Assembly: GCA_949752735.1 (NCBI GenBank)
Contig: OX457041.1
Span: forward strand, 26,466,076-26,530,075
Reading direction: 5' to 3'
Source: Lumbricus terrestris
Taxonomy: Eukaryota; Annelida; Clitellata; Crassiclitellata; Lumbricidae
Length of the DNA: 64,000 nt
Shown here: positions 1-64,000 of the stretch, piece after piece
Layout: every line of letters starts with the position of its first letter
Position numbering within the stretch: the stretch's first letter is position 1
Notes under the pieces: model-generated
The model's database searches: none
What the model was told of the DNA's origin: nothing
Seen by the model: only the letters and a program-made list of their open reading frames with translations
Made by a program: the position numbers and the translations under genes

Positions 1-179
1 ATGAATGCTAGATCTGTAGCAATTGTTTGATCACCAGTGAATGGACGTGGTTTGAAGTTGTTCTTGCACACATCTGTGTTGTGCTTCTTGCACACAGCAT
101 ATGTGCAGTAAATAAAATATGCATGTGTTCTCGACCTGTACTTCTTTTATGTGTGATGGTTATGATTTTTCATCTTTAG

Positions 180-238
180 ACTCAAATGGTGATGGACTCC
201 TTGACCAAGCTGAGATTGAAGCCTTGTTCCAGCAGGAG
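180..238 (+). CDS. NUCB: Nucleobindin exon, EF-hand 1 (internal exon)
   Basis: This 59-bp internal exon encodes a calcium-binding loop with the order D-S-N-G-D-G-L-L-D, followed by an acidic helix ending in FQQE. That is the pattern of the first EF-hand of nucleobindin, a Golgi, secreted and cytosolic Ca2+-binding protein (NUCB1/calnuc, NUCB2/nesfatin). A pyrimidine-rich acceptor ends in AG at 178-179 and the donor GTAAGA starts at 239. The first Asp codon is split with the previous exon, which lies outside the window. The exon ends on a complete GAG codon, so the next exon must start in phase 0, and the one at 5457 does. The intron of about 5.2 kb that follows is filled by transposons. The family assignment rests on this exon together with the next two. 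Confidence 0.88.
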
Positions 239-595
239 GTAAGATATTTTATGTCATGTAATTACTTCAAAATATATCAGAATAATTTAGATACTATCAA
301 GAGAGATTGCATCTCTTCTAGATTCCATCGGCTCAATTTGATATAATATGCTACAATATTATTATGTTCAAGAAGGAATAGAAACATATTGGTTAGAGTT
401 TATAGGGTTATTGCAGTATCTCTGTTGTTTTAAGTTCCCACTCTCTATTCTTTTGCATGGAATGTGGTCATTGTATTGTTATAATCTTGGTTGAAATGAC
501 ATCATTGTTTGCATTAGATGTGTTGTTTTGATGTTGTAATACAGTTGGTGCATTGTTTTTATCTAGTTTGACTGATTTCAGTGCATTGTATCACT
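239..595. other. Intron sequence, no feature seen
   Basis: AT-rich intron sequence between the EF-hand 1 exon and the piggyBac remnant. It has only short open frames and I see no repeat structure in it. Confidence 0.6.
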
Positions 596-841
596 TTAAC
601 ACGTTCACCGCCCAGTACGAGTTAACTCGTACCAATTTTTGCGTCCTGTGGCGCCCGGTACGAGTTAACTCGTACTGGACAATACGGCGAACTACGGATA
701 TGTTGGCGTAACAGGAGAACTTCCATTGGAGTATTACGTAATATTATATATTTCTAGACGTCATACAACACACAACGAATCAAAAATAAATACTTTTATA
801 GCAATATTTAGCGTTTTTTGTTACGCGAATGCTGTGTACAA

Positions 842-1395
842 ATGGCGTCGGCTAAGGCGTTTCGAGAAAGCGACATAGCCCAAGTGAAGCTTTGGATAAT
901 TTATCAGATGATGAAGACTTTGATGATTACAGTTCGGATAATGGCTGGACTGTTAGAATGAACGACGTGGACAGTGATTCAGATAGTGACCACGGTGAAA
1001 ATATTAGATCTGATGAAGCTACAGCCCATGCATCCTCGGACCATGATAGTGATAGTGAACCTTTGATACAGTCGACAGCATCTTGGGTGCGTGTAGGCCT
1101 ATACTGGATACTTACGTGTTACCTACAAACATCCCGTTTGTCCTGCGAATGAAAGCAGGGATTTCAGCACAGACCACGCCAGTCGATTTGTTGCAACTAT
1201 TTATTAGCGATGAAATAATTCTGATAATAGGCCTAGTCAACGAAACGAACATATATGCTGAACGATTTATTGCCAATGCAAACTTGAAACCAAAAAGTCG
1301 CGTACATCAATGAGAGCCAACTGCTTCAGGAGAAATGCGTAAGTTTTTAGGAATACTTTTTGATGGGAGTAGTGGACAAACCAACCATTGAGAAT
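842..1395 (+). pseudogene. piggyBac transposase, N-terminal fragment
   Basis: From an ATG near 842 the reading frames give a Ser/Asp-rich acidic N-terminus, as is usual for piggyBac transposases. Then, in a shifted frame, comes the start of the DDE_Tnp_1_7 domain, with a PVDLLQLFISDEI segment and an ETNIYAERF segment (about 1170-1275). A third shift near 1355 brings in a stretch with the piggyBac-like KPTIENY pattern (about 1364-1394). At least three frame breaks and the loss of everything C-terminal, including the catalytic aspartates, make this a pseudogene. The break point coincides with the start of the LINE insertion. Confidence 0.75.
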
Positions 1396-1461
1396 TATTG
1401 AAAATGAAATTACAAATGAAAAACTATAAAATATACAAATAATCTTTCAAATTTTATCTAA

Positions 1462-4400
1462 TTTCACATAATTTTATCTAATGATATTGACCCGGATATT
1501 AACCTATTTTCAAATCTGTCATGGGACAGCCACTACTCTACACCTGCTTCTCTCACCACCCTACTCAATACTCCTCGCCTGTTCACTACTATGCACCTGA
1601 ATTGTCGAAGTATGCAGTACAAAATAATGGATATAACTGATTTATTAAACACTCTCCCTGTTCCTATTCTGGCTTTAACAGAAACATGGCTAGATACAGA
1701 CTCGGTTGATACAATTAATATAGCAGGTTACCAAATTATTCACAAATCTCGAGTTTCAGGAAAAGGAGGTGGAGTAGGATTTCTCATAAGGGAGGATATT
1801 ACTTACGAGCTGCTTGATCTATCAATTTTTAATATGACCCACAAAACATTTGAGGGAATATTTATTCGTGTGCGGATGAGTAAGGGCAATTGTCTAATTG
1901 GAACTATATATAGACCCCCAGGAAATAGTCTGGAAGAGTTCACTCTTGAACTTGAACAGTTATTGTCCAAAATTGCAAATAAGGAGAAACACGTGATAAT
2001 TATGGGTGACTTTAACATTGACCTGCTTAAAGTTGAGGATCACTTTGGCACTAGTTCCTTTTTCGATAGTATGTCCTCCTATAATCTTCTCCCGACCATA
2101 ACCAGACCCACAAGAATTACCACTCATTCGTCAACGCTAATTGACAACATTTTCACAAATGCTTGGTCTAATATTATTGAATCTAAGAGTGTTGTATCTG
2201 ATATCTCTGACCATTTGCCTGTCTTAACCTCCTTTGATTTTGAAATGCCTAGCTCTAGGAACTCCTCATTTGAGGAATCCCGAATTATTAACGAAGAAGG
2301 AAGGGCTAATTTTAGCAATTATCTTTCTGAAGCAGATTGGACTCCTATTTTTGAAACCTGTCGCTTGAAAGATGCTAACAAAGCATATGACTTGTTTATG
2401 AAAGAATATAAAAGAAACTATGATAAGGCGTTTCCAATAAAAACTAATATAAATAAAGGAAAACCCATGCTTAAACAACCCTGGATGACTCCTGGACTTC
2501 TCAAATCTAGTAAGAAAAAAGCTAAACTTCATTTAAAATATGTAAAGGTCCCTACCCTTGCCAATAAAAATAAGTTTGTTTCATACAGGAATAAATTTAA
2601 AACAATTAGAATGAAGGCTGAAAAGCATTACTATGCTGTTGAATTTACCAAGCATGTTAATAATTTAAAGAAAACTTGGACCCTCATTCGAAGTATAATT
2701 AAAATGGATGAACAACATATTAAAATTGAAGCACTAAAAATCAATGGAATAAGAAATGATGACCCTAAAGTGATGGCTAATACTTTTAATAATCTCTTCT
2801 CTGACATCGCTCATACTCTTGCCAAACAAATTCCCGCTCCTAAATCTCCTTTTAACACATACCTTGACCCGCCACTTCCTTATTCTTTTGGCTTGGTTCC
2901 TACTTCACCTGAGGAAATAAAAAATTTGAGCCACTTGATCCACGACAGTCACAGCCGTGGCGTTGATGATATCGACCCTCATATTGCTAATTCTTACATT
3001 TCTCAAGTCGCAACCCAACTAGCTGAAATAATTAATTGCTCCCTCAATACTGGAGTTGTACCTGATGCTATAAAAATTGCAAAAATAGTCCCTATTTTTA
3101 AAAAGGGTGACAGGGAGAACCCTTCTAACTATAGGCCCATATCCATTCTTCCTTTTTTTGCCAAGTATTTTGAAAAAATAATGCATGATAGGCTCAATAA
3201 ATATGTAGAAAAATCTCATATTATTTTTCCATACCAATATGGCTTTCAATCTGGTCGATCTACTTTTATGCCTTTAATTGATATGTATGATAAAATTTCT
3301 AAGGCCTTTGAAAACAATGAATATTCTATTGGTATCTTCTTCGATTTAGCAAAGGCCTTCGATACTGTGAATCATGAGATCCTATTAAAAAAATTAGCTA
3401 ATTATGGCATCAGAGGCATCCAATTAGCTTGGTTTACCAGTTATCTCGAAAGACGTCTCCAGTGTGTTTCCTGCAATGGAGCTCTCTCAGACTTTAGAGT
3501 TGTTAGATATGGTGTGCCCCAAGGTTCTAATCTCGGACCCTTGCTTTTTCTTCTATACATTAATGACTTGCCTAATATATCTCCTACTCTTTCATTCATC
3601 TTGTTTGCTGATGATACAAATGTCTTCTACTCTCATAAATCCTACCAGAGTCTAATGCAAACAGTAAACAATGAACTTATCTTCGTAGCCGAATGGTTCT
3701 CTGCTAATAGACTCTCCTTAAACATTGATAAAACTAACTTTATGCTCTTTCGAACTAATAAAAAGATGTGCCCCCAGAATGAATTGCAACTGTCTATCAA
3801 TGATACCTCCATAACGCAGGTTAGCTCCACTAAATTTCTTGGTGTGTACATAGATCAACACCTCACATGGAATGATCATATTAAATATATCTCTGCCAAG
3901 GTTGCAAAAAGTGTTGGTATCCTTCGTCGAACTTCCCATATACTCCCCCCCCACTATCCGTGTTAAATTGTACTACTCATTAATATATCCTTATCTCTCA
4001 TACTGTAATTTAGTTTGGGCATCTACATATAAATCCAGGGTCAATAAATTAGTACTTCTCCAAAAACGTGCAATACGTATCATAGCTGGAGTTAAGCCTT
4101 TTATTCACTCAAGTCCTTTATTTCAATCATTTAATTTATTAAAGTTTCACCAAATAATGACTTTCCAGATAGGAGTCTTTATGTATCGGTTCACCCATGA
4201 TCTTCTTCCCCTTAACTTTGCAGGGTATTTCCAAAAAGGATCTGAAATTCACTGCTATTCCACCAGGAACTCCTCTCATTATCGAGCCATATCCGCTCGT
4301 TTAAACTCAAGAAGATTCCATATTAAATATACTGGACCAGGTATATGGAACTCGTTTCCTAGTCATGTTCAACAAGCTTCCAGTTTACAAAGAGCAAAAA

Positions 4401-4738
4401 CATTACTGCGCAACTACTTGGTTAATGACTGCAAAGATATTTAACCTTGTAGGCACTGATTTTATTTTATTATTATTTGTTGTGTTTGTTTTGCGTTCTT
4501 TAGTTAAGTTTACTACATTAATTGTCATCTCATGCTGTTCTTTTAGCCTATTGTTCAATTCATTATGTCAACCGTCTAGCCATCTGTTAAAATTGCATAT
4601 GTAATTAGGTGTCCCTGTTAGCGGGATATTCATCCCTTAGGGCCTTCCTTGTTACCATCCGATAATGTGAAGCATGTTATACTATGTCTATTGTGTATGT
4701 TGATGGTTGGTTACAATAAATGAATTGAATTGAATTAA
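1462..4738 (+). mobile_element. CR1/L2-like LINE, probably 5'-truncated
   Basis: A non-LTR retrotransposon whose ORF2 is nearly intact. The frame is open from 1462, upstream of the first Met at 1591. The sequence before that Met (a DIDPDINLFSNL stretch) resembles the segment that precedes the endonuclease in CR1/L2-group elements, so the copy probably continued further 5'. The 3' end is a short run of TTGAA-type repeats at 4719-4738, typical of this group, with no long poly(A). It is inserted in the piggyBac transposase fragment and is therefore younger. Confidence 0.85.
1591..4444 (+). pseudogene. LINE ORF2: APE endonuclease + reverse transcriptase, one frameshift
   Basis: The protein begins with an apurinic endonuclease domain: HLNCRS at the start, LTETW near residue 30, GTIYRPPG, GDFNIDLL near residue 140 and SDHLPV near 207. 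A reverse transcriptase follows: NYRPIS, GFQSGRST, DLAKAFDTVNH (about residue 585), YGVPQGSNLGP, and catalytic FADD at 672-675. The frame ends at 3966, but the LINE C-terminal domain continues in another frame (about 3950-4444), ending near the NSFPSHV and LRNYL motifs. The two join across a run of Cs at 3946-3953, so a single-base length change there explains the break. All other visible catalytic residues are kept. Replication is by target-primed reverse transcription in the nucleus. Confidence 0.88.
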
Positions 4739-5034
4739 TTTTACAAAGTTTTGCTTTATGAAATAATTTCTATGACATTATAAAAGATACAGCTAGCATA
4801 AGAATTTGTTGTTATATTGAAATAAACAAGCCGAAGTATTAAAATAATTGAAAAACAACGATCAAATTTGTGTACTTTCGCCACATATCCCGTGGCGTAG
4901 CGAGAAAGAATACTGCGGCGGCCAACGTGTTAATAGAGTATTTGTTAAAACAGATTAATACATCATTTCTCCCTAGACTCTTGGCTGAAATGTTATTGTT
5001 TTCTTGAATATATTTCTAAGTACATTGCATTTCT

Positions 5035-5176
5035 TTAACCCTTTGTGTGCCAGAGGTGCCGAATTGCAACATTTATAATGTCGCTCTCCATGCGAGAGGT
5101 GCGGAATTGCAACATTATAGGAGAATCTGGCCATGACCGGAACAAAAGCTAAAAAATCTGGCATGCAAAGGGTTAA
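5035..5176. mobile_element. piggyBac-type MITE with TTAA duplication
   Basis: A 134-bp nonautonomous element (5039-5172) flanked by TTAA at 5035-5038 and 5173-5176. Its termini CCCTTTGTGTGCCAGA and the complement of 5157-5172 match at 14 of 16 bases. CCC-starting ends with a TTAA target are the piggyBac signature. Inside, the motif GGAATTGCAACATT recurs with variation. Its ends differ from those of the larger piggyBac remnant upstream, so it is a second family. Confidence 0.85.
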
Positions 5177-5456
5177 TCTCTTTGTCTGGATTAGGAACAA
5201 TGCATTAGGCCTACCTCAGTCCGTTACATAATTGTTTTGACTGAAGTAGCAGTATTATGACTCCTTAATCACTTGGTTAGAAAACAATCGAGAATTACAG
5301 CTTTTGAATCTCCTTGGGTTAGAAGAGTATTGATGTGTTGCAATTTCTTTAGCATCATGGCTAGAAGAACAGAATCAATTATATGTTCCTATTTGAATTA
5401 TACTACATGTAATCTTCTAGACTGAAACGGGATATGATGATGCCTGTCTTATGTAG

Positions 5457-5639
5457 TTGGACAAAGTCTACAATGCTTCCGCTCCGGAGGATGACATGAC
5501 TGAACGCTACGAAGAGATGAACCGGATGAGGGAGCACGTCATGACCGAGGTTGACAAGAACAAGGACAAGTTGATCAGCCTTGAAGAATTCCTTGAAAGC
5601 ACTCAGAGCGAGGAATTCAAGAAGGATGAAGGCTGGAAG
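5457..5639 (+). CDS. NUCB: Nucleobindin exon, linker and EF-hand 2
   Basis: This 183-bp exon (61 codons) starts LDKVYN right after an AG acceptor at 5455-5456 and ends EGWK before the donor GTAGAC at 5640. It contains the acidic linker EEDDM-like region (here PEDDMTERYEEMNRMREHV), then the second EF-hand loop D-K-N-K-D-K-L-I-S-L-E-E-F, then LESTQSEEF. Order, spacing and wording match vertebrate nucleobindins, where the second EF-hand and the acidic linker are the strongest signature. Phase is 0 at both ends, compatible with the exons on either side. The second loop keeps D, N/D and E at the coordinating positions, so Ca2+ binding looks intact. Confidence 0.93.
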
Positions 5640-6193
5640 GTAGACAGACCTCAGCTGGTTCTGTCCAAAGGGAAATGATTTTCAAAATGCGGTTTTAAAA
5701 CTTTTAAGGTGTTTAAATAGAGTCATACATTCATTCATTCATTCATTCATTCAATGGATTTATAATTGTAAAGAAATCTACTCAGGAGCGCTCCTAATCC
5801 ATCCAATGCACAAGGAAAAAAGACTTAAGAGCGTTTAGAAACAAAGTTTTATTGGTTAGCATTAATACATCTTACCGCAGTCAGGGCTGTTGACAGAGAT
5901 ATTTTCTACCTTACCACTTTTGTACGAAGCAAGCGAGGCAAAGCAAGGGCGCATTTAGACTCGGGATCATCTATAGCATTGCCTTACCGCACCATAACTT
6001 AATTAATTACCTTGACTTATCTCCTAACTGGCCTCACTTTACCTTAATTTACCATACCTTAAACTATAAGACTCTGCCCAATTTTGCAGTACATTACCTT
6101 GCTTAGCTTGCTGTACTTTTTCAGTAAATTACCTTACGTTACCTCAATTTTCTGACCTTACCTAAGTTCAACTTCTTATTAGATTGATGCAGC
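5640..6193. other. Intron with (ATTC)n and degenerate TTACC repeats
   Basis: Intron sequence with a perfect (ATTC)n microsatellite at about 5728-5752. A stretch at about 5980-6180 has loosely repeated CTTACC/TTACCTTA words. A short piece at about 5760-5800 (CTACTCAGGAGCGCTCC) resembles the 3' tail of LINEs seen elsewhere in the window. No exon seen. Confidence 0.5.
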
Positions 6194-6201
6194 CTCTAAC
6201 C

Positions 6202-6291
6202 CAGTGGTTCCCAACCTTTTTTGACTATCAGGCCACTTTTTTCTAAGTTGAAAGACTGCCATGAAAGCGGGCCATGGGTTGGGAACCACTG
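6202..6291. mobile_element. hAT-like MITE (CAGTGGTTCCCAACC family)
   Basis: A 90-bp element starting CAGTGGTTCCCAACC and ending with its inverse GGTTGGGAACCACTG. The 8-bp flanks CTCTAACC (6194-6201) and CTCTAACT (6292-6299) differ at one base. An 8-bp target duplication with CAG-starting ends is the hAT signature. A longer relative lies at 57687-58028. Confidence 0.85.
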
Positions 6292-6330
6292 CTCTAACTG
6301 CACATCGTGTCTCTTTCGTTGTGTTTAAAG

Positions 6331-6438
6331 TCGTTGGATGAGGAGAAGGTCTACAGCGATGAGGAACTTATTCAATTTCAACGTCAGTACGAAGAATTCC
6401 AACGCCAGGAATACGCAAAGGAGCAGAAAGCAAAAGAG
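6331..6438 (+). CDS. NUCB: Nucleobindin exon, acidic coiled-coil segment
   Basis: A 108-bp exon of exactly 36 codons, with its acceptor AG at 6329-6330 and donor GTTCGC at 6439. It encodes SLDEEKVYSDEELIQFQRQY followed by EEFQRQEYAKEQKAKE, a highly charged helix. In nucleobindins the sequence after EF-hand 2 continues with a Y-[TS]-[DE]-EEL motif and then a leucine-zipper-like coiled coil. The match in position and wording is good. Phase is 0 at both ends. Confidence 0.88.
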
Positions 6439-6774
6439 GTTCGCCAGTCCACTTCTCTTGTTTCTTGTAACACAATGTAATACGATGTTTTGTAATGTGG
6501 TTCATGTAATGTAATTGGAGAAGATGGCTCATACAGTGCAGTTACGTTACAAAGCAATTTTAAGGATGCTTCATGGATGCTATCTGTTGGATAAGCATAA
6601 GATAATATTTAACATGAATATTTGAATTTTCACCAAATATATAACAAAATTAGCTGATTGATAAAAGTAAGTTAGCGTGAGGTGCAATAGATGTTCATGT
6701 TGTCACTTTAAGCAATAATCCTCGTGTTGAGTGATGCATAGCTAAAGTGAGGACATTATTAATATTCGCATATA
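6439..6774. other. Intron sequence, no feature seen
   Basis: AT-rich intron between the coiled-coil exon and the long-inverted-repeat element. Nothing recognisable. Confidence 0.5.
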
Positions 6775-9700
6775 GTCTAGGCGGTACACAAAAGTAAACT
6801 GCACTTTTTGAACACGGGTTGCCGATTGGCACAGTTGTAGTTGGGACCTAAGAGAACATTTTCAGAAGGGGAGCCATCCGAAATTTCCCTTAGAATTCAA
6901 GATGGCGGCTTTTTTTCAAAATGGCGGCCTGAGTCTAAGAAATTCTTATAAATCATCGTATCATCTCGTGTCTGGTGTCGTTTCTATATATTTCTGACTC
7001 GAATAACATGAATCTGAGGTCAAAATTAACATTATACATCAAAATTAAGCCAAAATAAGTATTTTTACATAAAAAACAGCAAAATTGCTATTAAAATTAT
7101 CAAATAGTTCTTCATTTTCATTTTCCTGTTTTCCAATTTCCTTGTGACATATTCCTTCATAACTCTGGATGTTTTCTCACAGTTTTGATTATTATGCATC
7201 GGAACCATTGGGAATTGTCCTTAGAACTCAAAATGGCGGTTTCTTAAAAGTGGCGTCCTGCGTCAAGGACATTCAAACAAATTGTCAAGACATGTCGCTT
7301 CTGGTGTCGTTTACATATATGATTTTTGACTCGCAAAACACCAATCTAAGGTCAAAATCATCTTAGGACATCAATATAAAGCCAATAATATTGGTCAATG
7401 TTTTGCAAAACAGCAAAACTGTTTTTATAAAAACAAATATTTCTTTTGTTTTCGTTGCTTTTCTTCGGTTTTTCGTGGCATACTTCCTCATGTATCTGGG
7501 TGGTTCTTGCAATTCTAATTATAATTATTATAATTTGTAATTAGACTAAATAGCTGAAACATAATAATCGTAGTTTTTCATGTTTCCACCCGGGAAGGGA
7601 AAACGCCCCCACAGCAGTTATGACCAACAGTACAGCGATGATTCTTTCGTCTCCATGCAACTCCTTCGGATCGATCGGGATCACGGACTCATCCAGACGA
7701 AGCAAAGGATCGACCGGGAACAGCTCTGCTACAATACTCTTTCCACCTTCTCTTCCTCCTCCTCCTCCTCCTCTCCTCCTCCTCCTCCTCCTCCTCTTCT
7801 TTCTTTAGGTCCAACTGCCTCATCCGACTTTAGGTGCTTGACTACAATGGAGGTCTGGTTGGATCACCCTCAGAAGTCCTGACGGTCAAAGTCGACGTTT
7901 AAGACATCAACGATAACGGTACAGTCTTCGAGGACCACGAGTTCACCCTGACGATCTCCGAGGCTTCACTTCCGGGGACCATCGTCAGTCTTCTACTCGC
8001 CAGAGACATCGACAGTCAGCGATTCGGCGCAAGAACTGCCGTATATTTCCGGTTCAGCAAATGCACTTCTGGCTGGTAAGTGACCTCCATTCTGGTCAGG
8101 ACGACACTGAACTGCAACTGGAACTGACTGGACAACTGGACCTCGAGCAAACTGACCGCTTCCGGTTGCACCTCGTGGCCTACGATAGTGGCAACCCAGT
8201 CCTGACTGGACAACTCGACATTCGACTACAACGACATTCAACGAAGATCGACCTTCGAAGTGTCTATTTCAGAGGACCTTGAGGCAGGATCAACGATCTG
8301 CAAGGTCATGGCTCGGACCGTGACCTTGGACCTAATGGATTAGATCGGTTCTACCTCGACGCCAGCACAAGGCCCTCAAGGACGACCGATCTCTACCGCA
8401 TAAATAACGAAACGGGGGCAATTGAGCTGCTGAGGAGGCTAAACTTTGAACCAGTATTTCTCCATTAATTGCAGGTGCTTGCCATTGACTCAAGTCATGA
8501 CGTCCGATTGACCGACGAAGCAAGCGTCATCGTACACGTCAATGAAAATGGACCTATTGTGATGGTCAATGTCCTGACAGAGTCCGGAGTGGCCGAGGTG
8601 TCTGAGGATGCTCTCATTGAAACCTTCGTCGCTCATCTCAGAGTCAACGATCCGGATGACGGGCTATATGGACAGATGACGTGTTCACTGGACGGTGACG
8701 GGGTCTTTCTGTGGGACCCAATCTGCTAGGATCAGTACAAAGTGACTAAAGCAGCATTGAGGTCAGTGGACCGTGAACCGACAGCTGAGCACCGTCTGAC
8801 CACTGTCTATAGTGATCTAGTATATCCAATGACGTCAACCATGGTGCAACTGATTGTCACGGTTGTTGACGAAGAGGATAATCCTCCGTCTTTTACGAGC
8901 GATATCTACGAGGAAATTGTCTTTAAGAACATCCACTCTGGTCATCATCTAGCTCTTGTAGAGGCAGTGGACCGTGACAAAGGACTGAGCGTAGTCATGC
9001 GATACGCAACTGACAAACATTTGAAGGAATGCTTCGATGTCCATCCTTCGAAAGGCATCGTCTCGGCCAAGGTCAGTCTCGATCAGGAGGTCACAATCAA
9101 GGTAAACGTATCCATCTTGGCCTTTGACGTTGACGTCATCAGCACTGCTTTTGTTGAACATCAAAGACATTGACGACGACATTCCACGGCTCATTGAGTT
9201 AAGCTACAGTTTCGGTGCCCTGGAAAACCAGCCAATCGGAACGCAGGTAGGAGATCATCATAGTCGACTGATGACAGTCATTGCAAGAGATGCTGATGCA
9301 GAAGACAATGCCCGTCTCTCCTATTACATCTCTCAGCATCCTGTAGACGCCGCTTGCCATCATCACCAGTCCACCACCACCGCAGCTTCCTTCAGATCGA
9401 CCAGAGAACAGGTGTCATCTCCATCAGCACTACCACCACCAGCATGTCTAAATCGACCAATCTGACTTTGTTCGTTGAGGTCCGTGATAGCGGCCCAACT
9501 GTTCGTCAGGCGCGAACCTTCTTCTATCTCGTCATCAGTGAATCACTCATCGAAAAAGCGCAGGGAGACGGATCGGATAAAGACGTCGTCGTTGTCATCA
9601 TCATAATCGTCGTCGTCATCGTCATAATCGTTGTACTGATGGTCAAAACTCCTGTGGCGGCGTTTTCCCTTCCCGGGTGGAAATATGAAAAACTACGATT

Positions 9701-10506
9701 TTTATGTTTCAGCTATTTAGTCTAATTACAAATTATAATAATTATAATTAGAAATGCAAGAACCACCCAGATACATGAGGAAGTATGCCACGAAAAACCG
9801 AAGAACAGCAACGAAAACAAAAGAAATATTTGTTTTTATAAAAACAGTTTTGCTGTTTTGCAAAACATTGACCAATATTATTGGCTTTATATTGATGTCC
9901 TAAGATGATTTTGACCTTAGATTGGTGTTTTTCGAGTCAAAAATAATATGTGTAAACGACACCAGAAGCGACATGTCTTGACAATTTGTTTGAATGTCCT
10001 TGACGCAGGACGCCATTTTTAAGAAGTCGCCATTTTGAGTTCTAAGGACAATTCCCAATGGTTCCGATGCATAATAATCAAAACTGTGAGAAAACATCCA
10101 GAGTTATGAAGGAATATGTCACAAGGAAATTGGAAAACAGGAAAATGAAAATGAAGAACTATTTGATAATTTTAATAGCAATTTTGCTGTTTTTTATGTA
10201 AAAATACTTATTTTGGCTTAATTTTGATGTCTAATGTTAATTTTGACCTCAGATTCATGTTATTCGAGTCAGAAATATATAGAAACGACACCAGACACGA
10301 GATGATACGATGATTTATAAGAATTTCTTAGACTCAGGCCGCCATTTTGAAAAAAGCCGCCATCTTGAATTCTAAGGAAAATTTCGGATGGCTCCCCTTC
10401 TGAAAATGTTCTCTTAGGTCCCAACTACAACTGTGCCAATCGGCAACCCGTGTTCAAAAAGTGCAGTTTCCTAACCAGAATCTGACTTGTACCGCTTAGA
10501 CTAATA
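6775..10506. mobile_element. Long-TIR element carrying a protocadherin fragment
   Basis: Two inverted arms of about 860 bp (6775-7633 and 9633-10506) flank a core of about 2 kb. The arms pair almost continuously: the sequence around 6800-6900 (AACACGGGTTGCCGATTGG) is read backwards at 10436-10460, and the inner ends share CCACCCGGGAAGGGAAAACG. Near the outer ends the arms diverge by small indels. The arms are noncoding and repeat AAGATGGCGGC-type words. I find no clear target duplication, so the superfamily is open. Mutator-like elements with long TIRs that pick up host genes are one model, and a hAT-type foldback is another. No transposase is present. Confidence 0.8.
7634..9640 (+). pseudogene. 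Protocadherin-like fragment (several EC domains + TM) inside transposon
   Basis: In shifting frames the core encodes cadherin repeats in order. First comes a strand with GLIQTKQRIDRE (7690-7725). Then, near 7905-8030, follows DINDN with a stop just before it, SEASLPGTIVSLLLARDID and so on. Next are GQLDLEQTDRFRLHLVAYDSG (8130-8195), then an ELLRR/AIDSS domain ending VNENGP (about 8380-8550). DEEDNPPSF (8870-8895) and ALVEAVDRDKG come next, then IKDIDDDIPRLIE, ARDADAEDNARLSYY, and DQRTGVISIS. It ends in a hydrophobic VVVVIIIIVVVIVIIVV membrane segment (about 9585-9630). At least six frame breaks or stops and a CT-rich repeat at 7750-7802 show decay. The core starts inside one domain and stops right after the membrane helix, where the right arm begins. 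No cytoplasmic tail is present. Confidence 0.85.
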
Positions 10507-10658
10507 CTATGTTTAAGTATTGTCATATCCTATTTTTATCCTATTTTTATTGTCTGTGTACCGTATTTTGTTTTAGGTTTATTCGTTGTTCAGTATTTAT
10601 GCATTCGGTCAATCTTTAAGCATATTCTTTAAGTTTAATGTTTCGCTGATCTAATGAA

Positions 10659-11356
10659 ATGGTGATGTTTGATGTGATGTTTGATGTGCTGTTTGATGTG
10701 ATGTTTGATGTGATGTTTCATGTGATGTTTGATATGATGTTTGATATGATGTTTGATGTGATGTTGTGTGTGATGTTTGATGTAATGTTTGATGTGATGT
10801 TTGATGTGATGTTTGATGTGATGTTTGATGTGATGTTTCATGTGATGTTTGATATGATGTTTGATATGATGTTTGATGTGATGTTGTGTGTGATGTTTGA
10901 TGTAATGTTTGATGTGAGGTTTGATGTGATGTTTGATGTGATGTTTGATGTGATGTTTGATGAGTTGTTTTGATGTGATGTTTGATGTGATGTTGTATGT
11001 GATGTTTGATGTGATGTTTGATGTGATGTTTGATGTGATGTTTGATGTGATGTTTGATGAGATGTTTTGATGTGATGTTTGATGTGATGTTTGATGTGAT
11101 GTTTGATGTGCTGTTTGATGTGATGTTTGATGTGATGTTTGATGTGATGTTTGATATGATGTTTGATATGATGTTTGATGTGATGTTGTATGTGATGTTT
11201 GATGTAATGTTTGATGTGATGTTTGATGTGATGTTTGATGTGATGTTTGATGTGATGTTTGATGTGATGTTTGATATGATGTTTGATGTGATGTTTGATG
11301 TGATGTTTGATGTGATGTTTGATATGATGTTTGATGTGATGTTTGATGTGATGTTA
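10659..11356. repeat. 12-bp minisatellite GATGTGATGTTT
   Basis: About 58 copies of GATGTGATGTTT with variants (GATATGATGTTT, CATGTGATGTTT, GATGTGATGTTG). Higher-order repeats are visible, for example 10683-10778 against 10815-10898. The array makes long artefact frames on both strands because the unit is a multiple of three. It runs directly into the acceptor of the next nucleobindin exon. Confidence 0.95.
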
Positions 11357-11357
11357 G

Positions 11358-11460
11358 AGACTTGCGGAGCATGAGCAGCCGAGCGACGACCATCAGCAAG
11401 TGAAGGTGATGCAACAGCAGCAGCATCAGGATGGCCAGCGCAGTGACCATCAACAGCAAG
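11358..11460 (+). CDS. NUCB: Nucleobindin exon, Gln-rich coiled coil
   Basis: A 103-bp exon encoding RLAEHEQPSDDHQQVKVMQQ followed by QQHQDGQRSDHQQQ. The Gln/His-rich composition matches the Q-rich tail of nucleobindins after the zipper. The acceptor AG at 11356-11357 is the last repeat unit of the minisatellite with one altered triplet (ATGTTAG), so there is no ordinary pyrimidine tract. The donor is GTAATC at 11461. It starts in phase 0, as required by the exon at 6331-6438, and ends in phase 1 with a lone G. Every candidate terminal exon downstream begins in that phase. Confidence 0.8.
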
Positions 11461-11540
11461 GTAATCTTATCTGGTTAAGTCCGTCTGACCCTAGTTTAAC
11501 ACTTTACTGACAAACATATACTGTGATGCATTGAACTTAT

Positions 11541-11899
11541 CATTAGAGGGTTAATTTAATATTATCGTATCTCTTTACCAGTGATTTCCAATCTAATCAT
11601 ATATGCAGTGGTTATCAAATCAAATCGTTTATTTGGCAACCAACAATTCAAGAATCAAAAGAAACAAAAGTTTGCAAATATAATGAAGCAGTGCGCAAGT
11701 AATGTTTCTGATAGTTTGCATTTAGTTGCACAGGGGCCCTTCTGGAAGTGGTCTTTACTAGGTGGGCCACCTGTGGGGTGATCCCATGAAGATGATAGCC
11801 ATTAGGTTGCGGAGGTGTGGTTCTGACATCATTAGAGGGTTAATCTAAGCTTATCGTATCTCTTTACCAGTGATTTCCAATCTAATCATATATGCAGTG
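11541..11899. repeat. 70-bp direct duplication around a LINE-tail-like insert
   Basis: The 70 bp at about 11541-11610 (ending ATATGCAGTG) recur at about 11830-11899 with a few changes. Between them lies a 220-bp segment that contains CAAATCGTTTATTTGG, the complement of a common LINE 3' end, plus GGTGGGCCACCTG-type sequence. This fits an inverted, 5'-truncated LINE tail with an unusually long target duplication, or a local tandem duplication. Confidence 0.55.
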
Positions 11900-13480
11900 T
11901 ATGTATCAAAATAACTTTAAAACGACAGCAAACACCTTAACTGAGTGCGCAGAATCGTTATTTGAATTAAGAGGCTGACATCTTGTTTTGAGCTGTTTTT
12001 AATTTACAATACTTTACTTCAATTTACCTAACTTTGCCTGACAGTGACTTTATGTGTTCTTAAAGTGATCCATGTTTAGTATTAACTGCACATACAGTTC
12101 ACAGATTATTTTTATAAATGCCTAAATTAGAGAATAACATTTCATACATTTATGTGTCTAAACTTTCAGATAAGAAATGCTTCAAAAATCTAATTCTCTC
12201 TGGCATGCAAGCTTCTGATTGTCTTACTGTTATTCATATATGTCATTTCACTCACCTACCAATTTTTGGGTTCACATCAGGTTCTGTCTAACTTCATGTG
12301 CGTACAAAATATTTTCATTCTAGTCATAACGACGATAAAAGTGAATGATCATTTTAAGTGCTAATAATAAATAATAATAGTAATAAGAAGATCTCAAAGC
12401 TTTGTACGTACTTCCTTTACAATTCCTTTGCAATACAATAAGTCAGATTGTCGGTGAATATTATGACTAGAAATTTATCAGATTTTGTTAGTATTCATTT
12501 AAGTTTTTTACCCGTGATGGTACTTTGTACATGAAGCATGTTTGTGACCTATGAAAATGTTTTGTAAATAGACCATGGTGCTTGAAAGCGTGCATGCAAT
12601 TGCTTGCAATTTTGGTAATGGATTGGCACAAATTGTTGAAGCATGGTTGTTGTGCTTTTATTTAGATTGACTTTTGTGATTGTATTGAGGAATAGGCTAA
12701 CGATAAGATGAGATGAGGGGTGGAGTTGCTGGCTGTAATATGTAAAGTATGGTAATGCTTAACTTTTATTTCAAATTTTAGTTAACCTATCTTCGATGCA
12801 ACTTTTGGTTTTGATGTATCTTGTCATTGTATTGTCATTGTACACGAAAGTTTATTATGTCATTGTATTGAAAGTTTATTATACTTTAACTCATAACAAT
12901 ATTACGTATCAGACAAGCAATCATTAAGTAGAAGCAAAGCTCTACAAAAGCAACAGCTTCAATAGGGTTGAACCCCGATCTCCGGTATGCCACTGTTTAC
13001 ATTGTGATTAGTTTGCACTGTGAGAGGTGTGTAATAAATTTATAGATAGGATAAAGTATATGAAGTGTGAATATTTTTTTGCAATTCAGTATCGGCTGTG
13101 TAGGTCTGTTGGAGCTGTTGTCAGTGAAGACTTTAAGTTCTCGCTAATGTTGAAACTATATTTTTTTATGTCAATACCAGTACTTAAAAAGTTACTGGAT
13201 AAATTTTGCTTAATTATCAGAGGTGGCAACAGGATTTGAAATTACGAGTTGAAGTGTGTCTTAGGAGACTTATAAAATAATATTATTAGGGAGATCATTA
13301 ATCCAAGAGGTTTGGGAACTGTGAGAAGGTGCTATATAAAAGCCAAATGCATACATGCACAAGTGTGCACATGCGTAGAATGCATATTATGGGTGGGATT
13401 GGATGAACGACATCCATTATAACCTGTAACTGAATCAACCAATGTTTTGAACTTTTGAATTATAATCGCAGTCAATTGTC
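11900..13480. other. Intron sequence, no feature seen
   Basis: About 1.6 kb of AT-rich sequence with no open frame worth reporting and no repeat that I could recognise. Confidence 0.5.
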
Positions 13481-13667
13481 TGAAAGCAGCATGGTGACCT
13501 GGTGCATTGGGTCTGTAATGAAACTTTCGGGTTAAGCCTGGTGACGTGACTGCATGTCATGACCCTGGGCAAGTTCTTTGCACACACTTGTCTATGTCAC
13601 AAACTGTAATCTGTAACTTTAATTCCAGATTTGGTAGCACATCTTACAATACCGAGGGGGTAGGGGG
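13480..13667 (+). repeat. SINE-like remnant with a CORE-type segment
   Basis: Contains GACCCTGGGCAAGTTCTTTG (13561-13580), close to the GACCTTGGGCAAGTC core of CORE-SINEs and to the two better SINE copies at 56277 and 60934. The tRNA-related head is degenerate. It is interrupted or flanked on its 3' side by the MITE at 13668. Confidence 0.4.
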
Positions 13668-14723
13668 CAGTGTTTAATCTAGTCCCCGTCCTCTGGGGGG
13701 AATTTTCGTGAGGCGCGTAGCGCCGAGACAGGGAGGGGAGGGGCATGGGGAGGGGAATGTGCCCCCTCCCCATCAGAAACTTTTTGAATTTCCCCATTGC
13801 AATGGCAGCATTTTAAGGTGTCATCTTAACAGAATAGCTGTACTTTTTCATTGACAGATTAGAAACTTTTTGAATTTACACATTGCAATGGCAGCATTTT
13901 AAGGTGTCATCTTAACAAAATAGCTGTACTTTTTCAGTGACCAATTAGAAAATTTTTGAATTTTCCCCATTGCAATGGCAACATTTTAAGGTGTCATCTT
14001 AACAGAATAGCTGTACTTTTTCAGTGACACATTAGAAACTTTTTGAATTTCCACATTGCAATTGCAGCATTTTAAGGTGTCATCTTAACAGAATAACTGT
14101 ACTTCTTCAGTGAGAGATTAGAAATTTTTTGAATTTTCCCCATTGCAATGGCAGCATTTTAAGGTGTCATCTTGACAGAATAGCAGTACTTTTTCATTGA
14201 CAGATTAGACATTTTTTGAATTTTCCCCATTGCAATGGCAGCATTTTAAGGTGTCATCTTAACAGAATAGCAGTACTTTTTCAGTGACAGATTAGAAAAT
14301 TTTTGAATTTTCCCCATTGCAATGGCAGCATTTTAAGGTGTCACCTTAACAAAATAGCTGTACTTTTTCAGTGACCCATTAGAAACTTTTTGAATTTCTA
14401 CATTGCAATGGCAGCATTTTAAGGTGTCACCTTAACAAAATAGCTGTACTTTTTCAGTGACCAATTAGAAACTTTTTGAATTTCCACATTGCAATGACTG
14501 CATTTTAAGGTGTCATCTTAACATGATAGTATCATGTATTATAGTAGTAAATAATGTCATTATAATCATATAATAATAAATGATATCACGGTATATTATA
14601 ACACTTCATGTAAAACAACAGTAACTAAAAACCAATATCATTTTGTCAAATTTTTCTGGGGGGGGAAATGTCAATCCTGGGGGGGGGAACTTTCCCCCCC
14701 AGAGACGACTAGATTAAACACTG
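13668..14723. mobile_element. hAT-like MITE with internal 87-bp satellite
   Basis: A 1056-bp element. It begins CAGTGTTTAATCTAGTC and ends with the inverse GACTAGATTAAACACTG, with runs of G/C next to both ends. The direct repeat GGTAGGGGG occurs at 13659-13667 and 14724-14732; the last eight bases fit a hAT target duplication. The inside is mostly nine tandem copies of an 86-87-bp unit. A decayed relative of the right end is at about 20565-20620. Confidence 0.83.
13776..14525. repeat. Tandem repeat, 86-87-bp unit, about nine copies
   Basis: The marker TTTTAAGGTGTCA recurs at 13811, 13897, 13984, 14070, 14157, 14244, 14331, 14417 and 14503. Each unit carries CATTGCAATGGCAGCATTTT and a TAGCTGTACTTTTTCAGTGA stretch. 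Copies differ by a few substitutions only. Confidence 0.93.
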
Positions 14724-14732
14724 GGTAGGGGG

Positions 14733-16610
14733 TTAGCGCATTGGATAACCCACTGGCACGGAAATCAGCGAGTTTGATTCTCGAAGCCTTCGTAGGATAG
14801 GTGTGCTTTGTATGTTGCTATTGGCTCCGTTGTATTGCAGGCTGTCTGTTCTGTTAGTAGTTAAGGTTGATGTTAATTAAGATAACTATACACTGTAACT
14901 GGTTGTGGTCTGTCAACTGGATTGTTGAATAAACGAAAATTATTATCTTCTAGAGCAGCTAGTCAGAGGTGCTTCCAATATTACAGATGAAATCCAGAAT
15001 CAAACAGAATTGTTTTCAAATGCTCTTAGTAATACAATGTAGTGATAAAGAAAGGTTAAAGAGCTCGTCCTGAACAGTCAGAACAAAGCTAGGCAGAGCT
15101 CCATGGAATTTCGGGCAAAAAGGATGACCAAGCCACACTATGCAACAGAGCAAAGAAATCTTTAACCATGGATAGATGCGCTCTATTGCCATATAACGCG
15201 TGATTCCATGAGATAGGATGGTTCACTCCCCCACTTGGCAAATACAGATCTTAAAACTCAAGATGTGTTTTTGCACCAGTAACAAGTGCAATCAAGCCAA
15301 AGAATTTGGTGCCGACGTGATCCATTAATATGATGCACTGGCTTCACGTTCAGGACATTGGAATTTACCCACTCTCAACTCGAGTGCCTAGGAGTACTCA
15401 GTGTTTGGTTTATGTATATTCCACTATGGGAATAAGGCTTTACTTACAATTACGTTTTCTGCATGGCATCCCTGTGATGGTTACTTATAGAGAAAACATG
15501 GCACAAAGTCTTAATTTATTGAATTAAATCCTGTCAAGATCCAATGGGTTAAGTAATCGGAAGTCAAGTTGCAACAAGTAAGAATGCCGAACCTGATGGA
15601 TCTTAGCTGCAGATATGAATGGCATTTAAGCTCCGGAAGAACAAACCAGGCAGTGAAGTCCAAAGCTTCCTATCAACCGCCAAAAATGCACGAGAGCCCA
15701 GTTCCATCATGGTACGAGGCACAATGACAGACATGAGTCTTATTTATCAAATTCATTATAATTTTTGAAAACTATCTTCCGTTTTGCTTATTGACTTTGG
15801 CTCAACAATGATTTTTTTTGAATGCTTTGACTGAAAAGATTATTTTACATTCACCTTTAGAAGCATATGCTGAATAGGCATCAATTTGTTTTCACAGAAC
15901 AGAATATCAGTGAAATAAAATTCTAAGTTACGGCTTTCTCTTTGTGGCAGATTAGTCAAGCAGTGTTACGTCATAACTCTTGTGTTCAGTTATTGCTGTG
16001 TGTGTCGTATAGAGCTTTTCTTAATTAGCTTGTCCAGAGCTATTGCCTTAATTTGGCAGGAGCTGTTTCTGCATGTTGTTTGGTTGCATGATTTTCCGTG
16101 AATTCATTGTATGTCCCAATGATTTCTTTAGGTTGTCTTGCTTGGGAATGACGTTACCGCATGTTGTTACATTGTTTCACGTCCTACGTTTATCTTCAGC
16201 TTGACAAAGCTATTGAGCTGCAGTGTCTTAATGTTGTCCTACTCGGGGGTGTTGTTGCTTCATTGTTGTTGCTTCATTGTGTTGTTTTGTTGCATCGTCT
16301 TTGCATATTTTGCTGTAACCTGGGTGGTTAGTAGATGCATATTATTTCTTGGCATGCCACACTGCATCAGTCTGTTGTCTTGCACTTTCCTGTGATTCTT
16401 GGTCTATTGTCGTCTTTTCCTGCAGTTGTCTTGCTATTGTTCTGCATGCTTTTATTGTTGTCCAGCGTTGGTTGCGGTTGTGTTGCCGTTGTGTCGTTTC
16501 CTGTCTTTAATCATTTTATCATGCCATTGTCTTGCCTCTTGCCATTGTCCTTTTGTCATCATGTCTTTGTCTTCTTCTTGCTGAGGGCTGGTGTTGCTTT
16601 GTTCTGTCAG
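14733..16610. other. Intron sequence; tRNA-like SINE scrap at its start
   Basis: At about 14733-14800 there is TTAGCGCATTGGATAACC and, further on, GAGTTTGATTCTCG, spaced like the A and B boxes of a tRNA-derived SINE. The rest, to the exon at 16611, is AT-rich with T/G-rich TTGTTG stretches after 16200. I see no other exon. Confidence 0.4.
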
Positions 16611-16705
16611 GAGTCGATGAGCATCTCAAATTTCGAGAGCCAGTCGACCAAAAGCAACAGCAGACTACTCAAGGTCTGCCACGTCACCCACGAGCGCCTC
16701 CCTAA
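16611..16705 (+). CDS. NUCB: Nucleobindin candidate 3' terminal exon 1
   Basis: After a TTGTTCTGTCAG acceptor (AG at 16609-16610) the phase-1 frame reads GVDEHLKFREPVDQKQQQTT and then QGLPRHPRAPP before a TAA at 16703-16705. Joined to the lone G of the exon at 11358-11460 it keeps frame. The LKF motif after a Gln-rich region resembles the vertebrate nucleobindin C-terminus, which also has a conserved LKF. That makes this the best candidate for the ancestral last exon. An AATAAA at 17506-17511 could be the poly(A) signal. Transcript data would be needed to prove use. Confidence 0.6.
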
Positions 16706-18236
16706 TCTTCCACCAGATCAGCTGCGCGAGTCAGAGCTGACTTCATCTCACCGACTGTTTGCAACCGAACTGTAGTCATCGACTTAATTTTCTTCGGCTT
16801 CAAAATGCTTCTCGACCACAAAATCTCCACTCACCGTGCACGCTTGTGTGACTGATATCTAGTAACGGCAGACACTGATTTTGGCCAGAATGTTCATGAT
16901 GTCTGATAGTTGTACAGATGAATAATAATCTGCCCAGAATCCAACCTGAGCCATGCTGAAGCAGATGTTGAAGTTGACAAGGGAATCAAATTAGTTGCTA
17001 GCCATAACCAGCGAAAACCAGAGCATTCCGCACTTCCGTATATGGTGACTTGGGCTGAGAACGCTCTCTTGTGCATTAGATCACTATTTTTTTCTGTAAC
17101 AGTCTTCCACTGCAAATCCGAAGCGTTCCCGGAAAGCAGTACAAGAAGCATTCTCGGCTGATCTTAAGATGCACCTTTATTCATACGATGTTTGGTATTA
17201 AACCATGTTTCTGTGCTTTATAGATTCTCCTAGGTGCATACGATTACTGTTAGGATGCACAGACCAACTGTTTTATTATAAGACAATTTACTTGTAAACA
17301 TTACAGACGTGTAACTGTATGCCTACTGTTATCACACATTACGTCGTCAAAAGTAGGCTATTGTATGTCAACAGCAGATGGTAATGTAGCTGGAATACTC
17401 TCAGTCTGGTGCCATTGCACATTTGAATTATGCGCCCAGACATTTGGTATAGCGCCTTTGAGTACCTTATAAAAGCTCTGCCTACGGTACTTAGCTACAT
17501 GTAATAATAAAGGTCACAAGAACAAAACTTCATCTTTAAGCAGCCCTGTTTTTTTGGACCAGAATTGTTCCCATTGCTGTCCACCAGTGACTCTACGTTC
17601 ACCTCTTAGCGTACTTTGACATTTAACCTATATAGAAACTCACCAAAAGTGTCTGGTCTGTGGTTGATGATGATCTGCTGACTTTCTAGCCACATCGATG
17701 TCTGCTGTTACGAGATATCATTCGCTGAGTGTATCTGCAAACATTTTGTAAGATTTATTTTGTTGTTGACGATATGTTTCATTCCATTTTACTCATTTGT
17801 GTTTTGTGTGATTGTTTTGTGCGATTGTCTGACGATTCCTAGATCTATAGATTCTATACTCAATAGCCTACCTGCTAATGAAATTTGTGACTGTGAAACA
17901 ACTTATCAGGTCCAAGATGTACTTTTCAGTCACTTAATTAGCATGATTGTGTGTAACAAGTGATGCGGTTCTGTTAATTTCATTTCATGTGATTCTTGTA
18001 AAAATGTGCTCATGACTCGGGCTTAGTGTGTTCGTTTTTATTCTGTGTGTTCCATGCAACTAGAATGAATGCTTGCTCCATGTGAGCAGTGGAACACAGG
18101 AAGGTGCTGATATTCTTATAATCGGCCTTTGGACGAATTCGAAGATGCTGCCATGGATAAGGAGCCAGACTAGCCAGTGACATCACAGGAAATTCTCTAG
18201 TGGTGTAAAATCGTGTCCTCGTGACTCTATCAAGTG
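16706..18236 (+). other. Possible 3' UTR of terminal exon 1, with AATAAA
   Basis: Noncoding sequence after the TAA at 16703. The only well-placed polyadenylation hexamer that I note is AATAAA at 17506-17511. No conserved element recognised. Confidence 0.4.
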
Positions 18237-18239
18237 TTT

Positions 18240-18241
<2 letters not shown>

Positions 18242-18321
<80 letters not shown>
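18242..18321. repeat. (GT)n microsatellite
   Basis: About 40 perfect GT units, then GCGTGCACGTGTGTGT. Confidence 0.97.
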
Positions 18322-18326
<5 letters not shown>

Positions 18327-18589
18327 CACGTGTGTGTCTTTTATGAACAGCTGGAACAGGGTCGTTACAGGAGCCGGTGTCACTCTGAAGCCATGTAGTA
18401 GGCCTGATGATGCTGTTTTACTATGTGTTCAAGGAACAAAACATTCTGAAATTTGACAGTTTGAAATTTTAAAAATATAGCACTAGAGAGAAACCATTTA
18501 GTTGTGCAAAAAATGGTGTTTGTCCAAACATTAACAGTTAATTATGCAATAAATTATCATGCAGGCGTGATAGTATCAAGTATTATAAT

Positions 18590-18961
18590 CAGTGGCGGCG
18601 CCAGGATTTCAGTTTTGGGGGGCTGAATTTGCGGGAGAAACTTTTCTGTTTTCAGTCGCAAAAATTTCTGACGAGCTTTTTTTAGCCATCGGCCAAAATC
18701 TCAAGAAAAGTTTCCAATTCAGCAGTGAAAATTTCTGACAACTTTTTAAAAAAAAATTCATTTGGTTGAAATCTTGGAAAACAGTCCTTTTTCGTATCCG
18801 CCAAAGTGTCTGGCAAACCTCGTGCATACCTTTACGGTAAATTTGGGGGGCTAAAGGGGGTTAATCGTGCAAATATTTCATTTTTACATGGGAAAAAAGG
18901 ATGGCCTTTTTTAGGGGGGCTTAGCTGTGTGTTCCCCCTAGACCTCCTAGCGCCGCTACTG
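18590..18961. mobile_element. hAT-like MITE, perfect 8-bp duplication
   Basis: A 372-bp element beginning CAGTGGCGGCGCCAGGA and ending CTAGCGCCGCTACTG. The target duplication ATTATAAT is perfect at 18582-18589 and 18962-18969. G-runs and C-runs lie inside the ends. It has no coding capacity. Confidence 0.9.
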
Positions 18962-19017
18962 ATTATAATAGTAAATAATATCATTATAGTCATATAAATT
19001 AATAGTAAATTAGATCA

Positions 19018-19135
19018 GAGGTTCTCAACTGGTGTGTCATGACACACTAGTGTGTCACGGATTGACCGGTGGTGTGTCGCGTAAAAATGGTGTGTCGCTG
19101 GTGTGTCGCGAAGAATTGGTGTGTCGCGAATTCTC
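19018..19135. repeat. hAT-end-like fragment with GTGTGTCGC words
   Basis: CAGAGGTTCTCAACTGG followed by five short GTGTGTC-type repeats. The start looks like a hAT terminus, but I cannot find the other end. Confidence 0.35.
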
Positions 19136-19205
19136 AGAGCATACATCCACCGTTCTTGCATTACTCTGAGTTGCTTACTTTAACAATTTAGCATTTTGGC
19201 AGACA

Positions 19206-20008
19206 TCTATATCTATAAGAAAGGATGTGGCTATGTATGTATGTATGTGGGTGACTTTGTCCAGAATGCACGCTCACAGTTTTTGAGCTTTTCACTCAAA
19301 AACCTTCACTACTGTGTAGGTCTTGGCACGAGACGCAAAGTCGAGGGGTTGGCGATTCTCTGCCACCATGGGGGCCAGGATGGGGGGCGAAACGCCCCCA
19401 ATTTTTTTCAAAAAACGCGGCTATTGATTTGAATTTTTTTTCCTAGATAGAGGGCCATCAGAACCACCCGGATCAGTGGTTGGCAAATCTCTACCACCAT
19501 GAAGGCCAGGGTGCGGGGGGGTTGAAAACACCAATTTTTGCTATAAATTTTCATTGGCTTGCCACGTATAAAAGCAGTAATTTTAACCGTTTTAAAGGTG
19601 TTTAAGGTAGTCTGTTGCCAGTACGGATTTCACGGGTCGCGTACCAGTGGAGGCGGGGTGGGGAAGGGGTGTGTGGAGGGGTGGGGTGGGGGAGGTGGAG
19701 GGGTGGTATGGGGTGGAGGTCGGGGGTCTAGGGGTGGGGGTTGGGGATGGGAGTGGGGGAGGGGGTGGGGTTGGGAGTGGGGTTGGGGTGGAGGGATGGA
19801 GTGGGAGATGGGGTGGAGGGGGGTGATTGGGGTGAGAGGGTGGGGTGCAGGGGGTGGGGTGGGATGGGGTGGAAATTTTCGTCAAACCCAAATTTCTCCG
19901 GTAGCGTACTGGTAGAGGTCGGAGTGTGGTGGGGTGTTGTGTGGTGGGGTTGTGGCCGGAGCGGATCGAATCCTAAATTTCCCGGGCATCGCCGGGTACC
20001 CCAGCTAG
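19206..20008 (+). mobile_element. Nonautonomous Helitron, copy 1
   Basis: It starts TCTATATCTATAAG after an A at 19205. It ends CCCGGGCATCGCCGGG (hairpin), then TACCCCAGCTAG before a T at 20009. A TC 5' end, a hairpin shortly before a CTAG 3' end, insertion between A and T and no target duplication are Helitron hallmarks. It shares ACAGTTTTTGAGCTTTTCAC and CACCATGGGGGCC blocks with the copy at 44960. A GGGGTGG-rich stretch at 19640-19870 makes artefact glycine-rich frames. No Rep/helicase. Confidence 0.85.
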
Positions 20009-22026
20009 TATGCTATAACTGTGGGAATTCGTAGCATGCACTCTATTTATCCACTCCATATAGGCCTAATCGCAATCTAGAGAGGCCACAATGTGTGTCT
20101 TAATAAAGGCCAACAATCCCTAGGCCTACATACAGCAGCCTACAGCTCTACGTTACATAGCCTATAGGTCTACGGTATAACACTTTAGCGAACGCGCCGG
20201 TTAGACTTTTATTCAACGCTATAGGGCCTAGCATTCGAAAATAACTAAGAAATTATCACAAAGAAACGGAAATTTGTGCGATTCTAAAACACTGATGAGG
20301 CGGAATGGTCGAGTGTGCGTATTCAGAGCATGAGAGCCATAGACCCACAAAGGTGGACAAAGTCCATGGCAGGCGCCCCTAATGGCCCAAAGATGTTTCA
20401 ATAAAAAATAACGTGGGGAATTTTACATACCAATATAAGCTACCTGTAAACTAGACCTTAAAGTTTTTCTAGGGGTGGGGGGGGAAAAATGTTACATATA
20501 TAATTGGGGGGCGGTAGTATTGCCTATGTGCATCTGAACGACAGCTCTAGATTTTGCTCTTGGGGAATGTCATTCCTGGGATCTATTTCCCCCCCACAGA
20601 TACGTGGATTAAACACTGCCTATTCAGTGATCTATATGGAAGCTGGTTAAATTCAATCGGATTTGAGATCCACCTTTCTGATTTGGGATCGACCATCTGA
20701 CGTGTGAGATTCACCCCTGTATTAGACCTAAGGGGTAGACCGTGACCCAATTATTGGCAATTGTTGTATGTCTTTAGTTTAGATTATATATTCGAATATC
20801 CAGACGGTTTGGGAAAATATGTGCAAGAACAGTATTGGACCTACGTACGGTTCATCTTAGGTCGCATCTATTGAGCTATAGGTAATCGTTTGATAACTGT
20901 GCTTTTAGCGCCTTTGAAGACGTCATGAAAATGTACAGAGAGTGTGACGCTAAGTGTGCAACAATCGATCAGTAGGCCTACATGCATTCGTGTGTCACGT
21001 ATTTTTAGTCTCATTGAATATTTTCAAGGCCATTAAAGCCTAGCGAAAAGTTCACGTATATACTGTCTGGAATAATTCAGTCTACGCAGTTTAACAGAAA
21101 GTGAAGAGGCGTTCCCAACCAAACCGTCATGTTTGATATCCGTATTTAAATCTACTCCCCTGCTTGGGGGGGAATTCAGGTGGATTCTGATTTATGATTG
21201 CGATTCAACTCGCATCAATTTAATGTCTCATTTTATTCAGCTGATCGACGATGTTTAAATCTTCGCTTAGGCTTGTATGAGAAAATATCTTTTCAGATGG
21301 TCAACTTATTTATATAGCGAGTATAGGAGGCTACCGACCGTGCAGCATAGGTTGGAAAGATAGGCGGGATATGAGAGGTCTTACTGCTCGTCCTTTGGTC
21401 TGTATGCCGAGGCAGAGATAGTGAGGTCGCTAGCAGTAAATATCTTTTGTGCATGTGGCAGCTCGCTGAGGGGACTGCTGCTCGTTTGGCTCATACATGT
21501 AGTACCCCTCGTTCTTTCTTTCAATTATTTAGAATGTCTGGAAACCCAATACACTAATGTAGCCAAAATGCTTGCGAAGTAGGCCTACCGTAGGCCTAAG
21601 ACATCCATTGAGGGGGGCCGTTTTCCCCTTGTCCCCCCATCTAAGTCTCCGCCCATGCCTAAGTCGCCTAACTGGTGATGGAGGATAGTGATTGTGGTGA
21701 ACAGCGGGACATGATCGTGGCCTTGCGTGGTAATTAGAACAAATAGACGGTGTATGCATACAAGAGATCATGACACTGAATATCACAGAATAGTCTACGC
21801 ACCTATAGATATCATAATCAGCTGTACTTGTAGACTTTGCCTAGCAAATTCATTACCAGCACTTACAGACACCGTCAGTATCAGGCCATTTATTTAGGGC
21901 TACCAAACTTCCAAGCCCTTCGAAGACGCCAAAGCTCGACAATCAAAGGATTGCCTACTATGTATGAAGGCCTCCATGTAGCCTAATATATGTGAACTAA
22001 GATGAACACATATCTACCGTAGGTCA
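20009..22026. other. No gene; decayed MITE end
   Basis: Mostly unique sequence with many AGGCCTA words. At about 20565-20620 there is a decayed copy of the right end of the MITE at 13668-14723 (GGATTAAACACTG). At about 21610-21657 there is a partial CCGCCCATG end like the MITEs at 35801 and 56595. Confidence 0.45.
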
Positions 22027-22170
22027 ATGTTGTTTCAGTTATCTTTTTCAGTTACGGTTTCAGTTACAGTTACTTTATTTTTTGATATTTCAGTTACAGT
22101 TATAGTCAACTGTAGTCTGATTTTCAGTTATGGATTTTCAGTTACTATACTTTCAAATGTCCTGACTAAA
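22027..22170. repeat. Degenerate CAGTTA/CAGTTT repeat
   Basis: Loosely repeated TTCAGTTAC and TTTCAGTTA words. Similar stretches occur at 23095-23177 and 28221-28280, and at about 28605-28640. The 5-kb element at 23178-28220 is inserted in this repeat. Confidence 0.6.
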
Positions 22171-22555
22171 GACACAGTTGAAAATATCGTTATCACGAGA
22201 TTTCTGAGATCACAAGTATTCCGAAAAGTTCAAAGAAATATTTATGTAGCGAATCAATCTGATTTAACGAATTGCAGCTTGCTGTAAAAAGTGGTTTAAA
22301 ATTAACACTTGCACTGATGTGCTTTTGAGCACATAAACCCCACAAACTGAGAAGACACGCTCAATAATTTATTATGTTTGTGATGCTGGTGCGGATACAA
22401 AGTTTCTGCTATGAGCGCCAGAGTTAGATAGTAGCCTACTCAGTAGGTCTGACGATCCACCCATCCATTATCCAGATTATAATATCAATACAAACACAAT
22501 CATATCTATCGTTTTTAGCAAAATAAATTGTTGGACTGGCGCAGCATGATTATTT

Positions 22556-22790
22556 TTCATCAATCCGGCTTCTACTTTGGCATGAATCATTGTCATCAAT
22601 CAGGCTTCCATTTAGGCAAGAATTCATTTAATTAATCCAGCTGCTATTTTAACAGTGACTGTTTTTTTATAAATTCAACATTAATTTAAATAGCAATTAG
22701 CTTTCATCAATTCAGCTCCAATTTCAGCAATAATGTTTTCATCAATCCGACTTTTAATTTAACAAGAATTCTTTTTATCAATCAACTTGT
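22556..22790. repeat. Diverged tandem repeat around CATCAATC
   Basis: About five to six imperfect units of roughly 40-50 bp, each with CATCAAT(C/T), a GCTTC/GCTCC word and a CAAGAATT/GCAATAAT word. Confidence 0.5.
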
Positions 22791-23838
22791 ATGCCATCAA
22801 TGCTAAATCCCATGCATTGACATCATACAAATAATTTATTCCGCTAAAACAATAGATCACCAAAAAATAATCCAATACGCCACTTTATACTTTTCGACCA
22901 CTATTTGGTTTAAATATTTTTCTCGTAGTTGTCGATTTTTTTAATGGTTAGCGCCATCATTAATAAATGACAACACATCGAAGATAAAGCTGAATTAAAA
23001 TGAGCATAGAAAACTGACTGTAGACTATAGAGTAGGATTCTCCTATAATTAAAAAAAACAAAAAACATGTGTTCTCTTTTAAAGTTAACTGTTCATGACT
23101 ATTCAGTTATGCAGTTATTGTTTTTCAGTTTCTATTACAGTTTAAGTTATTCAGCATTTTTCAGTTTCAGTTTTAGTCAGTGCTTAAAGTGTAAAAAAAG
23201 AAGTGCCAGGACGCTGAATTGTATAATTGGTCGTCAGTGGCGGCGCCGAAGGCGCGAGGCTGCGAGTGCCGAAGGCACGAAGCCCATGGCGACTAGTAGA
23301 CAAGGCTTGGAATTCTAAAAGGGCTCTAGAAATCACTGCTAGAAGCAAATCATGTAACAATTTGCTAACCGGTGTTTCTAGACTAATTTGACCCTGCTGA
23401 AAACGAAAATCGCTGTTAGCAAGCTGGATTTTTGGCCGTTCAATGGGAAAACAAGATGGCGGACAAAATGGCGGTCAGTTGCTTCAAATGGCTATAAGTA
23501 AAGTATTGTATGTGACAGGAACACGATTTTAGACCCTAAATTAAGATTATAGGGTGCAAGGAATACAATGGAACCAAATACACATATGTGGCACTGCAGG
23601 AAAATCAAAATGGTGGACAAAATGGCGGCCAGAATCTTGAAATGGCTGTAAGTGAAGTTATGTATGCAGTGGAATCATGATTTCAGGGTCTAAATCAACA
23701 TTTTCGGGGTCAAGGAATGCAATGGAAGCAAGGTGACATATGTGGCATTGCACGGAAACCAAGATGGCGGACAAAATGGCGGCCAGAATCTTAAAATGGC
23801 TGTAAGTGAAGTTATGTATGCAGTGGAATCATAATTTT

Positions 23839-24196
23839 GGTTTGGGTCCACTATTCCGAGGGTCCACTATTCCGAAGGTCCACTATTCCGAACCCTAACC
23901 CTAAACCTAGCTCTGAACCTAACTATAACCCTAACCCTAACTCACCCCAACCATAACCATAACCCTCAACCTAACCCTAACCCATCCCAACCATAAACTT
24001 AATCCTAACCCTCCCGAACCCTAACCATAACCCTAAACTTGATCCTAACCCACCCAACCCCAACCCACCTTAGCCCAACCATAACCCTAACCCACCCCAA
24101 CCATAACCACCAAGGATAACGAACAAAATATAGCGCGCCTATTCGGAATAGTGGACCTTCGGAATAGTGGACCCTCGGAATAGCGGGCCGTTACCC
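23839..24196. mobile_element. MITE with CTATTCCGA repeats and telomere-like core
   Basis: A 358-bp insertion in the left arm of the foldback element. Flanks are ATAATTTT at 23831-23838 and 24197-24204, a perfect 8-bp duplication. Each end carries three copies of a 15-bp unit around GTCCACTATTCCGA, inverted relative to each other. The core is a degenerate CCCTAACC/CCATAACC array. The matching right arm of the host element shows the uninterrupted site (near 27075), which proves the insertion. Confidence 0.88.
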
Positions 24197-24849
24197 ATAA
24201 TTTTAGGGTCTAAATCAACATTTTCGGGGTCAAGGAATGCAATGGAAGCAAGGTAACATATGTGGCATTGCACGGAAACCAAGATGGCGGACAAAATGGC
24301 GGACAAAATCTAAAAATGGCTATAAGTGAAGACATATATGCAACTAAATCATAATTTCAGGGTCTAAATCAACATTTTCGGGGTCAATGCATGTGATGAA
24401 ACCAATGTCACATATATAGCACTGCCTGGAAACCAAAATGGCGAACAAAATGGCGGCAAGAATTTCAAAATGGATGTTAGTGAAGTCATGCATGCAATGG
24501 GAACTTGATTCAAATTTTTTGCCAGGTCTTTGCAAGATGGTATCTGAGACCTGTGCAGTTGAATTTATCCCCAATGTTTCCTTATTTGACTAGATATGAT
24601 CATTCAAATTATCGCAATGCCTTCAGCAAGTATTAAACCAAGGAGTGTTGTTCAAAAGACCACTGACAAAATTATAAAGGAAGATTGGCATATCATGCAG
24701 TGCCTTATGATATCGTATCAAGCCGACTGTCCCATGGATCTGGAAACACGATTGTGCCATGGACTTTTCTCAAAACCAATTGGATTGGATTCTCTCCGCA
24801 AAAGTAACTTGTCCAGTTCGCATTTCTATCTATAGCAGAGGCATAGCAT

Positions 24850-25400
24850 TTATTTATCTAGAATATTTTATGTAGCGCCTCTTCAAGGTAGGCTACTCGG
24901 AATCGCTCCCGACTTAACCACAACTGAATAGGACAGTTTTTAGATTCTTAAGGAACAGACTTCAACAGAGTGGAGTGACCCATGGGCTTGCAATAAGCGC
25001 TGTGAAAAGGGGTTGGCCATTCCCATTCCAGATTTTAGAACCAGCTACAGAGAATGAAAGGTGATGTCGAATAGCAGACCGCGAGTGAACCAGCTCAGCT
25101 TGGTCCGCCAACCGAAGAGTAGATCGACGCTGGACATCCGAGGTTGAAAAACAGAGTTCTTTCAGACATAGTGGGGCTAGTCCATCAAGGCATGCACTAC
25201 CTAACCAACACACAAACCCTGCAGGCAATCCGCTGCGGTAAAGGGAGCCAATGCAAGACATCCCGCATATTGTACGAGACATGACCAAATATTGTGATAT
25301 GCCCATAAGTCGTGACGCAGTTCATCCGACCTGTTGCAGACAAATTATTGATGGACAGGCAATGGTTCAAGCGACGGGGAACCTCCAAACGCGAAGACAT
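24850..25400 (-). pseudogene. LINE ORF2 C-terminal fragment
   Basis: On the minus strand two overlapping frames read the C-terminal domain common to CR1-like LINEs. They contain LHWLPLPQRIACRVCVLV (about 25200-25260), then CLDGLAPLCL, STSDVQRRSTLRLADQAELV and FSVAGSKIWN. One frame break separates the two. Toward lower coordinates comes a 3' UTR with GAGGCGCTACATAAA, typical of these elements. It is strongly 5'-truncated. Confidence 0.78.
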
Positions 25401-27480
25401 TTGTTGACCTGACAGGTACAGTGGATACCTGTGTACAGGTAGCCTACTGTTGATCGGCTACAAGAGGGCTAATAATTATTGCCTTCGATAGATATAGTGG
25501 ACATTGCTTTTAAACAGTGAAATCGTACAGAAAATTATCACCACAACTCTGTCACTGTGTGGTGTCTTGAAATACTCCGTTGTCGGAAAATTGGATGAAT
25601 GTTCTTGGTATGCTTGAAAGAAAGACTAATCTAGCTTCATTCCTGTCCATTCAGCTTTCAGCAGCCACATTTGGAGATATGGACTAGAGCGGTTGCTGGT
25701 GGTTGCGTGAAAAAAGATAACGTGTTGTCCACTGCCGGGTCGTATGTGTTTGCTTTGTATTTAACGGTGTTTTGGTGATGGCAGGAACATCAGCGGAACA
25801 GAAGCTCATCCAATTCACGTAACTATGAAGAATTGAATGGCCTTCATGCTACAGCTGGGTGTGATTTGACATATTTAGCAGGAATCAGCTGACAGAATGC
25901 ATGAATAAACTAGGCCTACTTGAAAGTTCCCACTTACTTTCTACATTTGAAACATTCCCTTATGAGCTCATTACCAAAGTGTAAGTTTGAAAAGGCCTAT
26001 TTCCTAGATATTGATGTTCAGATATCATCCTCATCTTCATCAGATAGAGTGTGGTGGAAGAAAGTAATCCTTACCAGTGTGCGCCAAAGCCACATTGTAG
26101 AGTGTGTCTACAACAAATCATGTGAAGTTGACAAACGTAGCATCAGTCCCTGCTGCTATCGAAGTGCAATCTTGTCATGTGCACTCAGGTGCAATTGCAT
26201 TGACAGCAACAAGGCCTGAATTGACTCTACGGTACCCTAGGCCTATATCCGTCAAGTCATGAAAAGTTGAAACTATTGATAGGTCAAGTTATGAAAGATT
26301 GAAGCATGCATACTGTATATCCATAAAGCCAGCAATAGTTAAACTGCAGTGCAGTCATAGGCTAATAAAAAATTTCACTATAGGTATGACAATTTCACTG
26401 CATAGCACTGCATGTGATTTTGTTGGAAGCATCTGACCTGGAAATTACTAGTCCAGACTGAAATCTAGTCTCCATCGCATATGTTCAATACATCCCTCAT
26501 AACCAGTTGAGGTTTTTGTCCACCATTTTGTTTTTGGTTTTCTGGCAGTGTCACATAATATATTCCGTGTCTTTAATTTCATCACTTTCCTTAATTCCGA
26601 AAATTCTCATTTACATTCTGAATTGATGTATTCATTAGATACAAATATTCACTAACAGCCAATTCAAGAATCTGGCCGCCATTTCGATGTCCAGGCAGTG
26701 CTATATATGTGACATTGGTTTCATCACATGCCTTGACCTCGAAAATATTGATTTAGACCCTGAAATTATGATTCCATTGCATACATAACATCACTTATAG
26801 CCATTTTAAGATTTTGTCCGCCATTTTGTCTGCCATCTTGGTTTCCGTGCAATGCCACATATGTTACCTTGCTTCCATTGCATTCCTTGACCCCGAAAAT
26901 GTTGATTTAGACCCTGAAAACATGATTCCACTGCATACATAACATCACCTATAGCCATTTTAAGATTTTGTCCGCCATTTTTTCCGCCATCTTGGTTTCC
27001 GTGCAATGCCACATATGTTACCCTGCTTCCATTGCATTCCTTGACCCCGAAAATGTTGATTTAGACCCTGAAATCATGATTCCACTGCATACATAACTTC
27101 ACTTACAGCCATTTTAAGATTCTGGCCGCCATTTTGTCCGCCATTTTGATTTTCCTGCAGTGCCACATATGTGTATTTGGTTCCATTGTATTCCTTGCAC
27201 CCTATAATCTTAATTTAGGGTCTAAAATCGTGTTCCTGTCACATACAATACTTTACTTATAGCCATTTGAAGCAACTGACCGCCATTTTGTCCGCCATCT
27301 TGTTTTCCCATTGAACGGCCAAAAATCCAGCTTGCTAACAGCGATTTTCGTTTTCAGCAGGGTCAAATTAGTCTAGAAACACCGGTTAGCAAATTGTTAC
27401 ATGATTTGCTTCTAGCAGTGCCATTTTGAGATTCCAAGCCTGGTCTATAGGGGGTCTGAGGGAGCGTCGCAAGCTCCCCA

Positions 27481-28084
27481 GCGGGGTCTGGGGCGGAGCC
27501 CCAGCGACCGGCGCATTTTTAGCTGTGTCGACCTCAAATAGAGCCATTTTAGACTCTTATTTGCCAGCTATTTGTGAACAATAAAGTCGCGAAAACTTCA
27601 AGAATAAGTCGTTTTCAGTGTTGCAAGCTACCAGGATAACAACAAAAATAAAAGTTTTATTGTAAAAGATAAAGGTTTTGTCTTTACCGTAATCACAACA
27701 GTGAAAAGTTTAGGTAATTAAGAAGCTAAGACAGCGGGGTCTGGGGCGGAGCCCCAGCGACCGGCGCATTTTTAGCTGTGTCGACCTCAAATAGAGCCAT
27801 TTTAGACTCTTGTTTGCCAGCTATTTGTGAACAATAAAGTCGCGAAAACTTCAAGAATAAGTCGTTTTCAGTGTTGCAAGCTACCAGGATAACAACAAAA
27901 CTAAAAGTTTTATTGTAAAAGATAAAGGTTTTGTCTTTACCGTAATCACAACAGTGAAAAGTTTAGGTAATTAAGAAGCTAAGACTGCGGGGTCTGGGGC
28001 GGAGCCCCAGCGACCGGCGCATTTTTAGCTGTGTCGACCTCAAATGGAGCCATTTTAGGCTCTTGTTTGCCAGCTATTTGTGAA
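27481..28084. repeat. Tandem repeat, 253-bp unit, 2.4 copies
   Basis: The unit starts GCGGGGTCTGGGGCGGAGCC at 27481, 27734 and 27987, exactly 253 bp apart. Copies are almost identical, so the duplication is recent or homogenised. It lies between the right arm and the right terminus of the foldback element. Confidence 0.95.
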
Positions 28085-28228
28085 CTGCATGGACGCCGTC
28101 CTGGCAGTCATCGACGACCGTCCTGGCAGTGCTGGCCAAATAAGTCATAGGACGGCGTCCTGCCTCGAAAATAAGTGCCAGGACGCCGTCCATGACCGTC
28201 CTGGCACACTTTAAGCCCTGGTTTTAGT

Positions 28229-28689
28229 TAAAGTTGACGGTAAAGCATTTTTCAGTTATTTTGCTGTTAGAGTTTCAGTTAATAGAAATAACACTGCCAT
28301 AGGCCTATGTACTGTTCGACCGCGTGTTAACATACCATGCATTTTTTTTATACTACTACAATCAATGACATCAACATCGCTTTAATATCTTATTTCCAGA
28401 ATTTCTGTCCTTATCCACCCTTAACTATCCAAACGCCCTCAGTCTCAAACAAAACCGTCTTATATAATTATGATCGTCTGTTTCTCTCCCTCTCAATGAC
28501 AACTGGTCTCTGATCTTCCTTGACCATCCTTCTAGATAGCTGCTTTGATTTGACCCAAGCGCTCTTGAATATTAAACGGGTGCGCTGCGTAGTTTATACT
28601 CTCAGTTATTTTGTTGTTTCAGTTACAGTCTCAGTTAATGGAAATAACCCTGAAATAGCAGCGCTTCAGAAATTTTAGTTTATGATTAC
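28229..28689. other. No gene; CAGTTA-type repeat patches
   Basis: Continuation of the degenerate CAGTTA repeat (28245-28280, 28605-28640) and unique AT-rich sequence. Confidence 0.45.
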
Positions 28690-28982
28690 GATTGCACAAA
28701 TCATCAGTCGGCAATCATTTCAGTTGATACAGTAGTAGTAAATCATCAGCCGATCGGTTGGTTGAAAGAATCCGGTCAGAATCTGAGAACTATAGGTCAG
28801 GATTCGACTCCTCCTCTTCATTTAGGATCGATGAATGTTCTTGGGTTTTTCTTACTTTTCATTTTATTTGGCTCTGAGCTGTTTGCGGTCTGAACTCTTT
28901 TTCTGAGATGTTTACGCAGTGTGAGAAAGAAGATGTTCTCAGATGTTTTCAGAGTTGTATTTTGGTCTCGTGTTTTATTCAG

Positions 28983-29326
28983 GTGATCAAGTGCACGTCC
29001 AAGGTCAACAGGCGGCTCAAGGTCAGCAACCAGTTCAAGGTCAAGAGCAGCCAGCGCAAGGTCAGCATTCAATTCAAGTCCAAGAGCATCAAGTTCAAGG
29101 GCACCAGCAACCAGCTCAGAACCAGCAAGAACCCGTACAAGCTCAGCAGCAGCCAGTCGAAGGTCAACATCAGCCAGTCCAGGATCAACAACAGCCAGTC
29201 CAGGATCATCAACAGCCAGTCCAAGGTCAACATCAGCCAGTCCAAGGTCAACAGCAACCACTTAAATTTGAGCAACAGCCAGTTCAAGGCGACCAAGAAC
29301 CAGGGAACGGTCAACAGAAACTTTAG
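28983..29326 (+). CDS. NUCB: Nucleobindin candidate 3' terminal exon 2, Gln-Pro-Val repeats
   Basis: After a TTTTATTCAG acceptor (AG at 28981-28982) the phase-1 frame reads GDQVHVQGQQAAQGQQPVQG and continues for about 114 residues to TAG at 29324-29326. It is built of roughly 10-residue repeats around Q-x-QQPVQ and Q-H-QPVQ. Phase matches the end of the exon at 11358-11460, and the Q-rich character continues that exon's. Downstream, copy A ends with AATAAA near 32019. The intron would be 17.5 kb, or the exon could be an alternative last exon. The repeat nature leaves some doubt that it is translated. Confidence 0.62.
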
Positions 29327-29810
29327 GCTATCAACATTTGACATATATGTTTACAGAATCCTTGTAGCCTTTGCCAGGTGTCCAAAGGATGTCCAAAAGA
29401 ACAAATTCATGTTGTTGATTTCTTCGAAAATAAATTTAAAACTGCTGTTGATGTCAGCATTTAATGCTGAACAGCAGCAGTTGCAAATTTATTTTCAGAT
29501 TTATCTTTTCAACTTTATTTTCAACTTTATTTTTATTTATTTTCTGCTCAAATTTTTGTGAAGGTACTTTACATTCAAGCCATAATAATTATGGGTATCT
29601 AGGTTTTAATTCAGTTGCTGGATTGTAATACTTGCGGTGTTTTTCCAGTTATCCACAATTTTCCGGTGAATTCATTGATTTAGAGCAATTATTATCTTAA
29701 TAAGAATGACAATGGTAATGGTGTCTCTTTATGTCACAGTATCTCTGCTTGTCAGAACTGGACAGAATGGAGGTGTTTCAAATATCATTAATTGTGTTAT
29801 AATTATATTT

Positions 29811-29845
29811 ATTATTATTATCATAATTATTATTATTTTTGTTGT
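29811..29845. repeat. (TTA/TTG)n low-complexity patch
   Basis: TTATTATTATCATAATTATT followed by GTTGTTGTTG, within copy A. Confidence 0.7.
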
Positions 29846-30175
29846 TGTTGCTTTTATTGAAAGATTTATTATTAAAAAACGATGGAAACGGAGTAAAAAA
29901 AACGGGGGAAACGTCGTTTTTTCGAAAAAAGAAAAAAAGAAAAAAGCCACAAAAGAACAGAATGGAAATTTATTTGAATTTGTTTAATCTTAAACTGCAT
30001 TTTAATCTTAAAAACCTTGCTTATGCAAATGTTTATCAGCAAATTACACTATGTTATTAGTAGACCAAAAGTCATTAAAAGTGACATTAATCTGCAGCAG
30101 ATATTTTTTCTTTTATCTGGTTTAATAAGAAATTGAGTAAAACAAAAGGTCTTGAAATCTTTTCAAATTTAAACT

Positions 30176-30810
30176 ATGAACATAAGTCTGCATAAATTCA
30201 TGCTGACTAAGGATATGTCGAAGACTTTAGCTTGCGCCCTTGTCTCCTCTCGCCTTGATTATGCTAATGCGATTTTTGTTGGCATTTCAGACTATGAGCT
30301 ACATAGGCTGCAACGCATCCAAAATTCTTTAGCTCGGGTTGTGCTGCGTGTCCCACTACGATCAAGTTCCTCAGTTTTACTTCATCAGCTGCATTGGCTT
30401 CCTGTCGAGTTTAGGATTAAATTTAAATTGGCCTGTTTAACCTACAAATCCCTCTCTACCGGAACACCTCCCTACCTTCAGTCACTGCTTACTCCTTATA
30501 TTCCTCCTCGTTGCCTCCGATCATCAAACATGGGTCTTTTAGTTGAACCTCGATGCAGAACTGTTATGGGCTCGCGTGCATTCCATGCCTCTGCTCCCAA
30601 AGAATGGAATCTACTTCCACTCTCTCTTCGTTGCTCAAATTCACTCCCTACCTTCAAAAAACGGCTCAAAACTCACTATTTCTCTTTGGCTTTCAAGCAC
30701 ATGGACCTTTAACTGCATCTTCCTCTGGCGGCTAACTATCCGCGCCTCAGATTCACACTTTGGTGTGACCTTGCGCGCGTAATAAATTTATGTAATAATA
30801 ATAATAATAA
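30176..30810 (+). pseudogene. LINE 3' fragment (CR1-like ORF2 C-terminus)
   Basis: A 178-codon frame (30176-30712) encodes only the region after the reverse transcriptase, with SRLDYANAIFVGISDYEL, LQRIQNSLARVV, LHQLHWLPVEFRIKFKL, TPPYLQSL and SAPKEWNLLPLSLR. The tail is (AAT)n at 30790-30811. The frame is uninterrupted, so the insertion is fairly young. It is present only in copy A of the tandem duplication and therefore landed after the duplication, or was lost from copy B. Confidence 0.88.
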
Positions 30811-31573
30811 TGGACATAACCCAATTAAAACCTAATAAGATGTAAAGATTATGGATGTGTACTAATTGTAGGCTACTTAAAATTGTTACTATGGGCCTAA
30901 GAAGTTTATATAAAAAATAATTCTTTTAAATTTCATTTCTTGTAGGCACCTACTTACTACATGTAGGCTATCTCTTAAATGAAGATGTTAAACAATTAAA
31001 TAATGATGTCAGTTAGATGAATCCTTGAGAATGGGCGGAAACGTAAGGAATATCAGGAAAAAATAAAAATAAGAACAGAGAGTAATTTCAGTAAATAAAT
31101 AAATAAAATGACTTTTAAAATAAAAAAACGGAAAAAGCGATGCAAAAAAGAAGAAAAAAGGCTTTTTGGGAGAGAAAAAAACGGAAAAAGTATTTTGCAG
31201 CTCCGGTGCCATAGTTTAGCTGAGGTCGAGGATAAGAGCACTGTACAGTGTACATAACTAACTGTCTGTAGACAGTTTTCATCTTCTGACGGATTACACT
31301 TAACTCATGTAACATGATAATTATAGTAATCATGGTAGTCGTCGACTACTTTTGGTAGCAACAGCAGCAGCAGCAGCAGCATTACCAGTTAGTAACAATA
31401 CTGAAACACTTCTCAGCGCGCAGCATCCAATGCAGACAGCATGTGACATTTGTACAGACAATCTTAGGACGAATTACCTCTTGTGCTTTACATGGTTACA
31501 ATAGTTAAAACATCTCTGTGTTATGTTGTGGTTTCAATAATAATTTTTCTGTACAAGTTTTATTTTGGTGGTG

Positions 31574-31695
<122 letters not shown>

Positions 31696-32324
31696 ATGCG
31701 ATTTGATTTACCGGTAGTTAGTTTCTATTTTTGCATCAGTTGTTTTGATTTTTGAAACTTGTGTACCTATCCAAAGTAGAAAAATGGACAAAACTTCGCT
31801 TAACTGTTGCTTTGGTTGACACAAATTTTGTCTTGCATCGCAACTCGCTCACACATTCCTCTTTGAACTGGAATCATGTCTTACGTTATATTCTGAATTT
31901 ATTTGTATTATCTGGTTCATTTAGATTGTTTATTTGTGTGGTGTTGTCATGTTGAATGTGTTGATATTGTCGACTAGCTTGGAATTCTTCTTTCTTACTG
32001 GTTGTTTTGATATACAAAATAAATAATTATTTTTCCGAGTTGTTTGTTTTTTCAGCCAGGTATTTCCTCAACAGTTCTGATATTGACGTTAATTTGTTCC
32101 TTGTGAAATATGTAACTGCTCGACAGCATTTAATGCTGTTTGCTCTTAATCATTTAAGAATGAACAGGATCGAAGTCTTCAGTACAATATGGCCGCTATA
32201 TGAAAACGTGTATATTTATATTCATTCATTGCTATCAAACATATACATAGCGCACCTTCAAGAAAACTACTCAGAGGAGCTCCCGTCAATTGATCATTGT
32301 AAGTAGGAAGAGACGGATGGTAAT

Positions 32325-33815
32325 ATTTTCACCAATCATTTCAGCTGATCCGTTGGGGAAAGAATCCAGTTAGAATCTGAGAACTATAGGTCAGGGCATT
32401 GACTTGTCTTCATTAGGATTGAAGAACGTTCTTGCGTTTTTCGTATTTTTTTGGCTCGGAGCAGATTGCAGACTCAACTCTTGTTTCTTGGCAGCTTAGA
32501 CAGTTGATATGAGAAGCATGGTATGGTCGTATGCTCATTGCTTTTAAAGTTGTCTGTTTGTCTTGTGTATTATGCAGGTGATCAAGTGCATGTCCAAAGT
32601 CAACAAGCAGCTCAAGGTCAGATTCCGATCCATAGTCAGCAGCAAGTTCAAGGTCAAAAGCAACCAGTCAAAGAGCATCGAGTTCAAGGTCACCAACAGC
32701 CAGCTCAAAACCAACGAAAAGAAGTCCATTTAGTTGCTTAATTGTAATGCTTGCATTGTTTTCCGGCTATCCACAATTTTGCGGTGAATTCATCAATTAG
32801 AGCAATAGGAATATCTTGATAACAGTGACAATGACAATGACATCTTTAATGTCACATTAAGCATGCCCGAACTGGATGAAATGTTGGTGTTTTGAATCTC
32901 ATTAATATTAGTAGTTTTATTATTTTTATGTTATTATTGTTATTTTTTAATATTTGATTATTTATTTGATTTATTTAGTTTCTTTTTTGCATCGGTTGTT
33001 TTGATATTTGATTATTATTATCATTATTTTTATTACTATTATTTTCATTGTAGAACGATTTATATAATGACGTAGCTGAGCCAAGGTCAAAGATAAGGGC
33101 ACTGTACACGACTAACTGTCTGCAGACAGTTTCCATCTCCTGAGGGATTACACTTAACTCTTGTAACATAATAATCATAGTAGTCGTCATAGTAGGCGAC
33201 TATTCATAGCAGCAGCAGCAGCATGACTATTAGCAATACTGAAAAACTTCTAAGGACGCAGCATCTAATGCGCACAGCATATGGCATTTGTACAGACAAT
33301 CCTATGACGAATTACCTCTTGTGCTTTACATAGTAATATTACTTTACTTTAAAGAATCTCTTTGTTATGTTGCAGTTTCAATCATAATTTTTTTCTGTAC
33401 AAGTTGTCTTGGTTGTAATGTGCGTGTGTGTGTGTGTGTTTGTGTGTGTGTGCGCGCGCGTGTTTGTGTGTGTGTTTGTGTGTGTAAGATTTGATTTAGT
33501 TAGTTTTTATTTTGCATTGGTTGTTTTGATATTTGAAGCGTGTGCACCTGTTCAAAGTATCAAAATAGACAAAAACTCCGTTTAACTGTTGCATTGGTTG
33601 ACACTATTTGTCGTGCATTGCAACTCATTCAAACATTCCACTTGAACTGGTTGCATGACTTACATATTATTCTGATTTTGTTGTTGTATTTTCTGGTTCA
33701 TTTAATTTTAGGTTTTTTGTTTTTGTGGATATTGAATACATGTTGATCTGTTGTCAGCTAGCTTGAAACTTTTCTTTCTAACTGTTTATTTTGAATTAAA
33801 AATGAATAAATTATT
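32325..33815 (+). repeat. Tandem segmental duplication, copy B
   Basis: Second copy of the unit described at 28690-32040, same orientation and immediately downstream. Relative to copy A it lacks the LINE, most of the Q-rich exon and adjacent 3' sequence. Both copies end with a short AATAAA-containing block (near 32019 and 33803). Confidence 0.85.
32578..32741 (+). CDS. NUCB: Nucleobindin candidate 3' terminal exon 3 (shortened duplicate)
   Basis: After a TATTATGCAG acceptor (AG at 32576-32577) the phase-1 frame reads GDQVHVQSQQAAQGQIPIHS and ends KEVHLVA with TAA at 32739-32741, about 54 residues. It aligns with the first half of terminal exon 2. The remainder was deleted, so its stop lies in what is 3' flank in copy A (compare GTTGCTTAATTGTAATGC at 32733 with GTTGCTGGATTGTAATAC near 29614). 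It could be a used alternative exon or a decaying duplicate. Confidence 0.5.
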
Positions 33816-33834
33816 TTCCCTGACTGAATTTTGC

Positions 33835-34130
33835 CATGTTTCCGTACCAGATTTATCGCCCTGACAGAATTTTTCTCTGCCAGAACTTTTCTCTGCCAGA
33901 ACTTTCGCTCTACCAGAATTTTTCCCTGCCAGAACTTTCGCCCTGCCAGAATTTTTCCCTGCCAGAATTTTTCTCTGCCAGAACTTTCGCCCTACCAGAA
34001 TTTTTCCCTGCCAGAATTTTTCTCTGCCAGAACTTTCGCCCTGCCAGAATTTTTCCCTGCCAGAACTTTCGCCCTGCAGAACTTTCGCCCTGCCTGAATT
34101 TTTGCCCTGACAGAATTTTTGCCATGCCAG
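33835..34130. repeat. Minisatellite CCAGAATTTTTCCCTG / CCAGAACTTTCGCCCTG
   Basis: About 18 units of 15-17 bp with two alternating types (AATTTTTC and AACTTTCG). It makes artefact frames on both strands. Confidence 0.92.
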
Positions 34131-34302
34131 AATCTGTTCGTGCTTAATTATTGTTTCGTACTGTTCCCGACCGTCCGCGCTCAGAACGGCAGGGCAAAAA
34201 CCCTGGCAGGGCAACGACCAGGGCAAAAACTTTTTGCCATTCCCTGACGCGTGGCGCCGTCCCTGAAGAAGACCTTATAGCTAATCCCAATTTTGTTGGC
34301 AG

Positions 34303-34337
34303 GTCGTGAAGCAGGTCAAGTGCAAAATAGTCAATAG
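34303..34337 (+). CDS. Possible further short terminal exon of nucleobindin
   Basis: TTTTGTTGGCAG followed by a phase-1 frame GREAGQVQNSQ and a stop at 34335-34337. The QVQNSQ ending recalls QVHVQSQ of terminal exon 3. Eleven residues are too few to be sure, and this may be chance. Confidence 0.25.
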
Positions 34338-34832
34338 CCTACGGTACGTCATTAACCTGCCGCGACCTATGGTCAGCGCTTTTACCGATACATGTAGCTA
34401 AAGCTGCATGCATGCGTGAGCAGCGTGATAGGCGTAAGTGACAGGACCGAAACGATTCAAAGAGTGAGACACATGTAGAATAATAGAGATGGGTCGTTGT
34501 ATGATGAAGACTTATCGGAGGTACTTGGACTGGGAGTAGGCCTATTGATAATAGAGTTATAGATTTGCGATAGGACTTAATAGGCCTGCTCCTCGCTGCT
34601 GTTGATGTGCTAAGCGACACGTATGATTAGATTAACAACATCTAGAAATTAAGCGTCGGATGATGAGACAGAACTGCAGAGAAGGATATATGAAGAGTTC
34701 GTAGTCGTCTGCTTTAATATATAGCCTAGACCTAGTGCATGGTCGACAGATGAGGATTTAAGTCTAGTCCAACGGTTTTCAAACATTTGTTCAGTGTAGG
34801 TCCTATCATCAGATAGCCTAAACATTGCAAAT
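34338..34832. other. No feature seen
   Basis: Unique-looking sequence with no coding frame of note. Confidence 0.4.
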
Positions 34833-34833
34833 A

Positions 34834-35637
34834 GGGGAGAGCGGGGCATAACGGGATACTTAAGGCATTTTGAAGTTTACACCATATAAATAATAAGAAA
34901 TCAGTGCTTTTTTGTACCCACATTATGCAGGCATATAATTATAACGTACGACATGGACTAGAATAATTTACTTAAGCATCAGCTACACAGGAGATACAAT
35001 TTTTTTACCAGCAGCCCCCAAAATCCCGTTATGCCCCACCACCTGAGGTAAAATGGGATACCTATCCCATTATGCCCCATAACATGCAAAATTCTATGCT
35101 CTCAAAAAGTGCCACTTATTTTTATTATTGCTCATTTTATAATGCTAACAATGATTGAGACGTGAGGGGGTACATAGAACTCATGAAATATTAAAATATG
35201 AGAAATACGGGGAAAATATCGGTAGAAGCATGAAATGGGGAAAAATGGGATATCTGTATCCCATTATGCCCCAATATACCACAATTGTAAACCCGCCATT
35301 TTGACCCAAAATACGGAACTTGTACAAATTTTTATATGGAAATATATGACTTTATATATTACCCTACACATGGATGGTTTAAGCTAAATTTAATATAGCT
35401 CCACTGATTTTAGACAATTTTTGAATTATGAACGTACCTTATATCGGAGAGCGTAAAAATGAACTTTTCATCATAAAAATTGCAGGACGCTTCGGAATTG
35501 AAAATGCTTTCGTCCTTCACCTTCAAAGATGCATTACTTCCGTTTGAATTTTTTTTCGTATTTTTAAAGTAAGTAAGATCGACAATAATGAAGTTTCTCG
35601 TTATGCCCCGCTATCCCATTATGCCCCGCTCTCCCCC
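34834..35637. mobile_element. TA-flanked TIR element with GGGGCATAA ends
   Basis: An 804-bp element with ends GGGGAGAGCGGGGCATAACG and the inverse of CGCTCTCCCC preceded by TTATGCCC. Both ends abut TA (34832-34833 and 35638-35639), as in Tc1/mariner-type insertions. The word CCCATTATGCCCC and its inverse recur several times inside (about 35020, 35065, 35260 and 35615). No transposase. Confidence 0.75.
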
Positions 35638-35800
35638 TAGAGTGTTGGCGTAGCCTATATACCACCAGTTAAGATCAGATATAATTTATAAACAACATGG
35701 ACGAGCGCGAATTAAGTCCTTTTCAATAAATTATTAGAATGAACATCGTGCTTGCAAGCTCTCTCGCAGGGTCTGGCACGGATATATAGGCCCCTATTAG

Positions 35801-35957
35801 CATGGGCGGAGTTTATCAGGGGATAGGGGGGCTATATGCCCCCCCAAGAAGACCCAGATTCATTTTTTACCGTGTAAATGGTATCTTTTCCCGGGCTTAG
35901 CCCGTCCCCCAAGAAGGCTTTAGCCCCTCCAAGAACGGAAGCCAAACTCCGCCCATG
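35801..35957. mobile_element. MITE, CATGGGCGGAGTTT family, copy 1
   Basis: A 157-bp element with ends CATGGGCGGAGTTT and the exact inverse AAACTCCGCCCATG. The duplication CCTATTAG is perfect at 35793-35800 and 35958-35965. Inside are G-run/C-run pairs and TTTACCGTGTAAATGGTATC, which is also found inverted in copy 2 (56595-57055). Confidence 0.92.
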
Positions 35958-36368
35958 CCTATTAGAGTTTAAGAAGACAAATATAGAAATTAATATATTG
36001 GAATGCAATCATGTGAACTGTGAAGTGTGAACACAAAGGATAGCCTAAATGAAACACTATAGGCTAGGCTTACATTGTATAGGGCCTACCACCTAGCGGA
36101 GTAGCGGCACCTGGAGTAGGCCAGCAGTAATAGACCTAGTAGAACCCTACCACCGTTTGAAATCGCTGGTCTAAGCTTGTAGACGTAGATATTATTGTTA
36201 AAATTCATCGTTTGAAGGGCTAACTACAAACTTTGCCCTCCATAGTCTCATAAGTCCTAGGCTATGTGCCGGTGTCACTGCTTAATTCTATTCTGCAGTG
36301 GGAACCAATTAATATTCATGATTGTTTCGTCTATGTCAGTTATAGATTTTTAAATAAACAAGTAGACC

Positions 36369-36430
<62 letters not shown>
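36369..36430. repeat. (TTGA)n microsatellite
   Basis: About 15 perfect GATT units. Confidence 0.97.
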
Positions 36431-36431
<1 letters not shown>

Positions 36432-36779
36432 AGACTAATGGATAGGCTATGTCAATCAAGTGACCGACCACTGAAGTTGATTTGATCAGGCCTATCATGG
36501 AGACCGAGCTTTATGTAGCTACTGGATTCTTATGTTGATTTCGCCAATAGGTTACAATTAAGCGTGCAGTGCAATTGCATTAGCAGTAGGCCTAAACTAT
36601 TATCTTGTTACAGTAGGCCACCTGGTCTTGCATGTTTATGTAGACGCCCTCGCCTCAAACAGATTTGCACTGAGATACACACAAATTACATCCGCATAGA
36701 ACAAGATTTATTATATATGTATATAATTTTAGACCATAATTATCTTCACAATGGCTGCATTAGGGTGCCTTTAATCATA

Positions 36780-37140
36780 ATCGACTTATGTCTACGAACC
36801 CGTTGAACTCCGGCCGTCATTATATGACAAGCCTACTCGGCCGACGTGTCATTGTTCCGGTATCAGCGATGATCGGGGTCTCGGCGAAACAGCGGAGTGC
36901 ATCATCTCACAACGGCTTTTGTTCTTCTCGCAAATGTACAAAGTCGCTTGGCGATAGAAAAAAGTGCTGCTCGGAGATAAAACGAAAAGAACTCCATTTT
37001 TTGCTCCTCGTCCGAATCCTCCCTCTCTCTTTGTCCCTCTCCCAATATCGCCGTTCTATTGACTCGCTGACTCGCTTACGCACACGGCGCTTCTCGCTCG
37101 ATTTCCGATATCTATGCAGACGTTGACGATGACGACGCCA
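36780..37140. promoter_or_regulatory. CpG-rich patch, possible promoter
   Basis: Many CG dinucleotides (CTCGGCCGACG, GGTCTCGGCG, ACGCACACGGCGC) within AT-rich, CpG-poor surroundings, followed by GACGATGACGACGCC. No gene start could be linked to it. Confidence 0.25.
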
Positions 37141-39056
37141 CTTCCTGTCAAGAGACCAGTGTCATTAAGTGCATGACTTTCAACATGCGGACTATTATTA
37201 TATTATCGGATCGGCTGAAATGCATCTAATCTGATCTGTCCAATTATTAAATGGCTTAGATTAGACTCTGATGATTTCTGCAGCGCCGTTTTTGTTGTGA
37301 TGCACCGGACATCAATCGATCGTAGTAGACTCGTTACTCGTAGTCGTCGTTTCATGTGACACCGTCGCCAACATCATCGTATTATATCGGTTGGAGAAGA
37401 GAGTCAAATGAGTGAGTCGGGCAAAGAAAGCGCTTGGATTTCGTATGGCTCGTCTTAGACTTAGATCATCGAAACAAAGACCCATTGATTTAGCAGACAG
37501 ACAGACAGACAGACAGTCTGAGACAGACAGACCAGCCTTCGCTGTTCCATAGGCCACTCTCTAATCGCCTTGGCCTATTTACTAAATTTTCTTCTTTATT
37601 CTGTTAGGTCTACATTTCCATCTAACTTTAAGCTTCTAAGCTTAACACATATATTATATTCATAGGGTAGGGGAGATTTCAGCAGTGGGGGGAGGGGCAA
37701 GGTTTTACTTCTGCCCGAAAAAATAAATCCGGAATAAATGACGTCGTGCCTATGCAGTGACAGATCCAGAAAGCGTCGAGGGGGAAATGGAAGGGGGAAT
37801 CAAGGTACCGTACCCTATGAATTTGAACGGACATTTTTCTGACGACCTATAGGCCTAGATTTTAGTCTCTCTCCCAAAATTTATTTATGCGTTACTTTAA
37901 AAAATAAACGGGCTTGATCTCAAATTCTCAATGTCTGTAGCTGGGTTCCAGCACAGCATGTTGAAATTGTCAAATCCGTGCAAATTCGTCTGTGGTTTTA
38001 CCATTAATTTCACTAAAATTATCAAATGTGGGGGCTGATTATAGGGGCCAGGAATTTCTCTCATCGGCCCTGCTTGAGTCCGCACGAATTGGCGCGATTT
38101 TCGGGCAAATTTCGACTCGTGAATTTGCTGCGATTTTAGCCATTAGGCCTATTTACAAAATGCCACCGTGAATTTCGAACTTTTTCCACGAATTTATTAT
38201 CCATGGTGGTTGTGAGCTATAGTATATAACTCGATTCGGACACTTTAGAACTGAGAGACATTGTGGTGTAATTGGGCGTTGAACTTCAAGCATAATTGTT
38301 TAATATTTTCCCGAGTCTGCTTGCCCGAAAAACAGACTTGCCCGAAATTTGGAGGCATTTGCCCCATGGACCCCCGCCTCCTTCGCCTATGATTATATTA
38401 CAGAATATATGTGCTTGTACCATGAAACTATAATTTATTAGACATATGTAGCCTATTCGCCCAATCATGTCACTAGCAGGACTAGGTCTAGACCTACTTA
38501 TTTTTGGTCTACGAGTAGCCTGCATTTAGGCCTAGGCCTATGTACTTCAGCAGGTTTTTCATAGGTCAAATAGGTGGAAGGCTATTTACATTAAATTTAA
38601 GTTATCGAGACAAGTACGAAACAATTTGTGCTAAACGGCTAAGGCCAATCAAAATAGACCTATGTATTTTTTTACAGATTATGCGATATATGACACAATC
38701 ATCATAGTCAACATGTACAGTTGCACACGATAGAATGGACCAATCTCCAATATTGTCTTAACACCACACAACATTTTTTATTCTCAGGACGTGTGTGAGT
38801 GTGTGTTTGTGTGCATGCATGAGCGCCCGCAGAACTTTTGCAGGAGGGGGCAAAACACGATGGTCAGGGTGAGCTTTGTTCATGGCAAGAGGTTGAAAAA
38901 TGCCAAACAGGAAATTAAGAACGTTCATTCATGAGTATTTTTTTGAGGTTTCTTAATGCAAATTTCTCAGTTTCACTGTGTCATAATTTTTTAATAGATC
39001 AACAAGTAGGCCTAGTTAAAAAGTAGCCTATAGATTCCGGAATGTCTGCAATAAGT

Positions 39057-39156
39057 CCATAGAATGAATGGATGGATGCGATGGATGGATGTATGAATGA
39101 AGTATGAATGAATGAATGAATGAATGAATGAATGAATGAATGAATGAATGAATGAA
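39057..39156. repeat. (AATG)n microsatellite with GGAT variants
   Basis: ATGGATGGATG followed by about 12 GAAT units. Confidence 0.93.
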
Positions 39157-40898
39157 TAGGCTAAATGAATGAAAAATGGGTGTCTGTTTCACTGGATCAA
39201 GTACTCCCTATATAGTTACTTCTTTATGCATGTGTAGGCTATTATGCAGGCCTATAGTATATGTGCGTGTTGTGAGTGTGTGATAACTACAGAGTGCATT
39301 TATAGAATTGCTTTTGATCATCCTAATAAATGAGCAAATGATTAGATTTAAGTGCAGTGATTGTAGTCTTTGTATTTTTTCTGTAATAGCGGCCGTATAC
39401 GACCTCAATCCTATTTATTTCTCAATGATTTGATCGTGTGAGATCCGCTACCGTTTTTTTTATTGGCGCCACACCATTTAAGGTCTCCATGTAGGTTACA
39501 GACCGTGCTATATATCTATAGCCTGAGATTCACGAATACCATTAACCCAACATCGGGATTTTGCTGTTGTGGGTCCCTCAATGTGGAATCATATTCCCTC
39601 TGGAATTCATAATATGATTCTGGCTTCATGGGTATGTCACGCTGAGAGCGCTTCTGAATAGCTCTGCTGTGACAAATGTTATGTTAGATCAGATTAGATT
39701 AGTTTAGATTAAAATCTCTTTATAGGCATGGTTGGCTGTAGGCCATGCCGTTAGCAGTCGAATTGGCATCTTCATGCAGAAGGGTGCGTGATGGGACGAA
39801 TGCTCTAACAGTGGCTAGATGCTTGCATGCTTGTTCGCGTCAAGTAAAGTTTTACCGAATTTCCAGAAGTCCAACCAGGGAATTGTCGAGGTGCTGGGAA
39901 GTTCAACACTTAATCTTTTATAAGATTCCACAACTATTAAATTATTCTTTGCACGGCTCAAACTCCACGTGGGTCGAACTTCGAAGTCTGACCTACATGT
40001 AGGCCTATAGCACGTACCGTGCCCCTCAGTTATTTTTCAACAAGTCTCATTAGATTGCTGCAGATACCAACCAATTGCTTCATGCCTTGTGATGCTCAAT
40101 TAGACCTATGTTGCTACTTGTGAGAGCGGAATGCTTGGAAGAAGATCCTGGATTGAATTATTAACAGTACCAGGTAGCCTATAATTATACGCTCTTTATA
40201 CAAGAAAAACTTCTATGCCGACTTTGTAATTAATGTTGAAGTCTTCGTTTGACCATGGCTGTTTAGCAGCCAGTGTGCATGCAAAAATTGAAGGATACAA
40301 TTATGTATGTACTATGTATGTATTATATATATATGCACATATATGTGTGTGTGCGTGCGTGTGTGTGTGTGTGCGTGCGTGGGTGGGTAGGTGGGTCCGG
40401 CTATATGATTAGCGCTTAAACTTAGGTTCAAATGTCAAAGCTGATCAAAGTTAGAGATTTTTAGGTCAGCAAATGGGAATTGAAATTGTTATTTTTCTAT
40501 ATGGAGTTAGTAACATTTTCACACTGGGAAAAATAGTCATTTTATAGAAACACGGACTAAGTTAAGTGCATGCAAATATGGAGGGGTGGTCATAATCCCC
40601 TTTGTCGCCCTCAGCCTATAGACGCTGCATGGAGCGACGCCTTTGACGATCTAACGAGTACAGTTCAGATCTAACGCGCATGTCTTCTGGCGCTACATCA
40701 GTCACTGGCATTCTGAACTTGATTGCATCGTACAGGAGCAGACGCGATAAGATTGAAGCCACGATAAAACCTTTCGCCGGCGAGGTCGATTCGGTGCAAC
40801 AAGGCGGTTCATAATCGAGTAAAGAGAGACCTAAAAAAATGGCCGTATGCATTATACGCAACAGCTGCCGACTTGTGTGTGTGTGTGTGTATGCGTGT

Positions 40899-41929
40899 CA
40901 GTGGCGTAACAACTAAGCCGGGGGCCCGTGGACATTCTCAGCTTGGGGGCCCCTATCCATTAACTAGACTAAGCAGTGAAAACAATGAGATAACTATTTT
41001 AAAACAAGAGCGCCTATTATATCTGAAGTAATTTTGGTAGCTCAATTATAGTATACATAGGCCTACTGATGAGTTTTCATAAAGTTTCGCTTCATGAATG
41101 TCAGTATTCAACACTGTCATCAATAATTCATTGTTAATACACATTAATGGTTCAATGCAAATTGGATGAGCCCTTAGTGATAATCCAGATAAAAGTAACT
41201 GAATTGATGAATGACTTATTATGAGCCCGAATGAAGGTGCAGTGTGTATCAGTTACTTCAAAGCTTGGCTTGTATAGAGACACTGACAGAGACACATGCA
41301 GAGACAAAAATAGGTACACACAATGCACACAGAGAGAGACAGACAGACATACATACCTCTCTCTCTCTCTCTCTCTCCAGAGAGAGAGATAGGTCACACA
41401 CATCCGATGACCCATATTTCTGTCTGTCTGACAGACAGGGAGAAACAGACAGATAGACACACACACGCGCACACGCACACACACAGCCATAATTAGAGGG
41501 AGCCGGAAAGAAATCAGATACTATTTCAAGCATCATTCCTTAACGCTGGATTTGACTGATCGGATAAGGACGATTAAGTGATGTGTGCACCTCTGGTCGC
41601 GCACTAGGATGACCTCCATGACCTCCGTATACCCTAGCCGTAGACCCCGCCCCTAATGTACAACTAAGTGTTGATGTCTACTACGAGTCAAATGCTCTCA
41701 CATCCGATGACCCCAGACAACGACACATGCGTCTCATTTATCATAACCGTCGTATCCAAGCTAGGCCATAGACTCTACCATCTGAAAGTGACTAACTGAA
41801 ACTAACTATAAAACGGAAAAACTCCAAAAAAGCACATGACACTTTTTTACTTAATAAGCTTGGGGGCCCTTTGGATCTCGGGGGCCCGTGGATTTTGTCC
41901 ACCTTCGTTATATGGTTGTTACGCCACTG
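40899..41929. mobile_element. hAT-like element, CAGTGGCGTAAC family, perfect duplication
   Basis: A 1031-bp element beginning CAGTGGCGTAACAACTA and ending GGTTGTTACGCCACTG. The duplication ATGCGTGT is perfect at 40891-40898 and 41930-41937. GGGGGCCCGTGG occurs near both ends. It has no transposase. A (CT)n/(GA)n and CAGA-rich patch at about 41280-41470 lies inside. Confidence 0.9.
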
Positions 41930-42253
41930 ATGCGTGTGTGTGTGTGCGTACGCGCGTGTGTGTCTGTGTGTACCTCTGGTTCGTTCAGATTCTCCTGCCT
42001 ATTGGCTAAGTTCTGCCCGGATCGGAAAAAATCGAGTCTCGCACTCTTTGGCAAGCTTTTTATGGAGTTCTTTGCAGAAAAAAGCACCGAGTGGCAATAG
42101 TTACGAGGAAAGAAAAGTTGGCAGTGTAAGAATACATTTGGACCTGGAAATTGGTAAAAAAAATTGTCTTATAAACGAGAGTTTGTCTTGGACTGAAATA
42201 GCGTGCACCGAAATATTCGAGGCCACCATTTTTAAGCGTTGCCCGGTAGCATC

Positions 42254-42833
42254 TAGGCATTCCCTACCCGATTTCGTGGAAGAGGCGAAGACTATAGGGG
42301 GGAGGAGGTAGTTGATGTTAGCAGTTATTGGTGAAGCTGTAGGCTATTAGCTTCACCAACAACTGCTAAAGAACCAACGGAAAAATCTTAAGAATCTTAT
42401 GACGACACTAACCCTAATACTAACCCTAACCGACCCTCACGACGCAAAAATCTGAAGAATCTAATGACGACACTAACCCTAACACTAACCCTAACCGACC
42501 CTCACGACGCGAAACCTTACCCTATACGCGAACGACACCATGCTTAAATTTACCTATAAAGAGCCGTAAAGTGACACATAATTACCTGTTCAAATGTTCC
42601 TCCATACGTAGGGTAATTATTTGTAAGAAATTTGAATTTGAAACGTTTTACATTGCAATTCGTGTAAAATCGTGAGAGCCTGCCGACGCGCACGTGTTGT
42701 TGACAGTTTACAAAGGGATGGTCAGAAATTGTACTCCACAACCTTCTCCCCCCTATATGGTCTTCGCGTCTTCCACAATGTAATCATTCTATTCCTCTAT
42801 AGCCGGCTTACGAAATCGGGTAGGGAATGCCTA
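42254..42833. mobile_element. TIR element with telomere-like tandem core
   Basis: A 580-bp segment whose ends are inverted: TAGGCATTCCCTACCCGATT at the left and its inverse at 42813-42833. A further inner pair is present (GAAGACTATAGGGGGG and the inverse near 42750). Inside is a 78-bp unit repeated about twice with CCCTAACACTAACCCTAACC. GCCCGGTAGCAT occurs on both sides (42241-42252 and 42840-42851) and may be a target duplication or part of one. Confidence 0.65.
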
Positions 42834-43104
42834 TATGCTGCCCGGTAGCATAATTATATGTTGGACCTAATAGCATACAGTAATATGATTGAGGTTTAAA
42901 GAGATAAAGAGTTTCACAGATAAAAGGATAAAAACGTTGCATGGGGGCCGTACTTATAAATAAGGGTCAACTTATGCATTGGTAGCGTATACGATCTATG
43001 AGAAAATTATTTGTTAGCCCATGCAATCGACATGCAGTTTAAATGGAAATTTTAAGTTGATTATAAACAGTCAACTGTTTCCTAGGCTTAGATTGGATAG
43101 CCTA

Positions 43105-44386
43105 CAGTGACGTAGCTACCATGTGTGCAAAGCACACGGGCCCACGACCTCCAGGGGCCCACAGTGATTGCTAAATTATTAATCTAACCTAAGTAGTAGA
43201 CTTCTAATTCGCATATTTTGTTAGATGTATTTTTGTTAACACACTTGCATTACTTCGTTGCATTATGCCTACTCATGACGCCTGTCAAACAATACTGAAC
43301 TACTTTTAACTTCTTTTTCGTCTCGAATCATGACGGTCAAATTGCAAGATGACGTTAACGTGTGTGAACGATAATAGAGAATAGGTCTGATACAGTTGAG
43401 AACATGAAACGAATCATACGGGCGTAAGCTAAGATTTTTCATTTCGCTGATTCGCTTTCCTATGCAAACGGTTAGGGGGTTTGCCTATATGCTATCTAGG
43501 ATAGGTGTGATAATTAGGATATATCTCCGTCTATAGGCTGTCACACTCATGTATTGTAATAAAGCGGTGTGCCGCAAAAACTTTACTTGTCACAGGCATG
43601 CTCATGTTCAAGCATTCCGGTCATTTGCTGGATATGGTAACCGTAGTGATCTGACATCTCCTTCAACCAGGATGAGAATTGAGATGTTTCAGCCCTCACT
43701 AGTCTTTCTAAGAGTCACATAGTAGTCTTTTGTATACCTGTTTACACCCCAGCTCCACGTTGATCATAGTCTGACCCACAGTTATTTTTCCACAATATTA
43801 TTCTCATAGGCTACTGATCTCAACTCCTCTAAACTTTCATTCCCCCCCCCCAATCAGTGAGACGCCAAATTTAACAGTTGCGGATAAGGGTCTTAGGGAA
43901 TCATGTAGTTGCCCCTATTTTTGCGCTTTCAGGAATATTGCTAAACTTATTTTCAAGTAGCCTACTATAAAAAATTAATGATTGTGCTGTTTTGGTGTGC
44001 AAATTGCAAATCGGACAACAGAATTGATATACGGTAGATGATTGACATTTTGCAGAACAAAATGCTAGAAAGAAAACTACGATGAATAGATCTACTAAGT
44101 GGACGAGTATGCTGCGTGATAGATTTTGAATTCGACTGAGAAATCAATGCAGTCATAACACTTTAATTTATCTGTCTCATTTGTGCAGCATTCATGTTTA
44201 CTCTGCAAGTGAGTTGCATTAGGCCTACAAGTATTAGGCCTAAAAGCAAATGCCATTGATTAGTTAGATCTATAGTGATTATTGATTGCAGGAACGCAAG
44301 CATATACCGGCCTTACTATAGGCCAAACAGGGGCCCGTGAGGGACCTCTGCACACGGGCCCATTAAAAGTTATAGCTACGCCACTT
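43105..44386. mobile_element. Possible diverged hAT-like element, CAGTG(A/G)CGTAGC family
   Basis: The left end CAGTGACGTAGCTACC and the inverse of TATAGCTACGCCACTT at 44371-44386 resemble the ends of the element at 40899. Both ends have CACGGGCCC next to them. I could not identify a clean 8-bp duplication, so the outer limits are approximate. Confidence 0.5.
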
Positions 44387-44389
44387 AGT

Positions 44390-44959
44390 GGATATACATT
44401 AATGGCGACGTTTCTCACATCTATTTCAGTATTTAATTGGCCCGACTGAGTACAGAAAATTTGAAACCCTACGTAGTCCTATAGTCCTACGCAATGCTTA
44501 GTTCAGCTTTGGCAGAAGTCAAATGGGTTCGGAGAAATGAGGTCGTAAAGGAAATTTGATAATCGAAGTATTTGTAGGGACTTAGCCGCTGGGGAATCAT
44601 TATGAATGGATGCAGTGCGTGGTTTCAGTGCGTTTCTAAAAACAGCATATTGTCTTACTGCAGCATACAGCGCCCAATTGACTGCATGCATGCTCAACAA
44701 AATGTATGGCTATAATGTGAATGGAGTGTAGTGTGGCCACTTTAATGGCTGCTACTTAGCCATGGATAGCCATTAGCCATGTCTCGTAGGCTTCAGCTAC
44801 TAGACATGTGTTGAGTCACTAGCCAAATTGTTTGTGATAGGCTAAGTGAGACGTGTGATGTTGCTTTTCTTGGTAATTAGTTTAATCATATCGCTGTCAT
44901 CACAGTCGTTGTTGTCGTCGTCGTCGTCTTCATCATTTACACCATAACACCAACAACAA
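44390..44959. other. No feature seen
   Basis: Unique sequence, with a short TCGTCGTCG run at 44912-44928. Confidence 0.4.
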
Positions 44960-44983
44960 TCTATATATATATAAAGAGAAGAT

Positions 44984-45067
<84 letters not shown>

Positions 45068-45929
45068 ACCGGGATGCATTTCCACAGTTTTTGAGCTTTT
45101 CACTCCAAACCTTTACTACTGTGTAGGTCTCGGCATGAGACACCCCAACGAGGGGTTGGCGATTTTCTACCACCATGGGGGCAAGGGTGGGGGCGAAACC
45201 CCCCAAATTTTTTCACTTTTTTTGCCAATTCCACTTAAACTTTGTACCTAGATAGAGGGCCATCAGAGCCACCCGGTGGAGTGGTTGGCGAATCTCTACC
45301 ACCATGGGGGCCACGGTTGGGATTGCGAAAACCCTAATTTTCGCCATAAATTTCCATTCCCTTGCCATAGGTTCACAGTTAGACAGATTTTTACACGGGC
45401 CACCTCGCCTCTACTCAGCCCACACCTCAGTCCGCAGGGGCCGGGTGGGGCATGGGTGGGGTGGTGGGGCGGTGGGGGAGAAAATTTTCCCGAAAACCGA
45501 ACTTTCACGGGTGGCGTACCGGTCGAGGTCGGAGTGTGGGTGGTGGGTGGGGTGGGGGAAGGGTGTAGTAGGTGGGGGAGTGGGGGTGGGTGGGGGGATG
45601 GGGTGTGGTGGGGGTGGTGGGGGTGGTGGGGAGGGTGGGGGGATAAGGTGTGGTGTCAGGTGGGGTGGGAAGTGTGGGGAAATGGGGTGAGGTGTGGAGG
45701 GGAGGGGTGGGGTGGTGGGATTGTGGGTGGGATGGTGTGGGGTATAGGGGATTGGGGTGGAGTGGGAATTTTTTCCGAAAACCCAAATTTCACGGGTGGT
45801 GTACCGGTGGAGGTCGGAGTCTGGTGGGGTGTTGTGGGGTGGGGTGGGATGGGGTGGAGTGTGGTGTGGTTGTGGCCGGGAGCGGGCCGTATCCTAAATT
45901 TCCCGGGCAACGCCGGGTACCCCAGCTAG
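44960..45929 (+). mobile_element. Nonautonomous Helitron, copy 2, with (CTGT)n
   Basis: It starts TCTATATATATAAAG after A at 44959 and ends with the CCCGGGCAACGCCGGG hairpin, then TACCCCAGCTAG before T at 45930. A (CTGT)n run of about 20 units (44984-45063) follows the 5' end. Blocks shared with copy 1 include ACAGTTTTTGAGCTTTTCAC and CCACCATGGGGGCC. The GGGGTGG-rich part at 45430-45870 gives artefact frames. Confidence 0.88.
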
Positions 45930-46015
45930 TGTTTAATAAAACGAAATCATAGGCATAAACTTCTGCCGTCCTACATATTTAGCTTCAAGAACAATGTTCC
46001 CAATTAGAACACCGT

Positions 46016-46208
46016 CTTCGTCTTTGTAGTCATCCGTCATCAACATCATCATCGTCATCATCGTCGTCATTATCATCTTCATCGTCGTCGTCTTCGTCAT
46101 CATCATCGTCACCATCATCATCATCATCGTCGTCGTCATCGTCGTCATCATCGCCGATCATCATCATCATCATCGTCGTCATCGTCATCATCATCGTCGT
46201 CGTCATCG

Positions 46209-46278
<70 letters not shown>

Positions 46279-46420
46279 CCATCATCATCATCATCGTCGT
46301 CGTCGTCGTCGTCGTCGATCATAATCATCATCATCATCATCATCATCATCGTCGTCGTCGTCGTCATCATCATCATCATCATCATCTTTATAATCATTTA
46401 TCATCGGCATCATCGATCAT

Positions 46421-46457
<37 letters not shown>

Positions 46458-46530
46458 GTCATCATCATCATCATCATCATCATCATCGTCGATCATCATC
46501 ATCGTCGTCGTCGATCATCATCATCGGGTT
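46016..46530. repeat. (ATC/GTC)n compound microsatellite
   Basis: About 500 bp of CATCATCAT interspersed with CGTCGTCGT blocks and GATCATC joints, plus a (CAG)n run at 46431-46453. Confidence 0.97.
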
Positions 46531-46832
46531 CTTCATTTAGTCATCGTCACCATAACGACGATAATTAGATTTGAGAAAAACGTTTTTTGTTGGATTATTT
46601 ATATACTTCAGGTCTTGTATAATCGACAGACAGAGAATAACAACAACAACAAATCATTAGAACAATGGCAGCCACGCAAAAAAACCTGACAAAGCGACGT
46701 ATACAGACAGACTAAACACGTGATACCACTTCCACGAGTATAACTTAAACATAGTGGCGTTGTAGAAATTCTCACAAAAACAGGAAGTGAGGCCTTGAAT
46801 ATAAAGTCATGTTAACTTAGGAAATGAATCGT

Positions 46833-46888
46833 AAAAGTCCTTTTGCGATCAAAGTCTATATATAGACTTTGATCGCAAAAGGACTTTT
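46833..46888. repeat. Perfect 56-bp palindrome without spacer
   Basis: The 28 bases at 46833-46860 (beginning AAAAGTCCTTTTGCGATC) are followed at once by their exact complement at 46861-46888. The centre is TATA|TATA. Confidence 0.95.
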
Positions 46889-48099
46889 TGAAGAGACTTT
46901 AAATGTGCAATTACATTTATAGGCTACTCGTCGCTCTAAAGGCTAAAGGCAGAGTCGGAATAGGCCTATCTGTATCCCAGTTCATCAGGTGGAGACTCAT
47001 CAGAATTGAGGTCCTTGGGTTGAAAGGGTCAATTAATTAAGCTTTACAAAAAAAAATACAGCCAAACACACCATGCAGTTCAGTGCATGCGACACTTACT
47101 ATATGGCCACTCATATCATTATAATATCATGGTCAGTAAGGGGGAAGAGGGGCTGAGTCATGCCATGACGCCATTATGGCACAATTTATATAGAACCTTG
47201 TGGATAATAAAACAGGCAATCCCGTGACGCAGACGGTATAGAGGAATGTACATGTAGAGAGAGACGAGGGTTTGGAGCAATTCACTCGCGGTTCTGTTCA
47301 TTTACAGGAAATTAATCGAACACCAAAACCCTACAATCTTAGATGACGGAGGAACTTTAAGAGGTAAATTAAGCCATAGGGCATCTGAACTTCTGTCCCC
47401 AGGGGCGTATAGCCAGATCTTAGAAAGTGGGATGGTTTTTGTTGTTTATTTTTATGCGCTTTGACGTGTAACAGGGTGCGTCACCCCATATGTGTGTCAC
47501 CCTGATTTGTCTCATTTTGTAATTAAACGAAGATTATTAGTCATAGGGTTCCGCGAGATATTTGGTATGTTTAACAAGCTTTGCTTCGACTTCCCCTCCC
47601 CACACCCGAATGAAAACTATACGAATTTGAACAAATTGTATGGGTCGTATTTTTTAAAGTAAGGTGATTCAACCCGACCCAACCCAACCACCTCATGGCC
47701 CATGGCAACGCCATTCTCTGTCCCAATATGCTGACTAACATGGGGGGTTCTGGAAATACAACAACACAATAGGCCTATATCCTCTACTATAGTTCCAAAG
47801 GCACGGTACAACGGTTGCATCGTCAAAATAAATTGCGATTATTTCCTAATGCATGTCACAACGCACGATGCACTTGCGACAGATAGGCTACATGTAGGTA
47901 TCTAAGGTATGTATATATACATCTACTCCAGCGCCATTTTGTTTGCGGATGTGTTCTTATTGACCTGATGTCACCTGAAACATCATTTGGTCTATTGACG
48001 GATTGACGATGAACCTGTTTGTGAGTTTCTTAGAAAAGGCTGCATTTATAGACCTGCACAAGTATACAATGTGTGGCTGCATGTATGCGTGTGCATGTC

Positions 48100-48195
48100 C
48101 GCATATGTGTGCATATGTGTGCAACGTGCATATGTGTGCATATGTGTGCAACGTGCATATGCGTGTGTGTGTATGCCTACTGCGTGCGTACAAAC

Positions 48196-48241
<46 letters not shown>
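48100..48241. repeat. GTGTGCATAT repeats followed by (TA)n
   Basis: A 26-27-bp unit containing GTGTGCAACGTGCATAT is present about twice (48104-48165). A (TA)n run of about 22 units follows at 48197-48241. Confidence 0.9.
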
Positions 48242-48245
<4 letters not shown>

Positions 48246-48540
48246 GCGGTCAACGTTTCGATCGATGTATATGTACTTTAAGTTGACCTAATTGAGTCTC
48301 TCTGCTCGATACGATAATCCTCAAAACAATAATAATATGTCATGTTCTTTTTGAGCATCACACGCACGCAGTGCAGTCAGATGAACTATTTGCACCAATC
48401 GAATTCTTCTTAACAGTAGACCTGTTGCGTCCAGCTATAGATATATAAGGACACATTTGATAGCAAAAATATTCTCAGCAGGCGCTATATAAATGCCCTG
48501 CAGGTGCATTTTCGCATAAATACATTCGCACATGCATGCA

Positions 48541-48680
48541 CAGTGTGAGAATTGTGGAAAAATACTTGGGTTGGACTATGATCCACTTGAAATTTGGGGT
48601 GTGAAAAACAGAATTTACTATGGGGCTCTAAGAAAGACTGGGGGGTTGAAACCCCAATTCCTCCGGCAATTCTCACCCTG
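48541..48680. mobile_element. MITE, CAGTGTGAGAATTG family, copy 1
   Basis: A 140-bp element with CAGTGTGAGAATTG at the left and the near-inverse CAATTCTCACCCTG at the right. The flanks TGCATGCA and CACATGCA agree at six of eight bases. Its right half (AAGAAAGACTGGGGGGTTGA) matches copy 2 at 53898-54053. Confidence 0.75.
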
Positions 48681-48778
48681 CACATGCATACATACAAGTG
48701 TGGTGTGCGTAGACTAAGCCCCATTTGGCCCTATAAATATTATGCCTTCACTGCGCCTTCTCTGTCACGTCCGTGCGC

Positions 48779-51181
48779 TCAGGCCAAAAGAGTTCCGGAT
48801 AAACACCACTTTTTCGCCAACATCTGATCGTTTCTAAGACGTCGAAGAATGTTTGACTTCCACTTAAACGACCTCCGGGACACGTTGACTCTTGTGACGT
48901 CATTCAACGCGGCTTTGGCGCCATTTCCCCCGTCCAACTTGGGATCCACCTTTGCACATGACGGGGATCGACGATTGTCATTGGTCGAGGCGCCACCGCG
49001 TAGTTTCAAATCGTCCAATAGAGACGCTTCGAAGGCGTTGACGTCACATCGGACGAGGTCTTGCCTCATGACGTCACCGTCGTCTAATGCGATGACATCG
49101 TTACGGCTTAGTAGGCATCGTTCAGAGCCGGAATAGTTGCACACGTTGACGTCACCAATTACGTCATCGATGACGATGGTACGCAACTGTTCGCAGCCGT
49201 GAAGGAATGTCGAACGTCCGTTGGATTTGGTAGGCTCCCAATCGACCGGAAAATCGGTGGAAGTTTCCACGGTTTCGTCGGGAATTTTGCAAGTTATGAG
49301 AGCAATGGGTTCTGAGGGAATCGCTTGGATTTCGAAGGTGGTTCGTTCGAATTGAGCAGACGACTTTCTGGTTCTTCCGTCGACGTTCTTCCTTGTTGAA
49401 CCGTCGTTCGTTTCCTTTTCCAGGATCTTCTCCATCATGCTGCTGACGACGGTCTTGTCGACGACCGCCCAAAGTTGTTGGACTCGCTTCGACGACGGAA
49501 CGACGCCGGCGTTTTGCCCCGTCTGAGTAGCGGAAGCGGTTTCTTCATCGTGTCCCGTCTGCAGAAGAAGCTGTCTCGGTTCCTCGCCGAAACACGTTTC
49601 GAACTGCAATGCATTCACAACGCGAACCACGTCTTTGTCAAGTTGAGACGGGATCGCCGGCAGTCTGACAGGATTGGTCTGAGATCCGTTCCTGGCAAGA
49701 CAACTTCCTTCGAATCCTGGGTTTCTGTGGGACCCGGATGATGGAGTTTCGGTTACTCCTCCTTCAGCGCTGTGATGTTTCGACCCGGATCTCGGCTGAT
49801 CCCTAAATCTACGACTGTGTGGTCGCTGTAAATCGTCCGTCATCCGCGTAGGAAACTTGGTCCGTAACTGCATGGACACCTCCTGTTGCGCTTCGAACGA
49901 AAGGTGTCTGACATCCCAGTCTCTATCCATCACGTCGGTCAATGGGGTAAATTCAGTGGACGAGGCATTTTCGCTCGACCAACCCTCGGGACATTTCCTC
50001 AGCTCGGCGGCACTCATGTCGACTATTTCGTCATCGGGAAAACAAACTGGATCATCAAAGTCTCGGGTGTAATCGACTTGTCTCATGTCGAGCACCGAGG
50101 AGCAGTCCCGCGTAGGTTTTCTCTTGACCGGAGACGTGTTTTCCACCTTCACGGTGACACCTTCGACTTCCCCCGTCTTACCGGAGGCGGCACGATGCGA
50201 AGCTTTCCACCCGTTTCCTTCCAGACTGTTGTTGCCTGGAGCGGCGAGCTTCGGTATTCTGAGATCGATATTTGGAATGGACTTGATTTCAACGGTGAGC
50301 AAATCGTTCAGGATGGACCCTTCCGTTACACTACTTCTCGTCGTTGTGTGGCGTTGCGTAGCGCCAGCGGAACCATGCTTTCCGCCGTTGTCATGGGAAC
50401 CGGGATTGAAAGCCCTCGGTATTCGCAGAGGACATCTGCCGCCACCGCTGGTGTTCTGAGAGGACGATGACGACGTCATGCTGTTCGTTTGGTTGAGTGA
50501 CGACATAATTTTATCAAGTATCTGTGACTCCGTGCACGTGTTGTATTCATCATCCGTTTCCAGCTTGACGATCGATCCGTGTGGAAGATGTTCAGCAATG
50601 GTTTCGGTGTTCGCTCTCATGCAACCGACTGACTTACCCTTCTTCTTCGGAACATCACGAACGCTGTCGGTTCTACTCGAGTTCGCCTTTTCCGGTGGCA
50701 ATTTCCGATTTGGGAGACATCCAGTGGATGGAAGATTCTTCCAAAATCCTCTAGCTGCTGTTCCGTGATCGCTGGTTCTATGTTTCGATCGACCGGTATC
50801 GATATCGGAAGATCGACGGGATATCTTCTCGGCAATCACGACCGTGGAGGATTTTTCCGTCCTATCCAGCTCTCGTTTGTTGCCCATTGATGTGGCTCTT
50901 CCCTCCCTGGCGGCTGTTCCAGAACTCCGCTGCGGCGGCGGCGGCTCTCCGATGCTGCTACTGCTGCTACTGCTGCTGGTGCCCGGTCCGAGTTCATCAT
51001 CCTGATTTAGGAGTTTGATGAGCTCGCTGCAGTTGGAAATGATTGTCGCTGGAAGAGGATGTGGTGGAATGGCGGCGGGATGCGTTTCTTCCATCTCTGA
51101 CAGGGCCCGGTTGAGTATAGTCTGATATTTGTCCTTGCTCAGTGCGAACCAAGGTTCTTCGGTGACAGCACCCGACAGCAT
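48779..51181 (-). CDS. Unrecognised 800-residue Ser-rich protein
   Basis: A single uninterrupted frame of 801 codons, GC- and CpG-richer than its surroundings, which argues for real coding sequence. I do not recognise the family. Visible features are an N-terminal EEPWFALSKDKYQTILNRAL helix (about residues 8-27), a poly-Ser run followed by PPPP (about 70-80), and long polar, probably disordered stretches. Two SUMO-type psi-K-x-E sites are present (VKLE near 207 and VKVE near 344), the latter followed by a basic SPVKRK. There is an acidic DDEIVDMSAAEL segment (about 375) and a basic C-terminus with SFKWKSNILRRLRN. No membrane segment is seen. This would suit a nuclear regulator, but that is inference. 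The frame stays open upstream of the first Met to 51508 without another ATG, so the true start may lie in an upstream exon. Confidence 0.68.
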   Translation of the reverse strand: MLSGAVTEEPWFALSKDKYQTILNRALSEMEETHPAAIPPHPLPATIISNCSELIKLLNQDDELGPGTSSSSSSSSIGEPPPPQRSSGTAAREGRATSMGNKRELDRTEKSSTVVIAEKISRRSSDIDTGRSKHRTSDHGTAARGFWKNLPSTGCLPNRKLPPEKANSSRTDSVRDVPKKKGKSVGCMRANTETIAEHLPHGSIVKLETDDEYNTCTESQILDKIMSSLNQTNSMTSSSSSQNTSGGGRCPLRIPRAFNPGSHDNGGKHGSAGATQRHTTTRSSVTEGSILNDLLTVEIKSIPNIDLRIPKLAAPGNNSLEGNGWKASHRAASGKTGEVEGVTVKVENTSPVKRKPTRDCSSVLDMRQVDYTRDFDDPVCFPDDEIVDMSAAELRKCPEGWSSENASSTEFTPLTDVMDRDWDVRHLSFEAQQEVSMQLRTKFPTRMTDDLQRPHSRRFRDQPRSGSKHHSAEGGVTETPSSGSHRNPGFEGSCLARNGSQTNPVRLPAIPSQLDKDVVRVVNALQFETCFGEEPRQLLLQTGHDEETASATQTGQNAGVVPSSKRVQQLWAVVDKTVVSSMMEKILEKETNDGSTRKNVDGRTRKSSAQFERTTFEIQAIPSEPIALITCKIPDETVETSTDFPVDWEPTKSNGRSTFLHGCEQLRTIVIDDVIGDVNVCNYSGSERCLLSRNDVIALDDGDVMRQDLVRCDVNAFEASLLDDLKLRGGASTNDNRRSPSCAKVDPKLDGGNGAKAALNDVTRVNVSRRSFKWKSNILRRLRNDQMLAKKWCLSGTLLA

Positions 51182-51508
51182 CTTGCTTCCGGTGCTTGCC
51201 GATCGTCGTACTGCTTCCGGAATAAGACGGGAATCGCCGTTTTTGTTTTGTATACACTCAGAAGAGTAGTCAATTTCACAAGTTGTTTCAAGTCGGTAAT
51301 CTAACCTGTAGTGCAGAAAGGTATACAGTTGCTTTGACGAGCGCTCGGGATCGGAGTTGTCCAGCAGACGTCCGAAAGAACTGGTTGAGCTTTCGGTTTC
51401 TGAATAGCCTATTGTTGTTGCGTTGAAGTGCAGAAACGTTGGCCTATAGTCACCGTAGGTAACAACTTTGGAATCGCTCTTTTGTCTTGATATATACAGA
51501 AATGCAGG
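51182..51508 (-). other. Open extension upstream of the 800-residue frame
   Basis: Read on the minus strand, the 109 codons before the ATG contain no stop (first in-frame stop at 51509-51511) and no Met. The translation includes SSFGRLLDNSDPERSSKQLY. Two parts resemble each other at DNA level (TTTCTGCAC and CGATTCC blocks), suggesting a local duplication. It may be coding, from an exon start near a ...CAG or ...AAG site, or 5' UTR. Confidence 0.4.
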
Positions 51509-52103
51509 TTAGCTTTTTGAAGAGTCAATTCATTCCGGAATCTATCAGGGTTTTAGACTACCGAATAGTCAAACTAAGTGATCGCTCGAATCGAGTTCAT
51601 TGGAAACAGCAAAACAGATGTAAACGGTGGTTATAAACACGAGTCACGGGGCAATCAATGCGTTCGAAATGTGCTCAGATGTTAGCCACTCATAACCACG
51701 ATTCTCATCATTCACCTTCCGGGTCGAAAAACATTTCCCACTCGACCAGTTGCTCTCAGCTAATTAGCGCTGAGTATAATGTCGTCGAAGTACGAAGGAA
51801 GGCGGATTTATCTTTTCTCTGAAAAACAAAGAAAACACTCCTTTAGGTACGAGAAGGAGGCATAGGCCTACGGATTGACAAAAAATGGCGCATTAAATCA
51901 ATGAAAAGGAAAGCCGGTGGCCTATAGAGCGCGAGGTCCCATTGCAAAAGGTAGACAAACAATGGCCAAACAGGAAACGTGAGAAACTTGAAACCTCTAT
52001 TTGAAACGACCAGAGACGTTTAATACCACTGGAAAGTACTATACATTCTAGGCCAACATATGTATATCATTAAGTGCAGAAATTTATCATCAGCAGAGGT
52101 AGT

Positions 52104-52409
52104 CATGGGCGCCCACACATAGGCTAGGAGCAATAGTCGGAACTAGCCCTCCTCCCATGGCACTGGTAAATTTACACCCATTTTTAACTACTATTTTTAA
52201 CTACTAGCCAATACATTTTCTTTTTAACAAATCTCTTTGCACTCAAGCACTAATAATGGACATTGTGAAACTGAGATATTTACATTTAAAAACCTTGATA
52301 AGTATTCATGCTCTCAAAATTTTCAAGCTCTTTTGCTAAAAACACTTAAGGTTCCGTGACCATTACTGTGGCTTTACTACTGCGGCAAAAATTTCTGCGG
52401 GTGCCCATG
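52104..52409. mobile_element. Possible MITE, CATGGGCGCCC ends
   Basis: CATGGGCGCCCACA at the left and the near-inverse CTGCGGGTGCCCATG at the right, 306 bp in all. No convincing target duplication. Confidence 0.4.
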
Positions 52410-53204
52410 AAGATATAGTATCTCTTTTCGGGACCCCAAAGTCCATCAGTCCTCCCTGCCTTTATGCTTCGATTACATATTCTATCCTATAGAAAATACA
52501 AGACAGACGATGATCATAAAATTTTCATGTAATCTATGTTACACAGCAGTAACCGTTAACAGTTCTTCAAGCCTATAAATGTACACTTTCAGAGTCTCCG
52601 TACATGTACACTCTCTGATGCTGAACAGTTAGGTTAACTGCATACATAGTGCATGCTCAAGAGTTTCCGTACACTCAACAGACTGGCAACCGACTCTGAC
52701 AGCATATATACTCAGATCCAGCAATTGAAACCCGTTACAACGCCAATATAGGCGATGCCTATTCATATATACATACATGTATATAAACATATGTATATAT
52801 ATAAATACATCTATCATTTGGTTATCCGCTTAGCCGCACCTGCTGCAACCACTCGTCTACATGTATCTAACATCGCTATTATATATATACAGTTATACAC
52901 AGGTATATCCTATGTATATAAATATGTGTGTATATATATATATATATATATCGGCACTTAATCATGCGCTTCCTATAATATACTAAAAAAATGAAATATC
53001 TCGGACGAGTAGGCCTATTATATATGTGCATTTGTAGACAATGAGCCGAAGGTGAAGTCACACACACCCACACACCTACGCACAGACACGCACACGCTCG
53101 CACCCACCTACACACGCAAACAAACACACACATACACACACAAACACACACAGATATATACATATATATATTATATCCCATATAATAAGTTGTTGCTGGT
53201 CGCA

Positions 53205-53300
53205 GATCTCGCGCATGCGTTTATCGTGGCCTACATCGTCGGAAACGTCTGACGAATAACCGCGCATGTCATGTAATGTTGTCTAATGGTGCGCATGCGC
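53205..53300. promoter_or_regulatory. Cluster of NRF1-like GCGCATGCGC motifs
   Basis: GCGCATGCGC is perfect at 53291-53300, CGCGCATGCGT lies at about 53208-53218, and CGCGCATG at about 53262. The palindrome is the NRF1 consensus and is common in TATA-less animal promoters. It lies about 2 kb upstream of the minus-strand gene and could serve it. Confidence 0.35.
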
Positions 53301-53897
53301 TGGAGATGTTCTATCCTTGGATTGATGCGGTCTGTTCCTCATTCATCGTCCACTCACCTCGGCACTATTGTCAATGGATGGAGTTTCATGCATATAACAT
53401 ATAATTACATTAACTTTATATCATTATGTCATGATATCTTTCATCTTTTCTGGTCTCTCGATATACTCTTAAAATTACTTTCATGTATACGTTCTTTTTT
53501 TCTTTCTTTCTTTCTTCTCCTCCATCAGGCATGCATGTGCCGACTATGAAGCTTTAATATCAAGAAGAGTCTCCATGTCGTTCTGTCCCTTGTTTTATCC
53601 ACGGCTTCTCTCACGTGTCTGATTGTGCGATGTCTTTACTCTTTAGATCTTCTATCACGCTCATCATCCGTGTCTTTGGCTGGCTTCCTCTGCTTCTTGT
53701 TTCCTCTATATAGGCTTGGTCACACAGAGCCATGGCCGGTAGATTATTAGGCTATACCTGCATGCCATCCTTGTTACGTTATGCCCAAAAAGTGTACAAC
53801 CATTCATTACATGATACCAGATAGTCCAGATTAATATTGCATGTTGACATTTATCGTATTCGATGTAGCCATTGCATACCTTTATTGGTTCTGTATC

Positions 53898-54053
53898 CAG
53901 TATGAAAATTGTAGAAAAATAAGTTGAATAACTGAGAGTCAGACGTTGATTTATGCGGAGTTATAGGATGTACAATGAAGATATATATATATATATATGG
54001 TCGTAAGAAAGACTGGGGGTTGAATCCCCTCAATCCCGGCAATTCTCACCCTG
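53898..54053. mobile_element. MITE, CAGTGTGAGAATTG family, copy 2
   Basis: Left end CAGTATGAAAATTGTAG, right end GGCAATTCTCACCCTG, with AAGAAAGACTGGGGGTTGAA inside as in copy 1. It contains a short (AT)n run. Target duplication unclear. Confidence 0.65.
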
Positions 54054-54150
54054 CTTGTACCCATCTGACTATCCATAGTTCTCTTCAGTATGTGAGGACG
54101 ACTTAATAAGCAGCTTCTGCTTATCACCCTCACCCTCCTCCTGAATTATG

Positions 54151-54345
54151 CAGGGCTTTTTTTAACGTGCAGTTGTACACAAAATGTGCAGTTCTAAATG
54201 GATTTGTGCAGGTGTAAAAGCACTTCTGTACAGGTAGAACTAGTAAAAAAGGCCATTGTCCTCCGATTTGAAGTAATTTGTCATGGATGATGGGAAAGGA
54301 AAGAACGAGTTGTGCAGTTCTAAAAATTCCTTAAAAACAGCCCTG
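54151..54345. mobile_element. hAT-like MITE, CAGGGCTTTTTTTAA family
   Basis: A 195-bp element beginning CAGGGCTTTTTTTAACG and ending TTAAAAACAGCCCTG. The duplication GAATTATG is perfect at 54143-54150 and 54346-54353. The words TGTGCAGTTCTAAA recur inside both halves. Confidence 0.9.
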
Positions 54346-54353
54346 GAATTATG

Positions 54354-55540
54354 CTTTAGTTTCTGCCTGAAACCATTGAATCGTCTTGGCCTACACGTTG
54401 AATTGTTTACTTGTAATCATTTCTGGCATTGTATCTTTCTTCTATCTGCAGTGCTATAATTCAAATAATTAATAAACAAATAAAAATGTGCTTTCGATTA
54501 ATTACCAGACACGCAACAGTACTATCATCGGTAACTGCCTCATGGCCACATTATAGTCACAAAGCATGAGCGACCATGGTTTCGACGGTATAGTCAGACA
54601 TTTCTTACAGACTGAGGTCGCTTATACGTCTGCTTCCGCGCCAGCAAATGGTTGAGTGCAAAAAGTTCCCTGCAGGGCGTTGCTCACGCCATCTGTAGAG
54701 CGTTTATTAAGCGAGCAACTACCGCCTTGCTCACGATCATACAGATGCGAATTATACCGTATGAAACACACGCATACCGCGCGCGCACATGCACAAACAT
54801 CTTATAGTTTGGACCTGATGACTTTACTGAGTGCATAAGAACGAATGATACGCTATATTCATGCGCTGGAAAACACCTCAGTGAGTTACGTGTGCACATA
54901 TTATACTGCATATAATGACGAATGCAGTTATATATATGTAGTCCATGAGTTGGCTATAGTTGTACGTAAATATAAAGAGAGACTGGCTGGCAGACAAACA
55001 GACAGACAGACAAACAGACAGACAGACCAAACCGCAGTCAGGCAGACAAATGAGATTGAAACAAATAGGCCTACGCGATCAAACACAAAGGCAATTATAA
55101 GTACAGAAAGTTCTAACTCAAGAAATCCGCTCTGGTTGCAGACAGACGGACAAACAGACAAACAGACAAATAGGCTGACAGACAGAGACTGGTATAGACA
55201 AGAGAATAGGCATATTACTCAGACCGACTGGTAGGTTATCTGCCGCTGCAACCTATTCTTTTCCAGTCAGAGACATTTCTCATTGTCAGTTGGTCGGTTG
55301 GTGGAAGCCTCCGTCCGTCCGTCGTGCGCCAATCGGAATCAGTTTCAGCGTCGACGGAAGTTGAAAGGTTTTGTCTGCACCTCAACCGAAAAAGCACAGA
55401 GACTCATCCCTTCCAGACACTCTATCCATTTATCCTCTGATCTCTCTATCGACTGCTCAGCACCTGCTTCTAAGGTCAAGGGCATACATAATATGCAGTT
55501 TATGCACACATACACTGTGGCCCGATGAAAAGTAGACCTC
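54354..55540. other. No gene; degenerate (CAGA)n
   Basis: GACAGACAGACAAACAGACAG patches at about 54988-55045 and 55140-55200 give one artefact frame of 129 codons. Otherwise unique sequence. Confidence 0.5.
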
Positions 55541-55543
55541 AAC

Positions 55544-56276
55544 AAAAGTGTCATAACTCGGTAAAAAAAACTTTTAGCATCTGCCTGAAATTTGAAAAAA
55601 GTAGGCATATTACCGCCAAATCACAGCGCCGCTTGGAAATTTTGGTGAGTTTGTCAAGTTTATGCACGTTTAAGATGCAGTATACCGAAGATGGGAAATT
55701 TCCACCATGCAAAAATCATAAGGAAGTGAAGTTAAGCTATACAGCTGGTGTTCAAAGTGTCCTCCTTGTTCACGAGCACACGACCGTAGACGTGGACGCC
55801 ACTGTTTGATGACCCGGTCGATGATCACGACATCGTGGTCAGACAGCTGCCACTCTTCAATCAGAGATGATCGATGTCATGAATTTACGTGAACGATAAA
55901 CGCACTCCTCCAGCATACTCCAGACTTGATAGTCAACTGGACTGAAGTCTGCAGTTGGGTAGCCACAGGTGCTGGGATATGACGTAGGATGTCTTCCGGG
56001 ACAACAGACCAATAGTCTCAAGTAGGCTATATACGTCTACGGTTACTGCAGGGTCTGTGAATAAGGAAGGCATTTTGAACACCAATTGTAACTGAAGTTC
56101 AGTTTCTTTTGGATTTTATATGTTGGAAATTTTCTCTTTTCGACACAGCATCTCAAAGCTCAAAAAAATTTCAAACGGCGTTACGATACGGTGGTAATAT
56201 GGCTACAGTTCTATTTAACATTTCAGGCAAAGGCTAAAAATTATGACCGAGTTATGGCACTTTTTTGTGGGGCGTG
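55544..56276 (-). mobile_element. Mariner/Tc1-type remnant with inverted ends
   Basis: AAAAGTGTCATAACTCGGT at the left is inverted at 56257-56276 (ACCGAGTTATGGCACTTTT). Inner blocks (TGCCTGAAAT, CATATTACC) are also inverted, giving arms of about 75 bp. Transposase remains lie between. The right end abuts a SINE at 56277. Confidence 0.75.
55735..55990 (-). pseudogene. Mariner-type transposase, C-terminal remnant
   Basis: Read on the minus strand, one frame gives YPTADFSPVDYQVWSMLEE followed by CVYRSR, ending in a stop at 55861-55863. This corresponds to the SPDLNPVDY-x-VW region holding the last catalytic Asp of mariner-like DD(D/E) transposases. Another frame continues with IIDRVIKQWRPRLRSC and GGHFEHQL, the usual C-terminal ending. 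At least one frameshift separates them and the N-terminal two thirds are missing. Confidence 0.8.
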
Positions 56277-56490
56277 GTGGTGTAGTGGAGGCGTCGTTGC
56301 CTTAAGCCGGAAGGTTCGAGGTTCGAATCCACCTCAAGTCGCCGTGTAGGGACATTGGGCAAGTCCTTCAATCACAATTGCTCAGCGCTTCGGCGTGAAA
56401 CTCCGATGCAGTGTCCGCTCTGCAGTCGGGAGCGCCTCTGGGTAGAATGCTTGAAGGGGCGCTATAACAAGTTCGCATACAAACAAGCAC
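56277..56490 (+). repeat. tRNA-headed CORE-SINE, copy 1
   Basis: GTGGTGTAGTGG (A-box-like) and GGTTCGAATCC (a perfect B box for RNA polymerase III) form the head. Then comes GGGACATTGGGCAAGTCCTT, matching the GACCTTGGGCAAGTC core known from MIR and other CORE-SINEs. The rest is nearly identical to copy 2. Confidence 0.85.
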
Positions 56491-56594
56491 ACTTTTTGTT
56501 GGAGTCTACTTTTCAACGGGACACAGTGTACATGTGTATATACCCTGCACTAAAGTTGGAGTATATAGCCTACAATGATATCCGCGTTGTCCGG

Positions 56595-57055
56595 CATGGG
56601 CGGAGTTTGATTTCCGTTCTTGGAGGGGCTAAAAAAGAACTTGGGGAGAAATTGGGCTTCGTTGGGGCTGAGACTCGGTCAAGAACGATCGGCGCCGACA
56701 AATATTTCTTGGGCCAAAAAGTTGATGATCTTTTTTTAGCCTCGGGTTGAAATCTTCCGAAAAATACAAATTTTCCCGGACAAAAAAGTTGATGACCTTT
56801 TTTAGTCCTCGGGCTGGAACCTCGCCGAAAAACACAAAATTTTCCCGGACAAAAAAGTTGATGACCTTTTTTAGTCATTCGGAAGTTTCGCGTTCGTGCA
56901 CAGAACCATTTTTTCCGAACAAATTATGAGTCTGCGCCTTCTTGGCGGGGGGGGGGCTAAGCCCAGAAAAAGATACCGTTTACACGGTAAAAAACTGAAT
57001 CTAGTATTCTTTGGGGGGCTTAGCCCCCCCTAGCCCCAGATAAACTCCGCCCATG
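56595..57055. mobile_element. MITE, CATGGGCGGAGTTT family, copy 2
   Basis: A 461-bp element with ends CATGGGCGGAGTTT and AAACTCCGCCCATG. The flanks TTGTCCGG and TTTTCCGG agree at seven of eight bases. Inside is a tandem repeat of about 62 bp containing CCCGGACAAAAAAGTTGATG (about 56700-56880). Confidence 0.88.
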
Positions 57056-57686
57056 TTTTCCGGGAAATTGTGTTGTTCTGTCACCGCCCGCATGCAGGTT
57101 GAAGGTGAGGGCTGAAGGAGGCGAGCGAAAAAGGGAAAAGTGACTATTATACGTGAGATGGTATATATACTTGCCGTGTTTCAGGTAGCCTATAGTATAG
57201 GCCTACTCTATAATTTACACTATAGGAAACCACAAACCTCGAAGAGGTATGAGGCAGCAGTCATTGCATAGTTATATATAGGCCTATATATAGGACGCCG
57301 TCTCGAGTAGTGCCAGTCTAAAGCACTATAAAGGAACAAGAGGAGGGCAACGCTTATCAACTTTCTTATGATGCTCATGAATCGTTAAACAGAAATTGCA
57401 CTCGACGAACTTTCTCTTTTAAGATACGAAGATTAACCTTAATTGACCCGCTATCGAAAACTTCAAATACTCAGGCGCTATTTAAAGCTACAGGCACAGG
57501 GCACCAGCTTAGTCATGAGCGCTCTGTCATGTCAGAGGAGTTATCCAAGTTGAGACCCAAGTCCGATTGTCATGGCGACGGAGAAGGAGGAGACAGGTTG
57601 AGTGGATTGGGGGGGCGAATATCGGGAAGGAATCCCGCATTCATGCAATTTTCGTGCCATGCAAAGTGTTTACCATTACCATAAAC
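57056..57686. other. No feature seen
   Basis: Unique sequence with AGGCCTA words and no coding frame of note. Confidence 0.4.
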
Positions 57687-58028
57687 CAGTGGTTCCCAAC
57701 CTTTTTTTTTACTTCAGGACCACTTTTTCTAAGTTGGAGGATACGAAGGCCACTTTTTCTTAGTTGAAGGACATTAGGGGGCCACAAGGCTAAAAATTTA
57801 ATTAACTAAAAGCAAACAAATTTGTTATGGCCGATTCAAAATAGAATGTTTGATGTTATTTACAGATTTCAAACAAATAATTTGTAATAGAAAATAATAA
57901 TGTGTTCTACCCCGCCCAAATTGACAATTTTTTCGTATACTTTTTAAAAGTTCTTTGAGAGATGAGGGCCGTTTTTTAAGGCCCGGCGGTCCACTTTTGG
58001 CCCCCGGGCCACGAGTTGGGAACCGCTG
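57687..58028. mobile_element. hAT-like MITE, CAGTGGTTCCCAACC family, longer copy
   Basis: A 342-bp element beginning CAGTGGTTCCCAACC and ending GAGTTGGGAACCGCTG. The flanks CCATAAAC (57679-57686) and CCATAAAA (58029-58036) agree at seven of eight bases. A partly repeated ACCACTTTTTCTAAGTTG is near its left end, as in the short copy at 6202. Confidence 0.85.
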
Positions 58029-58036
58029 CCATAAAA

Positions 58037-58865
58037 CCTCCCGTAACTATAGCTATAGATTCATCAGAACTTGCTTTTGAAGCAAGATTCAGTGGCAGTG
58101 TCAAGTTCAAGTTTTTATCTATGCTCCCAAAAGATAACATCAATTACACGTTATGCCATGTAGGATTAATAGTGAGAGTAAGTAAGTACTAAGGTATGGA
58201 GAGTTAGAAGTACAGGTGAACAATTATAGGAACCTATGAAAGGGAAGATCCCTCTAGGTATATGGGGCCCTAAGTAAGTGATTGAATACAAGTGTCCCAT
58301 AGCCACACCGCACTGCTGTGTATATCTGCACCTATCAGACATTATATACAAACGTAACAATTATCGTCTACAATACACGTAACATTCGGTGACTAACGAC
58401 ATCTGGTGTCCGTCACGAAAAGCGCTGACGTTGACCCTATCGTATAATAAAATTAATACACCATGCAGTTAGTCGTAACAGTTGTGCCGTTTAAAATCAT
58501 CTAGACACGCCGAGCTCTTAAAGTGCATCCAGTCTACTTTTCTACAGTTGTTGTCTAAAATTGCCGGTATATAATTGCCTTCGAACAGCAACGCTCGCTG
58601 AAAGCCCGACCCTGGCGTTCTCGAGTCAGATCAGTGCTGGTCGAGTGCAGACATTAAAGAGAGCATGCATGTATCGTCGCCCGTCGTCCAATCGTCGTTT
58701 ACCGTAAAATGGCAACGCACCGTGCGGCACGCGGTCGCACCGACTTAAAATTAAATTATGTAGCGCAGAAGCTGGTATTTGACCCCGATCGCCGACCGAA
58801 TCGACTGGGCGCAATGTATATATATAATTATTTACACGAACATATACATATGACATACATTGTGC

Positions 58866-58902
<37 letters not shown>

Positions 58903-59671
58903 GCGAGCGCTCGCGGTTTAATAAGTGCAGGCCACGGTTTGCGTGTGAGCATGCACCCAGTGCAGTTAGACGCGATTGGTCTGATGAAAACGATTTTGCA
59001 CCGGGTGCCTGTTGCGCTGCTCGACGAAGACGACTTCTTTCGTGCAGGTGCATGCACTGATGAGGTGCAATGCACTGATGAGGTGCAATGCACTGATGAG
59101 GTGCGTTCGCAGAGTGATTGCCTGCACGGTAACAGCTGCAGGGCTATCATCAACCCCACGTTTGTACAAGGACTTATAATCCACTTTAACATTTGTCATG
59201 CAATGATGCATGCAATGATGCAAATGCAATGATGCAATGCAATGATGCAACACAAATGCCAGGATGAGGATTTGAACAGCGATTGTTGTAGCGCTCTTTG
59301 AGGCATAGGCATAGGCGCAACGTTCTATTGTGACGGTGGTGTCCAGTCACCACCACTTTTAAAAGTGCAAAGAAATATTTTGTAGAAACATGCAAACATC
59401 TGGCTGTCTAATATATAACATTGCAATGGAACCAATGCTGATAGAGGCATCTACAGTGTGTTCATTGTCCACAGTTATGGCTGTAAATCCTAAGTAGAGA
59501 AATAATTCCCTTTCCACTTTGAATTTGGGAAGGGAACGTAAAGTAATTCCTTCCCAGGCTCCCACAAATCGTTATAGTACCGAGGCAGTGGCATGCTCTC
59601 ACAACATTTTGGTATCATTATTAGGACCTGCTGTCAAAATAGCATTGAAGGACCTCCGTAGCAAACCTTAA
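58037..59671. other. No gene; small tandem repeats
   Basis: A (TA)n run at 58868-58898, three copies of an 18-bp unit TGCACTGATGAGGTGCAA at 59050-59103, and GCAATGATGCAA words at 59200-59250. A segment at 59321-59407 is repeated at 60497-60605. Confidence 0.5.
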
Positions 59672-60132
59672 GCCGGTGACACGAAACGGAGTATCCCCCC
59701 TGAAAGCTATCCGGGGGGATGAATTAATCTATCCCCCCGGATGGAATTAACCGGTCTATACTATCCGGAGGGATAAACCATTCTATCCCCTTTTTTGAAA
59801 AATGCGCATAATAAAAAAATGTATGCCGTAATCAAAATTTAAAGTGACTCTAATTGTTTTAAGTGTCCTAAGCAATGCTCAGATAAAGGCAACTCGAATT
59901 TATTTAGTGACGCTGAGTGTTTTTAAGTGTTTTAAATGTTTTGAGTGCTCTAAAAACAGGGCAAAACAAACTATCCAGTAGGACTAAACATACCTGTTAG
60001 TGTCATTGTTCAAAACAAAGCAGTTGAAAATCAATTTGCAAAACAAAATACACGCGGAAGCGGTTTCTTCGACTTTTTCTAATTTGGGGGGATACAATTA
60101 ATACGGGGGATACTCTATTTCGTGACACCGGC
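59672..60132. mobile_element. TIR element with GCCGGTG(A/T)CACGAAA ends
   Basis: A 461-bp segment. The left end GCCGGTGACACGAAACGGAG pairs with the inverse of the right end, and GTATCCCCC is inverted next to both. Further CCGGGGGGAT palindromes lie inside the left half. I see no clear target duplication. Confidence 0.7.
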
Positions 60133-60933
60133 AAAGTTGGCGCATACTTTAGGAAAGTGTCGGCAAGAATAGACTATAGGAGGAATCTGGATAAAGTTTG
60201 TGAATTAAATAACTGTGTTTTAAACGTTTACTTAATGAACCGTGAGTGGCGAGAGCGTGCATATATAGTGCACCATGCAGCGAGAGTGACGAAAGGAGGG
60301 TAAAGAGTGAGAATGGAGAAAAAAGGGAGTGAGAGAGTTCTCAACAGAATTCATACTAAATTTGTATCTTGGGAACGGGTACAGAAAGCCGAGAAAAAGA
60401 AGAGAACTGAGAAGTGTGGACCAAAGAATAGTCACCACCACTTTTTCGAGGAAAGTTGCGCCCATGGGCATATATGCGTAAAGTTCTATTGAGACTATTG
60501 TGACGGTGGTGTCCAGTCACCACCACTTTTGAAAGTGGTGATGATTGTCACCACCACTTTTTGGTCCGACAAAGAAATATTTTTTAGAAACATGAAAGCA
60601 TTTGGCTAAGATTAATTTAGGTTTAAATGTTTGGTCTATATAATAGAGTTTAATAAAATATCCGAAGTGATGTCTGTTTCTTTCCTTGTTTGCCTATCTG
60701 TCTGAAATTAGCATTCCTGTTAAATGAGCTTCATGGCTTAGCCAGATGAATACCAGTCACTTCGTTTACGCAAGGAACAACTACCTGGGGGCATTGCAAG
60801 AGGGATGTACCGATAGACACAGACAGACAGTTGACTCGCTTGCACAACACACTAGTACTGTAGGCCTACAGTATTTAGGGAAGGGATGGAGAGGACAATG
60901 AGGGAAGAGGCAGAGGCACTGAGTAGAGGCATT
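60133..60933. other. No gene; hairpin-rich repeat copy
   Basis: Contains GGTGGTGTCCAGTCACCACC (about 60503-60522) and further CACCACCACTTTTT copies at 60431 and 60554. It is the second copy of the segment at 59321-59407. Confidence 0.5.
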
Positions 60934-61165
60934 GTGGGGCGCGGTGGTGTAGTGGTGGGCGCCATGAAGCCGGAAGGTTCGAGGTTCGAATCCACCTCAA
61001 GTCGCCGCGTAGGGACCTTGGGCAAGTCCTTCACTCGCAATTGCTCAGCGCTTCGGTGTGAAACTCCGAAGCAGTGTCCGCTCTGCAGTCGGGAGCGCCT
61101 CTGAGTAGTGAGCTTGAAAGGGCACTATAACAAGTGCACATACAAACAAACAAATACAAACAAAA
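60934..61165 (+). repeat. tRNA-headed CORE-SINE, copy 2
   Basis: Same layout as copy 1: GTGGTGTAGTGG, then GGTTCGAATCC, then GACCTTGGGCAAGTCCTTCA, which is an even better core match. The tail is CAAACAAACAAATACAAACA. It is followed directly by the hexamer microsatellite, which may have grown from the tail. Confidence 0.88.
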
Positions 61166-61167
61166 CT

Positions 61168-61272
61168 GAGGAAGAGGCAGAGGCAGAGGCAGAGGCAGAG
61201 GCAGAGGCAGAGGCAGAGGCAGAGGCAGAGGCAGAGGCAGAGGCAGAGGCAGAGGCAGAGGCAGAGGCAGAG

Positions 61273-61302
<30 letters not shown>
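61168..61302. repeat. (GAGGCA)n hexamer microsatellite
   Basis: About 22 perfect GAGGCA units. The Glu-Ala frame on one strand and the Ser-Ala frame on the other are artefacts. Confidence 0.97.
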
Positions 61303-61303
<1 letters not shown>

Positions 61304-61434
61304 AGGCAGAAGTAAGTGTATGCATGTTAAGGAGGTAATTTAAACCGTCTTTACTCAGAGTCTACTCAGCTAGTGCGCACTCGTAATCGTTGGAATACAG
61401 AACAAGCGCACTTAGAGTAAGAAATAAGAATCAA

Positions 61435-61551
61435 TCCAAATAAATATACCACTTCCAAATAAAAATCACTTCCAAATAATAATACTTCCAAAAAGCACCA
61501 TTTTCAAATTAATGCTACCTACAAAAGATCACTGAAAAAATAAAAGCTAAG
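61435..61551. repeat. Degenerate (CACTTCCAAATAAA) satellite, left piece
   Basis: Repeated ACTTCCAAATAA words with variable spacers. The same repeat resumes at 63751 after the long-TIR element. Confidence 0.75.
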
Positions 61552-61560
61552 AAGATACCC

Positions 61561-63741
61561 TAGGGCTGTCCAGAAAAACAAAAAGTTTCAGAAAACAAAA
61601 CACCCATACTCAAGTTTTTCCCATGCTTTTATTCATGTGTGGCCTACAGATATTTTTTCAGAATTTTAAAATGTCATCCTAGGGTCCCTCATGGCCCCTG
61701 AACTTAGAGACCGATTTTGGTAGAAATCGCATGTATTTTCAATACGAACAACTGATAGCGAAGCAGATAGGACTCACAGTTGCACTATTAGACATCAAAC
61801 TGATATAATTTTCATTACTCTTGACTAATCAGCAATAAAACAAGTTGAAATGTACTATCTGAGCAATTTAGGGGCCGTCCATAAATGATGTCATGCAATT
61901 TAAGACGATTTTTTTTACCCCGAACCCCCTCGTTACACGTCGTCACAAAATTCATGCGTTATCTAGTAAGAAACTGTCACAAATAGTCGCAGATGTGTGA
62001 CCCGACCCCTCCCCGGGGTGCTTAACGTCATTTATGGACGGTCCTCAATGAAGTACCAATACGCACCCGCCGCAGGCGTTGCATCATGTGGTTCACATCT
62101 CTATTGTTCACATAATGTTGGTAATGCGACTGTTGTGAAGGCCTTGACACAAAGCCTATATGCTTAAAGATGTTGACTCTCCAATAGCACCCAGATTTAC
62201 TCGTAGTGTCTTGCTTAATGTCTTCTTGTCAAAAGTTTGGAATTGCTTCATGTGCTCTTTGACATCTGCAAAGGCCATGGAGGATCTTTGTTCAGGATCG
62301 GTCGTAATAATGGTTGCGAAGTATGATCTAAGCTTCAGTCCATGCTCAGCTGTGTTGTTTGCTGATGCTCCAGCAGGATGATCTCTTGCTTTGTCCATGA
62401 CATGATTGATTTTAGTGTACCGTAGTTGATAATGGCAGTAACTTGCCAATACTGAAATTGATTTACTTGACAACCACCGATGGTACCCAGCCCCAGAGCA
62501 AGAATCCACAGGGTGGTTGGGATTTCAACCTACCAGTATTTCCTACAGACCCATAGTAAGGTATGTTTTTCACACACCAATTCCTAGTGGATCATAGACC
62601 AATACCCCCCGTTATTTGTACACAATTCTCACACTGGTGGTATTTCACGGAAGACACTGTTCCATTTGTACTTTTAAGCAAAAATCCCATGATAGCAAGA
62701 ATAATTAGCGACTCGCTTGTTAGCAACACCACTGCATGCCATCTACAAGCCTTCAAACAAGTTGCTCACGATACAACCTTAACGAAACCTAACTGACCCA
62801 GAATCACACACTCTGTTCTGACTGCTGGATATCATATCAGCAATGACTGGCTAGCTAAGCCAGCCAATCAATGGTCATGTGACAATACATACATCTCAGC
62901 TGAGAAATTGTTTTGTGCTGTAAAAGTTGTAAAGGACACAGCTGAGCATGAACTGAAGCTTATTATCAGACTTCGCAACCATTATTACGACCGATCTTGA
63001 ACAAAGATCCTCAATGGCCTTTACAGGGTGTCGAACAGCACATGAAGCTATACCAAACTTTAGGCAAGAAGACATTAAGCAAGGCACTACGAATAGTGTC
63101 CCGTAATCATAGTCCATAGGTGCTATTGGAGAGTCGACATCTTTAAGCATATAGGTTTTATGTCAAGGCATTCACAACAGTCGCATTACTAACATTATGT
63201 GAAAAAAGGGATATGAACCACATGATGCAACGCCTGCGGCGGGTGCATATTTGTACTTCATTGGGGACCGTCCATAACTGACGTCACGCACCTCGGGGAG
63301 GGGCCGGGTCACATATCTGTGACTATTTGTGACAGTTTCTTACTAGATATCGTAAGAATTTTGTGACGACGTGTAACGTGTTCGGGGTAAAAAATCGTCT
63401 TAAATTGCATGACGTCATTTATGGACGGCCCCTTATATTGCTCAGTTGGCACATTTCAACTTGTTTTAATGCTGATTAGTCAAGAGTAATGAAAATTATA
63501 TCAGTTTGATGTCTAATAGTGCAACTGTGAGTCCTATCTGCTTCGCTATCAGTTGTTCGTATTGAAAATACATGCGATTTCTACCAAAATCGGTCCCTAA
63601 GTTCAGGGGCCATGAGGGACCCTAGGATGACATTTTAAAATTCTGGAAAAAATATCCGTAGGCCACACATGAATAAAAGCATGGGAAAAAAACTTGAGTA
63701 TGGGTGTTTTCTGAAACTTTTTGTTTTTCTGGACAACCCTA
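61561..63741. mobile_element. Mutator-like long-TIR element, 9-bp duplication
   Basis: Ends TAGGGCTGTCCAG and the inverse CTGGACAACCCTA. The flanks AAGATACCC at 61552-61560 and 63742-63750 are identical, a 9-bp duplication. The inverted arms are about 800 bp each (61561 to about 62360, and about 62930 to 63741) and differ by scattered substitutions and indels. Long TIRs plus a 9-bp duplication are the Mutator-like (MULE) pattern. I could not recognise a transposase. Confidence 0.78.
62156..62509 (-). pseudogene. Unrecognised 117-codon frame in the long-TIR element
   Basis: An open frame crossing the inner edge of the left arm, with LASYCHYQLRYTKINHVMDK and EHMKQFQTFDKKTLSKTL. Part of the same coding-like sequence is repeated, broken, in the right arm (near 62935-63110, TAEHELKLI). 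It could be a relic of the element's own protein or of a captured host gene. I do not recognise it. Confidence 0.4.
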
Positions 63742-63750
63742 AAGATACCC

Positions 63751-64000
63751 CTTCTAAACAAATACCACATCCACCTGAAAAATCACTTCCAAATAAATAC
63801 CATTTTTAGATAGGACCTGTTAAAATATCATTTCCAAAACATACCACTTTCAAATAAATACCACTTTCAAATAATACAACTTCAAATTGAATACCATTTC
63901 CATATTAAAGCTACTTCCAAATGACTAGCCTACTAGCAATAAATACCATTTCCAAATAATACCACTTAAAAATAAATATTATACTTCCAAATAAATACCA
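63751..64000. repeat. Degenerate (CACTTCCAAATAAA) satellite, right piece
   Basis: ACCACTTTCAAATAAATACC and variants (CATTTCCAAATA) repeated about 12 times to the end of the window. Confidence 0.8.

Follow-up and report, generated by a model that had tools for sequence, protein, structure and literature searches.

The window, that is, the whole 64,000-nt stretch of Lumbricus terrestris DNA analysed here (contig OX457041.1), harbors a 3,731-bp element with exact limits at 6773–10503, in which two long inverted arms, the left at 6773–7642 (+ strand) and the right at 9624–10503 (− strand), enclose a decayed protocadherin ectodomain and its membrane helix. The arms are ~860 bp each and 97–98% alike, aligning as two inverted pairs (6911–7642/9624–10355, 732 nt, 98%; 6793–6920/10345–10472, 128 nt, 97%), much as the initial annotation had described. 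Its limits of 6775–10506 needed slight correction, since the former lies 2 bp late and the latter takes in the right target site duplication, an ATA (10504–10506) identical to the one flanking the left end (6770–6772). Outside the arm-pair matches lie the tips; the left one reads TAGTCTAGGCGGTACA... and the right one is the reverse complement of TAGTCTAAGCGGTACA..., and the two are distinguishable as type B (6773–6804, + strand, TAGTCTAGGCGGTACACAAAAGTAAACTGCAC) and type A (10461–10503, − strand, TAGTCTAAGCGGTACAAGTCAGATTCTGGTTAGGAAACTGCAC). The left arm further contains two diverged units (6911–6991 and 7240–7320, 329 bp apart, 73%), which together with the arm length gives the element the Foldback-like trait of long arms with internal repeats.

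The cargo between the arms (7643–9623, + strand) spans the protocadherin from within cadherin repeat 1 up to the membrane helix and is interrupted by stops and frameshifts. Among eight frames searched, those of the + strand core matched Pfam Cadherin (best 2.4e-10), and the less broken frame of another copy (L013) matched protocadherins among solved structures (6vg1, 1.5e-37). The Pfam matches of these eight frames, taken up to E 1, include no transposase family (frames confined to the arms are at most 67 aa long and not among the eight), in agreement with the earlier statement that no trace of a transposase is present. The membrane helix coding end (DVVVVIIIIVVVIVIIVVLMVK) maps to 9582–9647 (+ strand, frame 9297–9725) and at its end extends into the right arm. 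An inverted copy of this end, reading IIAVLLVITAVGAFS in frame 7541–7804, occupies 7598–7642 (− strand) inside the left arm. The arm thus does not start exactly after the helix, as had been proposed; ~45 bp of helix-coding sequence recur in inverted orientation at the left arm's inner end, which indicates that the inverted repeat extends into the gene fragment. The left junction, CGATGA (7636–7641), is common to the inverted helix end and to cadherin repeat 1 of the parent gene described below.

Upstream of the insertion, a + strand frame at 5457–5675 carries a nucleobindin exon (1snl, Nucleobindin 1, E 4.5e-13), and its EF-hand match (4.7e-4) falls below the curated cut-off. The nucleobindin assignment and its sense orientation thereby held; the element probably sits in a nucleobindin intron, judging by two frames that resemble exons (6298 and 28925), neither of which has a Pfam match.

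Dispersed copies and their insertion sites

The arms are dispersed across the genome, with 231 candidate places, 40 of them scored and all 40 among the matches listed at 91–100%. The tip pattern had 94 exact matches in 1.06 Gb and the reversed control none, which rules out chance, and the 16-bp tip alone had 97 exact genome matches against 0 in the control. These tips form 37 exact + to − pairs, 3.1–4.6 kb long, on 17 contigs, every one of which joins one A to one B tip and encloses the same cadherin core; this common cargo argues for a single capture that was then amplified. A local origin of the core is ruled out by its presence in these dispersed copies, and the situation that would have spoken against a mobile element, with arms found only here and a core left over from a local protocadherin cluster, was not seen. 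Elements with the same arms around another core, which the initial annotation had envisaged, were not found among the exact-tip pairs and the single tips that were read.

Of the 20 unpaired tips, four belong to fragments (L059–L062), five lie in loci already read (L010, L021, L023, L032, and L034), three beside a cadherin match, and eight have no cadherin match listed nearby. L010 and L023 proved to be complete copies whose other tip carries a mismatch. The 16-mer search added four places, one pairing with C11:42141751, one within the cadherin copy C8:29860504, and two with no cadherin match listed nearby. Twenty-six element places were fetched by coordinates (20 + 6); leaving out L021, L032, and L034, which are without a second tip (the sequence of L021 and of L034 ends in N), and adding the window gave a set of 24 copies. 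L034 had been considered as a solo arm without a core, which was rejected because its interior is a run of N. All 24 copies have the termini TAGTC...GACTA.

Identical 3-bp flanks were evident in 22 of the 24 fully read copies (L022 and L033 being the exceptions), as compared with 49/552 in a control between different copies. These duplications were TAA/TTA in 8/22 and ATA/TAT in 6/22, and not the 8–10 bp expected of a MULE-type element. The dinucleotide TA stands at every end and was rejected as the target duplication, since a comparison of flanks assigns it to the tip itself and shows the duplication to consist of the 3 bp beyond it. Furthermore, when the flanks of L009 are joined through a single TAA, they align across the junction with a repeat copy in L023 that carries no insertion (94%, 149 columns), and this join scored 223 bits, compared with 211 for TA, 213 for nothing, and 205 for TATA. 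L009 and L023 thus provide a paralogous empty site for one insertion. Spanning matches of L014 and L024 were dismissed as empty sites, as they reflect repeats in the elements' own flanks (71–82%) and, for L014, also a match to L032 (72%).

Viewed at a single locus, arms around a decayed core fit the other reading offered at the outset, namely that a nearby repeat, duplicated in inverted orientation, enclosed a protocadherin pseudogene by chance, with no mobile element involved. The 37 same-core pairs on 17 contigs, the target duplications, and the empty site contradict it and leave it with practically no credence.

Parent gene and decay of the cargo

The same chromosome carries, at a distance of 26 Mb, an open, parent-like sequence (L057 3243–4846; C7:471742–473345) that can be aligned with the long cores at 78–85%, from the left junction of the cargo onward. 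A run of 5,000 N takes up its 3′ half and leaves the left junction alone visible in it. Where L057 and L058 can be read, they have no match to the arms other than a tandem repeat that matches an insert in the arm of L024. The search for a parental protocadherin exon was thereby rewarded, and L057 is, by its alignment, the likely parent gene; since identity between parent and cargo is only 78–85%, the actual donor could instead be a sister gene that has been lost or has diverged.

We then compared the cargo with L057 by codon position in 16 of the 24 copies, those with >500 aligned bases to the parent. Differences common to most copies distributed as 18/24/49 over the three positions, mainly at the third (p 1.3e-4), whereas changes private to single copies distributed as 78/63/54 (p 0.10). 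The lack of a third-position excess among the latter indicates that the cargo drifts neutrally. CpG decay as the sole cause of the faster core was rejected as too small an effect (10.5% versus 5.0–5.2% after removal of CpG-like sites).

These counts bear on the notion that the cargo is functional, a cadherin-like protein being kept by selection during amplification. Some cadherin core is indeed retained in 37/37 exact-tip pairs, and long open frames persist in some copies (380 aa in L016; 307 and 200 aa in L013). Nonetheless, the whole cargo was open in none of the first 19 copies read, its left part is lost or replaced in 10/24, and the private changes spread over codon positions as just described, all of which renders selection on the cargo very improbable.

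Cargo orientation and exchange between arms

The distinguishable tips allow the orientation of the cargo to be scored. Of the 37 exact pairs, 20 were AB and 17 BA, and a core tree of the 24 copies required at least seven orientation changes, against a mean of 7.9 after shuffling. The cargo is therefore oriented at random relative to the tips and has apparently been flipped many times inside the element. The arms of one element were each other's closest relatives in 15/24 copies, with other arms closer in 9/24, and divergence had a median of 1.9% within elements and a mean of 8.6% between them; L025x and L028 were kept in these counts despite within-element distances inflated to 23% and 17% by insertion and truncation. 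This likeness within elements suggests recombination between the arms, with assembly error as the alternative.

Indeed, long near-identical inverted arms assemble poorly, and N runs adjoin the arms in L021 and L034, so that some of the flips could be assembly errors. That random orientation is altogether such an artefact, real copies sharing a single one, is nevertheless unlikely: sister copies of supported kinship differ (the window copy is BA and L009 is AB, 100/99), the two arms differ by 0.2–5% in 22/24 copies and would be distinguishable if assembled from long reads, and the likeness of arms within elements is separate evidence of their interaction. Somewhat less likely still is that gene conversion between the ends swapped the tips while the cargo stayed in place. 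Conversion does seem to occur, as arms are homogenised within elements; acting on one tip, it would yield A-A or B-B elements, of which there were none among the 37 exact pairs, unless such elements are immobile and hence rare.

Related elements and a proposed origin

Plant Pack-MULEs are nonautonomous TIR elements that transduplicate gene pieces, and MULEs leave target duplications of 8–10 bp. The present family resembles Pack-MULEs in transduplication and differs from them in carrying one cargo only and in its duplication of 3 bp in 22/24 copies. CACTA/EnSpm elements end in CACTA...TAGTG, in contrast to the TAGTC...GACTA of all 24 copies, and Tc1/mariner elements duplicate TA, which here lies inside the tips, the outer 3 bp being duplicated and the empty site fitting one TAA best. 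PIF/Harbinger elements usually target TWA, and their AT-rich 3-bp duplication is similar to that of the present family, with its 8/22 TAA/TTA and 6/22 ATA/TAT. The genome contains 59 DDE_Tnp_4 (PF13359) matches, including open-frame transposases; in 4 kb read at each of five of these loci, no tip within four substitutions of the 16-mer was found, nor were the TAGTC...GACTA tips and ~860-bp arms seen. Likewise, the four unpaired tips that were read, all of them fragments, yielded neither an autonomous element nor a transposase associated with such tips. PMC8277862 also names Pack-MULEs and gives TA for Tc1/mariner, and PMC2213677 gives a 3-bp target duplication for PIF/Harbinger.

The closest known kind is the multicopy animal Pack-TIR, whose traits recur here as host sequence between the TIRs (the cadherin core in 37/37 exact pairs), duplication and movement (3-bp duplications in 22/24 and one paralogous empty site), and a parental copy devoid of TIRs in its readable part, where the left junction alone is visible (L057 3243–4846). 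According to PMC8277862, such elements, including Drosophila Ssk-FB4, similarly hold a piece of a host gene between the TIRs of a nonautonomous element and are spread by transposition, with separate target duplications and a parent elsewhere; in FB4, which has long TIRs, the piece amounts to almost an entire gene. The same source counts 370 Pack-TIRs, so that "rarely described in animals", as the initial annotation put it, overstates the rarity of such capture, though few multicopy cases are named there. The present family differs in copy number (at least 37, versus three derived copies in a frog and three Ssk-FB4 loci, one tandemly duplicated), in the captured piece (~2 kb of one protocadherin exon, versus a median of 224 bp in that study overall), and in its 3-bp duplications, versus 9–10 bp for FB4 (PMC8277862).

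Galileo and other Foldback-like elements share long, internally repeated arms that lengthen by recruiting inner sequence, and exchange between copies and arms has been proposed for them as it is here (passages of PMC3573991). Galileo nevertheless is a P-superfamily element that leaves 7-bp duplications, in contrast to the 3 bp of 22/24 copies here (7–8 bp being the range for P superfamily/Galileo), and these passages describe neither a captured host exon nor flipping relative to the tips. In Wolbachia, the interior of IS elements was inverted through recombination between terminal inverted repeats at 9% of the insertion loci investigated, according to PMC3004938, whereas inversion reaches nearly half (17 versus 20 of 37) in this animal element with ~860-bp arms.

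Arms, tips, 3-bp duplications, and one paralogous empty site are all present in this genome, as are dozens of copies that share their cargo and, at another locus, a parent-like gene. We are accordingly confident that this is a nonautonomous long-TIR family of the cut-and-paste type, an animal Pack-TIR, whose founder captured ~2 kb of a protocadherin coding exon once and spread by a transposase acting in trans. The original proposal of transduplication by a nonautonomous long-TIR element was thus largely right, given the dispersed copies, their 3-bp duplications, and the parent-like gene, free of arms in its readable part. The mobiliser would leave a 3-bp duplication leaning to TAA/TTA and ATA/TAT, and because of this leaning a PIF/Harbinger-like source is our first guess.

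Capture itself may have occurred by gap-filling synthesis, in which both like arm ends would have copied sequence from one place immediately past the helix. On the left, extension would have halted after ~45 bp; on the right, it would have proceeded back for ~2 kb until it was within cadherin repeat 1, and the extended ends would then have been joined at the microhomology CGATGA. Since then, the two arms probably kept pairing with each other: crossovers between them would flip the cargo between the tips, conversion would keep the arms of one element alike, and inward copying may have lengthened the arms into the cargo in one lineage. More tentatively, and as a possibility we hold to be short of even, the element may be an isomerising transposon, the arms of the excised or broken element pairing in nearly every transposition cycle. 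Each cycle would then release the cargo in one orientation or the other with the same probability and make the two arms alike again, and onward movement would be confined to elements that bear an A tip and a B tip; the same pairing would have enabled capture of the protocadherin exon and the later arm lengthening.

The inversion outcome of TIR recombination is called barely documented by the authors of PMC3004938. The family described here is a well-preserved animal DNA transposon with most of a protein-coding exon, multiplied to dozens of copies, whose likely donor gene, left junction, target duplications, and empty site are all recognisable within one genome. It makes the mechanism of capture testable, through junction microhomology and arm-primed synthesis, and recombination between its arms can be followed by means of the two tips, which are distinguishable from each other.

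Structure and surroundings of the element

The element spans window positions 6773-10503 (3,731 bp) and consists of two inverted arms of ~860 bp, complementary at 97-98% in the two ungapped blocks found, which enclose broken plus-strand frames with Pfam Cadherin matches. This run of cadherin frames ends with a membrane helix (frame 9297-9725, plus strand), and each arm contains two diverged units placed 329 bp apart (73%). The identity of the cargo is clear from other copies, whose least broken frames match Cadherin or protocadherin. Indeed, a 307-aa frame in L013, a stretch fetched from the same assembly, yielded a Pfam Cadherin match at 5.8e-19 and the protocadherin 6vg1 as top match in solved structures (1.5e-37).

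Upstream of the element lies a Nucleobindin 1 match (frame 5457-5675). Two similar glutamine-rich plus-strand frames (28925-29323 and 32508-32738; DQVHVQ.QQAAQGQ...) may represent exons from the tail of nucleobindin that were duplicated. A 12-bp minisatellite, GTGATGTTTGAT, is repeated 58 times at 10662-11355, starting ~160 bp right of the element. The window also contains a second long-arm element (23334-27420), whose 504-nt arms (23334-23837 and 26917-27420; 98%) consist of ATGGCGGAC-rich units of ~154 bp in tandem and enclose ~2 kb of non-repeated interior; an insert in its left arm (23838-24195) has ends resembling GGTCCACTATTCCGA in inverted orientation and an AACCCT-like array inside. 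A long imperfect palindrome at 61653-63651 (arm pieces of 222, 175, 88, 67, and 62 nt, 88-96%) is perhaps a third fold-back element. Further features are a LINE at 1462-4444 encoding endonuclease and reverse transcriptase (834-aa frame, RVT_1 1.6e-37, continuing in another frame), a 909-aa minus-strand open frame at 48779-51508 for which only two relatives were found (54-60%), without precomputed Pfam domains, and a TCA triplet array of ~160 units at 46037-46525 whose translation gives long frames of Ser, Ile, Val, or His.

Target site, mobilization, and copy number

A search of the whole assembly (1.06 Gb, 331 contigs) with the left arm returned 231 candidates, 40 of which were scored; all 40 listed showed 91-100% identity, and the matches listed occur as inverted pairs a few kb apart on many contigs. 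We fetched 26 further element places (20 + 6) and identified both tips in 23, that is, 24 copies including that of the window. All 24 start with TAGTC and end with GACTA, and 22 have three identical bases on both flanks, as compared with 49 of 552 when left flanks were set against the right flanks of other copies. TAA/TTA (8) and ATA/TAT (6) were found among these 22 triplets, while the flank match was absent in two of the 24 copies (L022 and L033). The L009 copy is inserted in a repeat that is also present, unoccupied, in L023, and its flanks joined by a single TAA match L023 across the junction over 149 columns (94%, 223 bits; other joins, 205-213). Matching flanks and this empty site therefore establish that insertion makes a 3-bp target duplication.

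The 3-bp length argues against mobilizers of the usual Tc1/mariner, MULE, or P form. CACTA was discarded since the element does not end in that motif. We would first suspect a PIF/Harbinger mobilizer. DDE_Tnp_4 matches number 59 in the genome, and many of them have long open frames; in the 4 kb read at each of five of these loci, no sequence differed from the 16-mer tip by 4 substitutions or fewer.

The tip pattern matched the genome at 94 places (49 + 45 by strand; control, 0), and the 16-bp tip alone at 97 (control, 0), with one added place completing a further pair. The 94 matches form 37 plus-to-minus pairs of 3,103-4,571 bp on 17 contigs and include 20 unpaired tips. All 37 exact pairs enclose a match of a cadherin protein search (129 of 473 candidates scored). 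Leaving aside ten single tips that have no listed cadherin match close by, the same tips were not found with other cargo or a transposase; four unpaired tips inspected for a second family or a transposase were fragments. The family is the product of one capture and many copies. A tandem pair 5,450 bp apart (C16:14742662-14751422), with equal cadherin match scores, probably arose by later duplication of the insertion site.

The likely donor gene and its proposed capture

The protein search also uncovered stop-free cadherin frames of 31-43% identity, many of 700-1,100 aa, which we took for the host's own protocadherin genes. Among the matches listed, one stop-free place reached 74% (C7:473185). 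The likely donor's open frame read there (L057, 3243-4846), with a hydrophobic start followed by cadherin repeats, shares 78-85% DNA identity with long cores, and the sole match of L057 to an arm comes from tandem repeats within an insert of the L024 arm. In copies with the cargo's left end kept, the donor match starts at ~4002-4010 of L057; this point, within repeat 1, corresponds to the left junction of the cargo, and the preceding donor sequence is missing from the elements. The donor then runs into exactly 5,000 N (3,055 + 1,945; L057/L058), and the 3,055 readable bases past this run gave no match to the elements. The N run of L021/L035 has the same total (summed from counts), and we therefore take both as assembly gaps. 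N runs stand next to the arms of this family (L021/L035, L034) and within the parent gene (L057/L058), and are likely assembly gaps at repeats.

Differences from the donor shared by at least 80% of copies, scored at columns with at least 8 of 16 copies, distribute over codon positions as 18/24/49 (p = 1.3e-4), and changes private to single copies as 78/63/54 (p = 0.10). The third-position excess in shared but not private changes thus argues that the donor lineage is constrained as a coding gene, while the cargo drifts as a passenger.

The left arm carries at its inner end ~45 bp of the helix end, inverted, and the same helix end adjoins the right arm. The inverted copy passes into repeat 1 at CGATGA, a motif that the inverted helix end shares with the donor. 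Two alike arm ends would have primed synthesis at the same donor place behind the helix, with one extension halting after ~45 bp, the other running ~2 kb, and the ends joining at the CGATGA microhomology. Capture may have occurred by such arm-primed synthesis, which would resemble the gap-filling and template-switching models of PMC8277862.

Proposed arm recombination and cargo orientation

The two tips are distinguishable by an 18-bp stretch in type A that is replaced by 7 bp in type B, and each of the 37 exact pairs combines one of either type. The A tip lies left of the cargo in 20 pairs and right in 17 (binomial p = 0.74), and the 24 fully read copies split 14 vs 10. On the cargo tree of these 24, orientation changed at least 7 times, a count weakened by the star-like shape of the tree (11 of 21 inner branches open); shuffled labels gave a mean of 7.9, and 33% of 500 shuffles yielded 7 changes or fewer. 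The window copy (BA) differs in orientation from its sister L009 (AB), their kinship being supported at 100/99.

Both arms of one element are mutually nearest in 15 of the 24 copies but not in 9, with a median arm distance of 1.9% within elements vs a mean of 8.6% between them. Ten copies are set apart from the others by a split of the cargo tree with full support (100/100), and their arms extend into the cargo: core ~1793-1982 is inverted at both ends in eight, and core 1540-1981 in the other two (L020 and L033). Between copies, the core diverges by 12.8% vs 6.5-6.9% for the arms (19 copies, 171 pairs); CpG decay was dismissed as the full cause, since 10.5% vs 5.0-5.2% remains once CpG-like sites are removed. 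Arm-arm pairing with crossover and conversion would flip the cargo, homogenize the arms, and lengthen them, accounting for the three together; the chance of assembly error at long inverted repeats weighs against this account.

Arm lengthening is described for Galileo in PMC3573991, and PMC3004938 reports bacterial inversions via TIR-TIR recombination, calling such inversions barely documented. PMC8277862 lists 370 Pack-TIRs across 100 animal genomes, in which captured pieces have a median length of 224 bp; besides Ssk-FB4 of flies, four multicopy cases are given, from frogs and alligators. The copy number of the protocadherin family is larger than in those multicopy cases, and its cargo far exceeds that median. 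Among the openly licensed papers listed in our searches, none was a case of a protocadherin captured by a transposon. As far as we can see, this family is of a known kind but departs from the animal cases compared here in its copy number, its cargo size relative to their median, and its randomized cargo orientation.
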